Shown here: positions 1-54,393 of the stretch, in pieces
Layout: the number at the start of each line of letters is the position of its first letter
How positions within the stretch are numbered: position 1 is the first letter of the stretch
Origin: Armatimonadota bacterium
Lineage (GTDB): Bacteria; Armatimonadota; Hebobacteria; CAIYQO01
Length of the DNA: 54,393 nt
Assembly (NCBI GenBank): GCA_020060775.1
Contig: JAGUZN010000195.1
Coordinates: 1 to 54,393 of the forward strand
Direction: 5' to 3'
Made by a program: the position numbers and the translations under genes
Notes under the pieces: generated by a model
Database searches by the model: none
Seen by the model: the letters and a program-made list of their open reading frames with translations, nothing else
Told to the model about the DNA's origin: nothing

Positions 1-2616
1 CCCATCGCTGCTCCGGCGCCGGGCGCGGCGATTCCTGTGCCGCCGCCCGCGCCGGAAACCTCGGCCATTCCCACCCGCGGCGCCAGCCCTGAAGATGTGC
101 AGGCCGCCAATGAGGCCGTCAATCCTGTCGCCGCCCAGGTGAATGAGAACCTGGCCGAAACGGAAGCCACTGGACATGTCGGCCATGGTGAAGCCATCCA
201 ATTGCCCTTCGGACAAGCGGCCTGGATCCCGCTCTTCATTGTGCTGGGCGCCGCGTTCCTCGCGTTGGCATTCGGTGCTTTCTGGTGGAAGAAAACCGTC
301 AGCCAGAACCCGGGCAACGAGCGCATGCAGGGCGTGGCCAAGGCTGTGCAGGAAGGCGCCATGGCCTACCTGTCCCGTCAGGTGAAGACGATGGTCCCGT
401 TGGTCATCGCCATCGGCATCGGCCTCTTCTTCCTGTACAAAAGTCAGTACGCCTTCATGGAATCGACACAGCAGGGAGTCTCTACCATTCTCGGCTTTGG
501 CGTAGCCATCGCCTTCGTACTCGGCGTGGTCGCTTCCTATCTGGCAGGCTATGTGGGCATGGGCGTGGCCGTGCGCGGCAATGTACGCGTGGCCCACGCG
601 GCGCTCTCCAGCTTCAAGCGCGCGCTGGAGACGGCCTTCCAGGCCGGCGCGGTCTCCGGCATGTTCACCGTTGGTCTCGGCCTGCTCGGTGCGACCATTA
701 CCTTCATGATCTTCCAGCAGAACGCCATGTTCGTGCTCGTCGGCTTCGGCTTCGGCGGCTCGCTCGCGGCGTTGTTCATGCGCGTTGGCGGCGGCATCTT
801 CACCAAAGCCGCTGACGTGGGCGCCGACCTGGTCGGCAAAGTCGAAGCGGGCATTCCCGAGGACGACCCGCGCAACGCCGCCACCATCGCCGACAACGTG
901 GGCGATAACGTGGGCGATTGCGCCGGTATGGCCGCGGACGTGTTCGAGTCCTACGAAGTCACGCTGGTGGCGGCGATCATTCTCGCCGCTGCCGTGGGTG
1001 GCGCGCTGCAGGCGGCCGGCTTCGGTCTGATGACCGAGCCTGGCTCCTTCACCTTCACCTTCACCCTCAACCTGGTCATTTACGCCCTGTTGGCCCGCGC
1101 CGTCGGCGTGGTCGCCTCCATCATCGGCGTATTGGCCGTGAAGGGCAAAGATGATCCGAACATGAATCCGATGCAGCCGATCAACTTTGGCTTCATCGTC
1201 TCCGCACTGGTGGCGATTATCGGATTTGTGGTGATCTCACGCTTCGTCGTCTTCGGCGGCACCGACTTTGCTGCTGCCGTGGCCGAACGTGGCCTGTTGG
1301 CCACCGACCCGGCCGTGGCCCCCTTCTATGCCATTGGCAAGGGGTTCTGGTGGATGGCCGCGCTGGCGACCACCATCGGCATCGTGCTCACCCAGGTCAT
1401 CGGCAAGATCACCGAGTACTTCACCGCGGATGACAAGAAACCGGTGACGGAAATCGCTTCGTCGGCGAAGACCGGCCCGGCCACGCTCATCCTCGCCGGT
1501 CTTTCCGAAGGCCTCGAGTCTTCGGTGTGGGGCATCGTGGCCATTGCCGCGACCATCTACGGCGCGTTCGTGCTCTTCCCGAACCCGGCACTGGCCGCCT
1601 ATGCCATTGCACTCACCGGTCTCGGCCTGCTGGCCACTACCGGCTACGTGCTGGCGATGGACACCTACGGTCCGATCTCCGACAACGCCAACGGCATCTT
1701 CGAGATGTCCGGCGCGTTGAAGAACGAGGATGGCACTGAGAACAAGGCTGCCCATAACATCGTGGCGCGCCTCGACATGGTGGGCAACACCACCAAGGCG
1801 CTCACCAAGGGCTTCGCCATCGCCACCGCGGTCATCGCCGCCGTGGCCCTCTACCGCTCGTACCTCGACACCGTGGCTGTGCAGGACCCGGACATCCTGG
1901 TTAAGAACATTCAGGTCAACCTGCCTGACGTGTTCATCGGCCTGCTCATCGGTGGTGCGGTGCCCTTCCTCTTCTCCAGCTTCGCCATCCGCGCGGTCTC
2001 CCGCGCCGCGGTGCAGCTCGTCGAGGAAGTCCGCCGCCAGTTCAGGACCATCCCGGGCATCTGGGAGTACACCGGCGTCGGCGAGAAGGGCAAGCCCGAC
2101 TACGCTCGCTGCGTGGCCATCTCCACTGCCGCGGCGCAGAAAGAACTGCTGGGTCCCGGCCTGTTGGCCGTGTTCTCCCCGATCCTCGTCGGCTTCTGGC
2201 TCGGCGCCTACGCGCTGGGCGGCTTCCTGGCGGGCGCAATTCTCGCCGGCCAGCTCATGGCCGTGTTCATGAGCAACACCGGCGGCGCCTGGGACAATGC
2301 CAAGAAGAAGATCGAGGACGGCTTCCTCGGCGGCAAGGGCTCCGAAGCCCATAAGGCCGGCGTCATCGGCGATACCGTCGGCGACCCGTTGAAGGACACC
2401 GCCGGTCCGGCGCTGAACCCCATGATCAAGGTGATGAACCTGGTCGCCATCCTGGTCGCGCCGAGCACCGTGCTCTACAACAACACCCCGATCGGTTGGG
2501 CTGTGGTGCTGGTGTCGCTGATCGTGCTGACTGGCGCCGTCCTCTTCTCCAAGCGCGGTGGTGTTGATACCACCAGCGCGGAAGAGACCACCAATACGGC
2601 GTGTTGCTCGAAATAA
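1..2616 (+). CDS. hppA: Membrane-bound proton-translocating pyrophosphatase, K+-independent type (5' end outside window)
   Basis: The reading frame is open from base 1, so the true start lies upstream; GTG at 37 is only the first in-frame candidate. The product is an integral-membrane pump that couples hydrolysis of inorganic pyrophosphate to H+ export across the cytoplasmic membrane. Numbered from that GTG, a Pro/Ala-rich stretch of about 60 residues precedes the first membrane segment. The pyrophosphate/Mg2+ site is visible as DDPRN (about 276) followed by DNVGDNVGD (about 286), and again as GDTVGDPLKDTAGP (about 778). In GNTTKA the lysine at 587 is the residue typical of K+-independent H+ pumps; K+-dependent members carry Ala there. 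The protein ends in CCSK. A strong hairpin follows 24 bases after the stop. Family assignment is very secure; the K+-independence is inferred from family knowledge. Confidence 0.96.
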   Translation, partial: PIAAPAPGAAIPVPPPAPETSAIPTRGASPEDVQAANEAVNPVAAQVNENLAETEATGHVGHGEAIQLPFGQAAWIPLFIVLGAAFLALAFGAFWWKKTVSQNPGNERMQGVAKAVQEGAMAYLSRQVKTMVPLVIAIGIGLFFLYKSQYAFMESTQQGVSTILGFGVAIAFVLGVVASYLAGYVGMGVAVRGNVRVAHAALSSFKRALETAFQAGAVSGMFTVGLGLLGATITFMIFQQNAMFVLVGFGFGGSLAALFMRVGGGIFTKAADVGADLVGKVEAGIPEDDPRNAATIADNVGDNVGDCAGMAADVFESYEVTLVAAIILAAAVGGALQAAGFGLMTEPGSFTFTFTLNLVIYALLARAVGVVASIIGVLAVKGKDDPNMNPMQPINFGFIVSALVAIIGFVVISRFVVFGGTDFAAAVAERGLLATDPAVAPFYAIGKGFWWMAALATTIGIVLTQVIGKITEYFTADDKKPVTEIASSAKTGPATLILAGLSEGLESSVWGIVAIAATIYGAFVLFPNPALAAYAIALTGLGLLATTGYVLAMDTYGPISDNANGIFEMSGALKNEDGTENKAAHNIVARLDMVGNTTKALTKGFAIATAVIAAVALYRSYLDTVAVQDPDILVKNIQVNLPDVFIGLLIGGAVPFLFSSFAIRAVSRAAVQLVEEVRRQFRTIPGIWEYTGVGEKGKPDYARCVAISTAAAQKELLGPGLLAVFSPILVGFWLGAYALGGFLAGAILAGQLMAVFMSNTGGAWDNAKKKIEDGFLGGKGSEAHKAGVIGDTVGDPLKDTAGPALNPMIKVMNLVAILVAPSTVLYNNTPIGWAVVLVSLIVLTGAVLFSKRGGVDTTSAEETTNTACCSK

Positions 2617-2640
2617 GCACACTCCGTAATTAACCGCACT

Positions 2641-2669
2641 GACGCCCGGAGGATTATCCTCCGGGCGTC
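2641..2669 (+). terminator. Hairpin terminator after hppA
   Basis: A perfect 13-bp stem (2641-2653 with 2657-2669) closes a three-base TTA loop 24 bases after the hppA stop. It is GC-rich, but only a short T-poor tail follows, so termination efficiency is inferred. Confidence 0.7.
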
Positions 2670-2907
2670 TTCACGTTATCGTACACATCGTCAGTGTGTG
2701 CACGCCTCGACACGACACCTTATGTGTCCTTTCTCCAACCAAATTCTCGCATCGGATGTCGAATTCACCGTCTAGAATATGGAATAACAGATAGCAGACA
2801 CCTAGCCGGTGAATGCGTATTGAACTCGCCTGCTGCCACATTGACAGCGGTAGGTGCATCCCCGGCCGCTGACTATCATATCACGACGGTGACGAGGCTG
2901 TTCCCCC

Positions 2908-3822
2908 ATGGCTTTCGTGGACTATTACGCCATTTTAGGCGTGCCGCGGCACGCCTCAACCGAGGAGATTCGACGTGCGTTCAGCGCCAAGGCCCTCGCC
3001 CTGGACCCGGGCAACAACTACGAAGACCCGGATGTCGCCCGGCAATTGCAACTGTTAACGCAAGCGAATCAGACGCTCACCGACCCGCAGCGCCGGCGTC
3101 AGTACGATGCCACGCTGCCGGCCCCCGGCATGCCGACACCTGACGTCAACGATGTCTATACGCTGTGGAAAGCGACGGGGCAAAAGTACTTCGCCATGGC
3201 GAAGCGCTTCGAACCGGCGATCGATGCCCTGCGCCACAGCGTGCCGCTGGCCCTGGAGGGCGATCTGCTCATCGTGGGCATGCCGCCGCAGCATGGCACG
3301 CTCACCGGTTACCTCACCGCCGCAGTCACCCACGGCGCCGTGCGCAAAATACTCATCGAACTTTCCGGACGCCCGCTCGATTACCGCGTGATTGCCGGTT
3401 CAACGTTGCAGGACTGGTTGACGTTGAAACAAGCAGAGGAACGCCTGCGCGAACGACGACAGCGCCAACACATTTCAGCAACAAAATCCGACGACCTCCT
3501 CGAGCAAGCCCTCGCCGAAGAGCTCGGCGCCGTCGTTGACACGGAGAACTGGGATGCGTGGTTGGACGAGGTCGCCACGCGTTGGGCAGCATTGCCCTCG
3601 CGCACATATCCCCAGGTCTGCGCGCGTTTTCTGCTGGAGCAACTCGCCGCACTCGCGGAGATGGAAGCGCGCGCCCGCGCCGCCGGCATGGATGACGAGA
3701 CGCGCCAACAACAGGTGGGACGCGTGCTCGAGCGTTTGGCCAGCCTTTGCGAAATACCCGGAGGCGTGGTCGGTCTCCAATACATGCAATTGTGCAACGC
3801 ACATGAGCATACGCCGGCTTGA
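2908..3822 (+). CDS. J-like domain protein with degenerate HPD motif
   Basis: This is a 304-residue cytoplasmic protein. Residues 5-70 follow the J-domain pattern: DYYAILGVPRHAS, then a helix-II-like IRRAF segment, then a helix-III/IV region ending LTDPQRRRQYDA. The HPD tripeptide that J-proteins use to stimulate Hsp70 ATPase is absent: residues 33-35 read DPG (ALALDPGNN where KYHPDKN is expected). The rest (about 75-304) is mostly helical, contains a second alpha/beta-looking segment near 105-165, and matches no family I can name. It may therefore be a J-like protein that binds a client or Hsp70 without activating it. The start ATG is preceded by a weak GAGG. It stands alone between the hppA terminator and the promoter of the next gene, which overlaps its stop codon. 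Confidence 0.8.
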   Translation: MAFVDYYAILGVPRHASTEEIRRAFSAKALALDPGNNYEDPDVARQLQLLTQANQTLTDPQRRRQYDATLPAPGMPTPDVNDVYTLWKATGQKYFAMAKRFEPAIDALRHSVPLALEGDLLIVGMPPQHGTLTGYLTAAVTHGAVRKILIELSGRPLDYRVIAGSTLQDWLTLKQAEERLRERRQRQHISATKSDDLLEQALAEELGAVVDTENWDAWLDEVATRWAALPSRTYPQVCARFLLEQLAALAEMEARARAAGMDDETRQQQVGRVLERLASLCEIPGGVVGLQYMQLCNAHEHTPA

Positions 3823-3847
3823 CCGCAGCGCGCAACGCGCCTATCAT
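3819..3847 (+). promoter_or_regulatory. Sigma70-type promoter for the TIM-barrel gene
   Basis: TTGACC (3819-3824) and TATCAT (3842-3847) are separated by 17 bp. The predicted transcript would begin about 25 bases before the ATG at 3880. The -35 overlaps the stop codon of the J-like gene, which suggests the downstream gene is transcribed separately. Confidence 0.5.
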
Positions 3848-3879
3848 GGGGTCGCACTTTCGTACGATAAGGAGATCCC

Positions 3880-4563
3880 ATGAGCCGCGTGACCGAGATG
3901 CTGCGTCAGGGCCCCACCCTGATCATGAGCCTGCCCGCCAACGACCCCGACCTCGCCCGTGCCGCCCGCGACGGCGGGGCTGACGTGCTGAAGATTCATA
4001 TCCGCGTGCAGCATGCCGCCAGCGGCACCTACTTTGGCACGCTGGACGAGGAGCGCGACCGTATCGCGCAGATTATGGAGATTTTCCCCGGTCCGGTCGG
4101 CGTCGTCGCCGGGGCGGAAACCGCCGCCACTCTGCCGGAAATGGGCGAACTCTGCCGCATGGGCATCGACTTCTTCGACCTGTACGCTTCCCACATGCCC
4201 GCCTGGATGTGGCGCATCGACGGCATGGCCAAGGCGGTGGCCCTGGAGACGGACTACACCATCAACCAGGCCATCGCGCTGGAAAACCTGGGGGCCGATC
4301 TGCTGGAAGCCGCCATCATCCCACACGAGGGCTACGGCCAACCGCTCTCAGTCAAAGACCTCGCCGCCTACCGCGAACTCCACGACACCGTGGACATCCC
4401 CATTATTGTGCCTACCCAACGCGCCATTCTCCCGGAAGAAGCCTCGCTGATCACCGGCGAGTGCGGCATCGAAGGGCTGATGATCGGCGCCATCGTCACC
4501 GGCAACACCGCGCGAGAAATCGCACGTGCCGTCGCCACCTTCAAGCAAGCGCTCATGGAGTAA
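3880..4563 (+). CDS. Predicted (beta/alpha)8-barrel protein of unknown substrate
   Basis: The 227-residue soluble protein has the alternating strand/helix pattern of a ribulose-phosphate-binding or aldolase-like TIM barrel. Successive strand-like segments end in acidic or basic residues (GPTLIMSLP, ADVLKIHIRV, GPVGVVAGAE, GIDFFDLYAS, ADLLEAAIIP, IPIIVPTQ), and a C-terminal GLMIGAIVTGNT segment looks like a phosphate-binding loop. A consensus AAGGAG lies 7 bases before the ATG, so the start is secure, and it has its own promoter. I do not recognise an ortholog with a known reaction. Possible relatives are NanE-, HisA- or PcrB-like barrels, but none of their signature motifs is clear. A large inverted repeat follows the stop. 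Confidence 0.75.
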   Translation: MSRVTEMLRQGPTLIMSLPANDPDLARAARDGGADVLKIHIRVQHAASGTYFGTLDEERDRIAQIMEIFPGPVGVVAGAETAATLPEMGELCRMGIDFFDLYASHMPAWMWRIDGMAKAVALETDYTINQAIALENLGADLLEAAIIPHEGYGQPLSVKDLAAYRELHDTVDIPIIVPTQRAILPEEASLITGECGIEGLMIGAIVTGNTAREIARAVATFKQALME

Positions 4564-4566
4564 TCT

Positions 4567-4616
4567 ATTTCACCGCAGAGACGCCGAGCGCGCAATTGGC
4601 GTCTTTGCGGTGAAAT
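4567..4616. repeat. Long inverted repeat (hairpin) of the TTTCACCGCAGAGACGC type
   Basis: Arms of 19 bp (4567-4585 and 4598-4616) match with a single mismatch around a 12-base spacer, directly after the TIM-barrel stop. It can act as a bidirectional terminator. The arm sequence is of the kind seen as dispersed intergenic repeats in environmental genomes, so it may be a REP- or MITE-like insertion. Confidence 0.6.
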
Positions 4617-4742
4617 CTATTTGTCACTTTCCGCATGCATGATAATCACGCAATCCCTGGTACTGTGTAGAGGCGGTGTCACGGCTCTATTTTCAGCCAT
4701 TGACCCTCAATTGACTTACCAATCAAGGAATAGTCGACGCTG

Positions 4743-7700
4743 ATGTTGAATACCAAGCACATGCGTGTTCTCAAATTCGAATTCTGCCTGTCCCGCCAGT
4801 CGCGGGACCGGTATCAGTTCCATAAATCCCCCCTCTTTCCCCAGGGTCGGATCAGCCTGCACACCTTTCGCGCTGCGCGCGTCTTCGCGCAGTTGATGAA
4901 TCACAAGCGCGACCTGCTCAGTTTTCCCGAGCAGGCGGTGAAGGCCGGCCAGATTAATGCCCTGGGCTTGATTGAAGAGATCATCTTCTACCTGCAGGCG
5001 CTGTATTGCGAACAGCAGGGTGTGGACATGATGGCACGGGCGCTCGATCACCTGTACGAGCAGATCGGCGAAGAGGCGTTGGCGAAAGCGCTGCTCCGTT
5101 TTGTCGATGCCTTCCCCCCTGCCGAAGTCTCTTCCGGCGCCGTGTCTGCCGAGGCGTATCTCGAAGGCGAGACAGATGGCGTGTCCAATGGGGAGATCGC
5201 ACTGGCCAGCCTGACAACCATCTGGCTGCAGAACATGAACCCTGCCGTCGCGCCCTATCTGGAACTGTTCGATGATGCCGCGTTGGAAAAGGAGACGGCG
5301 TACCTGCCGTTAGTCGATGCGCTGCGCGAGTTCTACGCCGCGCAACCGCCCTTCGGTCCGGAACACCAACCGCTGCTGGAGATGCTGCACACCCCCGCCG
5401 TGCTCTACCCGCATTCGCTTAGCGCACAATTGCAGTACATGCTGGAACACTGGGGGGCCTTGCTCGGCAAATTCCTCACCCGCCTGCTGGCCAGCATGGA
5501 CCTCATCAAAGAGGAAGAGAAGGCGATTTTCTTCGGCCCGGGTCCGGCGCTGGTGCCCAGCTACGATTACCTGGAATCCGAGCCCGAGCTGTTCAGCGAA
5601 GACAAGGCATGGATGCCGCGCGCGGTGATGATCGCCAAAAACACTCACGTTTGGCTGGATCAGCTCACGCGTAAATACGGCCGGTCGATCACCCGGCTCG
5701 ACCAGGTGCCCGACGAAGAGCTGGATTCCCTCGCCCAGCGCGGCTTCACCGCCCTCTGGCTCATCGGCGTGTGGGAGCGCAGCCCCGCCTCGCAGTGGAT
5801 CAAACAGCGTTGCGGCAATCCGGAAGCGGCGGCCTCCGCCTACTCGCTGTACGATTATGTGCCGGCCGACGATCTCGGCGGCTACGACGCCGTGGAGAAC
5901 CTGCGCCGTCGCGCCTGGCAACGCGACATCCGGCTGGCCAGCGATATGGTGCCCAATCACATGGGCATCTACTCGAAATGGCTGGTCGAGCACCCTGACT
6001 GGTTCATCTCGCTGCCGTATCCCCCCTATCCGGCGTACACCTTCAACAGCGAAAGCCTTTCGCCCGACCCGCACATCGGCCTCTATATCGAGGATAAATA
6101 CTATAGCCGGGAAGATGCCGCCGTGGTCTTCAAGCGCGTGGACTTCAATACCGGCGACACCCGCTACATCTATCATGGCAACGACGGCACCAGCATGCCG
6201 TGGAACGATACCGCGCAGTTGAACTACCTCATCCCCGAAGTGCGCGAAGCGGTGATTCAGACCATTTTGCACGTCGCGCGACAGTTCCCCGTCATCCGCT
6301 TCGATGCGGCCATGACGCTGGCCAAGCGCCACTACCAGCGCCTCTGGTTTCCCGAGCCGGGCACCGGCGGCGCCATCCCCTCGCGCGCCGAGCACGGCAT
6401 GACCAAGGCGGAGTTCAACGCCGCCTTCCCGAAAGAATTCTGGCGCGAGGTGGTGGATCGCGTGGCGCAGGAAGCGCCCGACACCCTGCTGCTCGCCGAG
6501 GCCTTCTGGCTGATGGAAGGGTACTTCGTGCGCACGCTGGGCATGCACCGCGTGTACAACAGCGCGTTCATGAATATGCTGCGCGACGAGGACAACGCGA
6601 AGTACCGTGCGGTGATGAAGAACACGCTGGAGTTCGATCCGCAAATCCTCAAGCGCTTCGTCAACTTCATGAACAACCCGGACGAGCGCACGGCGGTGGA
6701 TCAATTCGGCAAGGGCGATAAGTATTTCGGCGTGTGCGTGGTGATGAGCACCCTGCCCGGGCTGCCGATGTTCGGCCATGGACAGGTCGAAGGCTTCGCC
6801 GAGAAGTACGGCATGGAATACCGTCGCGCCTACTGGGAGGAGCCGGTCGATGAGACGCTGGTGCAACGGCACGAGGAGGTCATCTTCCCGCTGTTGCGCA
6901 AGCGCTACCTCTTCGCCGAGGTGGAGAATTTCCTGCTCTACGACGTATTCACCCCCGATGGCTGGGTGTGCGAGGATGTCTTTGCCTACTCCAACCGCGC
7001 GGGCGACGAACGGGGGCTGGTGGTCTATCACAACAAGTTCGCCGACACGCGCGGCTGGGTGCGCTCATCCGTGGGCTATGCGGTGAAAACGGCGGACGGG
7101 AAACGCATCGAGCAGCGCTCACTCGGCGACGGACTGGGACTGCATAACGACGCGGATACCTACACCATCTTTCGCGAGGTCATCTCCGGATTGGAACACA
7201 TCCGCCGCAACACCGATCTCTGCGAACGCGGGCTGTACGTCGAACTGCATGCCTACCAGTATCAGGCGTACCTCGATTTTCGTGAAGTGCGCGACAACGA
7301 GTGGCGGCATTACGCCAACCTCTGCGACTACCTGAACGGCCGCGGCGTGCCGAGCATCGACCTCGCCATGCGCGAACTCTTCCTGCAGCCGGTGCACGCC
7401 CCCTTCAAAGAATTGGTCAACGCCGGGTACTTCCGCTACCTGCTCGACAACCGGCTGGAGGCGCCCGATGCCGCGGTGAATGCGCAGCCGCTCGACGAAG
7501 CGCACGCCAGGGCGAGTGCCCTGCTGCGCGAAGTGAAGAATTTTTCGGCAGGGACGGGCGATCCCAAAACGCTGGCCGATGAGACCCGCCGCCTGGTGGA
7601 AGTCGCACTGCGCCTGCCCATGCTGGAGCACACGGTCGATGACCCCGAAGTGGCCGATAGCCTCATCTCAGCGCGAGGGCGCATGGGTGACGAGCCGTGG

Positions 7701-8219
7701 GGCTGGGGCATCCTGCTCGGCTGGCTCTTCACCCACCACCTGGGCAAGGTCACCGGCGACGACGCCTACGCCGAGCAAAGCCGCGGCTGGCTCGACGAGT
7801 GGCTGCTCGGTCGGCTGGTCAATGAGGCGCTGCAGGGGCTCGGGCTCGATGCCGGTGCAGCGGACCGCGCGGTGTCGATCACCGAATCGCTCATCGCCCA
7901 CCAGGACTGGTGGCGCGACGATGACCTGCTGCCGGTCACCGTGCTGCAAGCCTGGCTGTCCGACAGCGACGTGCAACGGTTGCTGCAGGTCAACCGCCAC
8001 CAGGAGATCCTCTGGTTCCACCAGGAATCGTTCGAGATCTGGCTGAGCTGGATGCTGCTGCTCGCCTTCCTGCAAATCGAGACGGACGTGCAGATGACCA
8101 CCGGCGAGAAAGCGGCGAAACGCGCCGCCTGCGCCCGCCTCATCCGCGCCCTGCACCGCGCTGCCGAAGGCTCCGGCTACAAACTCGCCATGCTGCTCGA
8201 CGCCGTGCAATCGGTGTAG
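4743..8219 (+). CDS. Large GH13 (alpha-amylase family) protein with extra N- and C-terminal regions
   Basis: The 1158-residue protein has an alpha-amylase-type TIM barrel in its middle, about residues 310-720. Conserved region I is DMVPNH (D401, N405, H406), region II is IRFDAAM with the nucleophile D521, region III is LLAEAFW with the acid/base E586, and region IV is NNPDE with D647. The histidine that normally precedes the region IV Asp is Pro here. No signal peptide is visible, so it is probably cytoplasmic and acts on alpha-glucans or sugar phosphates/trehalose-like substrates. The first 300 residues and the last 430 are largely helical and match nothing I can name. AAGGA lies upstream of the ATG. 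GH13 membership is secure; subfamily and substrate are not. Confidence 0.85.
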   Translation: MLNTKHMRVLKFEFCLSRQSRDRYQFHKSPLFPQGRISLHTFRAARVFAQLMNHKRDLLSFPEQAVKAGQINALGLIEEIIFYLQALYCEQQGVDMMARALDHLYEQIGEEALAKALLRFVDAFPPAEVSSGAVSAEAYLEGETDGVSNGEIALASLTTIWLQNMNPAVAPYLELFDDAALEKETAYLPLVDALREFYAAQPPFGPEHQPLLEMLHTPAVLYPHSLSAQLQYMLEHWGALLGKFLTRLLASMDLIKEEEKAIFFGPGPALVPSYDYLESEPELFSEDKAWMPRAVMIAKNTHVWLDQLTRKYGRSITRLDQVPDEELDSLAQRGFTALWLIGVWERSPASQWIKQRCGNPEAAASAYSLYDYVPADDLGGYDAVENLRRRAWQRDIRLASDMVPNHMGIYSKWLVEHPDWFISLPYPPYPAYTFNSESLSPDPHIGLYIEDKYYSREDAAVVFKRVDFNTGDTRYIYHGNDGTSMPWNDTAQLNYLIPEVREAVIQTILHVARQFPVIRFDAAMTLAKRHYQRLWFPEPGTGGAIPSRAEHGMTKAEFNAAFPKEFWREVVDRVAQEAPDTLLLAEAFWLMEGYFVRTLGMHRVYNSAFMNMLRDEDNAKYRAVMKNTLEFDPQILKRFVNFMNNPDERTAVDQFGKGDKYFGVCVVMSTLPGLPMFGHGQVEGFAEKYGMEYRRAYWEEPVDETLVQRHEEVIFPLLRKRYLFAEVENFLLYDVFTPDGWVCEDVFAYSNRAGDERGLVVYHNKFADTRGWVRSSVGYAVKTADGKRIEQRSLGDGLGLHNDADTYTIFREVISGLEHIRRNTDLCERGLYVELHAYQYQAYLDFREVRDNEWRHYANLCDYLNGRGVPSIDLAMRELFLQPVHAPFKELVNAGYFRYLLDNRLEAPDAAVNAQPLDEAHARASALLREVKNFSAGTGDPKTLADETRRLVEVALRLPMLEHTVDDPEVADSLISARGRMGDEPWGWGILLGWLFTHHLGKVTGDDAYAEQSRGWLDEWLLGRLVNEALQGLGLDAGAADRAVSITESLIAHQDWWRDDDLLPVTVLQAWLSDSDVQRLLQVNRHQEILWFHQESFEIWLSWMLLLAFLQIETDVQMTTGEKAAKRAACARLIRALHRAAEGSGYKLAMLLDAVQSV

Positions 8220-8456
8220 GAAGGATTCGGTGTTCACCTCCATTCCCTTCCCCCGTGAGCCGTAGCGACACGGGGGGAGATAGGAGTGGGTTGGTCGGAG
8301 CGCCGGCGCTTGCCGTGAGCCGCGTCGAACGGTCCAGCCGGTCCCCACCAGACCCGCGTGCATGGGTGCAGCCGGTGGTTGCGCAAGAACACGTCATGGC
8401 CTCTCACGGCAGACCTCCCCAACTTCCCCCCCCCTTACAACCGGGAACCTGGGAGC
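8220..8456. other. Intergenic spacer with dispersed repeat
   Basis: No gene is apparent between the GH13 gene and the ychF promoter. The stretch holds a 49-bp repeat (8293-8341) listed separately and degenerate GGGAACCTGGGAGC-like sequence around 8443-8460. Confidence 0.6.
8293..8341 (+). repeat. 49-bp dispersed repeat, copy 1
   Basis: It matches 53985-54033 over 49 bp with about four differences, in the same orientation. The core is GCCGTGAGCCGCGTCGAACG. A partial relative lies at about 21772-21798. All copies are intergenic. Confidence 0.75.
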
Positions 8457-8485
8457 TTGGAACTCATCCCCGGATGTGGTACCAT
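8457..8485 (+). promoter_or_regulatory. Probable ychF promoter
   Basis: TTGGAA (8457-8462) and TACCAT (8480-8485) are separated by 17 bp, about 65 bases before the ychF ATG. Confidence 0.4.
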
Positions 8486-8550
8486 GATACGCGCTAATTA
8501 CGGCAACGCCGTGTAACGCCACTACGCTACGACGAGGCAACTGCAACACC

Positions 8551-9654
8551 ATGGAAATCGGCATTATCGGACTTCCCAGCGTCGGCAAGACGACGCTCTT
8601 CAATATCGTCACCCGCCAGCAGGTGAAAACCGGCGGCTTCTCCGCCTCCGCCGCGCCCAATATGGGCGTGGCCAACGTGCCTGATCCGCGCCTCACCTGG
8701 TTGAGCGAACAGTATCACCCGAAGAAAACCACCCCGGCCACGGTGAACTTCGTCGATGTGGCCGGCATGCAGCAGGGCGATGCGCGCAAAGATTCCTTCA
8801 GCCGGCAGCTCCTGGGCGACTTGCGCGCGGTGGATGCGCTGGTGCACGTGGTGCGCGCCTTTGCGGACCCCGCCGTCCCCCACCCCCTGGAGAGCATCGA
8901 CCTGGTGCGCGATATTCGCACGGTGGAAACCGAACTCATCCTCGGCGACCTCGGCGTGGTGGAAGGCCGCGTGGAGCGGCTGCAGCAAGATATCAGCAAA
9001 GGGCGCAATCGCGCTGATGCCGAAAAAGAATTGAAGGTGATGCAGCGCCTGCAGCAGCGGCTGGAAAGCGAGTTGCCGATGCGCGGGATGGAGCTCAGCG
9101 ATGACGAGCAACGCATGATGCGCGGCTACACCTTCCTCACCGGCAAGTCGATGATCTACGCCCTTAACCTCGGCGAGGGCCAGGAGTTCACCCCGGACAT
9201 GCTCACCGGCCTGACCGTCGAGGAACAGGATGGCGTGCTGCTGGTCAACGGCAACCCGACCATCGTCTTCCAGGGTAAAGTCGAAGAGGAAATCGCCCAG
9301 TTGCCGGAAGAGGAAGTCGCCGACTTCCTGGAGGCCATGGGCATCGAGGAGCCTGCCGCCCACCGCCTGATCCGCATCTGCTATTACGCGCTCGACGTCA
9401 TCGCCTTCTTTACCGTCGGCGAGGACGAATGCCGGGCCTGGACCACCCGGCGCGGCGATACGGCGCCAGTGGCCGCCGGCCGCATCCACTCCGACCTCGA
9501 ACGCGGCTTCATCCGCGCCGAAGCGTTCCACTACGATGACCTGCGCCGCCTCGGCAGCGTGCAGGCCATCAAAGACGCCGGCCTCTTCCGCCTGGAAGGC
9601 AAAACGCACGTCGTCACCGACGGGGAGATCCTCAACATCCGCTTCAACGTGTGA
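8551..9654 (+). CDS. ychF: YchF/Obg-family P-loop nucleotidase (OLA1-like)
   Basis: The 367-residue protein matches the usual YchF length. The N-terminal G domain has the P loop GLPSVGKT (7-14) and the Switch II/G3 motif DVAG (69-72). The G4 position, which in YchF is NxxE rather than NKxD and gives ATP preference, reads NLGE (206-209). A helical coiled segment lies about 130-195, and the C-terminal TGS domain (about 280-365) ends EGKTHVVTDGEILNIRFNV. The family binds ribosomes and hydrolyses ATP in translation and stress responses. It appears monocistronic: a promoter lies upstream and the asr operon starts 137 bases later. Confidence 0.95.
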   Translation: MEIGIIGLPSVGKTTLFNIVTRQQVKTGGFSASAAPNMGVANVPDPRLTWLSEQYHPKKTTPATVNFVDVAGMQQGDARKDSFSRQLLGDLRAVDALVHVVRAFADPAVPHPLESIDLVRDIRTVETELILGDLGVVEGRVERLQQDISKGRNRADAEKELKVMQRLQQRLESELPMRGMELSDDEQRMMRGYTFLTGKSMIYALNLGEGQEFTPDMLTGLTVEEQDGVLLVNGNPTIVFQGKVEEEIAQLPEEEVADFLEAMGIEEPAAHRLIRICYYALDVIAFFTVGEDECRAWTTRRGDTAPVAAGRIHSDLERGFIRAEAFHYDDLRRLGSVQAIKDAGLFRLEGKTHVVTDGEILNIRFNV

Positions 9655-9687
9655 GGATGGAGTCCGCGGCATGCAACGTCCAGCGTG

Positions 9688-9703
9688 TATGACGTAAGTC
9701 ATA
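9688..9703 (+). promoter_or_regulatory. CRP/FNR-shaped palindrome upstream of asrABC
   Basis: TATGAC-GTAA-GTCATA is a perfect 6-4-6 inverted repeat. Its half-site spacing is like that of FNR/CRP-family operators (for example TTGAT-N4-ATCAA), though its sequence differs. It lies 88 bases before the asrA start, where a redox- or sulfite-responsive activator would be expected. That role is an inference. Confidence 0.4.
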
Positions 9704-9790
9704 GTGCGGCCTTCGCGTTTCGGCTACCATGGTGTTGCCAGTCCCTTCCGGGGTGACCGCTGGGATGGTAGTATGAACCAGGAGGCCGCC

Positions 9791-10843
9791 ATGCACGATA
9801 CGCCGTCCGAGACCCGTCGCGTTCGCCTGTCATGCGAAGAGGCCGATATCCTGCTGGACAACCTCGCTGCGCACTACCGCCTCTTCGCTCCCGTGCGCCT
9901 GCCTGGCCGCGGACGTTTCTCCGATCAGGATGCGATCCGGTATGCCGAAGTCCATACGGTGCACGAGATCGAACATGCCAGACGCTCGCACTTCTCGCCG
10001 AAAGAAATCCTGTTTCCCGTCTCCCAAACCCTTTTCTACCTGATGGACGATGCCCTGCAGGAACCGCAGGACGATCCGCGCGATATGCTGGTATTCCTGC
10101 GCGCATGCGATATCCACGGCATCGCCCGCCTTGACGACATCTTTCTCAACAATGGCCCGGAACCCGAACCCTACTACGCCCGCCGGCGCGCACGCATCAA
10201 ACTCGCCTTGCTCGAATGCCGGCACAGTCTGGATGAGCATTGTTTCTGCGTCGCCATGGGCACGAATCGCACTGACGCTTATGCGATGGCAGTGCGGTGT
10301 GACGAGGGACAACTGCTCGTCGAGGTGCGCGATGACGACCTGCGCCCTGCCCTGCCGGCCTCCGCCGCCCCGGCGGATTTCACCCCGGAATTTCCAACAG
10401 CTGATCCGCAGCCGGTCGTCGTCCCTGATGCCGACCGCTTGCAGTCTGCCATCCGCGACCATGGTTTCTTCGCGCACCCGATGTGGGCGGACTATGCGAA
10501 ACGCTGTATTGCCTGTGGACGGTGCAATACGCACTGCATGACCTGTTCCTGTTTTACGGCATACGACATTGCCTACACCGAACAGCCCAATGCGGGCGAG
10601 CGCCGTCGGGTGTGGGCATCCTGCCACATCGACCGATTCACCGATATGGCGGGCGGCCACGCCTTCCGCGACGAAAACGGGTCGCGCATGCGCTTCAAAA
10701 CGATGCATAAAATCCATGACTTCTATCAGCGCTTCGGACGGCACATGTGCGTGGGCTGCGGGCGCTGTGATGCGAGTTGTCCGGAATATATCTCGTTTGC
10801 CACCTGCATCTCCGCGATCAGCCGCGTTCTGGAGGAACGGTAA
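9791..10843 (+). CDS. asrA: Anaerobic sulfite reductase subunit A
   Basis: This 350-residue iron-sulfur subunit of the dissimilatory-type anaerobic sulfite reductase passes electrons toward AsrC. Two C-terminal 4Fe-4S ferredoxin clusters are visible as CIACGRCNTHC, followed by MTCSC, and CVGCGRCDASC. The N-terminal 200 residues match the AsrA-specific region (SPKEILFPVSQTLFY, LVFLRACDIHGIARLD). The ATG at 9791 is chosen because AGGAGG precedes it by 5 bases; an in-frame ATG at 9773 lacks such a site. asrB starts one base after the stop. Three adjacent genes in the order A-B-C make the assignment firm. Confidence 0.95.
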   Translation: MHDTPSETRRVRLSCEEADILLDNLAAHYRLFAPVRLPGRGRFSDQDAIRYAEVHTVHEIEHARRSHFSPKEILFPVSQTLFYLMDDALQEPQDDPRDMLVFLRACDIHGIARLDDIFLNNGPEPEPYYARRRARIKLALLECRHSLDEHCFCVAMGTNRTDAYAMAVRCDEGQLLVEVRDDDLRPALPASAAPADFTPEFPTADPQPVVVPDADRLQSAIRDHGFFAHPMWADYAKRCIACGRCNTHCMTCSCFTAYDIAYTEQPNAGERRRVWASCHIDRFTDMAGGHAFRDENGSRMRFKTMHKIHDFYQRFGRHMCVGCGRCDASCPEYISFATCISAISRVLEER

Positions 10844-10844
10844 G

Positions 10845-11636
10845 ATGACGAATCCCTACCAGCCGCAGCCGGCCGCCATCCTCGACATCCGACCGGAAAC
10901 AGCCATCGACACCACCTTTCGCCTGGCCTGGGATACCCCGCCCTCCCCCGGCCAGTTCTACGAAGTGTCGCTGCCTCGCCTTGGCGAAGCGCCGTTTTCC
11001 ATCAGCGGAATCGGCGACGGCTATCTGGACATGACGATTCGCAAGGTCGGACGGGTTACCGAGGGCATCTTCGCGCTTCAGCCCGGGGATCACGTCTACC
11101 TGCGCGGCCCATACGGACACGGCTTTCCGCTGGAGCAACTAGCGGGCAAACGGCTGGTGATCGCCGCGGGGGGTACGGGGTTGGCCCCGGTCAAGCCGGT
11201 AATCCAGTATGCACTGGCGCATCCTGAACGGTTCAACGGCATGGAGATCCTGCTCGGATTCCGCTCGCCCGAGGATATCCTCTTCCGCGAGGAAATTGCC
11301 GCCTGGCAGCAACAGGCGCCGGTACATATCACTGTCGATCGTGCTGCCCCCGGCTGGCCGGGAAAGGTCGGCGTCATCACGGAGCTACTGCCCGGGCTCG
11401 ACCTTGCGCCGCTCGACCAGTTCCAGGCGGTGGTGGTCGGTCCGCCGTTGATGATGAAATTCACCGTGCGCGCCCTGACTGAGCGCGGCTTGTGCGACGA
11501 CCAGATTTGGGTCTCCTACGAACGGCGCATGTCCTGCGGTCTCGGGAAGTGCGGCCACTGTAAAATCAACGAAAAATACGTCTGCGTCGATGGGCCGGTA
11601 TTCAATTTCACCGAAGCCCGCTGGTTGATCGATTAG
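10845..11636 (+). CDS. asrB: Anaerobic sulfite reductase subunit B (flavin/NAD(P)H-binding)
   Basis: The 263-residue electron-transfer subunit has the ferredoxin-NADP+ reductase fold. The FAD-binding segment is EAPFSIS (about 49-55), the pyridine-nucleotide loop is AAGGTGLAPV (about 107-116), and the C-terminal 2Fe-2S motif is CGLGKCGHC followed by a fourth Cys in KYVCVDGP. It takes electrons from NAD(P)H and feeds AsrA/AsrC. The ATG at 10845 follows GGAGGAACGGTAAG, so the Shine-Dalgarno lies in the end of asrA and the two genes are translationally linked. asrC begins 11 bases after the stop. Confidence 0.95.
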   Translation: MTNPYQPQPAAILDIRPETAIDTTFRLAWDTPPSPGQFYEVSLPRLGEAPFSISGIGDGYLDMTIRKVGRVTEGIFALQPGDHVYLRGPYGHGFPLEQLAGKRLVIAAGGTGLAPVKPVIQYALAHPERFNGMEILLGFRSPEDILFREEIAAWQQQAPVHITVDRAAPGWPGKVGVITELLPGLDLAPLDQFQAVVVGPPLMMKFTVRALTERGLCDDQIWVSYERRMSCGLGKCGHCKINEKYVCVDGPVFNFTEARWLID

Positions 11637-11647
11637 CGAGGTGCAGC

Positions 11648-12646
11648 ATGTCCACAGATCTGAATACGAAACTGATTATGCGCAATGCCTACCGGATCAC
11701 CTCAGACCGTCGCCATACCTGCCTGCGCGTACGTGTCCCGGGCGGGCATCTCGAAGCGCGGCACCTCTCGCTCATCCAGCACATAGCCGACACCTATGGC
11801 AATGGCACGGTGCATATCACCACGCGCCAGGGATTCGAAATTCCCGGCATCCCGTATGAGATGATCCCGGAGGTCAACCGCGCGCTCGCGCCGCTGCTCG
11901 AGGCGCTGGAAGTCGCCATCGGCGTGCCGCTTGACGATACCACGCAGGGCTATCCCGCGGCAGGCACGCGCAATGTCGCGGCGTGCATCGGCAATCGCGT
12001 CTGCCCCTTCGCGAATAATGACACCACGGCGCTCGCCCAACGCATCGAGGCGACCATCTTCCCGAACCATTACCACGTCAAGGTTGCCGTCACCGGGTGC
12101 CCGAACGATTGCATCAAAGCCCACCTGCAGGACTTCGGCATCATCGGCCAGGCGGCGGTGGAAATCGATGCGGCGCGCTGCATCGGCTGCGAGGCCTGCG
12201 TGACCAACTGCCGCAAGCGCGTGACCGGCGCGCTGGAGCTGCAGAATATGATTGCCGTGCGTGATGCCCAGCGCTGTATCGGCTGCGGCGAATGCGTGCT
12301 CAAATGCCCCACCGGCGCCTGGTCGCGCAACCCGCACAAGTTCTTCCGCATGGTGATCCTCGGGCGCACCGGCAAGAAAAATCCGCGGTTGGCCGCCACT
12401 TTCCTCGAGTGGGCGGCCGAGCCGGTCATCCTCGCCGTGCTGCGGAACGTCTATAAGTTCATCGACGAGCATATCGATCGCAGCCTGCCGAAAGAACACC
12501 TGGGCTATATCGTCGACCGCATCGGCTACCCGGCGTTTCGCGACGCCCTGCTTGACGGCGTAGCGCTCAATCCCCAGGCCCGCGTGGCCGAACGCCTCGA
12601 TTTCCATGGCTACTGGCATACGGCAGATGGCATCATGCAATGGTAG
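11648..12646 (+). CDS. asrC: Anaerobic sulfite reductase subunit C (siroheme sulfite reductase)
   Basis: The 332-residue catalytic subunit reduces sulfite to sulfide. The coupled siroheme/4Fe-4S site is given by CIGNRVC and VTGCPNDC (about 117-160). An inserted ferredoxin domain follows with CIGCEACVTNC and CIGCGECVLKC. The N-terminal half has the nitrite/sulfite reductase ferredoxin-like repeat (HLSLIQHIADTYGNGTVHITTRQGFEI). AGGTGCAGC precedes the ATG. It is the last gene of the asr operon, and a 253-base spacer without a clear terminator follows. Together the three genes imply anaerobic sulfite respiration or detoxification. Confidence 0.96.
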   Translation: MSTDLNTKLIMRNAYRITSDRRHTCLRVRVPGGHLEARHLSLIQHIADTYGNGTVHITTRQGFEIPGIPYEMIPEVNRALAPLLEALEVAIGVPLDDTTQGYPAAGTRNVAACIGNRVCPFANNDTTALAQRIEATIFPNHYHVKVAVTGCPNDCIKAHLQDFGIIGQAAVEIDAARCIGCEACVTNCRKRVTGALELQNMIAVRDAQRCIGCGECVLKCPTGAWSRNPHKFFRMVILGRTGKKNPRLAATFLEWAAEPVILAVLRNVYKFIDEHIDRSLPKEHLGYIVDRIGYPAFRDALLDGVALNPQARVAERLDFHGYWHTADGIMQW

Positions 12647-12899
12647 TGGGGCGTGGATGCCACTGTGGTATTTCGTATACAACGCTCCTGCGTCAACATA
12701 GCGTATTTGCGCAGAGTATCGCATTCATGCTAATTTAAGCATCCCCCACCAGGGACCGCCCGTTGACGGTGGTAGTGATCGTCTTTCTCTGTTGATGCGG
12801 CGGCCGACAACGCGCAAGCACCCTCAACGCCCACCGCATTAACGGGTCACTGAATCGAACGCTGCAGAGACTGCCGTAATGTCATCGAGATAACGAACG

Positions 12900-15356
12900 A
12901 TGGAAAAGAAGTTCAAGGGGACGCGCCGATATATGCTACGATATGCTCTTCTCGCGTTGCTGCTCGTGGCCTGCAGGTATGACATGCCGGCCTTCGCCGA
13001 TGCCGGTGATGATTCGCAGGGAGAAGCGGTGATCACCTGGCGGGTCACCTGCACGGCCAACACCCAGCGCCACACCTGGTACACCTACGCCCCGACCTAT
13101 GCCTTCGCGCCCGGCGACCACGACGCGAAAATGACGGACAACTGTACCGTCACGTACAGCGGCACCTACCGTTTTCCGGTGCGCGCGATCACCCCTAATG
13201 AGTCGTGGATGCTCGGTGCGCCCGAGGGCGACTGGGAACTGACGGTGACCGGCGGAGGCACGCAAAACGACGTTGAGCACGCCACCGTATTTGTGGTGAA
13301 ACCGGATAAAGCCTACGACCGGCGTGTCACCACGAAAACACAGGGATCGTGGAGTTATCGCGCCGCGCCACCCGGGTATATCCCGGCCGTCTCCCCGCGC
13401 ATCTGGTCATCCGGACAGTATACGGTTCACATCCCCAGATTTTTCGAGCTTGACTGGGCAAAAGCCTCCGGGAGCGTCACCACGACCTCGACCAGCGAAG
13501 ACGGCGCCTCCTCCGAGACACAACCGAGCAATGGCTGGGATGGCACAGTCGTCTGTGATATGGGTATCGCCAAAGCGATCTACGATGAACAGTTCATCAA
13601 ACAACTGGCCGGCACATTCGATCCCAAGGTGAAAACCACCACCGTCTCCGGAAAAGCCAGCTGGCAAGAGCCTTTCAGCGAACAAAAAAAGGGCCGAGAT
13701 CAGTATGAGGCCTCTGAAGATTATCGCTACACCGTGAAAATGACCGCCGAGTGGACACTCACTATCGCGAAAGAACCCGGCAAGCTGGAAGCGGTGATCA
13801 TTCCGCCGGATGATTACGATGCCTGGCTGCCGGAAGCCGACATCGCCGAAGATGTGCCGGGCAACGCCTTCCCGGTCGAGGTGGAACTGCGCGTGAAGGG
13901 GAAGCCGGATCAGACCCCGCTGGAGACGGCGCGGTTCACGTTCGCATTGGTCGATACCACGCGGGAGAAGGGCGTGTGCCTGAATGCGCCGCCGTACGAG
14001 CAGGCCAGGGATACCTACGATCTGCAGTTCACCGCGGAGGACAATCCCGACCTGACGGTGAGCGAGGACGGCCAGCGTGCGGAGAGCAAGCCGGGCCAGC
14101 GCGGCGCATCGGCCGCCATCGCCTGTTACGATTGGGGCGCCTATGCCCGCCTGCGCGTCACCGCCTATACCAGCGATGGCCGGACGCTCATCGCGCACGT
14201 TGATAAACTGCCGAAGCAGTCGCGGCTGTCCATCCCGCGTGACGACAACGGCAATCGCGTTGCCGATGCCTGGGAAAAACACCATGGCATCTTCGGCAAG
14301 AACCTGAAGGCTGATTGGGATGGGGCCGATGACCCTAAGGAACAGAAGAAGCCCGGCGATGGCATCGGCCTCTACGAAAAATACCGGGGATTTGAGTTCG
14401 CTCTGGATGTCGAGCGCCTCGACCCTGGCAAAAAGCACCTGTTCATTTATGACCCGGACGGCATTGTGCGCCTGATAGAAAAAGACAAGCGCGTCGCCAA
14501 CATGCGCATGAGCGCGGTCTCCGGTTTGACCCTGCGCTTTGTGGATGCCGAGCACTGGACGGGGCCCGGCAGTCGCATCGATGCCAGGCGCATCGTGAAC
14601 TTCAACCACGGTGACTGGGGCAATGCCGCCGAGCAGACCGCCCTGCATGTGTCCGTTGACGAGTTGATCAGGACGGAACCACCCGGCTGGCGCAACGTGC
14701 TCGCGAATCAGAATGTCGCCACACAAGGCAACACCGGGTCATTCGAAGGCTTTGCCTTTCCGGATGTCGGCGGAACCGATATGGGGTCGCCCGCCAAAAC
14801 GTATCAGATCATTATCTCCTCCGGCATGATTAGCTTCAACATCCAATGGCATGCGCGCGCGCATATGGAAAGACGGCCTGAGTATGTGAAGGCCAAAAAA
14901 GATCTGGAAGACTGGCTGAAACTGCCGCATTCCTATAACGATTTCCATCCCGAACCCGGCGAGGAGCCCTCGGATTGGAAGAAAGAATACGACCGACGGG
15001 AAGCAAAGCTGGAGGAAATGCGCAAGAAACTGATGCAATGGGTCCAGGAATATATTGCCGCCCATCCCGAACAGTACGAAGAGCGCATACTCAAGCAATT
15101 AGCCCTGGTGGTGACACATGAACTCGGGCATGGCGTCGGCGTGTATCACCATGAGCCGACCGAAGAAGGCCACCAACACTGCGCCATCCGCTATCCCAAG
15201 CCCACCTATGAATACGGAGATACCTTCGATCCGAACGATCCCTTTGACCTGAAACTTAACCTCCCCTGGCCGGATCGCTTCTGCCGGGAAGGGGCGCATT
15301 CCCATGGCGGCAAAGGCTGCTGGCCGCATATCATCGTGACGGACGAGGGGGAGTAA
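12900..15356 (+). CDS. Secreted/lipoprotein metzincin-like zinc metalloprotease
   Basis: The 818-residue protein begins with a basic stretch and a hydrophobic segment that ends in LLLVAC, a possible lipobox; an AFADAG signal-peptidase-I site about 10 residues later is the alternative. Near the C terminus is HELGHGVGVYH (H740, E741, H744, H750), the HExxHxxGxxH zinc signature of metzincins; the Met-turn was not identified. A segment reading DDNGNRVADAWEKHHGI (about 445) resembles Ca2+-binding Asp-rich loops that often precede such domains. The N-terminal 400 residues look like beta-rich Ig-type domains. The Shine-Dalgarno is weak (GAGATAACG), and an in-frame ATG at 12933 is a possible alternative. 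The next gene follows with a 2-base gap, so the two are co-transcribed. Confidence 0.72.
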   Translation: MEKKFKGTRRYMLRYALLALLLVACRYDMPAFADAGDDSQGEAVITWRVTCTANTQRHTWYTYAPTYAFAPGDHDAKMTDNCTVTYSGTYRFPVRAITPNESWMLGAPEGDWELTVTGGGTQNDVEHATVFVVKPDKAYDRRVTTKTQGSWSYRAAPPGYIPAVSPRIWSSGQYTVHIPRFFELDWAKASGSVTTTSTSEDGASSETQPSNGWDGTVVCDMGIAKAIYDEQFIKQLAGTFDPKVKTTTVSGKASWQEPFSEQKKGRDQYEASEDYRYTVKMTAEWTLTIAKEPGKLEAVIIPPDDYDAWLPEADIAEDVPGNAFPVEVELRVKGKPDQTPLETARFTFALVDTTREKGVCLNAPPYEQARDTYDLQFTAEDNPDLTVSEDGQRAESKPGQRGASAAIACYDWGAYARLRVTAYTSDGRTLIAHVDKLPKQSRLSIPRDDNGNRVADAWEKHHGIFGKNLKADWDGADDPKEQKKPGDGIGLYEKYRGFEFALDVERLDPGKKHLFIYDPDGIVRLIEKDKRVANMRMSAVSGLTLRFVDAEHWTGPGSRIDARRIVNFNHGDWGNAAEQTALHVSVDELIRTEPPGWRNVLANQNVATQGNTGSFEGFAFPDVGGTDMGSPAKTYQIIISSGMISFNIQWHARAHMERRPEYVKAKKDLEDWLKLPHSYNDFHPEPGEEPSDWKKEYDRREAKLEEMRKKLMQWVQEYIAAHPEQYEERILKQLALVVTHELGHGVGVYHHEPTEEGHQHCAIRYPKPTYEYGDTFDPNDPFDLKLNLPWPDRFCREGAHSHGGKGCWPHIIVTDEGE

Positions 15357-15358
15357 CA

Positions 15359-16381
15359 ATGAGACACGACGTTCGCATCATGCGCATCGGTATCGTTGCC
15401 ATCCTGTGCCTCCTGCCGCTGCTGGTGTATGCCCGCCCTGCGCGCGTGGCTCCCGGGTTAGCGGTGCAGGTTGAATTGCCGGAAACCCCGGTTTACGCGG
15501 GCGATCCCCTGCTGGTAAACGTGCGGCTGACCAGCCCGAAGGCGGATCAACATCTCCAGCGCGCATGGCGACGGATGGAGAAAGATCGCCCCGCAGACGC
15601 CGTGGCGCTGCCGCAACTGGCGGTGGATTGGGCTGCCGGCCTTACGCTCACCTTGTCGAAAGTCGTCTCCGAGGAGAAGAGCATACCCGTATTGGTGAAC
15701 GCGCAATGGGATGCGTATCAGCTTGTCGAACAATCGGCAATTCCCGGAACGGGGGTGTGGACCGCTGCATGGCTCGTGCCGGCGGATGTCGCCACACTCA
15801 AGCCCGGGCAATATGTGCTGGAGGTGTCCTGGCAGGGCAAGGATCGGGTGGATGCGGCATGGCTGGACGGCGAGGAACAGTTGGCCGGCAAAGCAGTAAC
15901 GTTCACCGTACAACCGGCGAAAAGCGAGGTCGAGATCGCCGTCCATCTCGGTCGCCTCGCGCAGGCCGCCTACCGCACCGGCAACTATGCCGAAGCCGTC
16001 CGCCACGCCGATGCCGTGCTCACCCGGTTGCCGGACGAGCCGTCGCCGCGCCGCGCCCGGTTCACCTTGCTCGCCGCCAATGCCGCATTCGGCACTGGCG
16101 ATTACCAGGCTTCCCTTGACCGCTATCAAGCACTGGCCGCCCAGCTCCCCCCGCCGCAGCAAAGCTGCCTCGCGGTAACCATTCAGGAGCAGATCGCCCT
16201 GCTGGAACAGCTCATCGAAAAGCGCACCGAGACGGAGGAAATGCACGAAGAAGAGGAGGTCACTCCCGAGGAAGAGGAAGATACCCCTGAAGAGATGATG
16301 AGCGACGAAGAAGCGCCCGAGGATGACGAGGAAGCGGCGGAGGACGCCGGTGAAGATGAAGCGCCGGTTGACGAGGAGTAG
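15359..16381 (+). CDS. Secreted TPR-like protein with acidic C-terminal tail
   Basis: The 340-residue protein has a signal peptide (IGIVAILCLLPLLVYARP), a beta-rich middle, and two or three helical TPR-like repeats around 190-285 (GRLAQAAYRTGNYAEAVRHADAV and similar). The last 50 residues are almost all Glu/Asp, with a few Pro and Met. The start overlaps the end of the protease gene region, with only 2 bases between stop and ATG; a second ATG at 15380 is possible. I know no named family. The tail could bind Ca2+ or a basic partner. Its tight pairing with the protease suggests a cofactor, inhibitor or chaperone role, which is inference. Confidence 0.65.
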   Translation: MRHDVRIMRIGIVAILCLLPLLVYARPARVAPGLAVQVELPETPVYAGDPLLVNVRLTSPKADQHLQRAWRRMEKDRPADAVALPQLAVDWAAGLTLTLSKVVSEEKSIPVLVNAQWDAYQLVEQSAIPGTGVWTAAWLVPADVATLKPGQYVLEVSWQGKDRVDAAWLDGEEQLAGKAVTFTVQPAKSEVEIAVHLGRLAQAAYRTGNYAEAVRHADAVLTRLPDEPSPRRARFTLLAANAAFGTGDYQASLDRYQALAAQLPPPQQSCLAVTIQEQIALLEQLIEKRTETEEMHEEEEVTPEEEEDTPEEMMSDEEAPEDDEEAAEDAGEDEAPVDEE

Positions 16382-16469
16382 GTCGCGCTGGTCGGGTATA
16401 TCTTCTGCCGGTGCGTCATCCACAACTGGCCGGTCGTCGCCCCGTGCCGCCATGCAGTCAACGCCGTGT

Positions 16470-17261
16470 TCAGCCACGCGCGCCCGACCTCCGTGGCGCG
16501 GGCAAGTGCTTGCGATACTGTGTTGGGGTGACGCCGACGAGTTGGCGAAACTGCTGTTGGAAGTAATAGGTGTCGCAGTAGCCGAGCCGCTCGGCGATGG
16601 TTGCCAGGGGCAGCACGGTCTCTTCCAGCAGGGTGCGCGCGCGCTGGATGCGCAGGCGCAGGACGTAGCCATGCAGCGGCAGGCCCATCGCCCGGCGGAA
16701 ATGCCGCCGCAGGGTCACGCGCGACATGCCGTGCCGCTGCGCAAAAGCAGCCTCCTCCCAATCATCCCCCCGCATCTCGGCCAGCAGCGTCTGCAGCCAG
16801 GCCGGGTACGCCTGCCGGTCGGCACGCCATGCGGCCAGATCGAGCAGCACCGCTTCCAGCAGGTTAGCCCCACGCAGCAGGGCGTCGCCGCTCACCTCGC
16901 GACTGAGGGCGATCACTTGATCCAGGCGCTGTCCCATCGACGCTCCGTCCGCCAGCGGCTGCGGTTCGAACGGCAGCAGCCCCTGCTCGGTCCACTCCGC
17001 CACCCGCGAGCCCCAAAAGCGCACGTAGCGATGCCGCCAACTGGCGCATTCCGGCGCGGGATGATAGCGGTAGTGCCGCCCCGGCCAGGTCAGCCACACG
17101 CACGGCCCCTCCAGCAGATGACGCCGACCATCCTCGAATAACTCGACCGCGCGCTGCTCGACGAATTCCAGCCCGATGCTGCCTGCGAACCGGGCATCGA
17201 TGCGCGTGGTACACTCGAAGTCGCACCCACAATTTTCAAAATACAGCGGAAACTCCGGCAT
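16470..17261 (-). CDS. AraC-family transcriptional regulator
   Basis: This is a 263-residue one-component regulator. The N-terminal 140 residues form a cupin-like sensor (AVELFEDGRRHLLEGPCVWLTWPG). The C-terminal 100 residues hold two helix-turn-helices: FAQRHGMSRVTLRRHFRRAMGL and the signature segment IAERLGYCDTYYFQQQFRQLVGVTPTQYRK. It is divergent from the URO-D-like gene at 17379, with 117 bases between the start codons, and most likely regulates it. A TACAAT -10-like element for this gene sits at 17284-17289 on the minus strand. Such AraC/sugar-type regulators commonly neighbour catabolic genes; the inducer is unknown. Confidence 0.9.
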   Translation of the reverse strand: MPEFPLYFENCGCDFECTTRIDARFAGSIGLEFVEQRAVELFEDGRRHLLEGPCVWLTWPGRHYRYHPAPECASWRHRYVRFWGSRVAEWTEQGLLPFEPQPLADGASMGQRLDQVIALSREVSGDALLRGANLLEAVLLDLAAWRADRQAYPAWLQTLLAEMRGDDWEEAAFAQRHGMSRVTLRRHFRRAMGLPLHGYVLRLRIQRARTLLEETVLPLATIAERLGYCDTYYFQQQFRQLVGVTPTQYRKHLPAPRRSGARG

Positions 17262-17312
17262 GGATCGCCTCTCAGGTGATCATATTGTACCAAATGCTGA
17301 TAACTTCTTCCA

Positions 17313-17341
17313 TTGCCGTGCGGGGAAAAGGTGCCTATTAT
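17313..17341 (+). promoter_or_regulatory. Promoter of the URO-D-like gene in the divergent spacer
   Basis: TTGCCG (17313-17318) and TATTAT (17336-17341) are 17 bp apart, 38 bases before the ATG at 17379. The AraC regulator gene's own -10 lies 24-52 bases to the left, so one bound regulator could control both directions. Confidence 0.55.
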
Positions 17342-17378
17342 GGTGATAGAAAACTACCAGAACAGGGAGTGTATACCG

Positions 17379-18434
17379 ATGACTTGCGACCTCTCCGCAC
17401 GTATCGAACGCTGGCGCGTGCTGTACGACCGGGAATCGAAGACCCGCTTCCTGTTCACCATAGCGCTGCCGCCTGAGGAGCCGCGCCCGTTGTTCTGGCC
17501 GTCGCTGCGGCGCGAACGCGTGGCGTGGGCGTGGAATCAATATCAGCGCCAGTGTGAGCGGATGGCGTGGCTGGATGACGACAGCCTCCCCTACCTGGAC
17601 ATGCGGACCGGCACCGAGATCTTCGCCGAGGCCTTCGGCTGTGCCGTGCATCGCCCCGAGGACAACATGCCCTTCGCCCACCCCCTGATCACGAGCGCCC
17701 GCGACGTCGCCCGGCTGCGCGTGCCGGAATTGCGCGACACCCCGCTCATGTACCTCTTTGAGATGGCCGACGAGTTGCGCGAGCGCGCGGGCGAAGATGC
17801 GCTGGTTAAAATGGTGGATGTGCAGAGTCCCCTGGACATCGCCGCCCTCATCTGGGATAAGAACGACTTCTACTGCGCCTTCGTGGAGGAGCCGGAGGCC
17901 GTGAAGGCGCTGGCGGAGATGGTCGCCCAATTACTGACCGCCTTCCTCGACGCCTGGTTCGCGCGCTATGGCCGCGCGCATATCGCCCACTACCCGTCAT
18001 ACTACATGCCCGACGGCCTCACGCTCTCCGAAGACGAGGTGGGCGTGGTCAATGCCGACATCTTCGCGGAATTCTTCCTGCCGGAACTGGAACGGCTCTC
18101 CCTGCGCTATGGCGCGCTGGGCATGCATTGTTGCGCACATGCCCGGCATCAGTGGCAGCAATTCCTGCGCATCCCCAACTTGCGCGTATTGAATCTGGTG
18201 CAGCACCCCGAGGTCATCGCGGCGGCCTATCCCTTCTTCGCCGCGAGTACGGTGCAAATGCACACCTGCTACTACGGCGAGGGCGACCCCTGGACCTGGC
18301 CCGCCCAGCTCCCCGCCGACGCCCGCGTCATCATCGACGTCCCCGCCGACACCCCGCAGCAAGCCCGCACCCTGGCCGCCCGCCTGCGCGAAGCATGCGA
18401 GTCAGCAGAAGGGAATCAGCGCGAAACGGCGTGA
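17379..18434 (+). CDS. Uroporphyrinogen decarboxylase-like (URO-D superfamily) protein
   Basis: The 351-residue TIM-barrel protein belongs to the URO-D/MtaA/CmuA superfamily. GMHCCAHARHQW near residue 250 resembles the zinc-ligand region of corrinoid methyltransferases of this group, and LVQHPEV plus CYYGEGDPW follow. The length fits the family, but the N-terminal Arg-rich substrate signature of genuine heme-pathway UroD is absent, so it is not hemE. GGGAG precedes the ATG at 17379, which is preferred over upstream in-frame codons. Control by the divergent AraC regulator suggests a role in one-carbon or sugar-related catabolism rather than heme synthesis. The substrate is unknown. Confidence 0.8.
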   Translation: MTCDLSARIERWRVLYDRESKTRFLFTIALPPEEPRPLFWPSLRRERVAWAWNQYQRQCERMAWLDDDSLPYLDMRTGTEIFAEAFGCAVHRPEDNMPFAHPLITSARDVARLRVPELRDTPLMYLFEMADELRERAGEDALVKMVDVQSPLDIAALIWDKNDFYCAFVEEPEAVKALAEMVAQLLTAFLDAWFARYGRAHIAHYPSYYMPDGLTLSEDEVGVVNADIFAEFFLPELERLSLRYGALGMHCCAHARHQWQQFLRIPNLRVLNLVQHPEVIAAAYPFFAASTVQMHTCYYGEGDPWTWPAQLPADARVIIDVPADTPQQARTLAARLREACESAEGNQRETA

Positions 18435-18758
18435 CAACATGCGGACAAATACCTGCGTCACGGACGACCGATCAAACGTCATGCTGGTGACGCCTGTGCC
18501 CTGCTCACGTTTCGCGCGATGAATTTGTGTGACTGCTTCGATCTTCACTACGCTTTCCATGATAGGCCAATAGTTGCAGGAGGACGGTCGTCGAAGAGTA
18601 TATGATTAGCCCAGTAGAAAGATATAATCCGAAAAGAGCAATCCCATGCTTTTTGCCCAGTTCGACACTGAACTCGTAATAGTAATCGGTCATACCCCAC
18701 ACCCCTTTACAAACTGCACAATAATGCAGAACACGTCCATGTAAGGTGAAATATGTGA
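18435..18758. other. Spacer before the AT-rich island
   Basis: Composition shifts to AT-rich here. Apart from one small doubtful open frame on the minus strand (18505-18693) I see no gene, terminator or RNA. Confidence 0.5.
18505..18693 (-). CDS. Possible small membrane protein (doubtful)
   Basis: A 62-residue frame starts MTDYYYEFSVELGKKHG and has one hydrophobic segment (IALFGLYLSTGLIIYSSTTVLLQLL) and a charged tail. A purine-rich GGGGTGTGGGGT lies before the ATG. It sits in the AT-rich island and could be a genuine small protein, a remnant or chance. No family is recognised. Confidence 0.25.
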   Translation of the reverse strand: MTDYYYEFSVELGKKHGIALFGLYLSTGLIIYSSTTVLLQLLAYHGKRSEDRSSHTNSSRET

Positions 18759-18831
18759 CCTCCGGTGTCACCTATTTTGTTCCTTGCTCTGCCGGCGCGT
18801 GTCGCGGTCGGACCACCGGTTGAGCCTGCAG
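18759..18831 (+). repeat. 73-bp direct repeat, left copy
   Basis: It matches 20547-20619 with two mismatches and begins CCTCCGGTGTCACCTATTTT. The two copies bracket the DUF1963 gene. Its right part (GGTCGGACCACCGG) resembles the beginning of the 49-bp dispersed repeats at 8293 and 53985. Confidence 0.85.
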
Positions 18832-19033
18832 GCAGGCATGTCAACAGCACGGTCTAGAAGCCCACCTCGGTCGCGCCCCGGGTCTGCCCCGCCTCATAAC
18901 GGCAGCAGAGAACCGCGCCGCCCACTCTGCCTCGACACAGGACTACAAAACCTGTCCCTGCATTGAACATACTGACCGTCAAATACATAACTCATAACAA
19001 GTAGTACTATTGGCTATGGGGGAATTATCACAG
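18832..19033. other. Spacer, GC-rich remnant then AT-rich
   Basis: About 130 bases of GC-rich sequence continue from the repeat, then composition turns AT-rich at about 18960, just before the 3' end of the DUF1963 gene. No gene is seen. Confidence 0.4.
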
Positions 19034-20476
19034 CTACATTCTTGTAATTCTGATGGAAATAACACCTTTGAAATTCTTTGCATGCAAATCATCTCTTCGT
19101 ATATAGAAGTACAAGTAATTACACCAATACATCGGTGCGATTCCTTCACTTGGACAAAACTGAAGGAGCAATACGTACTCATCTTCTAATCTCGTAATTT
19201 CAACGGGTAAATCACCTTCGCAAACCCTTGAGAATGGATGATCATGCAGTGGGTTTGGGTGGCCGAACATCTGAATGGACTTATTTGAATACAAATCCGA
19301 ATACTTATCGAAATACTTGCTATATATTTCAATCTCATTACTCCGGCGTTCTGACGGTACAAAAATGGTATCTTCGTGCGGAAGTGTTGTTTGCGATTGG
19401 AAAGTAATTGTACAGGGAGTGATGTAGGTCTCTTCGAGGATGCCAATCGGCAAAGCGTGACGCTGAAGGATGGGCTCGTCATGGTAGTATACAGCGAAGA
19501 GATTAGAGGTAGCGGTACTCACGTACCCCTCTTCTGTAGTACAACCGCTGGCGGAGAAAAAGGAGAGCACTCCTCTTTCCGGCAACAGATCGGAATAACT
19601 GCCACGTATCTCAGAGAGATTAATCTGTGCCAAAAAGCTCATTGGTAAACCATCATATACTGGCCACATAATCGAGTTTGGTAAATCAGGGCATCCTCCT
19701 ATTTTTGACGATCCTACGGGCATTCTGTGATCATCAATTGGTGTGGCAGATAACTGTAATGAATCCTGCACCGCATTTCCGATCTGTGTTTTTCGAGCGC
19801 TGGATAGATTTGAATGCATAATCTCTTCCAGTATGCTCACAACGTCGTTCTTTTCTGGGTGCGAGATATCATTTACTTCCCGATCTCTGTAATCGGTAAA
19901 TATGTAGAGATAGTTATCACTAACAAGCTCTTCGAGTATATGCAAATTATAGAGGAGCACTGCGTTCTTTTCAAACCGCATTCTTGCAGCATTGATGAGG
20001 TCACCGAAGTTAGCATCATCAGCATAACATGAGTGGTATAGCGCCCAAAAACTAACTCTATCATCCGGATTTGCTAATAACTCTGATAGGTGAGTGGTGT
20101 AATTGTGGTGTCTTCTCAATTTCATGTAAGTCGAATGGAGCAAAGACTGCATTGCAATAGGATTATACTCATCAGAAAACGTATTCACCGCAAATTGGGC
20201 ATACTGGCCTAACAGGTCGTCTACGCTTTCAAAGTCAGCATCGAACAACCTATTAAATGAGTAGAGATCTTTTCTATGCTCGATAACATTATTCAACGAA
20301 CTAAGCCAATCTCTATGGTGACTATTAATATATTCTATTAACATTGCAATTTCACCAGCTTCGGTAATCCGATGCATCGAATCATGGAGTCGATGCCAGC
20401 TAATGTAATGTTTGATAAAGTTCGTAAAATTTTGCGTTCGATACAAGTCGAGGTACACTCTCTCAAATAGATTCAT
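19034..20476 (-). CDS. DUF1963 (YwqG-like) domain protein in AT-rich island
   Basis: The 480-residue protein has a C-terminal DUF1963 domain from about residue 250 to the end: SKIGGCPDLPNSIMWP, then PMSFLAQINLSEI, then LPERGVLSFF, then the C-terminal VLLLQFCPSE strand. The N-terminal 240 residues are helical and unrecognised. DUF1963 proteins have no firm biochemical role and often occur in accessory or polymorphic-toxin-immunity settings. The gene is clearly richer in A/T than its neighbours and uses codons such as AAT, ATA and TTA. It lies between two 73-bp direct repeats, so recent acquisition is likely. AGGAGG lies 5 bases before the ATG. Confidence 0.8.
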   Translation of the reverse strand: MNLFERVYLDLYRTQNFTNFIKHYISWHRLHDSMHRITEAGEIAMLIEYINSHHRDWLSSLNNVIEHRKDLYSFNRLFDADFESVDDLLGQYAQFAVNTFSDEYNPIAMQSLLHSTYMKLRRHHNYTTHLSELLANPDDRVSFWALYHSCYADDANFGDLINAARMRFEKNAVLLYNLHILEELVSDNYLYIFTDYRDREVNDISHPEKNDVVSILEEIMHSNLSSARKTQIGNAVQDSLQLSATPIDDHRMPVGSSKIGGCPDLPNSIMWPVYDGLPMSFLAQINLSEIRGSYSDLLPERGVLSFFSASGCTTEEGYVSTATSNLFAVYYHDEPILQRHALPIGILEETYITPCTITFQSQTTLPHEDTIFVPSERRSNEIEIYSKYFDKYSDLYSNKSIQMFGHPNPLHDHPFSRVCEGDLPVEITRLEDEYVLLLQFCPSEGIAPMYWCNYLYFYIRRDDLHAKNFKGVISIRITRM

Positions 20477-20546
20477 TGCATCCTCCTTTGTGCATGCTAT
20501 ATCAGATAATCAAGTACAACAACATCTTCTACAATTACAGGAGCAG

Positions 20547-20619
20547 CCTCCGGTGTCACCTATTTTGTTCCTTGCTCTGCTGGCGCGTGTTGCGGTCGGA
20601 CCACCGGTTGAGCCTGCAG
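20547..20619 (+). repeat. 73-bp direct repeat, right copy
   Basis: It matches 18759-18831 with two mismatches. GC-rich sequence continues to about 20710, up to the 3' end of the ankyrin gene; no gene is seen in it. Confidence 0.85.
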
Positions 20620-20714
20620 CCGGCGACCTGTGGCAGTCTCCAGGACCGCCATCTGCACGGGACTGGCCGGGAGCGGCCCGCGCGGGTGGCCAGTCGAGCA
20701 CGGCGAGCACTACA

Positions 20715-21443
20715 TCAGCGGTCTTTGGATTGCTGTACAATGCGCAGTGAATCAATAATGTCAGTATTTCCACGTTGCTGTGCGATGTCGGATAAGCTCT
20801 TTCCATCTCGAACTCGTACGTTCATGTCCGCACTCCCATCGCAAAGCGCTATTGCCGTATCCAGGTTATTATCAGCCACCGCGTAAAACAGCGGAGTGTA
20901 GCCTCTGTCGTCAGCCGCATTAGGATCTGCACCATTGGCTATCAGTAGTGATACGACCTTCCCGCTTGAACGACTGGCCGCACCATGCAACGGAGTCCCA
21001 CCACGCTTGTTCTTAGCGTTAACATCAGCACGATATTTTATCAACAGCCGCACGAGTTCTGTGACATCGTTGGTGTTTCTACTCCGATCGGATGTCGGCC
21101 AAAAGAGAAGGTGCAAAGGCGTGTCGCCCATATCGATTCGCGTATTCGCGTCAGCACCGGCAGCAAGCAGGATCGCTACCGCATCGACCTTTACGCCAAG
21201 AGCAGCTATGGACAGTGCCGTCCAACCACCATCGATCTCTTCATCTGGATTATGGCCGCGAGCGAGGAGATCATGCAGCAATTTGTTGTCTTCATATTGT
21301 ACAGCATCAAATATGGTTGCGAGATCCCCTTCATTATATAAGATGCATCGATTACAAATTTTCTCAAAGAAAAAAAGTCCTGACACGAGAGTCAGTACAA
21401 CTATTATTGTGATGGCGTTCGATACCGCACTTTTGATTTTCAT
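20715..21443 (-). CDS. Membrane-anchored ankyrin-repeat protein
   Basis: The 242-residue protein has an N-terminal hydrophobic anchor or signal (AITIIVVLTLVSGLFFF) followed by about five ankyrin repeats: GGWTALSIAAL, MGDTPLHLLF, RGGTPLHGAAS and RGYTPLFYAV, with hallmark turns AGADANTR, YRADVNAK and NGADPNAA. It is probably periplasmic or cytoplasmic-membrane bound and mediates protein-protein contacts. The ATG at 21443 is chosen because GGGGTACGG precedes it and the anchor starts directly after. A second, similarly built ankyrin protein occurs at 49785-50729. The 3' end lies close to the right 73-bp repeat. Confidence 0.85.
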   Translation of the reverse strand: MKIKSAVSNAITIIVVLTLVSGLFFFEKICNRCILYNEGDLATIFDAVQYEDNKLLHDLLARGHNPDEEIDGGWTALSIAALGVKVDAVAILLAAGADANTRIDMGDTPLHLLFWPTSDRSRNTNDVTELVRLLIKYRADVNAKNKRGGTPLHGAASRSSGKVVSLLIANGADPNAADDRGYTPLFYAVADNNLDTAIALCDGSADMNVRVRDGKSLSDIAQQRGNTDIIDSLRIVQQSKDR

Positions 21444-22465
21444 AACCGTACCCCAAACACTGCAAAGCACACACTCAACACTTCAGGACTCAACAAGCTT
21501 ACGATGAGTATACCCCCATGCCCCCACCCGTACAAGCGTCCATATCGAAAATGAACAGTACGATCTGGTTGACGCAAGACCTCCCCCTATCTATGAACCC
21601 TGCCACTCTGCAATCTGCAATCTGCAATCTCTACCCCATCCTGCCATCCTTTCATCCTGCGAATCCTGGTTCAGCCAGTTGACCAAACGCCCTCTCTGGT
21701 ATAGAATATATGTTTGATAAACCCGCACCGTGACAACCGCATAGTGCTCGGTGAATCATCCCAGGGAACGACCGCCTGCCGTGAGCGCAGTCGAACGGCC
21801 TGTCATGAGCACAGTCGAATGGCTGTGGCATTCCGCGGTGACGATCCAGGAACCATGCCCGACAACTCATCCCGGGGACCGATCCAGCCCGGTCCCAGCG
21901 GGACCGTTAACAATAGCCCGGTACTTCAGTGCCGGGAACAACGGCCACCTGCGGCCCCGGAGTCCCAGCGGGACGACTGATCCTCTTGCCCCTCCTTCTC
22001 CTCGGGGAGAAGGAGGTCGGGAGGATGAGGGCTCTTCCCCCTCTACCCGTGGGAGAGGGGGATCGAGGGGGTGAGGGAAATTACCACGCCAACATCGCAC
22101 ATCGAACAACCAATATCCAACATCGAATATCGACCAAAAACATTTTTTCGCAAAACAAAGCCAATTTCACGCTCACGACTTAACATAATATAAAAAACAA
22201 ACCCAATTCAAAGCCAAATTGTACCGATAAACAAAGCGATTAGTCAGTCCGCTTTGAGGATGCAACGACATTGGCTCATGTTCATCCGCACATGGCATAG
22301 GAAGACCCCCACCTTCCCCTCCCCCGTTGCGACAGGGGAGGGGAAGGCGCTTTCCGACTCGCGAAACGCCAAACGCCAAACGCGGACTAAACACGGACCG
22401 TGTCGGAGAACACGGCATAACGGGACGACCCACTAACTCAGGCCCGCAGTCTGCCCTGTGCCGCG
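21444..22465. repeat. About 1 kb of intergenic repeats and hairpins
   Basis: No convincing gene is present. Contents, left to right: three tandem CTGCAAT units (21608-21628); a GTCGAACGG-type repeat cluster (21772-21830); GGTCCC-AGC-GGGACC palindromes (21892-21906 and a shorter one at 21962-21974); a CCCGG...CCGGG hairpin (about 21918-21937); an 11-bp perfect stem with a TCGG loop (21991-22016); a second G/C-rich hairpin (about 22036-22060); an AATATCCAACATCGAATATC-type low-complexity stretch (about 22100-22135); and the GC-rich repeat at 22306-22433 listed separately. Confidence 0.6.
22306..22433 (+). repeat. GC-rich dispersed repeat, copy A
   Basis: It holds an 11-bp stem (22314-22324 with 22335-22345), then GCGAAACGCCAAACGC, then ACACGGACCGTGTCGGA, then GACGACCCAC. 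The same modules in the same order occur at 36831-36958, and reversed at 48371-48516. Confidence 0.75.
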
Positions 22466-24904
22466 CTATTCCTCGTCGTCGGAGGACGTTTCGGCCGGTT
22501 TGACGAACGCCTTCACCTTGTTGGCGAGGTCTTCGAGGCGCCACTGCACGGTGCCGTTCACGCTGCCCTGCGGGTAGGTACCGTCTTCCAGGCGCTCGCC
22601 GGCCGGTTGCCCGGTGAGGATCTCGATGCCCTGGTCAATGGTGGCGACGGGGTAGATGTGGAATGTACCGTCGCGCACGGCCTCCACCACGTCCTCGCGC
22701 AGCATGAGGTGCTTGACGTTGCTCTCGGGGATGAGCACGCCCTGGGTGCCGGTGAGGCCGATGGTGCGGCAGACATCGAAGAAGCCCTCGATCTTCTCAT
22801 TGACGCCGCCGATCGCCTGCACCTGCCCGTGCTGATTCACCGACCCGGTGACCGCCAGGTCCTGCCTGATCGGGAAACCGGAGAGGCTGGAGAGCAGCGC
22901 GTATAGCTCCGCCGAGGAGGCGCTGTCGCCCTCGATCTCCTCGTACACCTGCTCGAAGGTGATGCTGGCGGCCAATGCCAGCGGGACGTGCGTGGCGTAT
23001 TTGCCGCCGAGGAAATTGGCGAGGATCAGCGCGCCCTTGTTGTGGATGCGCCCGCCCATCTTCACCTCGCGGTCGATGCTGACCACGCCGGCATTGCCGA
23101 CATGCGTGCGCGCGGTGACGCGGGTGGGTTTACCGAAGGCGTAATCGCCCAGCGAGAGCACGGCCAGGCCATTGATCTGACCGGCCACGCCCCCGGCGGT
23201 GTCGATGAGGATGGTGCCCTCGGTGATCATCTCCCGCAGGATATGCTCGATTTGATTGGAGCGGTAGACCTTTTCGTCGATCGCCTTTTTCACATCCTCG
23301 CCGGTGATAAGGCCATTGCCGTTCTGACTCGCCCAGTAGTTGGACTGGCGGATGAGATCGACGACGTCGCCGAATTTCGTCACCAGCTTCTCGCGATGGG
23401 CGATGAGGCGCGAGCCGTGCTCCACCACCTTGGCGACGCCGGAGGGATCAAAGTGCTTCAGATTCTCTTCGCGGCAGACGTTGGCGATGAAGCGGGCGTA
23501 TTGGTCGGTGGTTTCCGGCGTGCGCTCCATGCGCAGCGAAAAATCCGCCTTCACTTTGAACAGTTCCTGGAACTCCGGGTCGTAGGCGTTGAGCAGGTAG
23601 TAGATGAACGGATCGCCGATGAGGATGACCTTGATGTCAAGCGGAATCGGTTCGGGATCGAGCGTGCGCGTGGCGAAAAGGCCGTAGGCCTCGGCGAGTG
23701 TTTCCATCTCCACCATGTGATTTTTCAACGCGCGCTTCAACCCTTCGTAGGCGAGCGGTTTGACCAGCAGGTCGCGGATGTCGATCATCAGGTAGCCGCC
23801 GTTCGCCTTGTGCAGCAGCCCGCCTTTGATCATCATGAAGTTGGTGACGAGCGTGCCGAACTGCCCCTGGTGCTCGATGCGCCCCACCAGATTGTGGTAG
23901 CTGGGGTTACGCGCGAGGATGGCGGGCGCGCCCTCGGTTTTGCAGTTATCGACGATGAGGTTGACGCGGTACTTGTCAAAGGAGGGCAGTTGCCGCCCCA
24001 TCAGCTGCGCCAGCGGCGACTGCTCGCGCTGCATCTCCTTCACCATGGAGATGCGCTTGAAGTCCTGCACGCTGTCGATGATGTCCTTGCGGATTTCATC
24101 GAGCAGCTTCACCACCGGCTCATGCTCGCGGTAACGTTCTTTCAGCTCATCGATGAGGTGATCGACGGTATAGGCCAGGGCCTTGCGATCCAACTCGAGG
24201 CCGCGTTCACTCGCCTCGCGTTGCAACTGCTGCACCGAGCGCATAGTGTCGCGCAGCTTATGCTCGACATCGTGCCGGTGCTCGTCAAGCTGCTGGCGGG
24301 TCGATTCATCGAGCTGGCGCACCTGGTCAGGGGTGAGCACATCGCCGTCCATTATGGGGGCGATCATCAGGCCCTGCGGCGTTTGCGCCAGCATGAAGCC
24401 GCGTTCGCGCGCGTACTGTTCCAGTTCTTCGAGCAGGGACTGGTGGCGCTGCTGGAGTTCGCCGCCCACCTCTTCCTGCTGGCGGCCGTACTCGGCGCTT
24501 TCGAAGGTGCGGGGGACGACCTCGCCCAACTCGTCGACGAATTTGTCCATGTCCTCCTTCAACCGGCAGCCGGCGCCGGAAGGAAGGCGGAAGGCGCGCG
24601 GGCGATCTTCGTCTTCAAAGTTGTTGACGTACAGCCAGTCATCGGGCACCGGGAGGTCGCGCGACTCGCGCTCGAGAAATTTTTGGATGGTGGTGGTTTT
24701 GCCGGTGCCGGAGGGGCCGAGCGCAAACATGTGGTAACCCGGATTTTTAATGCCGATGCCAAAGGAGATGGCGCGTACGGCACGGTCCTGTCCGATCACC
24801 CCGTCCAGCCCTGGCAGTTCCTCGGTGCTGCGGAAGGTGAACTGTCCTGGGTCGCATGCCTGGCGCACCTGGTCAGCACTCAACTCGGTTATGCCCTTTG
24901 ACAT
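22466..24904 (-). CDS. Lon-family ATP-dependent protease (LonB/YcbZ-like)
   Basis: The 812-residue protein has an AAA+ ATPase part with Walker A GPSGTGKT (63-70) and Walker B-like GGYLMIDIRDL, interrupted by a long coiled-coil/insert region (about 120-290). The C-terminal Lon proteolytic domain has the catalytic dyad S661 (EGDSASSAE) and K704 (GGVNEKIEG). No N-terminal LAN domain or membrane segment is present, so it resembles the soluble YcbZ/LonB-like group rather than classical Lon. It would degrade misfolded or regulatory proteins in the cytoplasm. AGGAGG lies before the ATG. It is divergent from the secreted protein gene at 25158. Confidence 0.92.
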   Translation of the reverse strand: MSKGITELSADQVRQACDPGQFTFRSTEELPGLDGVIGQDRAVRAISFGIGIKNPGYHMFALGPSGTGKTTTIQKFLERESRDLPVPDDWLYVNNFEDEDRPRAFRLPSGAGCRLKEDMDKFVDELGEVVPRTFESAEYGRQQEEVGGELQQRHQSLLEELEQYARERGFMLAQTPQGLMIAPIMDGDVLTPDQVRQLDESTRQQLDEHRHDVEHKLRDTMRSVQQLQREASERGLELDRKALAYTVDHLIDELKERYREHEPVVKLLDEIRKDIIDSVQDFKRISMVKEMQREQSPLAQLMGRQLPSFDKYRVNLIVDNCKTEGAPAILARNPSYHNLVGRIEHQGQFGTLVTNFMMIKGGLLHKANGGYLMIDIRDLLVKPLAYEGLKRALKNHMVEMETLAEAYGLFATRTLDPEPIPLDIKVILIGDPFIYYLLNAYDPEFQELFKVKADFSLRMERTPETTDQYARFIANVCREENLKHFDPSGVAKVVEHGSRLIAHREKLVTKFGDVVDLIRQSNYWASQNGNGLITGEDVKKAIDEKVYRSNQIEHILREMITEGTILIDTAGGVAGQINGLAVLSLGDYAFGKPTRVTARTHVGNAGVVSIDREVKMGGRIHNKGALILANFLGGKYATHVPLALAASITFEQVYEEIEGDSASSAELYALLSSLSGFPIRQDLAVTGSVNQHGQVQAIGGVNEKIEGFFDVCRTIGLTGTQGVLIPESNVKHLMLREDVVEAVRDGTFHIYPVATIDQGIEILTGQPAGERLEDGTYPQGSVNGTVQWRLEDLANKVKAFVKPAETSSDDEE

Positions 24905-25157
24905 CGCATCATCCTCCTGTGCGGTAGCCTGATGGTATTGTAGGCCTCACACATGCCACAGCATGGCCGGGGCCGTCCACAATAGCGGTAGATTCACGGC
25001 TAATGTCGCCATGCCGTACCTGGGGTATGCCGGATAGATGTTGGCGCAATGACCTGCCCGGCGGATATTGGTCGATTGCCGCGACACGGCTTTGCCGAAA
25101 AGATCAGGGTTAATAGAGGAGACCACTGAATTTCACCTCGAGGGAGGAAAGCGAACC

Positions 25158-25934
25158 ATGGCGAGATTCCGTTTTTACGGCATGCTTCTGTTGCTGATGG
25201 CGGCTGTTGGGGTGTGGGCGCAGGCCGACATCCCGCCCGAGCAACCGGAACGCCCGATCTATACCGCCCTGCGCACGGACGTGGCGCCGGTGGTGCGCGA
25301 GGGCCGGACGTTTGTGCCACTGCGCGCCATCGCCGAGCAATTCAACGCGCAGGTCACCTGGCTGCCGGCGACGCGCCAGGTCAGCATCGTCCGACCGAAT
25401 GCTCCGAATATTCGTCTGACGGTCGGTGAACCGACGGCGTTGGTGGGCGATCAGCAGGTCGCGCTGGACGTGGCGCCGTTCATCCGGGATGGACGCACGC
25501 TGGTGCCGCTACGCTTCATCGCCGAGACGTATCAGGTGCCGGTTAGCTACAACCCCACCACGCGGAGTGTGCGGCTGACGCGGGAGAACCGCATTTACGT
25601 CTTGCCGCTGGAAAGCTTGCGTGCGGGCATTTATATCTACGATCCGCAGCCGGGCGAGTTGGTGCGCAACCCGGTGCGCGTGCAGGGGCAGGCGAACGTC
25701 TTTGAGGGCGCGCTCACGGTGGAAGTGCAGGACGATCGCGGCCGCGTGCTGGGCCGCACCATTGCCACCGCGGGCATGGGGGGCTTTTACCCGTTCAGCG
25801 TGCCGATCTATTACAACCTGCCGTCGGAAGACCCGGTGCGGGGGAAGATCGTCGTCTATTCGCAGAACGGCCGGGGGGATGGGCGCATCCTGGCGCGCGA
25901 CGAGGTGGATGTCGTGCTGGCCTCGACGATTTGA
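25158..25934 (+). CDS. Secreted protein with copper-amine-oxidase N-like domains and Gmad2-like Ig domain
   Basis: The 258-residue protein has a signal peptide (FYGMLLLLMAAVGVWAQA). It carries two copies of the stalk-type copper amine oxidase N-terminal motif (VREGRTFVPLRAIAEQF and IRDGRTLVPLRFIAETY). The C-terminal segment (about 150-258) starts YIYDPQPGELVRNPVRVQGQA and ends in an Ig-like Gmad2-type fold. It has no catalytic amine oxidase part, and such proteins are usually surface or peptidoglycan-associated. The ATG at 25158 follows GGGAGGAAAGCGAACC; longer in-frame starts lack a signal-peptide-proximal N terminus. The sugar isomerase-like gene follows 87 bases later on the same strand. 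Confidence 0.82.
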   Translation: MARFRFYGMLLLLMAAVGVWAQADIPPEQPERPIYTALRTDVAPVVREGRTFVPLRAIAEQFNAQVTWLPATRQVSIVRPNAPNIRLTVGEPTALVGDQQVALDVAPFIRDGRTLVPLRFIAETYQVPVSYNPTTRSVRLTRENRIYVLPLESLRAGIYIYDPQPGELVRNPVRVQGQANVFEGALTVEVQDDRGRVLGRTIATAGMGGFYPFSVPIYYNLPSEDPVRGKIVVYSQNGRGDGRILARDEVDVVLASTI

Positions 25935-26021
25935 GCAACACGTGCAACGCCAGCGCCGGGAGGGGTCGCCGCAGCCATGTCGAAAATGCACATTTGTATA
26001 CATCAAAGAAAGGACAAAGGC

Positions 26022-26981
26022 ATGCTGCAGAACTTTGAGCGAAAGAACGCGGAGATCCGCACGCGCTTTGCAGCGTTGAAGGCTGAACATCCGGAGCGTT
26101 TCGCCCAACGCTTGAACCTGTCGTGGAGCAACTGGGGCTTCGGGATGGAAGCGCTGGCGACCTCGGCGGCGCGGTTGGCGCAGGCCGGCGTGACCTATAT
26201 CGAATTGCACGGCAACCATTACGGCGCTGATCTGGGATACCGCCCGGCGGAGACGCTGCGGACGCTGGCGGATCACGGCATGACCGTCGGCGGCATCTGC
26301 GGCATGTTCTCTGCGGAGAACGACCTGTCGAGCAACAGCGGGTTGGCACGGCAGGCGGCGGTGGATTACCTGAAACGCACGATCGATTTCGCGCAGGCGG
26401 TGAAGGCAGACTACATCCTGGTGGTGCCCGGCGCAGTGGGGCGCCCGCAGGCCTATGATGCCAGCGAATTCGACCGCTCGGTGCACACGCTGCGCCTGGT
26501 GGCCGACCGCTTTGTAGAGGCGGGAGTGAAGGCGGCGATCGAGCCGATCCGCGCGGCGGAAGTCAGTTTCTGCCATACCATCGCCGATGCCAGGCGCTAC
26601 ATCGCCGCGGTGGACCACCCGGGTGTGCAGCACATCAACGGCGATGTGTATCACATGCAGAGCGAGGAAAGCCATATCGGCATGGCGCTACTGGAGGCCG
26701 GCGAACAGTTGACGAACCTGCACATGGCGGACAGCAATCGCTGCGCACTGGGCGATGGGGCGCTGGATCTGGATACCATCATCATGGCGCTGTACCTGAT
26801 CGGATACAATCGCCCGGGGTGCTACGTGACGCCGGAGCCGCTGGGTCCGGGCGGCGACCCCTATCCCGCCATGCACGGCAAGCCGGACGCGGCGTTGCTG
26901 AACCGGCTGGTGCAGCAGACCGCCAGCTATTTCCGCGATCGTGAGTCTTTCGTGCTTGAGCAGGCCGGCGTGCCGGCGTGA
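26022..26981 (+). CDS. Sugar phosphate isomerase/epimerase-like (xylose isomerase-type TIM barrel)
   Basis: The 319-residue protein matches the AP endonuclease-2/xylose isomerase-like barrel. Likely metal ligands are the Glu in AAIEPIRAAE, the Asp and His in INGDVYHM, the His in NLHMADS, and the Glu in YVTPEPLGPGG. LHMADSNRCALGDGALDLD matches the end of substrate-binding strands in D-psicose/tagatose epimerase relatives. It should isomerise or epimerise a keto-sugar or related polyol in the cytoplasm; the substrate is not determined. The ATG at 26022 has AAAGG upstream, and a longer in-frame start at 25977 is less likely. A weak hairpin closes the transcript. Confidence 0.82.
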   Translation: MLQNFERKNAEIRTRFAALKAEHPERFAQRLNLSWSNWGFGMEALATSAARLAQAGVTYIELHGNHYGADLGYRPAETLRTLADHGMTVGGICGMFSAENDLSSNSGLARQAAVDYLKRTIDFAQAVKADYILVVPGAVGRPQAYDASEFDRSVHTLRLVADRFVEAGVKAAIEPIRAAEVSFCHTIADARRYIAAVDHPGVQHINGDVYHMQSEESHIGMALLEAGEQLTNLHMADSNRCALGDGALDLDTIIMALYLIGYNRPGCYVTPEPLGPGGDPYPAMHGKPDAALLNRLVQQTASYFRDRESFVLEQAGVPA

Positions 26982-27026
26982 AGATCGTTTCTGGTTTCTG
27001 GTTCCTAGTTTCTGGTTGAATCTTTT

Positions 27027-27057
27027 CCCAGCCCCTTCCCTGTGCGGAGTGGCTGGG
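27027..27057. terminator. Possible terminator between convergent genes
   Basis: CCCAGCC (27027-27033) pairs with GGCTGGG (27051-27057), between the isomerase-like gene and the convergent Omp85 gene. TTTCTGG-type short repeats precede it at about 26994-27017. Confidence 0.35.
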
Positions 27058-27088
27058 ACGATGACAATGCATAGGTTTCCAGGCTGTG

Positions 27089-28825
27089 CTAAAACGTGGG
27101 ACCGATGCCGAAGTGGAACTCGTTGTCGCCGTCATCGCTGATGCCGTAGTCGAGGCGCAACTGCCCGATGGCGGTCTGCACGCGCACGCCGAGGCCATAC
27201 CCCAGGTGTAGCTCAAAATTCGGGTCACCAAACTGCTCGGCGAATACCCCACCCCAGGCGTCGCCGATGTCGACAAACGCCACGCCGTAAAGGGATTCGG
27301 TAACCGGCACGCGCAGTTCGGTGTTGAGCACCACGATATTCTCGCCGGGAAAACGATCTTCCGGGAAGCCGCGCAGGTTATCGGCGCCACCCAGGAAGAA
27401 CTGATCGAGCAGCGGCGGGGCGTTGAAGCTGGTGCCGGCGAGCAAGCGCGAGGCCAGCACCCAGGGCAGGCCGGGCTCACGCCCCTCCTCCACCGGGCGG
27501 GCGCGGCGCACCGGCCAGTAACGGCTGACTTCGCCGGAGAGCTTGCTGAAATTCTCGCCGCCGAGGATGCCGGCCTGCTCTACCCGGGCCGCAGAGTAGG
27601 ACCCCCGCACGGGAAAGCCGAGATTGATGCGGGTATCGCGGATGGCGGATAATCCCAGGCTGCGCACATCGGCGCTTTGCAGGATGATGGCGGGGACGGT
27701 TTCGCCTTCTTCGGGCCGCGCGGAGAGGCTGTCGATGCGCAGCGTGCCGTAGAGTGTGGTCACCGGACTGATGGGCCGCCCCACGGTGATGTTGCCGCCG
27801 GTGCGTTCTTCGACGTAATCGAAGATTTCGCCGCCGAACTCCGCCTGGTGGAGGTCTTCACGATCGTAGACATTCACCAGCAGGTTGGTGCCGTCGGAAG
27901 CGATCCACGGATTGAAGTAGGAGAGCTGGTAGACCTCACGGGCGCCGAACTGCACACGCAGGCTGACGCGCTGGGCTTCACCGAAGAGGTTGGCCTCGGA
28001 GAAGTCGACGTAGCCCGAGAAGCCGCCGACATCGCTATAGGTGCCGCCAAAGGCGACGAAGCCGGTGCGGCGTTCACGCACATTGATGACGAGCAGCACG
28101 CTGCCGGGGACTGCTCCGGGTTCGGGAACGGCGGTCACCTCGTCAAAGACGCCCAGTCGCTGCAAATTGGTGAGCGACTGCCGAATATCATTGACGTTGT
28201 ACACATCGCCCACCTCTACCTCGAGCGCACGGAAGATGACATCGGCCTCGGTGCGCTCGTTGCCCTGGATGCGGATCTCGCTGATGGTGGGTTCGGTGAT
28301 AATGAATTCGAGTGTGCCTTCCGGGGTGACATTGAGGTCGGTCACCTCTACCAGCGTATAGCCTTGATCGGCATATGCTTCCTGGATAGCCAGCGCGTCC
28401 TCGCGCACCCGATTGAGGTTCAGGATCTCGCCGGGCTGCGTCTGCACCACTTCCCGCAACGTCTCGTCGCTCAGCACGGTGTTGCCTTCGAACTCCATCT
28501 GTTGCACCACGGGGTTCACTGCCAATGCCACTAACAGTCGAACGCCGCCATTGACCGTTTCCGTGGTGACTTCGACCCGGCGGAACCATCCGAGGGCCTG
28601 GAGGGTGGCCTCGAGCTCGGCCACCTGTCCTTCGGTCACCGGTTGGTCGATGAGCGGGGTGAGAATGGCGTCGACCTGCTGCCGTATCGCCTCCGGCAGC
28701 GGCTCGGCAACCTGGATGACGACGTCACGGATGACCGGCGGTTCGGCATCCTGCGCATTTACCGCCGACGCCATCATGATCGTCACGCACAGGCCGAGCA
28801 AGATCATGCGGCAGAGCACAGGCAT
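27089..28825 (-). CDS. Omp85-family outer-membrane protein (BamA/TamA-like)
   Basis: The 578-residue protein has a signal peptide (MILLGLCVTIMMASAVNAQ) and three POTRA-like domains (about 25-275; for example VVQQMEFEGNTVLSDETL and ISEIRIQGNERTEADVI). A C-terminal 16-strand-type barrel follows, with the loop-6 signature LRGF (GGADNLRGFPEDRF) and a terminal Phe (HFGIGPTF). It inserts or translocates outer-membrane proteins. At three POTRAs and 578 residues it is shorter than five-POTRA BamA and closer to TamA-sized members, so it is either the BamA of a lineage with few POTRAs or a paralog. GGGGG lies upstream of the ATG. This is the strongest evidence that the cell has an outer membrane. Confidence 0.9.
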   Translation of the reverse strand: MPVLCRMILLGLCVTIMMASAVNAQDAEPPVIRDVVIQVAEPLPEAIRQQVDAILTPLIDQPVTEGQVAELEATLQALGWFRRVEVTTETVNGGVRLLVALAVNPVVQQMEFEGNTVLSDETLREVVQTQPGEILNLNRVREDALAIQEAYADQGYTLVEVTDLNVTPEGTLEFIITEPTISEIRIQGNERTEADVIFRALEVEVGDVYNVNDIRQSLTNLQRLGVFDEVTAVPEPGAVPGSVLLVINVRERRTGFVAFGGTYSDVGGFSGYVDFSEANLFGEAQRVSLRVQFGAREVYQLSYFNPWIASDGTNLLVNVYDREDLHQAEFGGEIFDYVEERTGGNITVGRPISPVTTLYGTLRIDSLSARPEEGETVPAIILQSADVRSLGLSAIRDTRINLGFPVRGSYSAARVEQAGILGGENFSKLSGEVSRYWPVRRARPVEEGREPGLPWVLASRLLAGTSFNAPPLLDQFFLGGADNLRGFPEDRFPGENIVVLNTELRVPVTESLYGVAFVDIGDAWGGVFAEQFGDPNFELHLGYGLGVRVQTAIGQLRLDYGISDDGDNEFHFGIGPTF

Positions 28826-28965
28826 AGATCCCCCTTCATGGAGGGTGGCCCCGTATTGGAGAGCCTCCCTCATCACGGATGATACCGAATGCCCGACTCC
28901 GACGATCGGCAACTCTTACACCAGTGTTATAGCGATGTCTTGGGCCCGCGACATGCAGGGATAAC

Positions 28966-29003
28966 GCAAGTGGGCGGAGCCGTTGCCAGCCCCGCCCACT
29001 TGC
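28966..29003. terminator. Hairpin terminator after ilvN
   Basis: A perfect 12-bp stem (28966-28977 with 28992-29003) lies 20 bases past the ilvN stop, on the Omp85 side. No strong T-tract follows on the minus strand. Confidence 0.5.
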
Positions 29004-29022
29004 TGCATAGCTCTCGCAGACC

Positions 29023-29538
29023 CTACGTGCTTTTGGTGCCGCGCACCAGCACCACGCGCCCGCTGCGCACCATCTCCTTGATGCCGTACCCCTTCAGCAG
29101 GTTCTCCAGCGCATCAATTTTGTCGGTGTCGCCGGTGGCCTCAATGGTGATCGTTTTCCCAGCGAGATCGACAATCTTCCCCCGGAAGATATCGACGATT
29201 TGCATCAGTTCCGCACGCTTGCTGGAATCTTCGGCATGCACTTTGATCAGCGCCATCTCACGTGAAATGATCGCATCATTGGTGTGATCAAGCACCTTGA
29301 TGACATCGACCAGCTTGTAGAGTTGTTTGCTGATCTGCTCCAGGATATCCGCCGGACCATCCACCACAATCGTCATGCGCGAAATGGCGGGGTCTTCGGT
29401 GGTACTCACCGCCAGCGAGTCGATGTTGAAACCGCGCCGGGCAAATAATCCCGCGGTGCGCGCCAATACGCCCGAGCGGTTTTCCACGAGGACGCTGATG
29501 GTGTGTTTCATTGTCGGTTCATTGATACTGGTGACCAT
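29023..29538 (-). CDS. ilvN: Acetolactate synthase regulatory (small) subunit
   Basis: The 171-residue regulatory subunit of acetohydroxyacid synthase has the N-terminal ACT domain HTISVLVENRSGVLARTAGLF (about 11-85) and the C-terminal ALS_ss region (about 95-168) ending IKEMVRSGRVVLVRG. It binds branched-chain amino acids and confers feedback inhibition on the large subunit. It starts 12 bases after the ilvB stop, with GGAGG overlapping that stop, so the two are translationally coupled. A later ATG at 29511 lacks a comparable site. Confidence 0.95.
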   Translation of the reverse strand: MVTSINEPTMKHTISVLVENRSGVLARTAGLFARRGFNIDSLAVSTTEDPAISRMTIVVDGPADILEQISKQLYKLVDVIKVLDHTNDAIISREMALIKVHAEDSSKRAELMQIVDIFRGKIVDLAGKTITIEATGDTDKIDALENLLKGYGIKEMVRSGRVVLVRGTKST

Positions 29539-29550
29539 CGTGTTGTCCTC

Positions 29551-31347
29551 CTACTCTAAAATCATGTCGGCCACGCTTTTACCGGCCGGAATCATGGGCA
29601 GGACATTTTCTTCCTGCTCGCAGACAAACTCCATTAACACCGGGCGATCGGTGACCGTCCGTGCTTGTGCGATTGCGGCATCGATCTCCGACATCTTCGT
29701 CACGCGCAACGCCGCTGCGCCGTAAGCCTCCGCCAACTTCACGAAGTCCGGCGAGCCCACGGTAAGGCCGGTTTGCGAGTAACGTTCCTTGAAAAACATC
29801 TTTTGCCACTGGCGCACCATCCCCAGCACGCCGTTGTTCAACAACGCGATACGGATCGGCAGGCGATGGATCACCGCAGTGGCCAGTTCCTGAGAGGTCA
29901 TCTGAAATCCGCCATCGCCGACGAAGCACCAGACTTCTTTGTCCGGATGCCCAAATTGGGCGCCGATCGCCGCCGGCAGTCCGAACCCCATCGTGCCCAA
30001 ACCTGACGATGATAAGAACTGGTTCGGTTCGCGCACCTGGTAATACTGCATCGCCCACATTTGGTGTTGCCCGACGTCGGTGGCCACGATGGCCTCGCCG
30101 TTGGTCGCTTCCCACACGGCGCGAATGACCGCGGGCGACTTGAGCGAACCGTGCATGCCGGTGCACACGGTCGACCCGCATTTCCCCGGGCGATCAAGCG
30201 TGCCGCATTGATGGACGCAGGGAGCATTGCACTGGGCATTCCATTTCAGCGGATACTGTCGCTTCCATTCCGCAATCCTGGCATGCCATGCGGTGAGATC
30301 GTGAAAGCTCTGCGCCAATGGCACTGCCATTTTCAGCAACTCGCCCAACACCTCTTTCGCATCGCCCACCAACGGCACATCGGTGCGCACCACCTTGCCG
30401 ATTTCCGCCGGGTCGACATCAACATGGACGATGCGGGCATTCGGGGCAAAGCGCGAGACATCGCCCGTCACCCGATCGTCAAAGCGCGCCCCGATACAGA
30501 TGATGAGATCCGCCTGGTCCAACGCGTAATTGGCGTACGCCGTGCCGTGCATGCCCGGTGTGCCCAGGCACAGATCATCGACCTCCGGGAATGCGCCTTT
30601 GCCCATCAGCGTCACCGTGACCGGAATGCGCAACAGTCGAGCGAAATTCGTCAACTCTTGCGCGGCGTTGGCGCGCAAGATGCCGCCGCCGACATATAAC
30701 ACCGGTTGCTGCGCCGTCTGTATCTCCTCGACGACGCGGCGAATCATATTACTATTCCCCTTCATCGTTGGCCGATAGCCGCGCAAGCGTATCTCCACGT
30801 CTTCCCAGTGTACCTCGACCATGCCCGAGAGTACGTCCTTCGGCACATCGATGAGTACGGGGCCCGGGCGTCCGGTCCGCGCAATGTAAAACGCTTCGCG
30901 CACCACCTGCGGCAGGTCAGCCGGATCTTTCACCAAATAATTGTGTTTGGTGATGGGCAGGGTAATGCCGGTGATGTCCGCTTCCTGGAAGGCATCTTTG
31001 CCGATGGCAGTCGTCGACACCTGGCCGGTGATCGCCACCATAGGGATGGAGTCCATGTACGCGTTGGCGATGCCGGTCACCAGGTTCGTCGCCCCGGGTC
31101 CCGAGGTACCAATGCACACGCCGACCTTGCCGGTGGCGCGCGCATACCCGTCGGCCGCGTGCGCGGCACCTTGCTCATGGCGAACCAATACGTGGTGGAT
31201 GGGGGAGTCATAGAGCGCGTCGTAGAAGCCCAGTAAGACACCGCCAGGGTAGCCGAAGACGATTTCCACGCCTTCACGTTGCAACCCTTCGAGCAGCGCC
31301 TGAGCTCCGGACATCCGTACGGATGCCCGTGGGGGAGCCGTGATCAT
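29551..31347 (-). CDS. ilvB: Acetolactate synthase catalytic (large) subunit with a Cys-rich insertion
   Basis: The 598-residue thiamine-diphosphate enzyme condenses pyruvate to acetolactate (or acetohydroxybutyrate), the first common step of branched-chain amino acid synthesis. The catalytic Glu is E58 ([15 protein letters not shown]), the FAD-binding middle domain lies about 200-335, and the TPP motif [14 protein letters not shown] (477-490) ends in NN at 504-505. Between the middle and TPP domains, residues 369-400 hold an unusual insert with five cysteines (373, 377, 381, 390, 395; spacing C-x3-C-x3-C-x8-C-x4-C) where the family normally has a short loop. GGAGG precedes the ATG, and a strong promoter lies 76 bases upstream. 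ilvN follows directly. Confidence 0.95.
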
Positions 31348-31422
31348 ATGCGATTCCTCCGAGATGTCGCCTCGGTCTGTACGCCGTGCATGCAAGCACG
31401 ACGCCCAGCGAAGTGTACCGGC

Positions 31423-31451
31423 AGTATAGCACCATCGGCGCGAATTGCCAA
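31423..31451 (-). promoter_or_regulatory. ilvBN promoter
   Basis: Read on the minus strand, TTGGCA (31451-31446) and TATACT (31428-31423) are 17 bp apart. The leader of about 70 bases contains a CGTGC/GCACG stem (31384-31399) and a CCGAG/CTCGG stem whose right arm touches the Shine-Dalgarno. No Ile/Leu/Val-rich leader peptide is visible. Confidence 0.6.
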
Positions 31452-31485
31452 GTACAGGACGGGTGAGCCGGCGGGCGGGAGGCTG

Positions 31486-33402
31486 TCACTCGGTGTTGCG
31501 CGAGCGCTTTAACGGACAGCCGCTGCCAACTTGCCACGGCCCACCGTGGTTGCCGGCGAGGCAGCAGCGCTCAACAAACCCTCCCCCATTGCGATAGGCG
31601 CGCACCCCGGCAAATCCGTTACGCGAAATGACGCAGCGGATGAGCACCGGCGCGCTTCCGCCGGTGATGGCCACCCCGGACAGTGCGTTGCCGGCAATGG
31701 TGCAACCTTCGAATCGCCCCGCGCCTCCTTCGAATACCCACACGCCCGCACCCTGGCCGTCGCGAATCTGACAATCCGCAAAGGTGGGGCTTGCCGTGGT
31801 GCTGATGGCTACCCCGGAGAAGGCATTGCCCTCGATATCACAGGTCGTGAACCGACCGCCCGCGCCGTTATGCACGATCACCCCTTCCTGTTGATTGTGA
31901 TGCATGCGGCTATTGTTGAAGGAGGGTTGCGCCCCGGCCAGCACGCAGACGCCGGCGAGCCGGTTGTCGGTGATTTCACACTCGTCGAAACTACCCGCGG
32001 TTTCGGCATCCGCGATGCGGATGCCGATGTCTCGTCCCTGTCGAATGCGGCATCCCCTGACCTGCGGTGCCGCTCCGGTACTGAGGGCGATGCCGGCTTG
32101 CGCCTGACCGGCGATCTCACACCCCTCGATGTTGGGGGCGGCCTGGGTATTCACATAGATGCCAAAGTCGTCTCCCCCGGCGATCGTACACTGCCGGATA
32201 TGCGGCGTGCTGCCGCCGCGCACTTCGATGCCGGCGAGCGGGGTGGCAGAGATCATACATTCCTCGATGGTTCCTTTGCCCTGCTGATAGACGAGGATGC
32301 CGTCTTGCTTGCCGTCATGGATGCGGCACTGGCGAATGGTGGGGTTGGCCTGTTTACTGATTTTGATGGCGGCAAGTTGCAGATCGAACAGATCGCACTG
32401 ATCGATCACCCCTTCACCGCTCTCCGTCACCCAGATGCCGCCGGCGACGCCGCCATGGATGCGACAGTGCCGGATGACAGGATTGCCCCCGTGTTGAATG
32501 AGGACGCCGGACGAGCGGTGCCCCCCGATATCGCAGTCCTCGTAGACACCCCGGGCGCGCGTATGGACAAACAAGCCGATATGCTGTCCATCGCACAGAC
32601 GGCAGTGTTGGAAGACCGGTTCACTCTCCTCGCGCACTTCGACATTGGACAGGGCATTGCCGACAATCTCGCAGCGGATAAAGCTGCCGCGCCCTTGTTC
32701 GTGCACCAGTACGCCGCTTTGTTGCCCATCGCGAATACGGCATTCTTCCACGACGGGGTGCGCGCCGCTGCTGATGCGGATTCCAGCCCAGGCATGCGCT
32801 TCGATATCGCACTGTTCGATGCGCGCGGCGGCGTGGTCAGACAGATCAATGCCGGCGCCGCCCCCGCGATGAATGACGCACTGGCGCAACACCGGGTCAG
32901 CCTGTGGGCCATGGATGGCGATGCACGCCGGCGCACTGCCGGAGATATCGCACTGTTCGAGCACCAGATGTCCTTGGGGGATATCGATGGCCGGGCCGTG
33001 TGCTTCCGGGCCGCGCAGGGTCAGCCCCCGCATCAACGCCCGCTCGGTTGCCATGGTTACGCAACTACGCTCAGTGCCCTGTACGACGATGGCGTCGCGG
33101 TCGCCGTGCCCCAGGATTTCCAGCGGCTTGTGCAGGATCAAATGTTCGCGATAGATTCCCGGGCGCACCAGAATACAGGTATCGGGCTGTGCGTGATCGA
33201 TAGCCTCCTGGATGGAGGCGTACTGTCCATCCCCTGCTGCTGACACCACGAGTATGGGCGACAGGAGTCCATCCCCGCCTTCATCCACCTCTTTAGCGAG
33301 GAGAACATCCAGGCCGCGGCGCACGAGTTCGGAGAACCGTTTTGTCAGGCCAAAGGCCTCGGCGGAGGGTGATGGGTCAACCGGGAACTGCTCGGTGCTC
33401 AT
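31486..33402 (-). CDS. Right-handed parallel beta-helix repeat protein
   Basis: The 638-residue protein has a pectinesterase-like opening (ILVVSAAGDGQYASIQEAIDHA, about 50-70) followed by more than 20 rungs of about 23 residues. Each rung follows a pattern such as NPVIRHCRIHGGVAGGIWV or SPTFADCQIRDGQGAGVWV, with a regularly placed Cys/Ile ladder. There is no signal peptide, so it is probably cytoplasmic. The repeats form a carbohydrate-binding-type solenoid, but no catalytic Asp set is evident. The ATG overlaps the stop of the J-domain gene upstream (ATGA), which implies stoichiometric synthesis with it. Proteins of this kind often act as scaffolds; the partner here is plausibly the J-domain protein and Hsp70. 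Confidence 0.88.
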   Translation of the reverse strand: MSTEQFPVDPSPSAEAFGLTKRFSELVRRGLDVLLAKEVDEGGDGLLSPILVVSAAGDGQYASIQEAIDHAQPDTCILVRPGIYREHLILHKPLEILGHGDRDAIVVQGTERSCVTMATERALMRGLTLRGPEAHGPAIDIPQGHLVLEQCDISGSAPACIAIHGPQADPVLRQCVIHRGGGAGIDLSDHAAARIEQCDIEAHAWAGIRISSGAHPVVEECRIRDGQQSGVLVHEQGRGSFIRCEIVGNALSNVEVREESEPVFQHCRLCDGQHIGLFVHTRARGVYEDCDIGGHRSSGVLIQHGGNPVIRHCRIHGGVAGGIWVTESGEGVIDQCDLFDLQLAAIKISKQANPTIRQCRIHDGKQDGILVYQQGKGTIEECMISATPLAGIEVRGGSTPHIRQCTIAGGDDFGIYVNTQAAPNIEGCEIAGQAQAGIALSTGAAPQVRGCRIRQGRDIGIRIADAETAGSFDECEITDNRLAGVCVLAGAQPSFNNSRMHHNQQEGVIVHNGAGGRFTTCDIEGNAFSGVAISTTASPTFADCQIRDGQGAGVWVFEGGAGRFEGCTIAGNALSGVAITGGSAPVLIRCVISRNGFAGVRAYRNGGGFVERCCLAGNHGGPWQVGSGCPLKRSRNTE

Positions 33403-34163
33403 CTCCCTTCCTTTCCCGCGGCGGCGAGGGCATCAGCTGCTTCGCGAATTTTCAGATCAAGTCGCGCGGCCAATTGGGTAAGGACATCGACGCCGACAGC
33501 CGCGGCGTCGTCGACGCGCGCTTTCAGGCATGCGAGGTCGGAGGCGCGTAAGGCGGCAATTTCATCAGTGATGTGGCCCAGGCGGGCGGTGAGTTGCGCG
33601 ATCTGGCGAATGGTGCGTACAAGGTCAGCGCCTGCTCCACTGCCGTCGACCATTTCGGGACGCCCTTCCCAGGAGGCGAGGATCGCCTGCAACCGGCGCA
33701 TGTCGCCGCGCGCATAGGCGGCATTCACTTCGCCCATCAGTCGTTGGCGCCGTGTACGCTCATCCTCATCGACTACCAGATCCGGGTGCATGGCTTTGGC
33801 CGCTTCACGAAAGAGGCGTTTGATCTCTTCTCTATCATCAGCGGGGACAGGGGATCGGTGCGTGGCAACAACGGCCGCTCGCCGTGTTTCCGCGGCAAAG
33901 GCCTCGGCGTTCTCGGCATGCTGCTGCACTTGCGGGTCGGGCAGGCTTTCCGGGTGTTGTAGTGATCGCAGCCGGGCATCAAGTGCATCGAGTTCTGCAT
34001 AGCGCACGCCGACCTGGCTCAGATACCGTTGCTCGAATTCCTGCAGTTCGACACGATAATTGGTCAGCTCACATTCGCGTTGCGCGAGCAGTGTTCCCAA
34101 ACGCTCGATCTCTGCGCGTTTGAGGGCCAGTTCATGTTCTTCGGGCAATAGATGCCGTTTCAT
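33399..34163 (-). CDS. Coiled-coil J-domain protein
   Basis: The 254-residue protein starts with a long coiled coil (about 8-75, heptad-rich ALKRAEIERLGTLLAQRECEL). A short J domain lies at about 108-165, with the HPD tripeptide intact at 126-128 (REAAKAMHPDLV) preceded by the usual KRLFRE helix. A second helical region follows (about 175-250). An intact HPD means it can stimulate an Hsp70 ATPase, unlike the J-like protein at 2908. GAGGAG precedes the ATG at 34163. The stop overlaps the start of the beta-helix gene by 4 bases, and the rhomboid gene lies 168 bases upstream on the same strand. Confidence 0.82.
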   Translation of the reverse strand: MKRHLLPEEHELALKRAEIERLGTLLAQRECELTNYRVELQEFEQRYLSQVGVRYAELDALDARLRSLQHPESLPDPQVQQHAENAEAFAAETRRAAVVATHRSPVPADDREEIKRLFREAAKAMHPDLVVDEDERTRRQRLMGEVNAAYARGDMRRLQAILASWEGRPEMVDGSGAGADLVRTIRQIAQLTARLGHITDEIAALRASDLACLKARVDDAAAVGVDVLTQLAARLDLKIREAADALAAAGKEGR

Positions 34164-34331
34164 CCGTGACTCCTCTATGCGAAGCAGGATGTGTCGTCAT
34201 ACTCCGGTGTCGGGCCATACCTTCGTGGATGATATTCGCTGTTGCCCCTGCGCGCGCCTGCTGAGGGGGCATGTTGGCATCCGTGTGTCCCGCAAATTAT
34301 TCGTACCGCTTGAGTCGTCTGGCGAATGTTG

Positions 34332-35573
34332 TCAGGAACCCGCGGGGGTAATTTCGCGGAGCCGTCGCCGGGCCATGGGAGCAAACGATGAGTGCGGGTA
34401 CTCATCCAGCAAGTTCTGCAGCAGTTTGCGCGCCATTTCCAGATCGCCGAGTTGCTGGGTATATAACGCCGCGGCACGCATTAACGCTGTTTCAGCTTCA
34501 CTGCTGCGCCGGTATTGCTCGATGACGAGCATAAAGGCCTGCGCTGCCTCTTCATGGTGGCCGGTGTATTGCAATGCCGAGGCCAGGGTCATTTGCTCGC
34601 GCGGTGAAAAGGTCGCATCAGGAAAGGCGCGCAGGATATTCAGGTAGGCAATGGCGGCACGGTCGGCTCGCCCACGACGGAGGAAGCCGGTGATCGCCTG
34701 CGTGTACAGGTGGCGACTACGTTCACGATCGCCCTCCACCATCATCAGGGCGGCGAGGGCCTCCTGGATTTCCGGGTCACCAGGATGCTCGGCCAGCAAG
34801 CGGTGTAATTCCTGCCGGGATCCGGCCGTCACGCCATTGGTGGTCGTCGACCGCTCGGTGTGTTCCAACAGATGCTCGCGCCGCGCGTCGCGCACCGATT
34901 TGACGAGCAGGGCGGCGAGGATGCCGAGGCCGAGGCCTCCCAGATGCGCCCAGTGGGCGATATGGTCGTTGACGCCCTGGCTGAGATTGGTGATGCCGAT
35001 GGTGAGTTCCATCAACGAGACAACCCCAACATACACCCACAGCGGAATCCAATAGGCGCCGAGGGGAATGGGGATGCCGAACGCATAGAGGCAGGGTACG
35101 GTATGAATACGGATGTGATAGTGCCGGAACGCCGCCAGGCCGGTGATGCCGAAGATGGCGCCGGAGGCTCCGATGAGCGCCGTCGCCTGCGACTCGTGGA
35201 AGACCAGTTGTGCGACTGCCGCGTGCAGCAGGGTGGCGGCCACGAGGCTGGCGATGTATACGAGTGAGAAGAGGGCGCTGCCGATGCTCGATTCCAGCAC
35301 AGTGCCGATGATCCAGAGCAAGAGCAGGTTTGACAGGACATGGAAGATATCGGTGTGGAGGAATGCATGGGTGAAGAGCGTCACTATATTCGGATCGTTG
35401 AGGGTGAAGCCCCAGTGCTGGGTGACCAGCATGATTTCGTACGGACTCAAGCGCAAAGTGCTGATATAGATCAGCAGGATGGTGAGACACAGGCCGTACG
35501 TGACATAGGGCACCGCCCGCAGGGTGCGGTCGGTACGGAGCGGCAGCAGAATGATGGAAAAAGGCAGCGCCAT
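34332..35573 (-). CDS. Rhomboid-family intramembrane serine protease with C-terminal TPR region
   Basis: The 413-residue protein has six or more membrane segments in the first 230 residues. The rhomboid dyad is S137 (IGASGAIFG) and H210 (HWAHLGGLGLG), with the N-terminal HAFLHTDIFHVLSNLLLL motif. The enzyme cleaves membrane proteins within the bilayer. A soluble C-terminal part (about 255-413) has TPR-like helices (RSRHLYTQAITGFLRRGRADRAAIAYLNIL and following) that may recruit substrate. The ATG at 35573 begins MALPFSIILLPL; longer in-frame starts add hydrophilic sequence that overlaps xerD. It lies 22 bases after xerD, so the two are probably co-transcribed. Confidence 0.9.
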   Translation of the reverse strand: MALPFSIILLPLRTDRTLRAVPYVTYGLCLTILLIYISTLRLSPYEIMLVTQHWGFTLNDPNIVTLFTHAFLHTDIFHVLSNLLLLWIIGTVLESSIGSALFSLVYIASLVAATLLHAAVAQLVFHESQATALIGASGAIFGITGLAAFRHYHIRIHTVPCLYAFGIPIPLGAYWIPLWVYVGVVSLMELTIGITNLSQGVNDHIAHWAHLGGLGLGILAALLVKSVRDARREHLLEHTERSTTTNGVTAGSRQELHRLLAEHPGDPEIQEALAALMMVEGDRERSRHLYTQAITGFLRRGRADRAAIAYLNILRAFPDATFSPREQMTLASALQYTGHHEEAAQAFMLVIEQYRRSSEAETALMRAAALYTQQLGDLEMARKLLQNLLDEYPHSSFAPMARRRLREITPAGS

Positions 35574-35595
35574 GTATTGATCACGTTCAGCGCGG

Positions 35596-36510
35596 TTACG
35601 CGCGCGGGTGGGCCTGTTGATACACCTCGTGCAATCGCCGTGCGGTGAGGTGGGTGTAGACCTCGGTCGTTGCCAGCGAGACATGGCCGAGGAGCTGTTG
35701 CACAGTGCGCAGATCAGCCCCACGGTTCATCAGGTGGGTCGCAAAGGTGTGGCGGAGGGCATGCGGGCTGATGCCGTGCCGCGCACAGGTGAGCATGACA
35801 TACTTGTGCAGCATACGTGCGATGCTGCGGTCGGTCAGTCGTGTGCCGAAGCGATTGAGAAATAGCGCGCCCTCGTCACGCTGGTCAGTCGCTTGCGTCA
35901 GCAGCGCAGGCCTTCCTCCCTGCAGGTATTGCTGCAAGGCCGCCATCGCTTCCTCGCCCAATAGCACCACGCGCTGTTTGTTGCCTTTCCCGGTGACGCG
36001 CAAGGCGGTGAGGCCGGCATGGGCGTCGGCTCGGGCCAGGTCCTGCGTGTTCAGCGCCACCAGTTCGGAGACGCGCATGCCGGTGGCATATAACGTTTCG
36101 AGGATCGCCCGGTCGCGCATGCCTTGCGGGGTCGTCGCATCCGGTGCGCTGAGTAATTCGGTCACCTCGTCTTCTTCCAGGTAATGCGGCAAGCGCTCGG
36201 GAAGCTTGGGGGCGTGCAGGCCGGTGGTCGGGTTATCCTCACGCCAGCGGCGGGATTGCAGGAAGGTGAAGAACCCGCGCAATGCGGAGAGGCGGCGGGA
36301 GACGGACGTGCGCGCCAGGCCGCCAGCCATGAGCGCGGCCAGATAGCGCCGAATATCGGCGACGGTGATTTCAGTCCATTGCCGGCGGCCACGCTCTTCG
36401 GCAAAGGCGAGGAAATGCACCAGATCTTCCGTGTACCCTTTCACGGTATGCGGCGAGACCCGTCGAACCGTTTGCAGATACTCTAGGTAGGCATCGAGCC
36501 ACTGTTGCAT
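35596..36510 (-). CDS. xerD: Tyrosine recombinase XerD
   Basis: The 304-residue site-specific recombinase has the size and layout of XerC/XerD: an N-terminal SAM-like core-binding domain (about 1-85) and a catalytic domain with Arg in ATGMRVSEL, Lys in GKGNKQR, HxxR in SPHALRHTF, His in LGHVSLATTEVYTHL and Tyr in the same segment. The C terminus QQAHPRA is typical of XerD rather than XerC. It resolves chromosome dimers at dif with its partner. The start at 36510 (MQQWLDAYLEYLQ) is preferred; an upstream in-frame extension is made of repeat-derived Pro-Glu-Pro codons. No dif-like site is recognised in the window. Confidence 0.9.
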   Translation of the reverse strand: MQQWLDAYLEYLQTVRRVSPHTVKGYTEDLVHFLAFAEERGRRQWTEITVADIRRYLAALMAGGLARTSVSRRLSALRGFFTFLQSRRWREDNPTTGLHAPKLPERLPHYLEEDEVTELLSAPDATTPQGMRDRAILETLYATGMRVSELVALNTQDLARADAHAGLTALRVTGKGNKQRVVLLGEEAMAALQQYLQGGRPALLTQATDQRDEGALFLNRFGTRLTDRSIARMLHKYVMLTCARHGISPHALRHTFATHLMNRGADLRTVQQLLGHVSLATTEVYTHLTARRLHEVYQQAHPRA

Positions 36511-36614
36511 GTGCGACGACCAATTGGATGACGTTTCATCGGTTTCGTGCTGTAGTATACCAACTCCGATGAGAAGGCGGAAGGGTTCGGGGGTGTTGAG
36601 TTCCAAGTTCCAAG

Positions 36615-36652
36615 GGGGTTCGGGGTTCGGGGTTCGGGGTTCGGGGTTCGGG
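36615..36652 (+). repeat. Heptamer tandem array (GGGGTTC)x5 plus GGG
   Basis: Five perfect GGGGTTC units (36615-36649) end in GGG, giving six G-tracts separated by TTC. This fits a G-quadruplex-forming sequence on the plus strand. It lies about 105 bases upstream of the xerD start. Confidence 0.8.
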
Positions 36653-36764
36653 AAGAGGATAGAAGGTTTTCCCTCCCCTTGCACGCGATAGAATAGCGCT
36701 AGCGATCAAGAGGAGAACCCCCACTGTTCGACTCGCTGTGCTCGCTCACAGCCTGCGGCCCGAC

Positions 36765-36958
36765 CCTCCCCCGTTCCGTTCGACGGTGCTCACGGTCTTC
36801 GAGCGACAGGGGAGGGGAAGACGGATTACCCCCACCCTACCCTCCCCCGTTGCGACAGGGGAGGGGAAAGCGCCTCGCGAAACGCGAAACGCCAACCACC
36901 CAACGCGACCTGAACATGGACCGTGTCGGAAGGCAAGACACCACGTGACGACCCACGA
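36765..36958 (+). repeat. GC-rich dispersed repeat, copy B (double)
   Basis: The left part (36765-36820) is the CCTCCCCCGTT...AGGGGAGGGG hairpin with a 30-base insert (GTTCGACGGTGCTCACGGTC core). The right part (36831-36958) repeats copy A's modules: hairpin, GCGAAACGCCAA, GGACCGTGTCGGA and CGTGACGACCCACGA. Confidence 0.75.
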
Positions 36959-36981
36959 CAGGTACTGGTTATCCATCCTGC

Positions 36982-37653
36982 TTATCCGCCGAGGGTGATA
37001 TCCTGTGATTCGTACCAGCGCAGGGCTTCAATGAGATGGTCGGGATGGAAGTCGGGCCACAGGGCATCGACGACGTAGAAGTCGGCATAGACAGTCTGGA
37101 TGGGCAGCATGCCGCTCAATCGGCGCCGCCCACCCCAGCGGATGACGAGATCGATGCGCGAGACGTCGGCAGAGCCAATCGCCTCCATGAGCGAGCGGCG
37201 CGTGTTGCCGGTGAGTTGTTCGTTGCGCAGCGCCTGGCTGATATCCCAGTGCCAGTCATAATTCACGAGCAGGTTGGCGCGGACGCTGCCGTTACCGAAA
37301 ACCTGGCGCTGGGTGAATGGGCGCAATGCCTCGGGAAAGAGGGGGGATTCGGCGTTGCCGACTACCTTGAGCGCCACATTCTTTTGGGCGATCTGATTGA
37401 CCACATCCACGCAGGCGTTCTGAAATGCTTCACGCTGGATTGATGGCCGTTTGGTGTTATCATGCGTGAACCCGTAGGCCGAGATTTCTTCGATGCCCAG
37501 GGCTTCGCAGAGATCAAACAGCGCCAATCCCGGTGTGATGCCGAAGGCATATCCCGCTTCTTTGCCCATGCCGTGCTGCTGCGCCCATCGACGGTTGCCG
37601 TCAGGGATGATGGCGATATGTTTGGGCAGGCGTGAGAATGATGGTAGACTCAC
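36982..37653 (-). CDS. Divergent cis-prenyltransferase (UppS-like)
   Basis: The 223-residue protein is a cis-prenyltransferase. The diphosphate/Mg2+ site IAIIPDGNRRWA (D18) is intact, and ADFYVVDALWPDF (190-202) matches the conserved C-terminal block. The catalytic RxGGE segment reads RWGGRRRLS (172-180), with Arg at 176 where UppS has the metal-coordinating Glu. The FSTENW segment reads FTHDNTKRP. This suggests a specialised paralog rather than the housekeeping undecaprenyl diphosphate synthase. The start is GTG at 37653 with GAGGTGAG upstream. It is on the same strand as xerD but separated by a long repeat-rich spacer. Confidence 0.82.
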   Translation of the reverse strand: MSLPSFSRLPKHIAIIPDGNRRWAQQHGMGKEAGYAFGITPGLALFDLCEALGIEEISAYGFTHDNTKRPSIQREAFQNACVDVVNQIAQKNVALKVVGNAESPLFPEALRPFTQRQVFGNGSVRANLLVNYDWHWDISQALRNEQLTGNTRRSLMEAIGSADVSRIDLVIRWGGRRRLSGMLPIQTVYADFYVVDALWPDFHPDHLIEALRWYESQDITLGG

Positions 37654-37973
37654 GTGTGCTCACCTCTACTTTGCATTAATTCTGTTCTACGGGAGTGGCT
37701 ATGCGCGTTCTCCGGAAGTGTAACGCCCCCAATGGAGGGGTGCTGTTCTCTCAGCGTACAGGACTTCTAGCCGGCTGGCAAGCGCCAACATCGTGCAAGT
37801 GAGCTTCGCGTCATCGCCCCAGCGATTTTTACACCAATGCCGCCAGGTCTGTCCATGTGGCGTTCTTGTAATTCGCGTCGTACAACGAGATGATTTCCGC
37901 TGAACCTTGATCGACTTCTGCAACGCGGATGGGGAACAACGCGGAAGGAGACTGTATCTGAGGAGGCAGACCC
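37654..37973. other. Spacer with a possible gene remnant
   Basis: No intact gene is seen. The minus strand holds two consecutive coding-looking pieces in different frames, described as a possible pseudogene. Confidence 0.4.
37699..37965 (-). pseudogene. Possible frameshifted gene remnant
   Basis: On the minus strand, one frame reads a plausible protein piece (FPIRVAEVDQGSAEII, then YKNATWTDLAALV) and stops at 37829. The text continues naturally in another frame as KNRWGDDAKLTCTMLALASRLEVLYAERTA to about 37700. A single frameshift near 37830 would join them. The beginning is lost or overlaps the start of the zinc-ribbon gene. The evidence is amino-acid texture only. Confidence 0.25.
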
Positions 37974-38378
37974 ATGGCAGAACCGGCGCGAAAATATGAT
38001 CCAGAGGATATCATCCCCGAGGATGCCGTCCTTGGTCCCGGCACTTATCAGAACGTCGATACCGGGCGCATCATACACAAAAGTCGGTATGGTCCGTTAC
38101 CCCCAAGTGGGACGAGCAAGCGCTATGTCAAGATCAGCGATGATCCCACGCACGGAATGAGCGAGGAGGAAGCCCGGCAGCATCGCGAGGATGAACAGGC
38201 CTCACGCGAGGCGACGAGCTATGAGCATCCGTCAGGGGCCAGCACCGTGAAGACGGGTGAAGTTGTCTCTTCCGGCACGTATCGCTGCACGCGCTGCGGC
38301 AACGAGATCGAGTTCAAGGATGAGGGGCATGTCCCGCCGTGTTCCGTATGCACGAATACGACCTGGAAGCGGGAGTAA
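37974..38378 (+). CDS. Small zinc-ribbon protein
   Basis: The 134-residue hydrophilic protein has a C-terminal zinc ribbon in which CTRCG and CSVC are about 20 residues apart (YRCTRCGNEIEF, PPCSVCTNTTW). The N-terminal part starts with an Asp/Glu-rich segment (YDPEDIIPEDAVLGPGTY), then GRIIHKSRYGPLPP, and is otherwise low in hydrophobics. Similar zinc ribbons occur in YnfU/DUF1451-like and YjzC-like proteins; no function is assigned. TGAGGAGG lies before the ATG. It is transcribed toward the DUF1566 gene on the opposite strand. Confidence 0.75.
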   Translation: MAEPARKYDPEDIIPEDAVLGPGTYQNVDTGRIIHKSRYGPLPPSGTSKRYVKISDDPTHGMSEEEARQHREDEQASREATSYEHPSGASTVKTGEVVSSGTYRCTRCGNEIEFKDEGHVPPCSVCTNTTWKRE

Positions 38379-38445
38379 GCGCAGTACACCACACACCACC
38401 TCGGGGCGGCGGGAGCGATCCCACCGCCCCTTCTCACGCGCCACA

Positions 38446-39627
38446 TCACCCGCCGCGCACAGGGCGTACGAAGTTGTCGATGCGGATATCGTCGCCCTGC
38501 GGCCCGCGCCCGCGCGGATAGCGGGCGGGGTCGCCGGATTTCGGATCGCTCCGCTGTGCTCCGGCGCCGTGCACATCAATCAGGCTGAGTCGATGGGTCG
38601 GCGGCAGGGCCATCCAACCTAACGCACGTCCGAAGCAGACGTACACTGCCTGCGCGGCCTGCCGTTCCGGCGGTCCGTCCATATGCGTCGTGCTCGTCCA
38701 GTAGTACGGGTATTCCCCGCTTTGCAGGCGCGTGACGTGAAACACCGGATCGATCGCCGCGGAGCCGGTGGCCGTCGGCGAGCGCGAGTAGTCGACGATG
38801 CTCTGCAGCTCCTTGGCGTTCGGGAGCCGCCAGTCGCTGTACCCCAGATACCGTTCCGCATTGCGCGCCTGCACCCAGGCAAGCGCAGAGGCCCAGTCCA
38901 TACCCACTCCGCTGTCTTCTTTGGCCCAGATCAATCCGGTGGCGCGGTCAGTGATCGTCCCATTGCGATGATCGACAAAATCATTCTGACCGTATTTCGC
39001 GTTACCGCGCACGTACCGCACGTAGAGCTGGTGCGGGCCGCGCGGACCGCGATCACGCGGGTACCCCTTGATGCGCCCATCGGCAAAATTGACGCCAAAG
39101 ATGGTGGCACTGCCGTTCATCGTCGTACCCAGGTATTGAGTGGCCGACCAATCCTGACAATCGATCTCTCGCTCCCCCCGCGCGGGATTGCCATAGGCAA
39201 ACGCAAAATAGCGGGTGTCGAGATAGGGCACTGACCCACCGACCGACATGCGCATGCTTCCGGTGAAATTGATCAGCGAGTACAGTTCTTTGATGGTGGG
39301 CATGCGCCAGTCGCGATGTCCGCCGACGCGACAGCGGCTTGCGCCGGCCATCGCCTCGGCAAAGGTGACCTTCTCGCCGCGCGCCTGCATCCACGTGAGG
39401 CCGGTGTGCAGATCGCTGATGGTGCCGTCGCCGTTATCGCGGTAGGCGGGTTGGCAACCGGCATGTTGCGCATCCTGGCCGTAGAAGGGTTGACCGGGGC
39501 GCGGAGCTGTGATGGCACGCGTGTTATCATAGCACTGCGTTTGCCCGGTATCGACGATGGGATACGTCACCGCACACAGGCTCACGGCGTGCGCGAGCCA
39601 CACGGTAATGAGCAGCAACATTTTCAT
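38446..39627 (-). CDS. Secreted protein with two DUF1566 (Lcl-type) domains
   Basis: The 393-residue protein has a short signal peptide (MLLLITVWLAHAVSLCAVT). Two DUF1566 repeats are visible: NGDGTISDLHTGLTWMQ...DWRMPTIKELYSLI (about 66-125) and RNGTITDRATGLIWAK...DWRLPNAKELQSIVDY (about 220-285). It ends in RIDNFVRPVRGG, the family's usual last strand. DUF1566 is related to the Lcl collagen-like adhesin C-terminal domain and is usually surface exposed. It lies 132 bases downstream of the six-gene envelope operon. It has its own promoter with the same TGTGAT direct-repeat signal as that operon, so it is probably in the same regulon. GGGAG precedes the ATG. Confidence 0.85.
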   Translation of the reverse strand: MKMLLLITVWLAHAVSLCAVTYPIVDTGQTQCYDNTRAITAPRPGQPFYGQDAQHAGCQPAYRDNGDGTISDLHTGLTWMQARGEKVTFAEAMAGASRCRVGGHRDWRMPTIKELYSLINFTGSMRMSVGGSVPYLDTRYFAFAYGNPARGEREIDCQDWSATQYLGTTMNGSATIFGVNFADGRIKGYPRDRGPRGPHQLYVRYVRGNAKYGQNDFVDHRNGTITDRATGLIWAKEDSGVGMDWASALAWVQARNAERYLGYSDWRLPNAKELQSIVDYSRSPTATGSAAIDPVFHVTRLQSGEYPYYWTSTTHMDGPPERQAAQAVYVCFGRALGWMALPPTHRLSLIDVHGAGAQRSDPKSGDPARYPRGRGPQGDDIRIDNFVRPVRGG

Positions 39628-39670
39628 GACTTACTCCCTTTCACCGATCCCCTGATCGATCGGTACTCGT

Positions 39671-39709
39671 ATCGTACCGCCGCTACATCACAACCGGATC
39701 ACCATCACA
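39671..39709 (-). promoter_or_regulatory. 11-bp direct-repeat activator site and promoter of the DUF1566 gene
   Basis: On the minus strand TGTGAT (39709-39704), GGTGAT (39703-39698) and TGTGAT (39692-39687) precede a TACGAT -10-like hexamer (39676-39671). The last two half-sites are 11 bp apart, and the last ends exactly 10 bp before the hexamer. The -35 position has no good TTGACA, as in PhoB-activated promoters. The same layout occurs at 46227-46281. Confidence 0.5.
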
Positions 39710-39759
39710 TAGTAACTACTACTGATCTGCCGCGCCAGTGCGGTGTGCAGCGACAAAGG

Positions 39760-40377
39760 TTAACGTGTCAATTGCGCTCGGGCGACGGTATTTGTGGGAT
39801 CAAGGGTCAGCACCGTCTCGAAGACCTGCCGGGCGGCGTGCGGCTGTTGGCGGGCCTGCAGCACCAATCCATGTTCAACCAGCAGGCCGACATCGGTGGG
39901 GTAAAAACGCAGCAAGCGCGTGAGCACCGCATCGGCCTGCGCATACTCGTGCTGCATGCGCAGGGCATAGGCGAGGCGCATGCTGCCCAGGTAATGGTTG
40001 CCGTCAAGCTTCAGCACCTGCCGCGCCACCTTCTCCACCTCGTCGTAGCGGCGCTGCGCCAGCAGCGGGAGCGTATAGCCCAGCTTGGCCTCAATGGAGG
40101 CCGGCGAAATTTTCATCGCTTCCCGGTAGTGTACGCTGGAGGCCGCGTAGTCGGTCTGCAGATAGTACAGCCATCCCAGCCGGTACGACACGAGATAGCT
40201 TTTCGGCAGCGCAGCGAGGCAGTTGACGGCCTCAGTATAACTCCCCTGCTGCTCGAGGAGATATGAATGGTGCAAGGCCGTGCGCGCGGCGTCATCGGCC
40301 ACCTGATCTGATGGACGTGCGAAACAGACCACGCCCACCACGCCCAGCAGCACAATGATCATACTCAGGACTTTCAT
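39760..40377 (-). CDS. Secreted TPR protein (last gene of the envelope operon)
   Basis: The 205-residue protein has a signal peptide or anchor (VLSMIIVLLGVVGVVCFA) followed by four or five TPRs: SYRLGWLYYLQTDYAASSVHYREAM, AKLGYTLPLLAQRRYDEVEKVAR, GSMRLAYALRMQHEYAQADAVL and VEHGLVLQARQQPHAARQVFE. It probably sits in the periplasm and bridges to the outer-membrane barrel encoded just upstream; TPR plus barrel pairs are common in polysaccharide and envelope export. AAAGGAG precedes the ATG at 40377, 13 bases after the barrel gene's stop. Confidence 0.82.
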   Translation of the reverse strand: MKVLSMIIVLLGVVGVVCFARPSDQVADDAARTALHHSYLLEQQGSYTEAVNCLAALPKSYLVSYRLGWLYYLQTDYAASSVHYREAMKISPASIEAKLGYTLPLLAQRRYDEVEKVARQVLKLDGNHYLGSMRLAYALRMQHEYAQADAVLTRLLRFYPTDVGLLVEHGLVLQARQQPHAARQVFETVLTLDPTNTVARAQLTR

Positions 40378-40390
40378 GGCAGAGCTCCTT

Positions 40391-41236
40391 TCAATACTGC
40401 ACATATCCGCTCAGTACCACAGCGGTGCTCGTCGCGCGCCGCTGGGTATTGGCTTCGGTGAACCGCGCCTGTTGCAGTCGCATGCCGACGCGGCCGGTGG
40501 CACTGATGGTGTAGAGGAGATCGAGGCTGATGCTGCGATGATAGACATCAGCCAGATTGAACAGGGCAAACCCATCCTGCTGCACTCCGAAACGCTGCTC
40601 CCCGATCCAGGCAGTCTCCAGCAATTGCCAGCGATCCCAGGCCAGCGACAGGCGGTTTTCGACTGACAGGTAGGGTGAGCCTTCGCCGACGGGGTCATCA
40701 TTCATGTAGATGAGATGACCGAGCAGCTCGTCGGCAACCGTGAGCCCCCTGCCCGCGGGCATGGTCATCCCCGCGCGGGGGGAGAGTTGCAGCACCGTCA
40801 GCTTATTGGGCTGGTAATTAGGGTAACGCGTGAGATAGGCGTCCACGCCTGCCGTCCACCGGCTGGAGCTGGTGTAATGCCTGCCGCCGAATACGGTGAT
40901 GGCTTTGTCAGTGTAGGCGTCATCGCTGCTGACGAAGTGCGTGCCGAGGCGCGAGCGCCACCGGGGAGAATGGTAATACGTATACACGAGCGTGCTGTCC
41001 CACTGATCGAGGGCCGGCCGATCCTGGTAGGTGATATGCAGATGGTCGAGCGCGGCCTCCAGCAGGTACTCTACGCCATCGGTCTGCATGCCGTACACGC
41101 CAACCAGCGTTCCCCCTTCCTTTGCCGTGGCGTCATGGTAGGTCATGGCGCCGGCATACGGGATGACCATCGACGATGGCGCGGCCTGGGCGGCGAACGG
41201 TACGGCAAAGCACAGGATAACGAGCAGTATCGACAT
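40391..41236 (-). CDS. Predicted outer-membrane beta-barrel protein
   Basis: The 281-residue protein has a signal peptide (ILLVILCFAVPFAAQAAP). A series of alternating amphipathic strands follows with aromatic girdles (STLVYTYYHSPRWRSRLGTHFV, WTAGVDAYLTRYPNY, SISLDLLYTISATGRVGMRLQ), and the last residues VLSGYVQY end in an aromatic residue as barrel proteins do. It resembles YaiO-like or small porin-like barrels but carries no motif I can name. GGGGAGAAGATA precedes the ATG at 41236, 14 bases after the transporter/peptidase gene. It would be the outer-membrane exit or entry point of the operon's product. Confidence 0.75.
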   Translation of the reverse strand: MSILLVILCFAVPFAAQAAPSSMVIPYAGAMTYHDATAKEGGTLVGVYGMQTDGVEYLLEAALDHLHITYQDRPALDQWDSTLVYTYYHSPRWRSRLGTHFVSSDDAYTDKAITVFGGRHYTSSSRWTAGVDAYLTRYPNYQPNKLTVLQLSPRAGMTMPAGRGLTVADELLGHLIYMNDDPVGEGSPYLSVENRLSLAWDRWQLLETAWIGEQRFGVQQDGFALFNLADVYHRSISLDLLYTISATGRVGMRLQQARFTEANTQRRATSTAVVLSGYVQY

Positions 41237-41250
41237 TATCTTCTCCCCTC

Positions 41251-43464
41251 TCACGTACAGGTCATGGATGCGCCGGAGGCCGGAGCGGCGAGTTCCTGAT
41301 TGATCGGCTCGACCTCCACGGTCGCATCGGCATAGGCAACGGTGAGGCCCACCACTCCCCGGTGGGGCTTGAGCGTCACCGTGACGCACTGCGGAGCGCG
41401 ACAGAGAGCCAGCGCGGGGATGCCGCGGGTGGAGATTTCCGTCTCCACCGTGACGGTGAGGTCATCGCCAAACCCCTGGTCCAACAGGTGCAGTCGTTGG
41501 CGCAAAGTGAGGGCCGGATAGGGCAGGAACGGACCGGCGATATCGAAGAGCAGGCGCGCCAGCGGATGCATGAGCGGCCGCGCATCCAGCCGATCTTCCC
41601 AGTAGAGCCCGCGATCCAGCGTGAGCGGCAGGCGTGCCAGCCCCAGCCAGATATCGCGCAGCGTGCTATGCGGCGACCCCTGAAATTCGAGGGCATACCA
41701 GACGTGGTCGACCAGCCGCGCGGTCATCACGGCATCGGTGGCGTCTGAGTGCAGGCGGTATGCGCCGTCCTCATCCACGCGGCAGGTGATCGATTCTTCA
41801 CGTTGCTGCCCCGAGGCGATGATCCGGTACCGCCAGCGCTGCTGGGGGAGCCGATCAAAGCACGACGCCAGCGCGTCAGTGAATGCCACGGGACGAATCA
41901 CGCTACCCTCGGCCGGGACGACGGCGGACGCGTAGCGCACTTCGTCGCCACGGCGGATCGCCAGGTGACTGAGGACAAACGGCATGGTCGGCGCACCGAG
42001 CGCCGGGGTGGCCTGCACCTGCAGATGCAGGTGGGGCAAGGGCGAATGACCGGAGTTGCCACAACGGGCGAGCAGCGTGCCGGGCTCCACGCGGTCGCCT
42101 TCCTTCACCCCGACAGACTCTCTGGCCAGATGGCACAACAGCACATAAACGCCGTTATCCTGACGGATCATTACCAGGTTGCCCCAGTTGGCCTCCAGGT
42201 TCGTTGCGCCGACAGGATTATCCGCCACGTGATTGACGACTTTCACCACCGTGCCCGCGCAAGGAGCGATCACCGGCGCCAGATAGGCGAAATAGTTGCT
42301 CAGCTGGCTTTCATCACCCTGGCATCGCCGGCCTCGGTCGTCGAGGATTTCGAAGTCAAGGGCGTGCGCCCACGGCCCGCGATGGGTGAGCTGGCCGTGC
42401 ATGCCCTGCGTCACCGTCCACTCACCGCAAAACGGCGCCAGCAGGTGAGGCTGCAACAGGTGAGGAAAGCGCAGAGCGCCGGCGTGGTAGCGGTGGAAAT
42501 TTTCCTCCGGCGTGCTGGGCAGGAAGGGAGTCATCACGGCGCCCTTCGGTACGGAGCGCAGGCGCAGCGCGGCGAGCACCGCCAGCACCGCCAGATTCAT
42601 GGGCAGGGCAAGCGGGGGGATGGCATACACACCCAACAGGGTGGCGGCGGCGAGGGCGGTGAGGGCGCAGATGCCCGAGGAGACGACGACCAGCAACAAG
42701 CTGGCCGTCGAGGGTATGAGGAAGATGCCGCCAATGGCGATGCCGGCAAAGATAAAGTTGAAGGCGATCGGCGCCAGGCCGATCGTCGAGGTATCCGCCT
42801 GCAACCCCTGCAGCATGAATACGCCCGCGGCAAAGCCGGCCACCGCATAGAGCAAAGCCAGCCGCGACACGGCAAGCAAGCCGGCGCAGGCCAGCATGCC
42901 CACCAGGGCGTGCGGCAGGAAGAAGATGGCGCCCAGTCCCTGGAAGAAAGACAGTGCGGCAGCGGGCAGTCCCGCCGGTTCGGGCAGCAGGTAGGCCGGC
43001 GCGGCAGCCTGCACCGGCATGCCGGTCATCGCATAGGCGACGAGGTAGATGCAGAGGGCGACCAGCACGAACGGCAGGCTCATCGCCGGCAGCCCACCCT
43101 GGCGGGCCAACATGGAGGACAGCATGACGGTGACCATCAAGGCCAGCACCGCGCAGAGCGCCAACAGCAACAACAGCATAGTGGGCGGCAGGTGCAGCGA
43201 TTGATGCACATGCGCGAGGCCCAGGGACACCAGCAGCGGGTTGTAGAGGTATGCGCCGCTGCGCGTTTCGGCATGGTCAAACCCCAGCGCTTCCGCGGTG
43301 ATGAGGGCGATGAGCATGCCGGCAAGTCCCAGCAGGCCATATGATGGCGCGAGCAGCGTAGCCAGCAGTAATAGCGCGCCCAGCCCGCTGTTCGTCGAGA
43401 AGAGCAGTGCGGCATACCCGCGCAGGATCGCCCGCGCATACGCGATGATCTCGTCCTTCCACAT
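41251..43464 (-). CDS. Urea-transporter-type membrane protein fused to M23 peptidase domain
   Basis: This 737-residue fusion has residues 1-305 as a multi-spanning urea-transporter-type channel: GFDHAETRSGAYLYNPLLVSLGL (about 61-83) and IAFNFIFAGIAIGG (about 233-246) match the duplicated pore signatures. Residues 310-560 form a LytM/M23 peptidoglycan endopeptidase domain: GPWAHALDFE (H367, D370), NWGNLVMIRQDNGVYVLLCHL and PLPHLHLQV (H478, H480), with the final HxH intact. The first metal motif is HxxD rather than the usual HxxxD. A further beta-rich region runs to the end. GGAGGG lies 4 bases before the ATG at 43464, 19 bases after the decarboxylase stop. It could couple uptake or release of a small solute to local cell-wall opening. 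Confidence 0.85.
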   Translation of the reverse strand: MWKDEIIAYARAILRGYAALLFSTNSGLGALLLLATLLAPSYGLLGLAGMLIALITAEALGFDHAETRSGAYLYNPLLVSLGLAHVHQSLHLPPTMLLLLLALCAVLALMVTVMLSSMLARQGGLPAMSLPFVLVALCIYLVAYAMTGMPVQAAAPAYLLPEPAGLPAAALSFFQGLGAIFFLPHALVGMLACAGLLAVSRLALLYAVAGFAAGVFMLQGLQADTSTIGLAPIAFNFIFAGIAIGGIFLIPSTASLLLVVVSSGICALTALAAATLLGVYAIPPLALPMNLAVLAVLAALRLRSVPKGAVMTPFLPSTPEENFHRYHAGALRFPHLLQPHLLAPFCGEWTVTQGMHGQLTHRGPWAHALDFEILDDRGRRCQGDESQLSNYFAYLAPVIAPCAGTVVKVVNHVADNPVGATNLEANWGNLVMIRQDNGVYVLLCHLARESVGVKEGDRVEPGTLLARCGNSGHSPLPHLHLQVQATPALGAPTMPFVLSHLAIRRGDEVRYASAVVPAEGSVIRPVAFTDALASCFDRLPQQRWRYRIIASGQQREESITCRVDEDGAYRLHSDATDAVMTARLVDHVWYALEFQGSPHSTLRDIWLGLARLPLTLDRGLYWEDRLDARPLMHPLARLLFDIAGPFLPYPALTLRQRLHLLDQGFGDDLTVTVETEISTRGIPALALCRAPQCVTVTLKPHRGVVGLTVAYADATVEVEPINQELAAPASGASMTCT

Positions 43465-43483
43465 GGTTCCCTCCATTCTCCGG

Positions 43484-44830
43484 TCAGACCAGCCGTTCCG
43501 GCATGCGTTCCATGGCCTCCACATCGGCCAGTGTTTCGCGTTCTCGAATGACATCGACCGTGCCATCCTGTCCGACCAGCACCACGCGCGGCCGGTAGGT
43601 GATGAACTGCATGGATTGCACCACGTTGTACGCCCCCACCGGATGCAGCACCAGCCGATCGCCAGTGCGCACCTGCGGCAGATGCACATGCTCGCGAATC
43701 ACATCGATATTCATGCACAGCGGGCCGTACAGTATCGCATCGCTGCCCGGGCCGGGGATGTCGCGCGCGGGCAGGGTGCGCAAGCGATACCAGTTGGCGG
43801 TGTAGAGGATATTCACGCCGGCATCGATGATGACGGCGCGCCGCCCGTCAGGGGTGCGCTTTTGCGCAACCACGCTGGTGATCAGATAGCCGCTCTCATC
43901 GATCAACGCCCGTCCCGACTCCAGGTACAGGGTTGGTCGCGGCAGGTGGGCGGGAAGGCCGGCGAGCAGCGTATCGCAGATCGCCTCGGCATACTGGTCG
44001 ATCGACGGCGTCACCTGCTCGCCCGGCAGGTACTGGGTGTGCAGGGTGTTGCAGGAGGGAAAGCCGCCGCCCAGATCCAGGTATTCCAGCGCCATATCGT
44101 ATTCACGCCAGGCGACCTCAGCCACGTCCAGCAGTTTGGTTACGGCCACACGATAGGCGTTGGGATCAAGGACGAAGGTGCCGATGTGCGTGTGCAGGCC
44201 GGTCAAGCGCAAGTGCTTGCTGGCGCCGATGCGCCGCACAATGCGCAGGGCCTCCTGGTTTTCCAGATTGAAGCCGAACTTGGTCCAGGCCGGGAAGATG
44301 CCGGTATCCATGTTGATGCGAATGCCGACGGGAATGGTCATCTGTAATTCCTCGGCCAGCGCCTCCAGCATCAGCAGCTCATCCTGATTATCCAGGTGAA
44401 TCTTGGCGCCCTCCCGCACGGCCTGCCGCAGCAGATCAGGTGTTTTATAGGGACCGTTGAGGATGATGTCCGGGCCGGCGATGCCCAGGCGGCGCGCCTT
44501 GGCATATTCAAAATCGGAGACGACTTCCGCGATGGCCCCTTCCTGATGAAACAGGCGGCAGATGGCCTGCAGATAGTTCGTCTTATAGGACCAGGCGAAG
44601 CGCACATCCGGGTAGCGCGTGCTGAAGGCGCGATGCGCTTGCCGGTATTTGTCGCGCAGGGCGCCCTCGTCGTACACGAACACCGGTGATCCATGCTCAC
44701 GCGCCAATGCCTCGACATCGACGCCGGCAATGCGCCCGCAGGCGCGCTGCTCCACCCCATAGCCAAACTTGTTCATCAACCCCGGCACATTGCGGTCGAT
44801 GCAGGGGGGCTGGTACACGCGGGTCTCCAT
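43484..44830 (-). CDS. PLP-dependent decarboxylase, fold type III (DAP/ornithine decarboxylase-like)
   Basis: The 448-residue protein has an alanine-racemase-like barrel in which the PLP lysine is in FAWSYKTNYL (about 77-86). GLHTHIGTF (about 206), the glycine loop LDLGGGFPS (about 255) and the C-terminal beta domain with GPLCMNIDVIREHV follow. The GPLC segment (Cys from the partner subunit) is the conserved catalytic cysteine of this family. It most resembles diaminopimelate decarboxylase-like enzymes but is not next to lysine genes, so the substrate may be a conjugated diamino acid or polyamine precursor. AAAGGAGG precedes the ATG at 44830, 11 bases after the ATP-grasp gene. Confidence 0.88.
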   Translation of the reverse strand: METRVYQPPCIDRNVPGLMNKFGYGVEQRACGRIAGVDVEALAREHGSPVFVYDEGALRDKYRQAHRAFSTRYPDVRFAWSYKTNYLQAICRLFHQEGAIAEVVSDFEYAKARRLGIAGPDIILNGPYKTPDLLRQAVREGAKIHLDNQDELLMLEALAEELQMTIPVGIRINMDTGIFPAWTKFGFNLENQEALRIVRRIGASKHLRLTGLHTHIGTFVLDPNAYRVAVTKLLDVAEVAWREYDMALEYLDLGGGFPSCNTLHTQYLPGEQVTPSIDQYAEAICDTLLAGLPAHLPRPTLYLESGRALIDESGYLITSVVAQKRTPDGRRAVIIDAGVNILYTANWYRLRTLPARDIPGPGSDAILYGPLCMNIDVIREHVHLPQVRTGDRLVLHPVGAYNVVQSMQFITYRPRVVLVGQDGTVDVIRERETLADVEAMERMPERLV

Positions 44831-44841
44831 CGCGTCCTCCT

Positions 44842-45918
44842 TTATGCGAGACAGGCGAGCGATTCGGCAAACGGTTGACAGCGCCATTCGCCGAGCGAGG
44901 TTAGCGCGCCCATATCGTCCACCCGACAGGTGATATCCTCGGTGCGGCGGATGTAGAAATAGCCCGGTTCGCTGGGCGGCAGCGGCGTCATGCGGCCTTC
45001 GACGAGCGCCTCGACCACCAGCGCAGGCATGTTCTGCCCGAAGGTGGAGGGGAAATCGACCCAGGCGGGGAAGCGCGGGTTGATCTCCAGCAGGTAGTAC
45101 TGCCCGCTCACCTCGTCTTGCAGGAATTCGAGCTCCATCGGCCCGAGCCAGCGCAGTTCGCGGATGAGCGCCAGGCTGTCGCGGGTTAGCGCCGGATCAT
45201 CGATGACGATGCCGCCATACCCCTTGCCCTGCTGTGAGCGGATCATTTTGCGAATGGCACAAAGGGCCGCCACGCCGCCGCGGCCATCGCCCACCGCCAT
45301 GACGTTGAATTCCTGCCCATGGATGCATTCCTGCAGGATCACCGGCCCGCCCCATTTCGCCATGAGGTAGTGGAACTGCTCGATGAGCGCCGGCTGCGAA
45401 GCCACGCGATAGGCCTCGTAAAAGGGGCCTTTGATGATCATCGGATAGGCGAATCCCGCGGCGGCGTTCAGCAGGCCGGACAGGTCGGCGACCTGCCGGC
45501 TGATCGGGGTCAGACAGCCGCATCGGTCGGTCAACGCCATCAGTTCGCTCTTGCGGCGCGCCTCGAAGGCGGAGCGTTCGGGCAGCAGGGTGCGAATGCC
45601 GCGCTCGGCCAGCCGGGGCAGCAACCCGATCATCGGCAAGATCTCGGCATCGAGGGTGGGGATCAGCACATCGATGGGGTAGCGGGCATGAATGGTATCC
45701 AGGCGTTGCAACAGCGCGCCCTCGCCCGCCGAGGGATAGGGCAGTTCAAAGACGATGTCAGCGCAGTGGTCACTGTAGATGCCGCTTTCCAGCACATCGT
45801 AGACCAGGCCGATCACCGTGAGATCGGCGTAACGGCGGCGCAGGCTGCGGATGACGCCCACGCCGGGCTGGGGATTCTCGCCGGCATGCAGGCCGGTCAC
45901 GGCAACGGTGAGGTTCAT
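44842..45918 (-). CDS. ATP-grasp ligase (carboxylate-amine ligase type)
   Basis: The 358-residue protein has the ATP-grasp fold. An N-terminal Rossmann-like domain (LTVAVTGLHAGENPQPGVGVIRSL, VLIPTLDAE) is followed by the ATP-binding lysine segment FAYPMIIKGPF, the hinge VILQECIHGQEFNV and the Mg2+ site GPMELEFLQDE...YYLLEINPRFPAWV. It should activate a carboxylate as acyl phosphate and join it to an amine, as in PylC, PurK or dipeptide ligases. The start is ATG at 45918 (or the overlapping ATG at 45921), and its first bases overlap the stop of the PqqD-like gene, so the two are translationally coupled. The substrate is unknown. Confidence 0.88.
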   Translation of the reverse strand: MNLTVAVTGLHAGENPQPGVGVIRSLRRRYADLTVIGLVYDVLESGIYSDHCADIVFELPYPSAGEGALLQRLDTIHARYPIDVLIPTLDAEILPMIGLLPRLAERGIRTLLPERSAFEARRKSELMALTDRCGCLTPISRQVADLSGLLNAAAGFAYPMIIKGPFYEAYRVASQPALIEQFHYLMAKWGGPVILQECIHGQEFNVMAVGDGRGGVAALCAIRKMIRSQQGKGYGGIVIDDPALTRDSLALIRELRWLGPMELEFLQDEVSGQYYLLEINPRFPAWVDFPSTFGQNMPALVVEALVEGRMTPLPPSEPGYFYIRRTEDITCRVDDMGALTSLGEWRCQPFAESLACLA

Positions 45919-46181
45919 CATGCCACCTCCTCGCATAACGCGAGCAGTCCGTAGCGTTGCAACTGCCCGAGGAAGACCTCGATGTCATGCCGTGCGGTGA
46001 GGGCATCGACATCATAGGCGTCGAGCAGGCGGGCGACAAGTTGCTCATCGCTGTCACCCTCCTTCAACCCGCGAATGATCTCCATGCCGGCGCCGTTGAT
46101 GGTGTAGGTGTAGCCGGTGGTGCGATCGAAGGCAAAGCCATTGTCGTTCATGAGCAGTTCGCGTAATGTGGCCGTCTGCAT
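45918..46181 (-). CDS. PqqD-like small protein (first gene of the envelope operon)
   Basis: The 87-residue protein fits the PqqD fold: FDRTTGYTYTINGAGMEIIRGL (about 17-38), then a helix SDEQLVARLLDAYDV and the C-terminal DIEVFLGQLQRYGLL. PqqD domains bind leader peptides and present them to modifying enzymes. Here it is joined by an ATP-grasp ligase rather than a radical SAM enzyme. No obvious precursor peptide lies within the operon or the 250 bases upstream. GGAAGGAGGGCGAG precedes the ATG at 46181. The upstream region contains the TGTGAT direct-repeat promoter. Its place as first gene makes it a candidate substrate-carrier for the pathway. Confidence 0.82.
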   Translation of the reverse strand: MQTATLRELLMNDNGFAFDRTTGYTYTINGAGMEIIRGLKEGDSDEQLVARLLDAYDVDALTARHDIEVFLGQLQRYGLLALCEEVA

Positions 46182-46226
46182 CTCGCCCTCCTTCCCGCTC
46201 CATGCGATTGCTGTGTTGCTGATCCC

Positions 46227-46281
46227 AACGTACCAGCGTTTTATCACAGCAGCATCACAACGGCACGTAATTTCAATCACA
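46227..46281 (-). promoter_or_regulatory. 11-bp direct-repeat activator site and promoter of the PqqD-led operon
   Basis: On the minus strand three TGTGAT half-sites begin at 46281, 46259 and 46248, i.e. 22 and 11 bp apart (whole helical turns). The last ends at 46243, exactly 10 bp before TACGTT (46232-46227), which is a plausible -10. Leader length would be about 38 bases. This is the arrangement of PhoB/OmpR-type activated promoters and is shared with 39671-39709. Confidence 0.55.
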
Positions 46282-46376
46282 GCAGGGGGAGGAGAGGTTG
46301 TTTGAACCGGAGCAGTACTCGTTTCCTGTGTTGCAGCGTTCGAGGAAGGATGGAGGGAACGGTGGTCATACACAGC

Positions 46377-46412
46377 CACGCCCCCGTCCGATACGCATGG
46401 GACGGGGGCGTG
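46377..46412. terminator. Strong hairpin after the DUF4139 gene
   Basis: A perfect 13-bp GC-rich stem (46377-46389 with 46400-46412) around a 10-base loop, 20 bases beyond the DUF4139 stop. It separates that gene from the PqqD-led operon. Confidence 0.65.
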
Positions 46413-46432
46413 GGCGTGCTGTGACCTATACG

Positions 46433-48169
46433 TCAGCGCCAGTAATAGTACCAGGTGTAATTGAGGTCGAGCGTCTGTCCCGGTACGAGCGTGTGATTCC
46501 ACTTGATGTTGCCGATGCCGTTGAGGTGGCCCCACCACTCTCCCCACTGGTGGTGATTCACCCAGGTGGGAAGCAGCGCCATACCATCATCAAACGCGCT
46601 GAACTGCAGCACTTCTCCGTTGTTATCCGCCTCGGTAACCGAACCGAGGACGCCTCGGGTGATCTCCAGCTTGATGGGCTGCGTTTGACGATTCGTCAGC
46701 GTCACCGTACCTTTCAGATCAACACGCGAGTACTGGTATCCGTTCATACTGACCGCGTTTGGCGTACGTTTTGATTCGACGTCTTTCCTATTTACGGCGA
46801 TATCGACGGCGGTGGTCAGCGGCAGATCGCAGGTGCTGCCTGGCGCCGCATAGGTCATCATCCCTTGCGCCAGCAGGCGATTCTCCCGGAAGATGAGCGC
46901 AGGAGCGGTGGTGAGCGGGGCGGTATGCGCGTTCTTCAGGCGGATGACATGTGTCGCTTTGGGCGAGGCAAAGAGGCGCGCCAGTTCTGCCTGCTGCTCT
47001 CTATTGATGCTCCGCGTCATTTCTTTCAACGGCGCGAACGGCAGGTTCACCGTATAGACATCCTCATAGGCCAGCGTGAATGTGGCGATCGGCACGACCA
47101 TGCGCTCGCCCTTGCGCAGCGTGATATGTTCGAGGGTAAAGATATAGAGATCTTCGCTTTTCCCTTCTTCGGTGATTTCCGGTCCCAGGTTCATCGGCGG
47201 GCTGGTGGGATGCGGTGCGTCATATCGCTCGTTTCTCGGCCGCACTTGCTGGCTCATGATGGCATTACTGAACCCCAACGCGGTCTGCGAACCTTCGTGG
47301 AAGTACGGCGTGAGTTGCGCGGCCACCTGCTGCAACGCCATGGGGTCGATGGTATCTTTGAAGGCAAAGGTGGGGACGCCGACCACCAGATGGGCGGTGA
47401 CATCGGTCAGGTCGGTCAGTTCATTCAATAGCGTGCCCTGCAATGTGATGGTGGCCTTGCCCTTCCCATCGAGCTGAACTTTGTAGTTGGGAATCCAGCG
47501 GATGCCCTTCTGCAGGTAGATCATGCCCACCTGCGCGGTGTTCGCCGGTTTGCGTGTTCCCCAGTCGAACTGCAGGGTGAGCAGGTTGCGATCTTCCTCT
47601 TCGGTGAGCGTGCCCCGCGGGGGCGATGTGAAGGTGACATCCTGAATGCGGTCGATATACACGGCGCGATGTCCCTCATCGGTTTTCAGCATGACCAGGC
47701 CGGAGCGAGAAACCGGATCGTGTTGATTGCGCGCGGGCGCAGTATTGGATTCATCAGCTTCGCGCCGGGGCACGCCCAGGACCACGGCAGGATAGCTTTT
47801 CCCGTCGTTCGTTTCCGTGATCACGGCTTCTGCGCCAATGTTGCCCTCAAGGAGTTCGCGGATGGTGATGGCCGTACGATCCACCGCTACCTTGCGCCGA
47901 CCGGCGCGCACGCCAACAAGCTTGGGCGCATCCTTAGCGGCATACGGCCAGAAGGCGCCGACCACCGGCTGCGGCAGGTAATCTAACACTACGTTGCCTT
48001 CGGCATTAGTCGGCATCGTTCCCTCGTGCAGCACGAAGGCATGCCCATCTTTAAAGACGGTGACTTCCTTCACCGGCATCTTCGCCAGCGCCTCCAGTGG
48101 TTCCGCCCTTTCCGCGCAAGCCAGCGCAGGGGAGAAGAGCAACAGAACAACGCCAATCCGTAGGTTCAT
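46433..48169 (-). CDS. Secreted DUF4139-domain protein
   Basis: The 578-residue protein has a signal peptide (IGVVLLLFSPALACAERAEP). It matches the DUF4139 family: an N-terminal KEVTVFKDGHAFVLHEG segment and the middle/C-terminal barrel-like segment GIRWIPNYKVQLDGKGKATITLQGTLLNELTDLTDV (about 230-265), which is the domain hallmark. It ends in a run of aromatic residues (NYTWYYYWR). Function is unknown; relatives are periplasmic or surface proteins. AAAGGAG precedes the ATG at 48169. It is transcribed alone, ends in a strong hairpin, and is on the same strand as the PqqD-led operon. Confidence 0.82.
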   Translation of the reverse strand: MNLRIGVVLLLFSPALACAERAEPLEALAKMPVKEVTVFKDGHAFVLHEGTMPTNAEGNVVLDYLPQPVVGAFWPYAAKDAPKLVGVRAGRRKVAVDRTAITIRELLEGNIGAEAVITETNDGKSYPAVVLGVPRREADESNTAPARNQHDPVSRSGLVMLKTDEGHRAVYIDRIQDVTFTSPPRGTLTEEEDRNLLTLQFDWGTRKPANTAQVGMIYLQKGIRWIPNYKVQLDGKGKATITLQGTLLNELTDLTDVTAHLVVGVPTFAFKDTIDPMALQQVAAQLTPYFHEGSQTALGFSNAIMSQQVRPRNERYDAPHPTSPPMNLGPEITEEGKSEDLYIFTLEHITLRKGERMVVPIATFTLAYEDVYTVNLPFAPLKEMTRSINREQQAELARLFASPKATHVIRLKNAHTAPLTTAPALIFRENRLLAQGMMTYAAPGSTCDLPLTTAVDIAVNRKDVESKRTPNAVSMNGYQYSRVDLKGTVTLTNRQTQPIKLEITRGVLGSVTEADNNGEVLQFSAFDDGMALLPTWVNHHQWGEWWGHLNGIGNIKWNHTLVPGQTLDLNYTWYYYWR

Positions 48170-48610
48170 CGGGTGATCTCCTTTGTATATGGTGTGCCTG
48201 AAAGTATACGTATGGCTAGTACAATTCGTTACACGCACCGGCACTGTTTTTATACGGTGAGATCTGTGGACTGCCGATGATGTGCGCGCGATCGTGTTGA
48301 CCCGGGGGTATGCGCCGACTACAATGGCATTACCAGCCGCCGGCCCTGCCGCGCAACGAGTAGGTGTACCGGGTTGTCACGTTGCGTCTTGCTCTCCGAC
48401 CTCTTGCTGGCTGAGTCCGCGTTTGGCGGTTGGCGTTTCGCGTTTGGGTCAGCGTCTTCCCCTCCCCTGTCGCTCGAAGACCGTGAGCACCGTCGAACGA
48501 AACGGGGGAGGGAATGGCCTATCTCACCTTCATGCGCCGCGGATAGGGCGCACGCGATGGCCTTGCCAGACAGAACACAACGTGACGACCCGCGATGAGT
48601 AGGCGCACCG
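48170..48610. other. Spacer between divergent DUF4139 and K+ channel genes
   Basis: It holds a TATACT-containing AT-rich stretch (about 48190-48260), likely the DUF4139 promoter area with a GTATACGTAT palindrome, and the 221-bp inverted-repeat element listed separately. No gene is seen. Confidence 0.5.
48371..48591. mobile_element. MITE-like element carrying GC-rich repeat copy C (reversed)
   Basis: The ends are inverted repeats: GGGTTGTCACGTTG at 48371-48384 and CAACGTGACGACCC at 48578-48591, 13 of 14 matching. Inside lies copy C of the dispersed GC-rich repeat in reverse orientation (CGCGTTTGGCGGTTGGCGTTTCGCG, hairpin and CCGTGAGCACCGTCGAACG core shared with copy B). No transposase is present, so mobility would depend on an enzyme elsewhere. 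Confidence 0.55.
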
Positions 48611-49642
48611 ATGCCCGCACATCCCCCACAATTGAAGGTGTCGTTAGCACGCAGGCCCACACAGCACATGCGCGGTTTGCTCTTCCGCCTGCTGCTGGCG
48701 GTCGGGCTCATCCTGCTGACGACCCTCGTCATGTGGCTGGAGCGCGACGGATTGCAGGATAACGCCCGTCCCGGGCAGCCCCTCGGCCTGCTCGCCGTGC
48801 TGTATTACACGGTGGTCACCCTGACCACGGTCGGGTATGGCGACATCATCCCGGTCAGCGATCTGGCGCGGTGGTTGAACATCGTGTTCGTTGCCCCGCT
48901 GCGCATCATCATCCTCGTACTCTTCATCGGCACCGCGTACGAACTCATCTTCATTCGCTTCCAGGAGGCGTTTCGCATGAAACGATTGCACGCGCAACTG
49001 CACCACCATACGATTGTCTGCGGGTACGGCGTCAAAGGGCGGGCTTCCGTGGAGGAGTTGCTGTCGTACGGCATCGACGCCAATCAGATCGTGGTCATCG
49101 ACATGAATCCCGAGAGTATTGATGCCGCCGCGGAGCGAGGCATTGCCGCTTTGCGGGGCGATGCGACATCGGAGGCCACTTTGCACGCGGCAGCGATCGA
49201 GAAGGCTGCACACGTGATTGTCGATGTGGATACCGACGATACCACCGTACTCATTTGCCTGACGGTGAAGCATCTCAACCCGGCGGTACAGGTGGTCGCC
49301 GCCGCCCGGGAGGCGGAGAATGTGCCGTTGATCTACAACAGCGGCGCGGACGCGGTGGTGGCCTCGGCCGTGGCGAGCGGGCGCATGCTGGCGCTGGCCA
49401 CCCGGCAGCATTTTGCCCCGCGCTTTGTGGAGGATATCATCACCTTCGGGCGGGGGATGGATATCGGGGAACGGGCGGTGCGCCCGGAAGAAGACGGCCT
49501 GTACGCCGGCGACCTGCCCGACTTGCGGGATAAACTCCTGCTGGGCATGTACCACGACGGACGCAGCTATGCGTTTGACCAGCTTGCCGGGTTACCCCTG
49601 CGATCCGGGGATATTATCGTGTACCTCGCGGTGAAGTCGTGA
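48611..49642 (+). CDS. Two-transmembrane potassium channel with RCK (TrkA-N/TrkA-C) domains
   Basis: The 343-residue protein has a membrane helix (LLFRLLLAVGLILLTTLVMWL), a pore loop with the K+ selectivity filter TTVGYGD (72-78) and a second helix (WLNIVFVAPLRIIILVLFIGTAYELIF). The cytoplasmic part has TrkA-N (HTIVCGYGVKGRASVEELL, about 133-245) and TrkA-C (about 260-343) domains, as in MthK or Kch. The NAD-binding glycine loop reads GYGVKG. The start is at 48611; ATG at 48668 (residue 20) would also preserve the channel. It exports or equilibrates K+ in response to a nucleotide or Ca2+ ligand. It is monocistronic. Confidence 0.92.
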   Translation: MPAHPPQLKVSLARRPTQHMRGLLFRLLLAVGLILLTTLVMWLERDGLQDNARPGQPLGLLAVLYYTVVTLTTVGYGDIIPVSDLARWLNIVFVAPLRIIILVLFIGTAYELIFIRFQEAFRMKRLHAQLHHHTIVCGYGVKGRASVEELLSYGIDANQIVVIDMNPESIDAAAERGIAALRGDATSEATLHAAAIEKAAHVIVDVDTDDTTVLICLTVKHLNPAVQVVAAAREAENVPLIYNSGADAVVASAVASGRMLALATRQHFAPRFVEDIITFGRGMDIGERAVRPEEDGLYAGDLPDLRDKLLLGMYHDGRSYAFDQLAGLPLRSGDIIVYLAVKS

Positions 49643-49784
49643 GAAGGCTGTGGAATCATGACAGCTATAAGCTCAAGTTACTGCCACACTGCGACTCATT
49701 CCCACACAGAGACCATTCTATGGACAACACAGGTACTGGAACAGCAATACAACCATGGGCAATCAGGTAACCCGTTCAGACCTA

Positions 49785-50729
49785 CTATTTTCCACCGTAT
49801 TGGCGCAGCAGCTTGACGTTAGGATCAGATTCTTTATTATCGGCATGCGCTAAGGCGAGAGCGAGGGGTGTTGTACCAGCATCGTTTCGCGCATTGATGT
49901 TGGCGCTGTGTTTCAATATGATGCGTAGCACAAAGGGGTCGATGATAGTGCCCTGCCTCGCCCAGGAGTGCAGCGGTGTATCGCCACCGTTCTCTCTGGT
50001 TGTCGGGTCAGCCCCGTGCGACAACAGAAGCTGGGCTATGCGCATATTGTCAGTGCGATGCAACGGCGTGCGTCCGCAATCATCAGGACGGTTCGGATTA
50101 GCTCCATGCGCCAGCAGCCAGGTAGTCGTAGTGACTTCCCGCGTTTGACGTTCGGTTGGCGATTCTCGTTCACCTAACACCTGTGAGGCACGATACGGTA
50201 TCAGCAGGCTCGGTGACCCCGCGTGTCTCACGAGATTCACATTAGCGCCATGATGGCATAAGTAGTCCAACATCTCCACGTTGCCGGTAAGGAGGGCACT
50301 CCCGAGCCACCTCTGGATATCGTCATGATAGTATGGTTGTAGGTGGGCTTTGACTGCCTCGAAGGTGGGTACATCACCATACTGTACTGCATGTACCAGG
50401 ATGCTGTACCGTGAATCACCAGGCCCATCGACTACACCTGCCATGTGACTCGCATTATGCTTCAGCAGAGAGGTTAGGATATCCGGTCGGTGATGGTGCA
50501 CCGCATACTCCGTCGCCGAAAGAGCATCGGCAATGGAAATATTCGGGCTCGCACCCTGCTGCAACAAGCGCTCGACCTGTGAAGCATCACCATCCAGCAC
50601 GGCTTGCCGGAGTTGTGCTGACAGGTGATTTTGCGTGAAATGTTGCCGTACACAGAGAACACCGACAAGGATGACGAACAGGCATCCAATCACCGTACTT
50701 ACCAATGCGGCAATTTCTACCCTACTCAT
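49785..50729 (-). CDS. Membrane-anchored ankyrin-repeat protein, second copy
   Basis: The 314-residue protein has an N-terminal transmembrane segment (IAALVSTVIGCLFVILVGVLCV) and six to seven ankyrin repeats, with turns QGASPNISI, HGANVNLV, HGANPNRPDDCGRTPLH, HGADPTTRENGGDTPLH and SANINARNDAGTTPLA. It is built like the protein at 20715-21443, but the repeat sequences are not closely similar. AGGAGTGGGGGG precedes the ATG at 50729. The E2-like gene on the same strand ends 56 bases upstream, so co-transcription is possible. Confidence 0.85.
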   Translation of the reverse strand: MSRVEIAALVSTVIGCLFVILVGVLCVRQHFTQNHLSAQLRQAVLDGDASQVERLLQQGASPNISIADALSATEYAVHHHRPDILTSLLKHNASHMAGVVDGPGDSRYSILVHAVQYGDVPTFEAVKAHLQPYYHDDIQRWLGSALLTGNVEMLDYLCHHGANVNLVRHAGSPSLLIPYRASQVLGERESPTERQTREVTTTTWLLAHGANPNRPDDCGRTPLHRTDNMRIAQLLLSHGADPTTRENGGDTPLHSWARQGTIIDPFVLRIILKHSANINARNDAGTTPLALALAHADNKESDPNVKLLRQYGGK

Positions 50730-50785
50730 CCCCCCACTCCTCCTGGTGACAGATTTTGCGCGCACTCTCTCCTGTCTTCTGTTCT

Positions 50786-51511
50786 CTACGTCACCATCTG
50801 CTCGGGCTGCTGCAGGAATCCGGCCATCGCCGCCACGAACTTCGCGGCCACCGCGCCATCTACCGCACGGTGATCAAAAGAAAGCGCCACGCCCATCATC
50901 GACTTCACCACCACCTGGTCGCCGTCCACTGCGGGTACTTTCGTCACCGCTCCCACTCCGAGGATGCCCACCTGCGGGGGCTGCACCACGGCGATGAGAT
51001 AGGTCGCGCCGAACATGCCGACATTCGAAATCGTGAAGGTGCCGCCCATGCTGTCGCGGGCGCGCAGGCGCTTCTTCCGCGCCAGTTCCGCTTTCGCGCG
51101 CACCTCACCGCTAATCTCCGCCAGCGTTTTGGCATCTGTCTGCGGGATCACCGGCACCAGGATGCCCTCGTCATTTTCGATGGCCACCACCACGCCCACA
51201 TTCACCTCGCTGTGCAGCGTCACCGCCCCGTCGTCGAACGTCGCGTTCAACGCGGGCACCTGGCGCAAGGCCAGCGCGGCGGCCTTCATTACCAGGTCAT
51301 TCACGGAAATGCGCATGCCCTCGGCGTTGCCGTGCCCGCCGGCATTATACGCCTCGCGGAACTGCAGGGCGGCGGTCATGTCGATATCCATCATCACGTA
51401 GGCGTGCGGGATAGTCGTCTTGCTCAACACCATGCGGTCGGCAATGGCTTTGCGAATCGGGTTTAACGTCACTACGGTCGCCTCAGGGGCGGCCACCTGT
51501 ACATCGCTCAC
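50786..51511 (-). CDS. 2-oxoacid dehydrogenase E2 catalytic domain without lipoyl domain
   Basis: The 241-residue protein corresponds to only the C-terminal catalytic core of dihydrolipoamide acyltransferases. LNPIRKAIADRM begins at residue 17, SNVGMFGATY lies in the middle, and the catalytic SFDHRAVDG motif (His plus Asp) is near 210. Full E2 proteins carry one or more lipoyl domains and an E3-binding domain before this; here the protein simply starts with a short linker. The GTG start at 51511 follows GGAGG by 10 bases. The alpha/beta hydrolase gene ends 80 bases upstream, so the lipoyl part is not lost to a frameshift within this window. It may be a free-standing acyltransferase. Confidence 0.85.
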   Translation of the reverse strand: MSDVQVAAPEATVVTLNPIRKAIADRMVLSKTTIPHAYVMMDIDMTAALQFREAYNAGGHGNAEGMRISVNDLVMKAAALALRQVPALNATFDDGAVTLHSEVNVGVVVAIENDEGILVPVIPQTDAKTLAEISGEVRAKAELARKKRLRARDSMGGTFTISNVGMFGATYLIAVVQPPQVGILGVGAVTKVPAVDGDQVVVKSMMGVALSFDHRAVDGAVAAKFVAAMAGFLQQPEQMVT

Positions 51512-51591
51512 GGTTGGTAATCCTCCACTATCTCATCATTCGACGATGCTGTGCAGGATTCCTACCGCCCGGAAGCGACACGGTGCTCAGC

Positions 51592-52554
51592 TCATGTGCA
51601 ACGTCCGAGGAAGGGGACCAGATAGTCGAGCACGAGGTCGGGACACTCTTCCTGCGGCACATGGCCGACGCCGGGGAGCACCACCAACTCCACCCGGGGA
51701 AAACCATCGACCACCTGGTGCGACTGCTCGAGCGGCGTCACCCGATCCTCCTTCCCCCAGAAGACCAGCGACGGGCAGCGTACGCGCGGCAACATGCCCA
51801 CAAAGTCGTCAGCGGGATAATGCTGCCCCAGGTGCCACCACGACTGCTGGGTGCCCCGCACGCACAGGGCACGCTGATACCGCTCCACCATCGCGGGCGT
51901 CACCGGAAACCCCGGGCCGTAGGTGTAGCGCAGCAGGCGTTCGACGAGTTCCGGTTGTTGCCGCAGCAGGCGCAACATGGTACGCAGCGACAGGCGGTGG
52001 CGCGCCATCACCCACAGCAGCGGCCATTGATGCAACCGTTGGGCGCCGTCGGAATCGAGCAGCACCAGGCCGCATACGCGCTCGGGAGCCTGTACCGCCG
52101 TGCTCACCACCACGCGCCCGCCCAGTGAATGCCCGATCAATGTCGCGCGCGCCACCCCCAGCGCATCCAGCATCCCCAGCACCTGCCGCGTCCAGTCCTG
52201 CGGCGTCAACGCCGGCGGTCGGTCCGACGCCCCGAATCCCCAGAGATCGATGGCTAGGGTGCGATACAGCGTGGCGCACGACGGTTGCATGGCATCCCAG
52301 GTGTGCAGCGATCCGCCAAAGCCGTGAATGAGGCACAGCACCTCCTCGCCGTTCCCCCGCTCCCGGTACGCCATCCGGTGGCCGTCGAGGTGCATGAACT
52401 GTGTCTCGGCATCGGCGAGATCATCGGCAATCAGATCTTCGTGAGCGGGAAGCGCTTGGGAGACGACCCGCGCGGTCACCGCGTAGGCGATGCCCGCCGC
52501 CCCGGTAGCGCTGGCCACCCCCAGCAATACACGTCCCCACCGCTGGTCAAACAC
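51592..52554 (-). CDS. Alpha/beta hydrolase
   Basis: The 320-residue protein has an N-terminal hydrophobic segment (LLGVASATGAAGIAYAV) followed by the alpha/beta-hydrolase fold: oxyanion region CLIHGFGGSLHTW, nucleophile GHSLGG, acid GKEDRVTP and His GVGHVPQEE. It should be an esterase, lipase or related hydrolase. The GTG start at 52554 is chosen because GGGAGG lies 7 bases before it; longer in-frame starts exist but lack such a site. It is upstream of the lipoyl-less E2, and in some acetoin-dehydrogenase E2 proteins a hydrolase domain is fused to the lipoyl part, so a functional link is possible. Confidence 0.88.
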   Translation of the reverse strand: MFDQRWGRVLLGVASATGAAGIAYAVTARVVSQALPAHEDLIADDLADAETQFMHLDGHRMAYRERGNGEEVLCLIHGFGGSLHTWDAMQPSCATLYRTLAIDLWGFGASDRPPALTPQDWTRQVLGMLDALGVARATLIGHSLGGRVVVSTAVQAPERVCGLVLLDSDGAQRLHQWPLLWVMARHRLSLRTMLRLLRQQPELVERLLRYTYGPGFPVTPAMVERYQRALCVRGTQQSWWHLGQHYPADDFVGMLPRVRCPSLVFWGKEDRVTPLEQSHQVVDGFPRVELVVLPGVGHVPQEECPDLVLDYLVPFLGRCT

Positions 52555-52720
52555 GCGCCATCCTCCCGCCGTTGAGCACAGAAATCGAACGTGTCGCCCG
52601 ACACGTTCGCCCCCTCCTCCCAACAGTTCCGCGCACACGAACGCCTGAACCCTGCCGGCGTGTGATTCGTGCACCAACCATGGCGCACCACTGCACGCAT
52701 TGCGCGAGAGAACAATCCGG

Positions 52721-52749
52721 TTGACAGCGGGACCCGCGTCCCTTAGAAT
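52721..52749 (+). promoter_or_regulatory. Strong sigma70-type promoter
   Basis: TTGACA (52721-52726) and TAGAAT (52744-52749) are 17 bp apart, 51 bases before the ATG at 52800. This is the closest match to the consensus in the window. Confidence 0.75.
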
Positions 52750-52799
52750 GAGGTTGCCTCCACAGGTTATCGGCCCCTGCCTGCGGGGTAGACTCTACT

Positions 52800-53807
52800 A
52801 TGATGAAGCGCGCGGTCACCCTGGTCGTAATCAGCCTGGTGCTGCTGACAGTGTCGGGAGCGGGATATTCGCAAGATATCAGCTTTCACGGCAGCGATAT
52901 CATGCAACTGGCGCGTACGATCGTCACTTCCGTAAAACAGACTAATCGCCTGCCCTCCGCCTATGCACTCCCTATGACCGGCGGGCAAACCATGGTCATC
53001 ACCGCACCCAACGCCTACGAACTGCTCGTGCGCGCCACCATCACCTGGAAGGAACACAACAACTTCCCCACCACCGTGTCTCTGTTGCTGCACGACCTTG
53101 TCGGCCCGGCCCCCGAGCCCAAGCTGGAACCAGCACGCGACGGCCTCGTGGTCGGCGTGCCCACCATGGATATCGGCAACTACGCCGCCGCCTGGCTCGC
53201 CATGGCGGAGGCGCCCGGCCATAAACTGCCGAAGGCGATGACCTTCGAAACCGGCTACCGGCTCACCGCGGCGCAAATTATCGTGGCGATGGCGATGCTC
53301 ATCGATGAAACGCTGCGGGAAGAGAAGTTCCCCATCGCCATTGCCGTACCGCTCGTGCGCGCGCCGCAGAACTGGCTGGATACCGCCAAACCGGTCACCG
53401 TCATCGCCGCCCAGACGCCCGCTCCACCCGCGCCGCAGGCCGACCTGCACATCCGCCTGAACGGCATCGAACTCTCCGAAAGCGGCCCGCTCATCCCGGG
53501 CACAGGTGCGCTGCCCACCTTCTGCGGCACCATCCGCGTCGACCTGAGCGGCACTGGACCGGTGAACACGATACGCGTGTTGCTCGACGGTAACGAGGTG
53601 CAACTCTTCAAAGGCGTCGGACCGCACTACCTGCCCATCGACTCGCCCAAACTCACCGACGGCACCCACATGCTCTCGCTCACCCTCACCGACGAGGCCG
53701 AGATCACCTACTTCTACATCTTCAGCTTCACCGTGCATAACGGACGCCGTCCCGGGTTCACCCCGGCCGAACCGCACGTCCAGCAGATCGACGTCACCCC
53801 CAAATAA
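52800..53807 (+). CDS. Secreted protein with an internally duplicated helical domain
   Basis: The 335-residue protein has a signal peptide (AVTLVVISLVLLTVSGAGYSQ). Two similar segments of about 75 residues follow: 32-105 (DIMQLARTIVTSVKQTNRLPSAYALP, then EHNNFPTTVSL) and 122-195 (DIGNYAAAWLAMAEAPGHKLPKAMTF, then EEKFPIAIAV). Each has the pattern hydrophobic helix, LP, helix, FP. This is reminiscent of pseudomurein-binding-type repeats, but weakly. The C terminus (about 215-325) is beta-rich, probably Ig-like. It is transcribed from a strong promoter, and the ATG has no obvious Shine-Dalgarno. Family unknown; a cell-wall or polymer-binding role is a guess from the duplication. Confidence 0.68.
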   Translation: MMKRAVTLVVISLVLLTVSGAGYSQDISFHGSDIMQLARTIVTSVKQTNRLPSAYALPMTGGQTMVITAPNAYELLVRATITWKEHNNFPTTVSLLLHDLVGPAPEPKLEPARDGLVVGVPTMDIGNYAAAWLAMAEAPGHKLPKAMTFETGYRLTAAQIIVAMAMLIDETLREEKFPIAIAVPLVRAPQNWLDTAKPVTVIAAQTPAPPAPQADLHIRLNGIELSESGPLIPGTGALPTFCGTIRVDLSGTGPVNTIRVLLDGNEVQLFKGVGPHYLPIDSPKLTDGTHMLSLTLTDEAEITYFYIFSFTVHNGRRPGFTPAEPHVQQIDVTPK

Positions 53808-54129
53808 CAATCACACCAGGGGAATGACACGCTCGAAATCAGATGGGGAGGGCGGCCGTCTCTGAGCCGCTACATCGCACCGCCTCTTGGCAAACGTGGC
53901 GATCTATCGGGCTTGTAGTCAGGCACGTAGGGACGCGGAGTGCCGTCACGCCCAGGGTCTCGAGGTCCAGGGAGAGGGTGGCCCGGTCGGACCGCCGGCG
54001 CCTGCCGTGAGCCGCGTCGAACGGCCTAGCCGGCCGCCCAACGGATCAACCTTCATGGTTGTTTTTGGTGGTCCAGCAGAATGACGTGATGACATCCTAC
54101 ACTATCCACCATCCACCAAACACTCACCG
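53808..54129. other. Spacer before the lptB end
   Basis: No gene is seen. It contains the 49-bp repeat copy 2 (53985-54033) and unremarkable sequence between two convergent genes. Confidence 0.5.
53985..54033 (+). repeat. 49-bp dispersed repeat, copy 2
   Basis: It matches 8293-8341 with about four differences in the same orientation, 45 kb apart. It lies in the spacer between two convergent genes. Confidence 0.75.
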
Positions 54130-54393
54130 CTACATCGAGAACCGGTCACCCAGGTAATGGCGCTGCGCCACCGGGTCGCGAGCGATCTCTTCCGAGGTGC
54201 CGTGGGTCAGAATCCGTCCCTCGAAAATAATATAGCTGCGCTGGGTGATGGCCAGCGTCTCGCGCACATTGTGGTCGGTGATCAGCACGCCGATGCCCCG
54301 GTCGCGCAACGACACCACGATCTCCTGAATTTCATCCACCGCGATCGGATCCACGCCGGTGAACGGCTCGTCCAGCAGGATATACACCGGATC
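54130..54393 (-). CDS. lptB: LPS export ABC transporter ATPase LptB (3' part; cut by window edge)
   Basis: Only the last 87 residues are present. They include Walker B with the catalytic Glu (LLDEPF), the D-loop [10 protein letters not shown], the H-loop His in [12 protein letters not shown] and the C-terminal [27 protein letters not shown]. The segment [13 protein letters not shown] is characteristic of LptB rather than generic ABC ATPases. It powers transport of lipopolysaccharide to the outer membrane with LptFG. The gene continues beyond the right edge, where related lpt genes are expected. Confidence 0.92.

Follow-up and report, generated by a model that had tools for sequence, protein, structure and literature searches.

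What might a bacterium make with a PqqD-like protein, an ATP-grasp ligase, a PLP-dependent decarboxylase, a urea-channel-like (UT) protein fused to an M23 peptidase, an outer-membrane barrel and a TPR protein encoded side by side? The question is raised by a stretch of an Armatimonadota genome (54,393 nt, contig JAGUZN010000195.1; hereafter the window), in which six ORFs, all on the minus strand, follow one another closely (Table 1). An earlier note, drawn from the sequence alone, had described this packing, which is real, with coordinates and spacings that match; its names for the six genes are correct as well, by Pfam for four of them and by predicted fold for the ATP-grasp enzyme. The PqqD and ATP-grasp genes overlap by 4 bases (ATGA), and the gaps that follow are 11 bases (ATP-grasp/PLP), 19 bases (PLP/UT-M23), 14 bases (UT-M23/barrel) and 13 bases (barrel/TPR). 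Since the gene order recurs in a second phylum, the arrangement is far more than chance would give. The reading favoured here, with a probability of roughly one half, is a conserved module for the biosynthesis and export of a small amide.

Table 1. Features of the operon and its flanks
Feature	Position	Strand	Evidence or remark
Hairpin, very stable	46370..46433	-	-38.3 kcal/mol, z -4.6; separates upstream gene and operon
PqqD-like small protein, 87 aa	45918..46181	-	First operon gene; Pfam PqqD 48.5 bits (cut-off 23.4)
ATP-grasp ligase, 359 aa	44842..45921	-	Predicted fold; overlaps PqqD gene
PLP decarboxylase, alanine-racemase-fold (type III), FigC/FslC-like	43484..44830	-	Pfam and NCBIfam
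UT-fold membrane channel domain, M23 metallopeptidase domain and C-terminal region	41251..43464	-	Pfam
Predicted outer-membrane beta-barrel, signal-peptide-like N terminus	40391..41236	-	Homolog in L076
Exported TPR protein	39760..40377	-	Last operon gene; Pfam TPR families
Lcl_C-domain secreted protein	38446..39627	-	Lcl_C 145 bits; 132 bases downstream of operon

Boundaries of the operon

The hairpin upstream of the PqqD gene probably marks the operon boundary; it has no T-run and does not appear in the terminator scan list. On the other side, a homolog of the Lcl_C protein adjoins the operon in locus L077 too. Such homologs lie apart from the operon in most other operon genomes and also occur in genome G002, where searches recovered neither a UT-M23 nor an ATP-grasp relative, and a seventh operon member is thus doubtful. 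A misbinned contig was considered and rejected: in three other Armatimonadota genomes the gene upstream of the operon has relatives with 44-54% identity, and on this sequence likeness the contig is probably genuine. An Rfam search of the window, the operon leader and six relatives returned no riboswitch, and PADLOC gave no defence-system match.

Distribution and linkage

The operon was not found in other genomes of Armatimonadota (291 searched). In Verrucomicrobiota, one genome holds all six genes together, two further genomes have the series TPR-PqqD-ATP-grasp-PLP-UT/M23, and three carry a kinase-linked form of the unit. The idea of a co-conserved unit, which the earlier note had proposed together with a search that could refute it, thereby gains ground, as the four core genes and the TPR gene are neighbours again in this second phylum. 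Of 388 Verrucomicrobiota genomes, 7 have the UT domain, 8 have an operon-type ATP-grasp enzyme (29-46% identical) and six have both (p ~4e-11); in every one of these six the two genes are adjacent and M23 is fused to UT. The linkage extends to the smaller genes: a PqqD-like gene adjoins the ATP-grasp gene in L039, L075, L076, L077, L079 and L081, and TPR homologs lie directly before PqqD in L075, L076 and L077. L039 has PqqD and ATP-grasp only, and L081 is without UT. The barrel, which found no Pfam match, was seen in two operons only; its homolog in L076 (35% identical, with a weak OMP_b-brl match) directly follows UT-M23.

The ligase and decarboxylase genes travel more widely, being fused or adjacent in Streptomyces, Actinokineospora, Acidimicrobiales, Gemmatimonadetes, Nitrospirae and Ca. 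Zipacnadia, with fusions in Streptomyces, Actinokineospora, Gemmatimonadetes and others. This core appears older than the six-gene unit; the gene trees are poorly resolved as to the date of transfer and an origin in a single clade. A UT gene adjoins the fused pair in 2 of 19 fused-type loci, both from Streptomyces. In sister clusters the ligase and decarboxylase are paired with a Cys-His-Asp protein that is weakly transglutaminase/vasohibin-like (pLDDT of its predicted structure, 59). Plasmid searches with four operon proteins did not recover an operon copy, and viral-contig scans gave no match. No description of the system was found in the literature covered, the scope of which left aside preprints and most subscription journals; the impression that this is not a characterised pathway holds to that extent.

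A ligase and a decarboxylase that probably act in sequence

By sequence the ATP-grasp assignment is weak, with CPSase_L_D2 the sole family over its cut-off (20.3 bits). The AlphaFold2 model (pLDDT 84), by contrast, places the protein firmly among ATP-grasp enzymes: its top PDB match is the L-amino acid ligase 3vot (E 1.4e-19), and further fold matches include 2pn1, RizA and PylC. A comparison across nine loci yielded no conserved intergenic small ORF, nor a precursor peptide of the graspetide kind beside the ATP-grasp gene, so that the short precursor suggested earlier as something to look for did not materialise. The PqqD protein narrowly exceeds the TIGR04353 cut-off (38 vs 35 bits), which the copies of L075 and L076 do not reach, and scores below the lasso-peptide cut-offs (NF033530, 44.3 vs 70 bits; NF033536, 23.5 vs 80 bits). 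Neither an HprK-like kinase nor a radical SAM enzyme (PqqE) was found in the operon and the flanking genes scanned, in agreement with the earlier note.

The two Pfam domains of PLP decarboxylases score 109.8 and 49.3 bits in the third enzyme of the operon, the decarboxylase, and its closest solved relative is the N-citrylornithine decarboxylase 7kh2 (206 bits). Judged by its scores it resembles FslC/FigC and is not a member of that family (NF041039, 230.3 vs 500 bits). Diaminopimelate decarboxylase (DAPDC, LysA) can be set aside, given that TIGR01048 is not reached (221.2 vs 297.9 bits) and that Met and Thr replace the acid beside the catalytic Cys and the Arg that binds the DAP carboxylate. 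At the catalytic Cys the window enzyme reads GPLCMNID and FslC/FigC GPSCMQHD, with Met after Cys in both. Cys-Met recurs in 7/7 operon decarboxylases and 17/18 fused-type copies, as opposed to Cys-Glu in DAPDC-type paralogs; Thr stands at the DAPDC Arg in the operon enzymes, and in fused-type copies this region is unlike both FigC and DAPDC. A second LysA-like copy elsewhere in the window genome has CE and RP. In FigC, Met355 occupies the place where an acid binds the free side-chain amine, and other residues replace the DAP-binding Arg; the clade of FigC, SbnH, AcsE, MccE and BtrK works on conjugates (PMC7857480). Since the operon enzymes share Cys-Met with FigC where free-amine decarboxylases have Cys-acid, they probably act on an acylated amino acid that the ATP-grasp enzyme produces. 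The likeness to conjugate decarboxylases likewise speaks for an order in which ligation precedes decarboxylation. The earlier note had type III enzymes decarboxylate amino acids; here the substrate is probably a conjugate rather than a free amino acid.

A channel fold with a peptidase

The UT domain scores 169.5 bits, above the Pfam cut-off, over positions 2-290 of the 292 of the model, and is followed by Peptidase_M23 (53.2 bits) and a C-terminal region of about 240 aa without a Pfam match. The fusion recurs in L075-L080, and the M23 zinc ligands (H before D of the D(F/L) motif; PHxH) are kept in 7/7 UT-M23 proteins. Simple hydropathy gave 7-10 TM segments, and topology was thus taken from homology; this topology, together with the flank C-terminal to the UT domain, rich in Arg/Lys in nearly all copies, suggests that M23 probably faces the cytoplasm. 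The M23 domain has a close relative in a haloarchaeal membrane protein, and haloarchaea have no murein. In view of the predicted location and of this subtype, the notion that M23 cuts peptidoglycan is doubtful. The label of urea channel fares no better: at the positions of dvUT Q24, E187, T130 and T294 the window protein has A, A, S and A, and Q24 and E187 are urea-coordinating pore residues. L075 retains the first of the urea-pore residues.

Proposed mechanism

In the module for a small amide, the ATP-grasp enzyme would activate a carboxylate as acyl phosphate and couple it to the amino group of an amino acid, with PqqD possibly presenting the acceptor or serving as carrier. The PLP enzyme would then remove the alpha-carboxyl of the conjugate rather than of a free diamino acid, the best supported of the steps. 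The product may next meet the channel-fold domain of UT-M23 in the inner membrane, where M23 on the cytoplasmic side would cut an amide and so release or trim the product entering the pore. More speculatively, the exported TPR protein and the barrel could aid its exit; passage across both membranes is plausible. A more specific and less probable version has the small amide built and decarboxylated on a carrier or PqqD-bound peptide, from which M23 at the cytoplasmic mouth of UT releases it into the pore. If true, this would be a new way of coupling biosynthesis to export, in which UT-fold proteins gain a new solute and M23 enzymes a cytoplasmic role away from murein.

Alternative explanations

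PqqD proteins are classically chaperones that bind peptides, and a RiPP pathway would have PqqD recognise a precursor peptide, the ATP-grasp enzyme and decarboxylase modify it, and M23, or the transglutaminase-like enzyme of the sister clusters, remove the leader; the Cys-His-Asp protein beside the ligase and decarboxylase indeed recalls lasso-peptide pairs. Such a pathway is nonetheless unlikely, as the nine loci revealed no conserved small ORF, PqqD scores far under the lasso cut-offs, and the modelled ATP-grasp enzyme folds like free amino-acid ligases and CPSase. A siderophore or protease-inhibitor-like small molecule is less probable again. It would be a special case of the small-amide module, and among characterised decarboxylases the nearest is FigC, which serves the biosynthesis of the siderophore rhizoferrin; fungal E-64 is made with an ATP-grasp ligase and amines derived from decarboxylation (PMC12568646); a NIS synthetase or TonB receptor, however, was not recognised among the genes read.

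Comparably improbable is a modification of peptidoglycan or envelope, in which the decarboxylase supplies an amine, the ATP-grasp enzyme attaches it to a precursor of the envelope, and M23 cleaves murein. Murein is the usual M23 substrate, TPR and barrel are envelope proteins and LysA is distantly related to the decarboxylase; yet M23 is predicted to be cytoplasmic and has its close relative in a murein-free haloarchaeon, and the decarboxylase has lost the residues for DAP specificity. Rated lowest is an uptake system, with barrel and UT importing urea or a small amide, M23 cleaving it and the enzymes assimilating it. UT family members do conduct urea and the barrel and TPR protein could serve import, but ligase and decarboxylase form a biosynthetic pair, which in most fused-type loci has no UT gene nearby, and the pore carries the substitutions given above.

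Significance

Armatimonadota and Verrucomicrobiota share an apparently undescribed pathway, defined here from sequence alone; its ATP-grasp/decarboxylase family is wider and extends to Actinomycetota and Gemmatimonadetes. The ATP-grasp ligase and alanine-racemase-fold decarboxylase would constitute a portable amide-then-decarboxylate unit, combined here with a repurposed urea-channel fold and an M23 peptidase working in the cytoplasm. Named after their families, these genes would be annotated as DAP decarboxylase, urea transporter and peptidoglycan peptidase, and each of the three labels is probably mistaken.

Comparison with known systems

The PqqD-like protein links the operon to several systems with other partners. 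The HPr-rel-A system shares the TIGR04353 match and has an HprK-like kinase, absent from the genes scanned here. PQQ and lasso-peptide biosynthesis both use a PqqD-family chaperone; the former relies on PqqE and the PqqA precursor, the latter on a cyclase and a precursor peptide, none of which was found for the window operon. In butirosin side-chain biosynthesis (BtrI-BtrJ-BtrK) a related decarboxylase acts on a ligase-loaded, carrier-borne substrate, and BtrJ is an ATP-grasp enzyme. BtrI matches the PqqD protein in length (87 aa), although the PqqD fold differs from the acyl carrier fold, and the window decarboxylase is less like BtrK (123 bits) than FigC. The rhizoferrin enzymes FigA/FigC (FslA/FslC) and the SbnH/AcsE/MccE/BtrK clade share the logic of a ligase followed by an alanine-racemase-fold decarboxylase, FigC being nearest in sequence and likewise having Cys-Met and lacking the DAPDC Arg. 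However, FigA/FslA is a NIS synthetase whereas the window partner is an ATP-grasp enzyme, and that pathway has no counterparts of PqqD, UT-M23, TPR or barrel. The urea channels dvUT and UT-B, finally, belong to the same fold family and coordinate urea through the Gln and Glu that are both Ala here; unlike them, the window protein carries a fused M23 domain and a C-terminal region.

Gene content and surroundings of the operon

The earlier note had described six minus-strand genes between 39760 and 46181 as an undescribed-looking envelope operon, and all six open reading frames are present in the window where it had placed them (see the table). The genes are closely spaced, with an ATGA overlap of 4 bases followed by gaps of 11, 19, 14 and 13 bases, and a 251-base gap containing a very stable hairpin lies between the operon and the upstream gene. 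The AlphaFold model of the ATP-grasp protein (from 20 relatives, pLDDT 84) matches the folds of L-amino acid ligase, 2pn1 and CPSase/biotin carboxylase; RizA and PylC are also among its structural matches. Because the upstream gene product is 44-54% identical to those of three other Armatimonadota genomes, the contig is probably genuine.

Features of the window and of a haloarchaeal locus, with coordinates
Feature	Position	Strand	Remarks
PqqD	45918-46181	minus	family confirmed
ATP-grasp	44842-45921	minus	weak by sequence, identified by predicted fold
PLP decarboxylase	43484-44830	minus	family confirmed
UT-M23	41251-43464	minus	family confirmed
Barrel	40391-41236	minus	
TPR	39760-40377	minus	family confirmed
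Upstream gene	46433-48172	minus	579 aa, no Pfam match
Lcl_C (DUF1566-type) gene	38446-39627		secreted protein
Dispersed intergenic repeat, ~130-215 bases	36757-36970, 48355-48519, 22300-22433		
Low-G+C island	18000-22000		50% G+C vs 60-65%
73-base direct repeat	18759 and 20547		97% identical, in the island
M23 protein P0007	L082:3749-4672		haloarchaeal locus

Two inverted copies of the dispersed repeat bracket an 11.4-kb stretch with the operon, and the third lies 14.5 kb away. The Lcl_C protein, which also flanks the operon of the Verrucomicrobiota locus L077, is 72% identical in another genome (G002) and 57-62% in several Verrucomicrobiota, a conservation far above that of the operon genes. 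The low-G+C island holds a DUF1963 gene and an ankyrin-like gene.

Linkage in other genomes

Of 291 Armatimonadota genomes, the window's genome alone encodes UT-M23 or a closely related ATP-grasp; one related cluster was found in a same-phylum genome titled Candidatus Zipacnadia (placed in Armatimonadota by NCBI). A search of 388 Verrucomicrobiota genomes with the ATP-grasp returned eight with relatives. The fullest order, TPR-PqqD-ATP-grasp-PLP-UT/M23-barrel, is that of L076, and L075 and L077 have the same order up to UT/M23. L078, L079 and L080 have a second form of the operon, in which a Ser/Thr-kinase-like gene precedes ATP-grasp-PLP-UT/M23, accompanied by an FHA-like gene and PqqD in L079 and by an FHA-like gene in L080, which hints at phosphorylation control. 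L081 carries PqqD, two ATP-grasps and PLP without UT, and L039 only PqqD and an ATP-grasp (46% identical). The UT family is present in seven of the 388 genomes; six of these genes are UT-M23 fusions adjoining ATP-grasp and decarboxylase, the seventh being a plain 343-aa frame. The earlier note had made its reading depend on the core genes being neighbours elsewhere. Their linkage recurs in Verrucomicrobiota, where the UT/ATP-grasp overlap has a chance probability of ~4e-11, and the reading therefore survives this check.

The absence of a radical SAM enzyme and an HprK-like kinase was likewise borne out among the genes scanned at the operon. The short precursor frame that the note had proposed to look for did not emerge, no small ORF being common to the nine loci searched. 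The window PqqD exceeds the HPr-rel-A cut-off by 3 bits and scores far below the lasso models; the L075 and L076 copies fall short of the HPr-rel-A cut-off. The PqqD protein may serve as a carrier, a peptide chaperone or a partner of the ligase.

A ligase/decarboxylase core

The best solved relative of the decarboxylase is FigC, the N-citrylornithine decarboxylase (206 bits vs 136 for DAPDC and 124 for BtrK). A role as the lysine-pathway enzyme LysA is ruled out: the protein lies below the LysA cut-off, and a second, LysA-like copy occurs in the genome and in those of its family relatives. Next to the catalytic Cys, where ODC, ADC and DAPDC have an acid that binds the free amine of the side chain, FigC has Met355, and the DAPDC Arg is likewise exchanged for another residue; the FigC clade, including SbnH, AcsE, MccE and BtrK, acts throughout on conjugated amino acids (PMC7857480). 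Cys-Met is found in 7/7 operon copies, where the Arg position is Thr, and in 17 of 18 copies of a fused type (L057 is the odd one out: its Cys is gone and it looks degenerate), whereas DAPDC-type paralogs have Cys-Glu. From this we infer that the ATP-grasp would act first and the decarboxylase then on the conjugate.

On a Streptomyces plasmid and 17 of 19 genome-collection contigs, an ATP-grasp is followed in frame or directly by a same-fold decarboxylase. The two form one fusion in every such locus read through, and are separate neighbours in L055, a Nitrospirae MAG. In most of these loci there is also a ~200-aa protein in which Cys, His and Asp are conserved, its fold being weakly like transglutaminase/vasohibin. 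In Actinokineospora (L040, L043, L049-L051, L054) a radical-SAM-like, B12-type-looking gene, identified by reading rather than by HMM, directly precedes the fusion, and a UT gene is present as well in two Streptomyces loci. On this evidence, ligase and decarboxylase form the ancient core, with hydrolase and channel as the variable parts. In the two Streptomyces loci (L042, L048) the fusion, Cys-His-Asp and UT genes lie amid chaplin-looking genes, which suggests a link to aerial growth or the surface.

The channel-peptidase and the proposed scheme

The 'urea channel' of the earlier note is borne out as to family, the UT domain being alignable over its full length to dvUT and UT-B, but the window protein has A, A, S and A at the positions of dvUT Q24, E187, T130 and T294, residues with roles in urea binding. 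The fused relatives vary at the Q24 position (Q, D, E, S, A), and none of them has Glu at that of E187. The M23 zinc ligands are conserved in 7/7 fusions. UT proteins have both termini inside, as established for UT-B and dvUT, and nearly all UT copies carry an Arg/Lys-rich stretch after the last membrane segment, so the M23 domain should be cytoplasmic. A haloarchaeal relative of the same M23 subtype (P0007), encoded near nitrile hydratase genes, is membrane-attached and carries a positively charged flank after the membrane segment, and haloarchaea have no murein. Peptidoglycan cutting, which the note named as the known activity of M23 enzymes, is thus a doubtful role here.

Most likely, the operon product would be ligated, decarboxylated, cut at the membrane and exported. 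Residue signatures and fusions point to the first two steps; domain content and predicted topology alone suggest the last two. The outer-membrane part is the weakest, since two operons have the barrel, and a TPR gene accompanies UT-M23 in four of seven. A literature search that did not extend to preprints or most subscription journals found no published description of the gene set. All the parts come from known families and the core logic of the operon resembles that of FigA/FigC; the coupling of channel and peptidase has a real chance of being a new kind of system.
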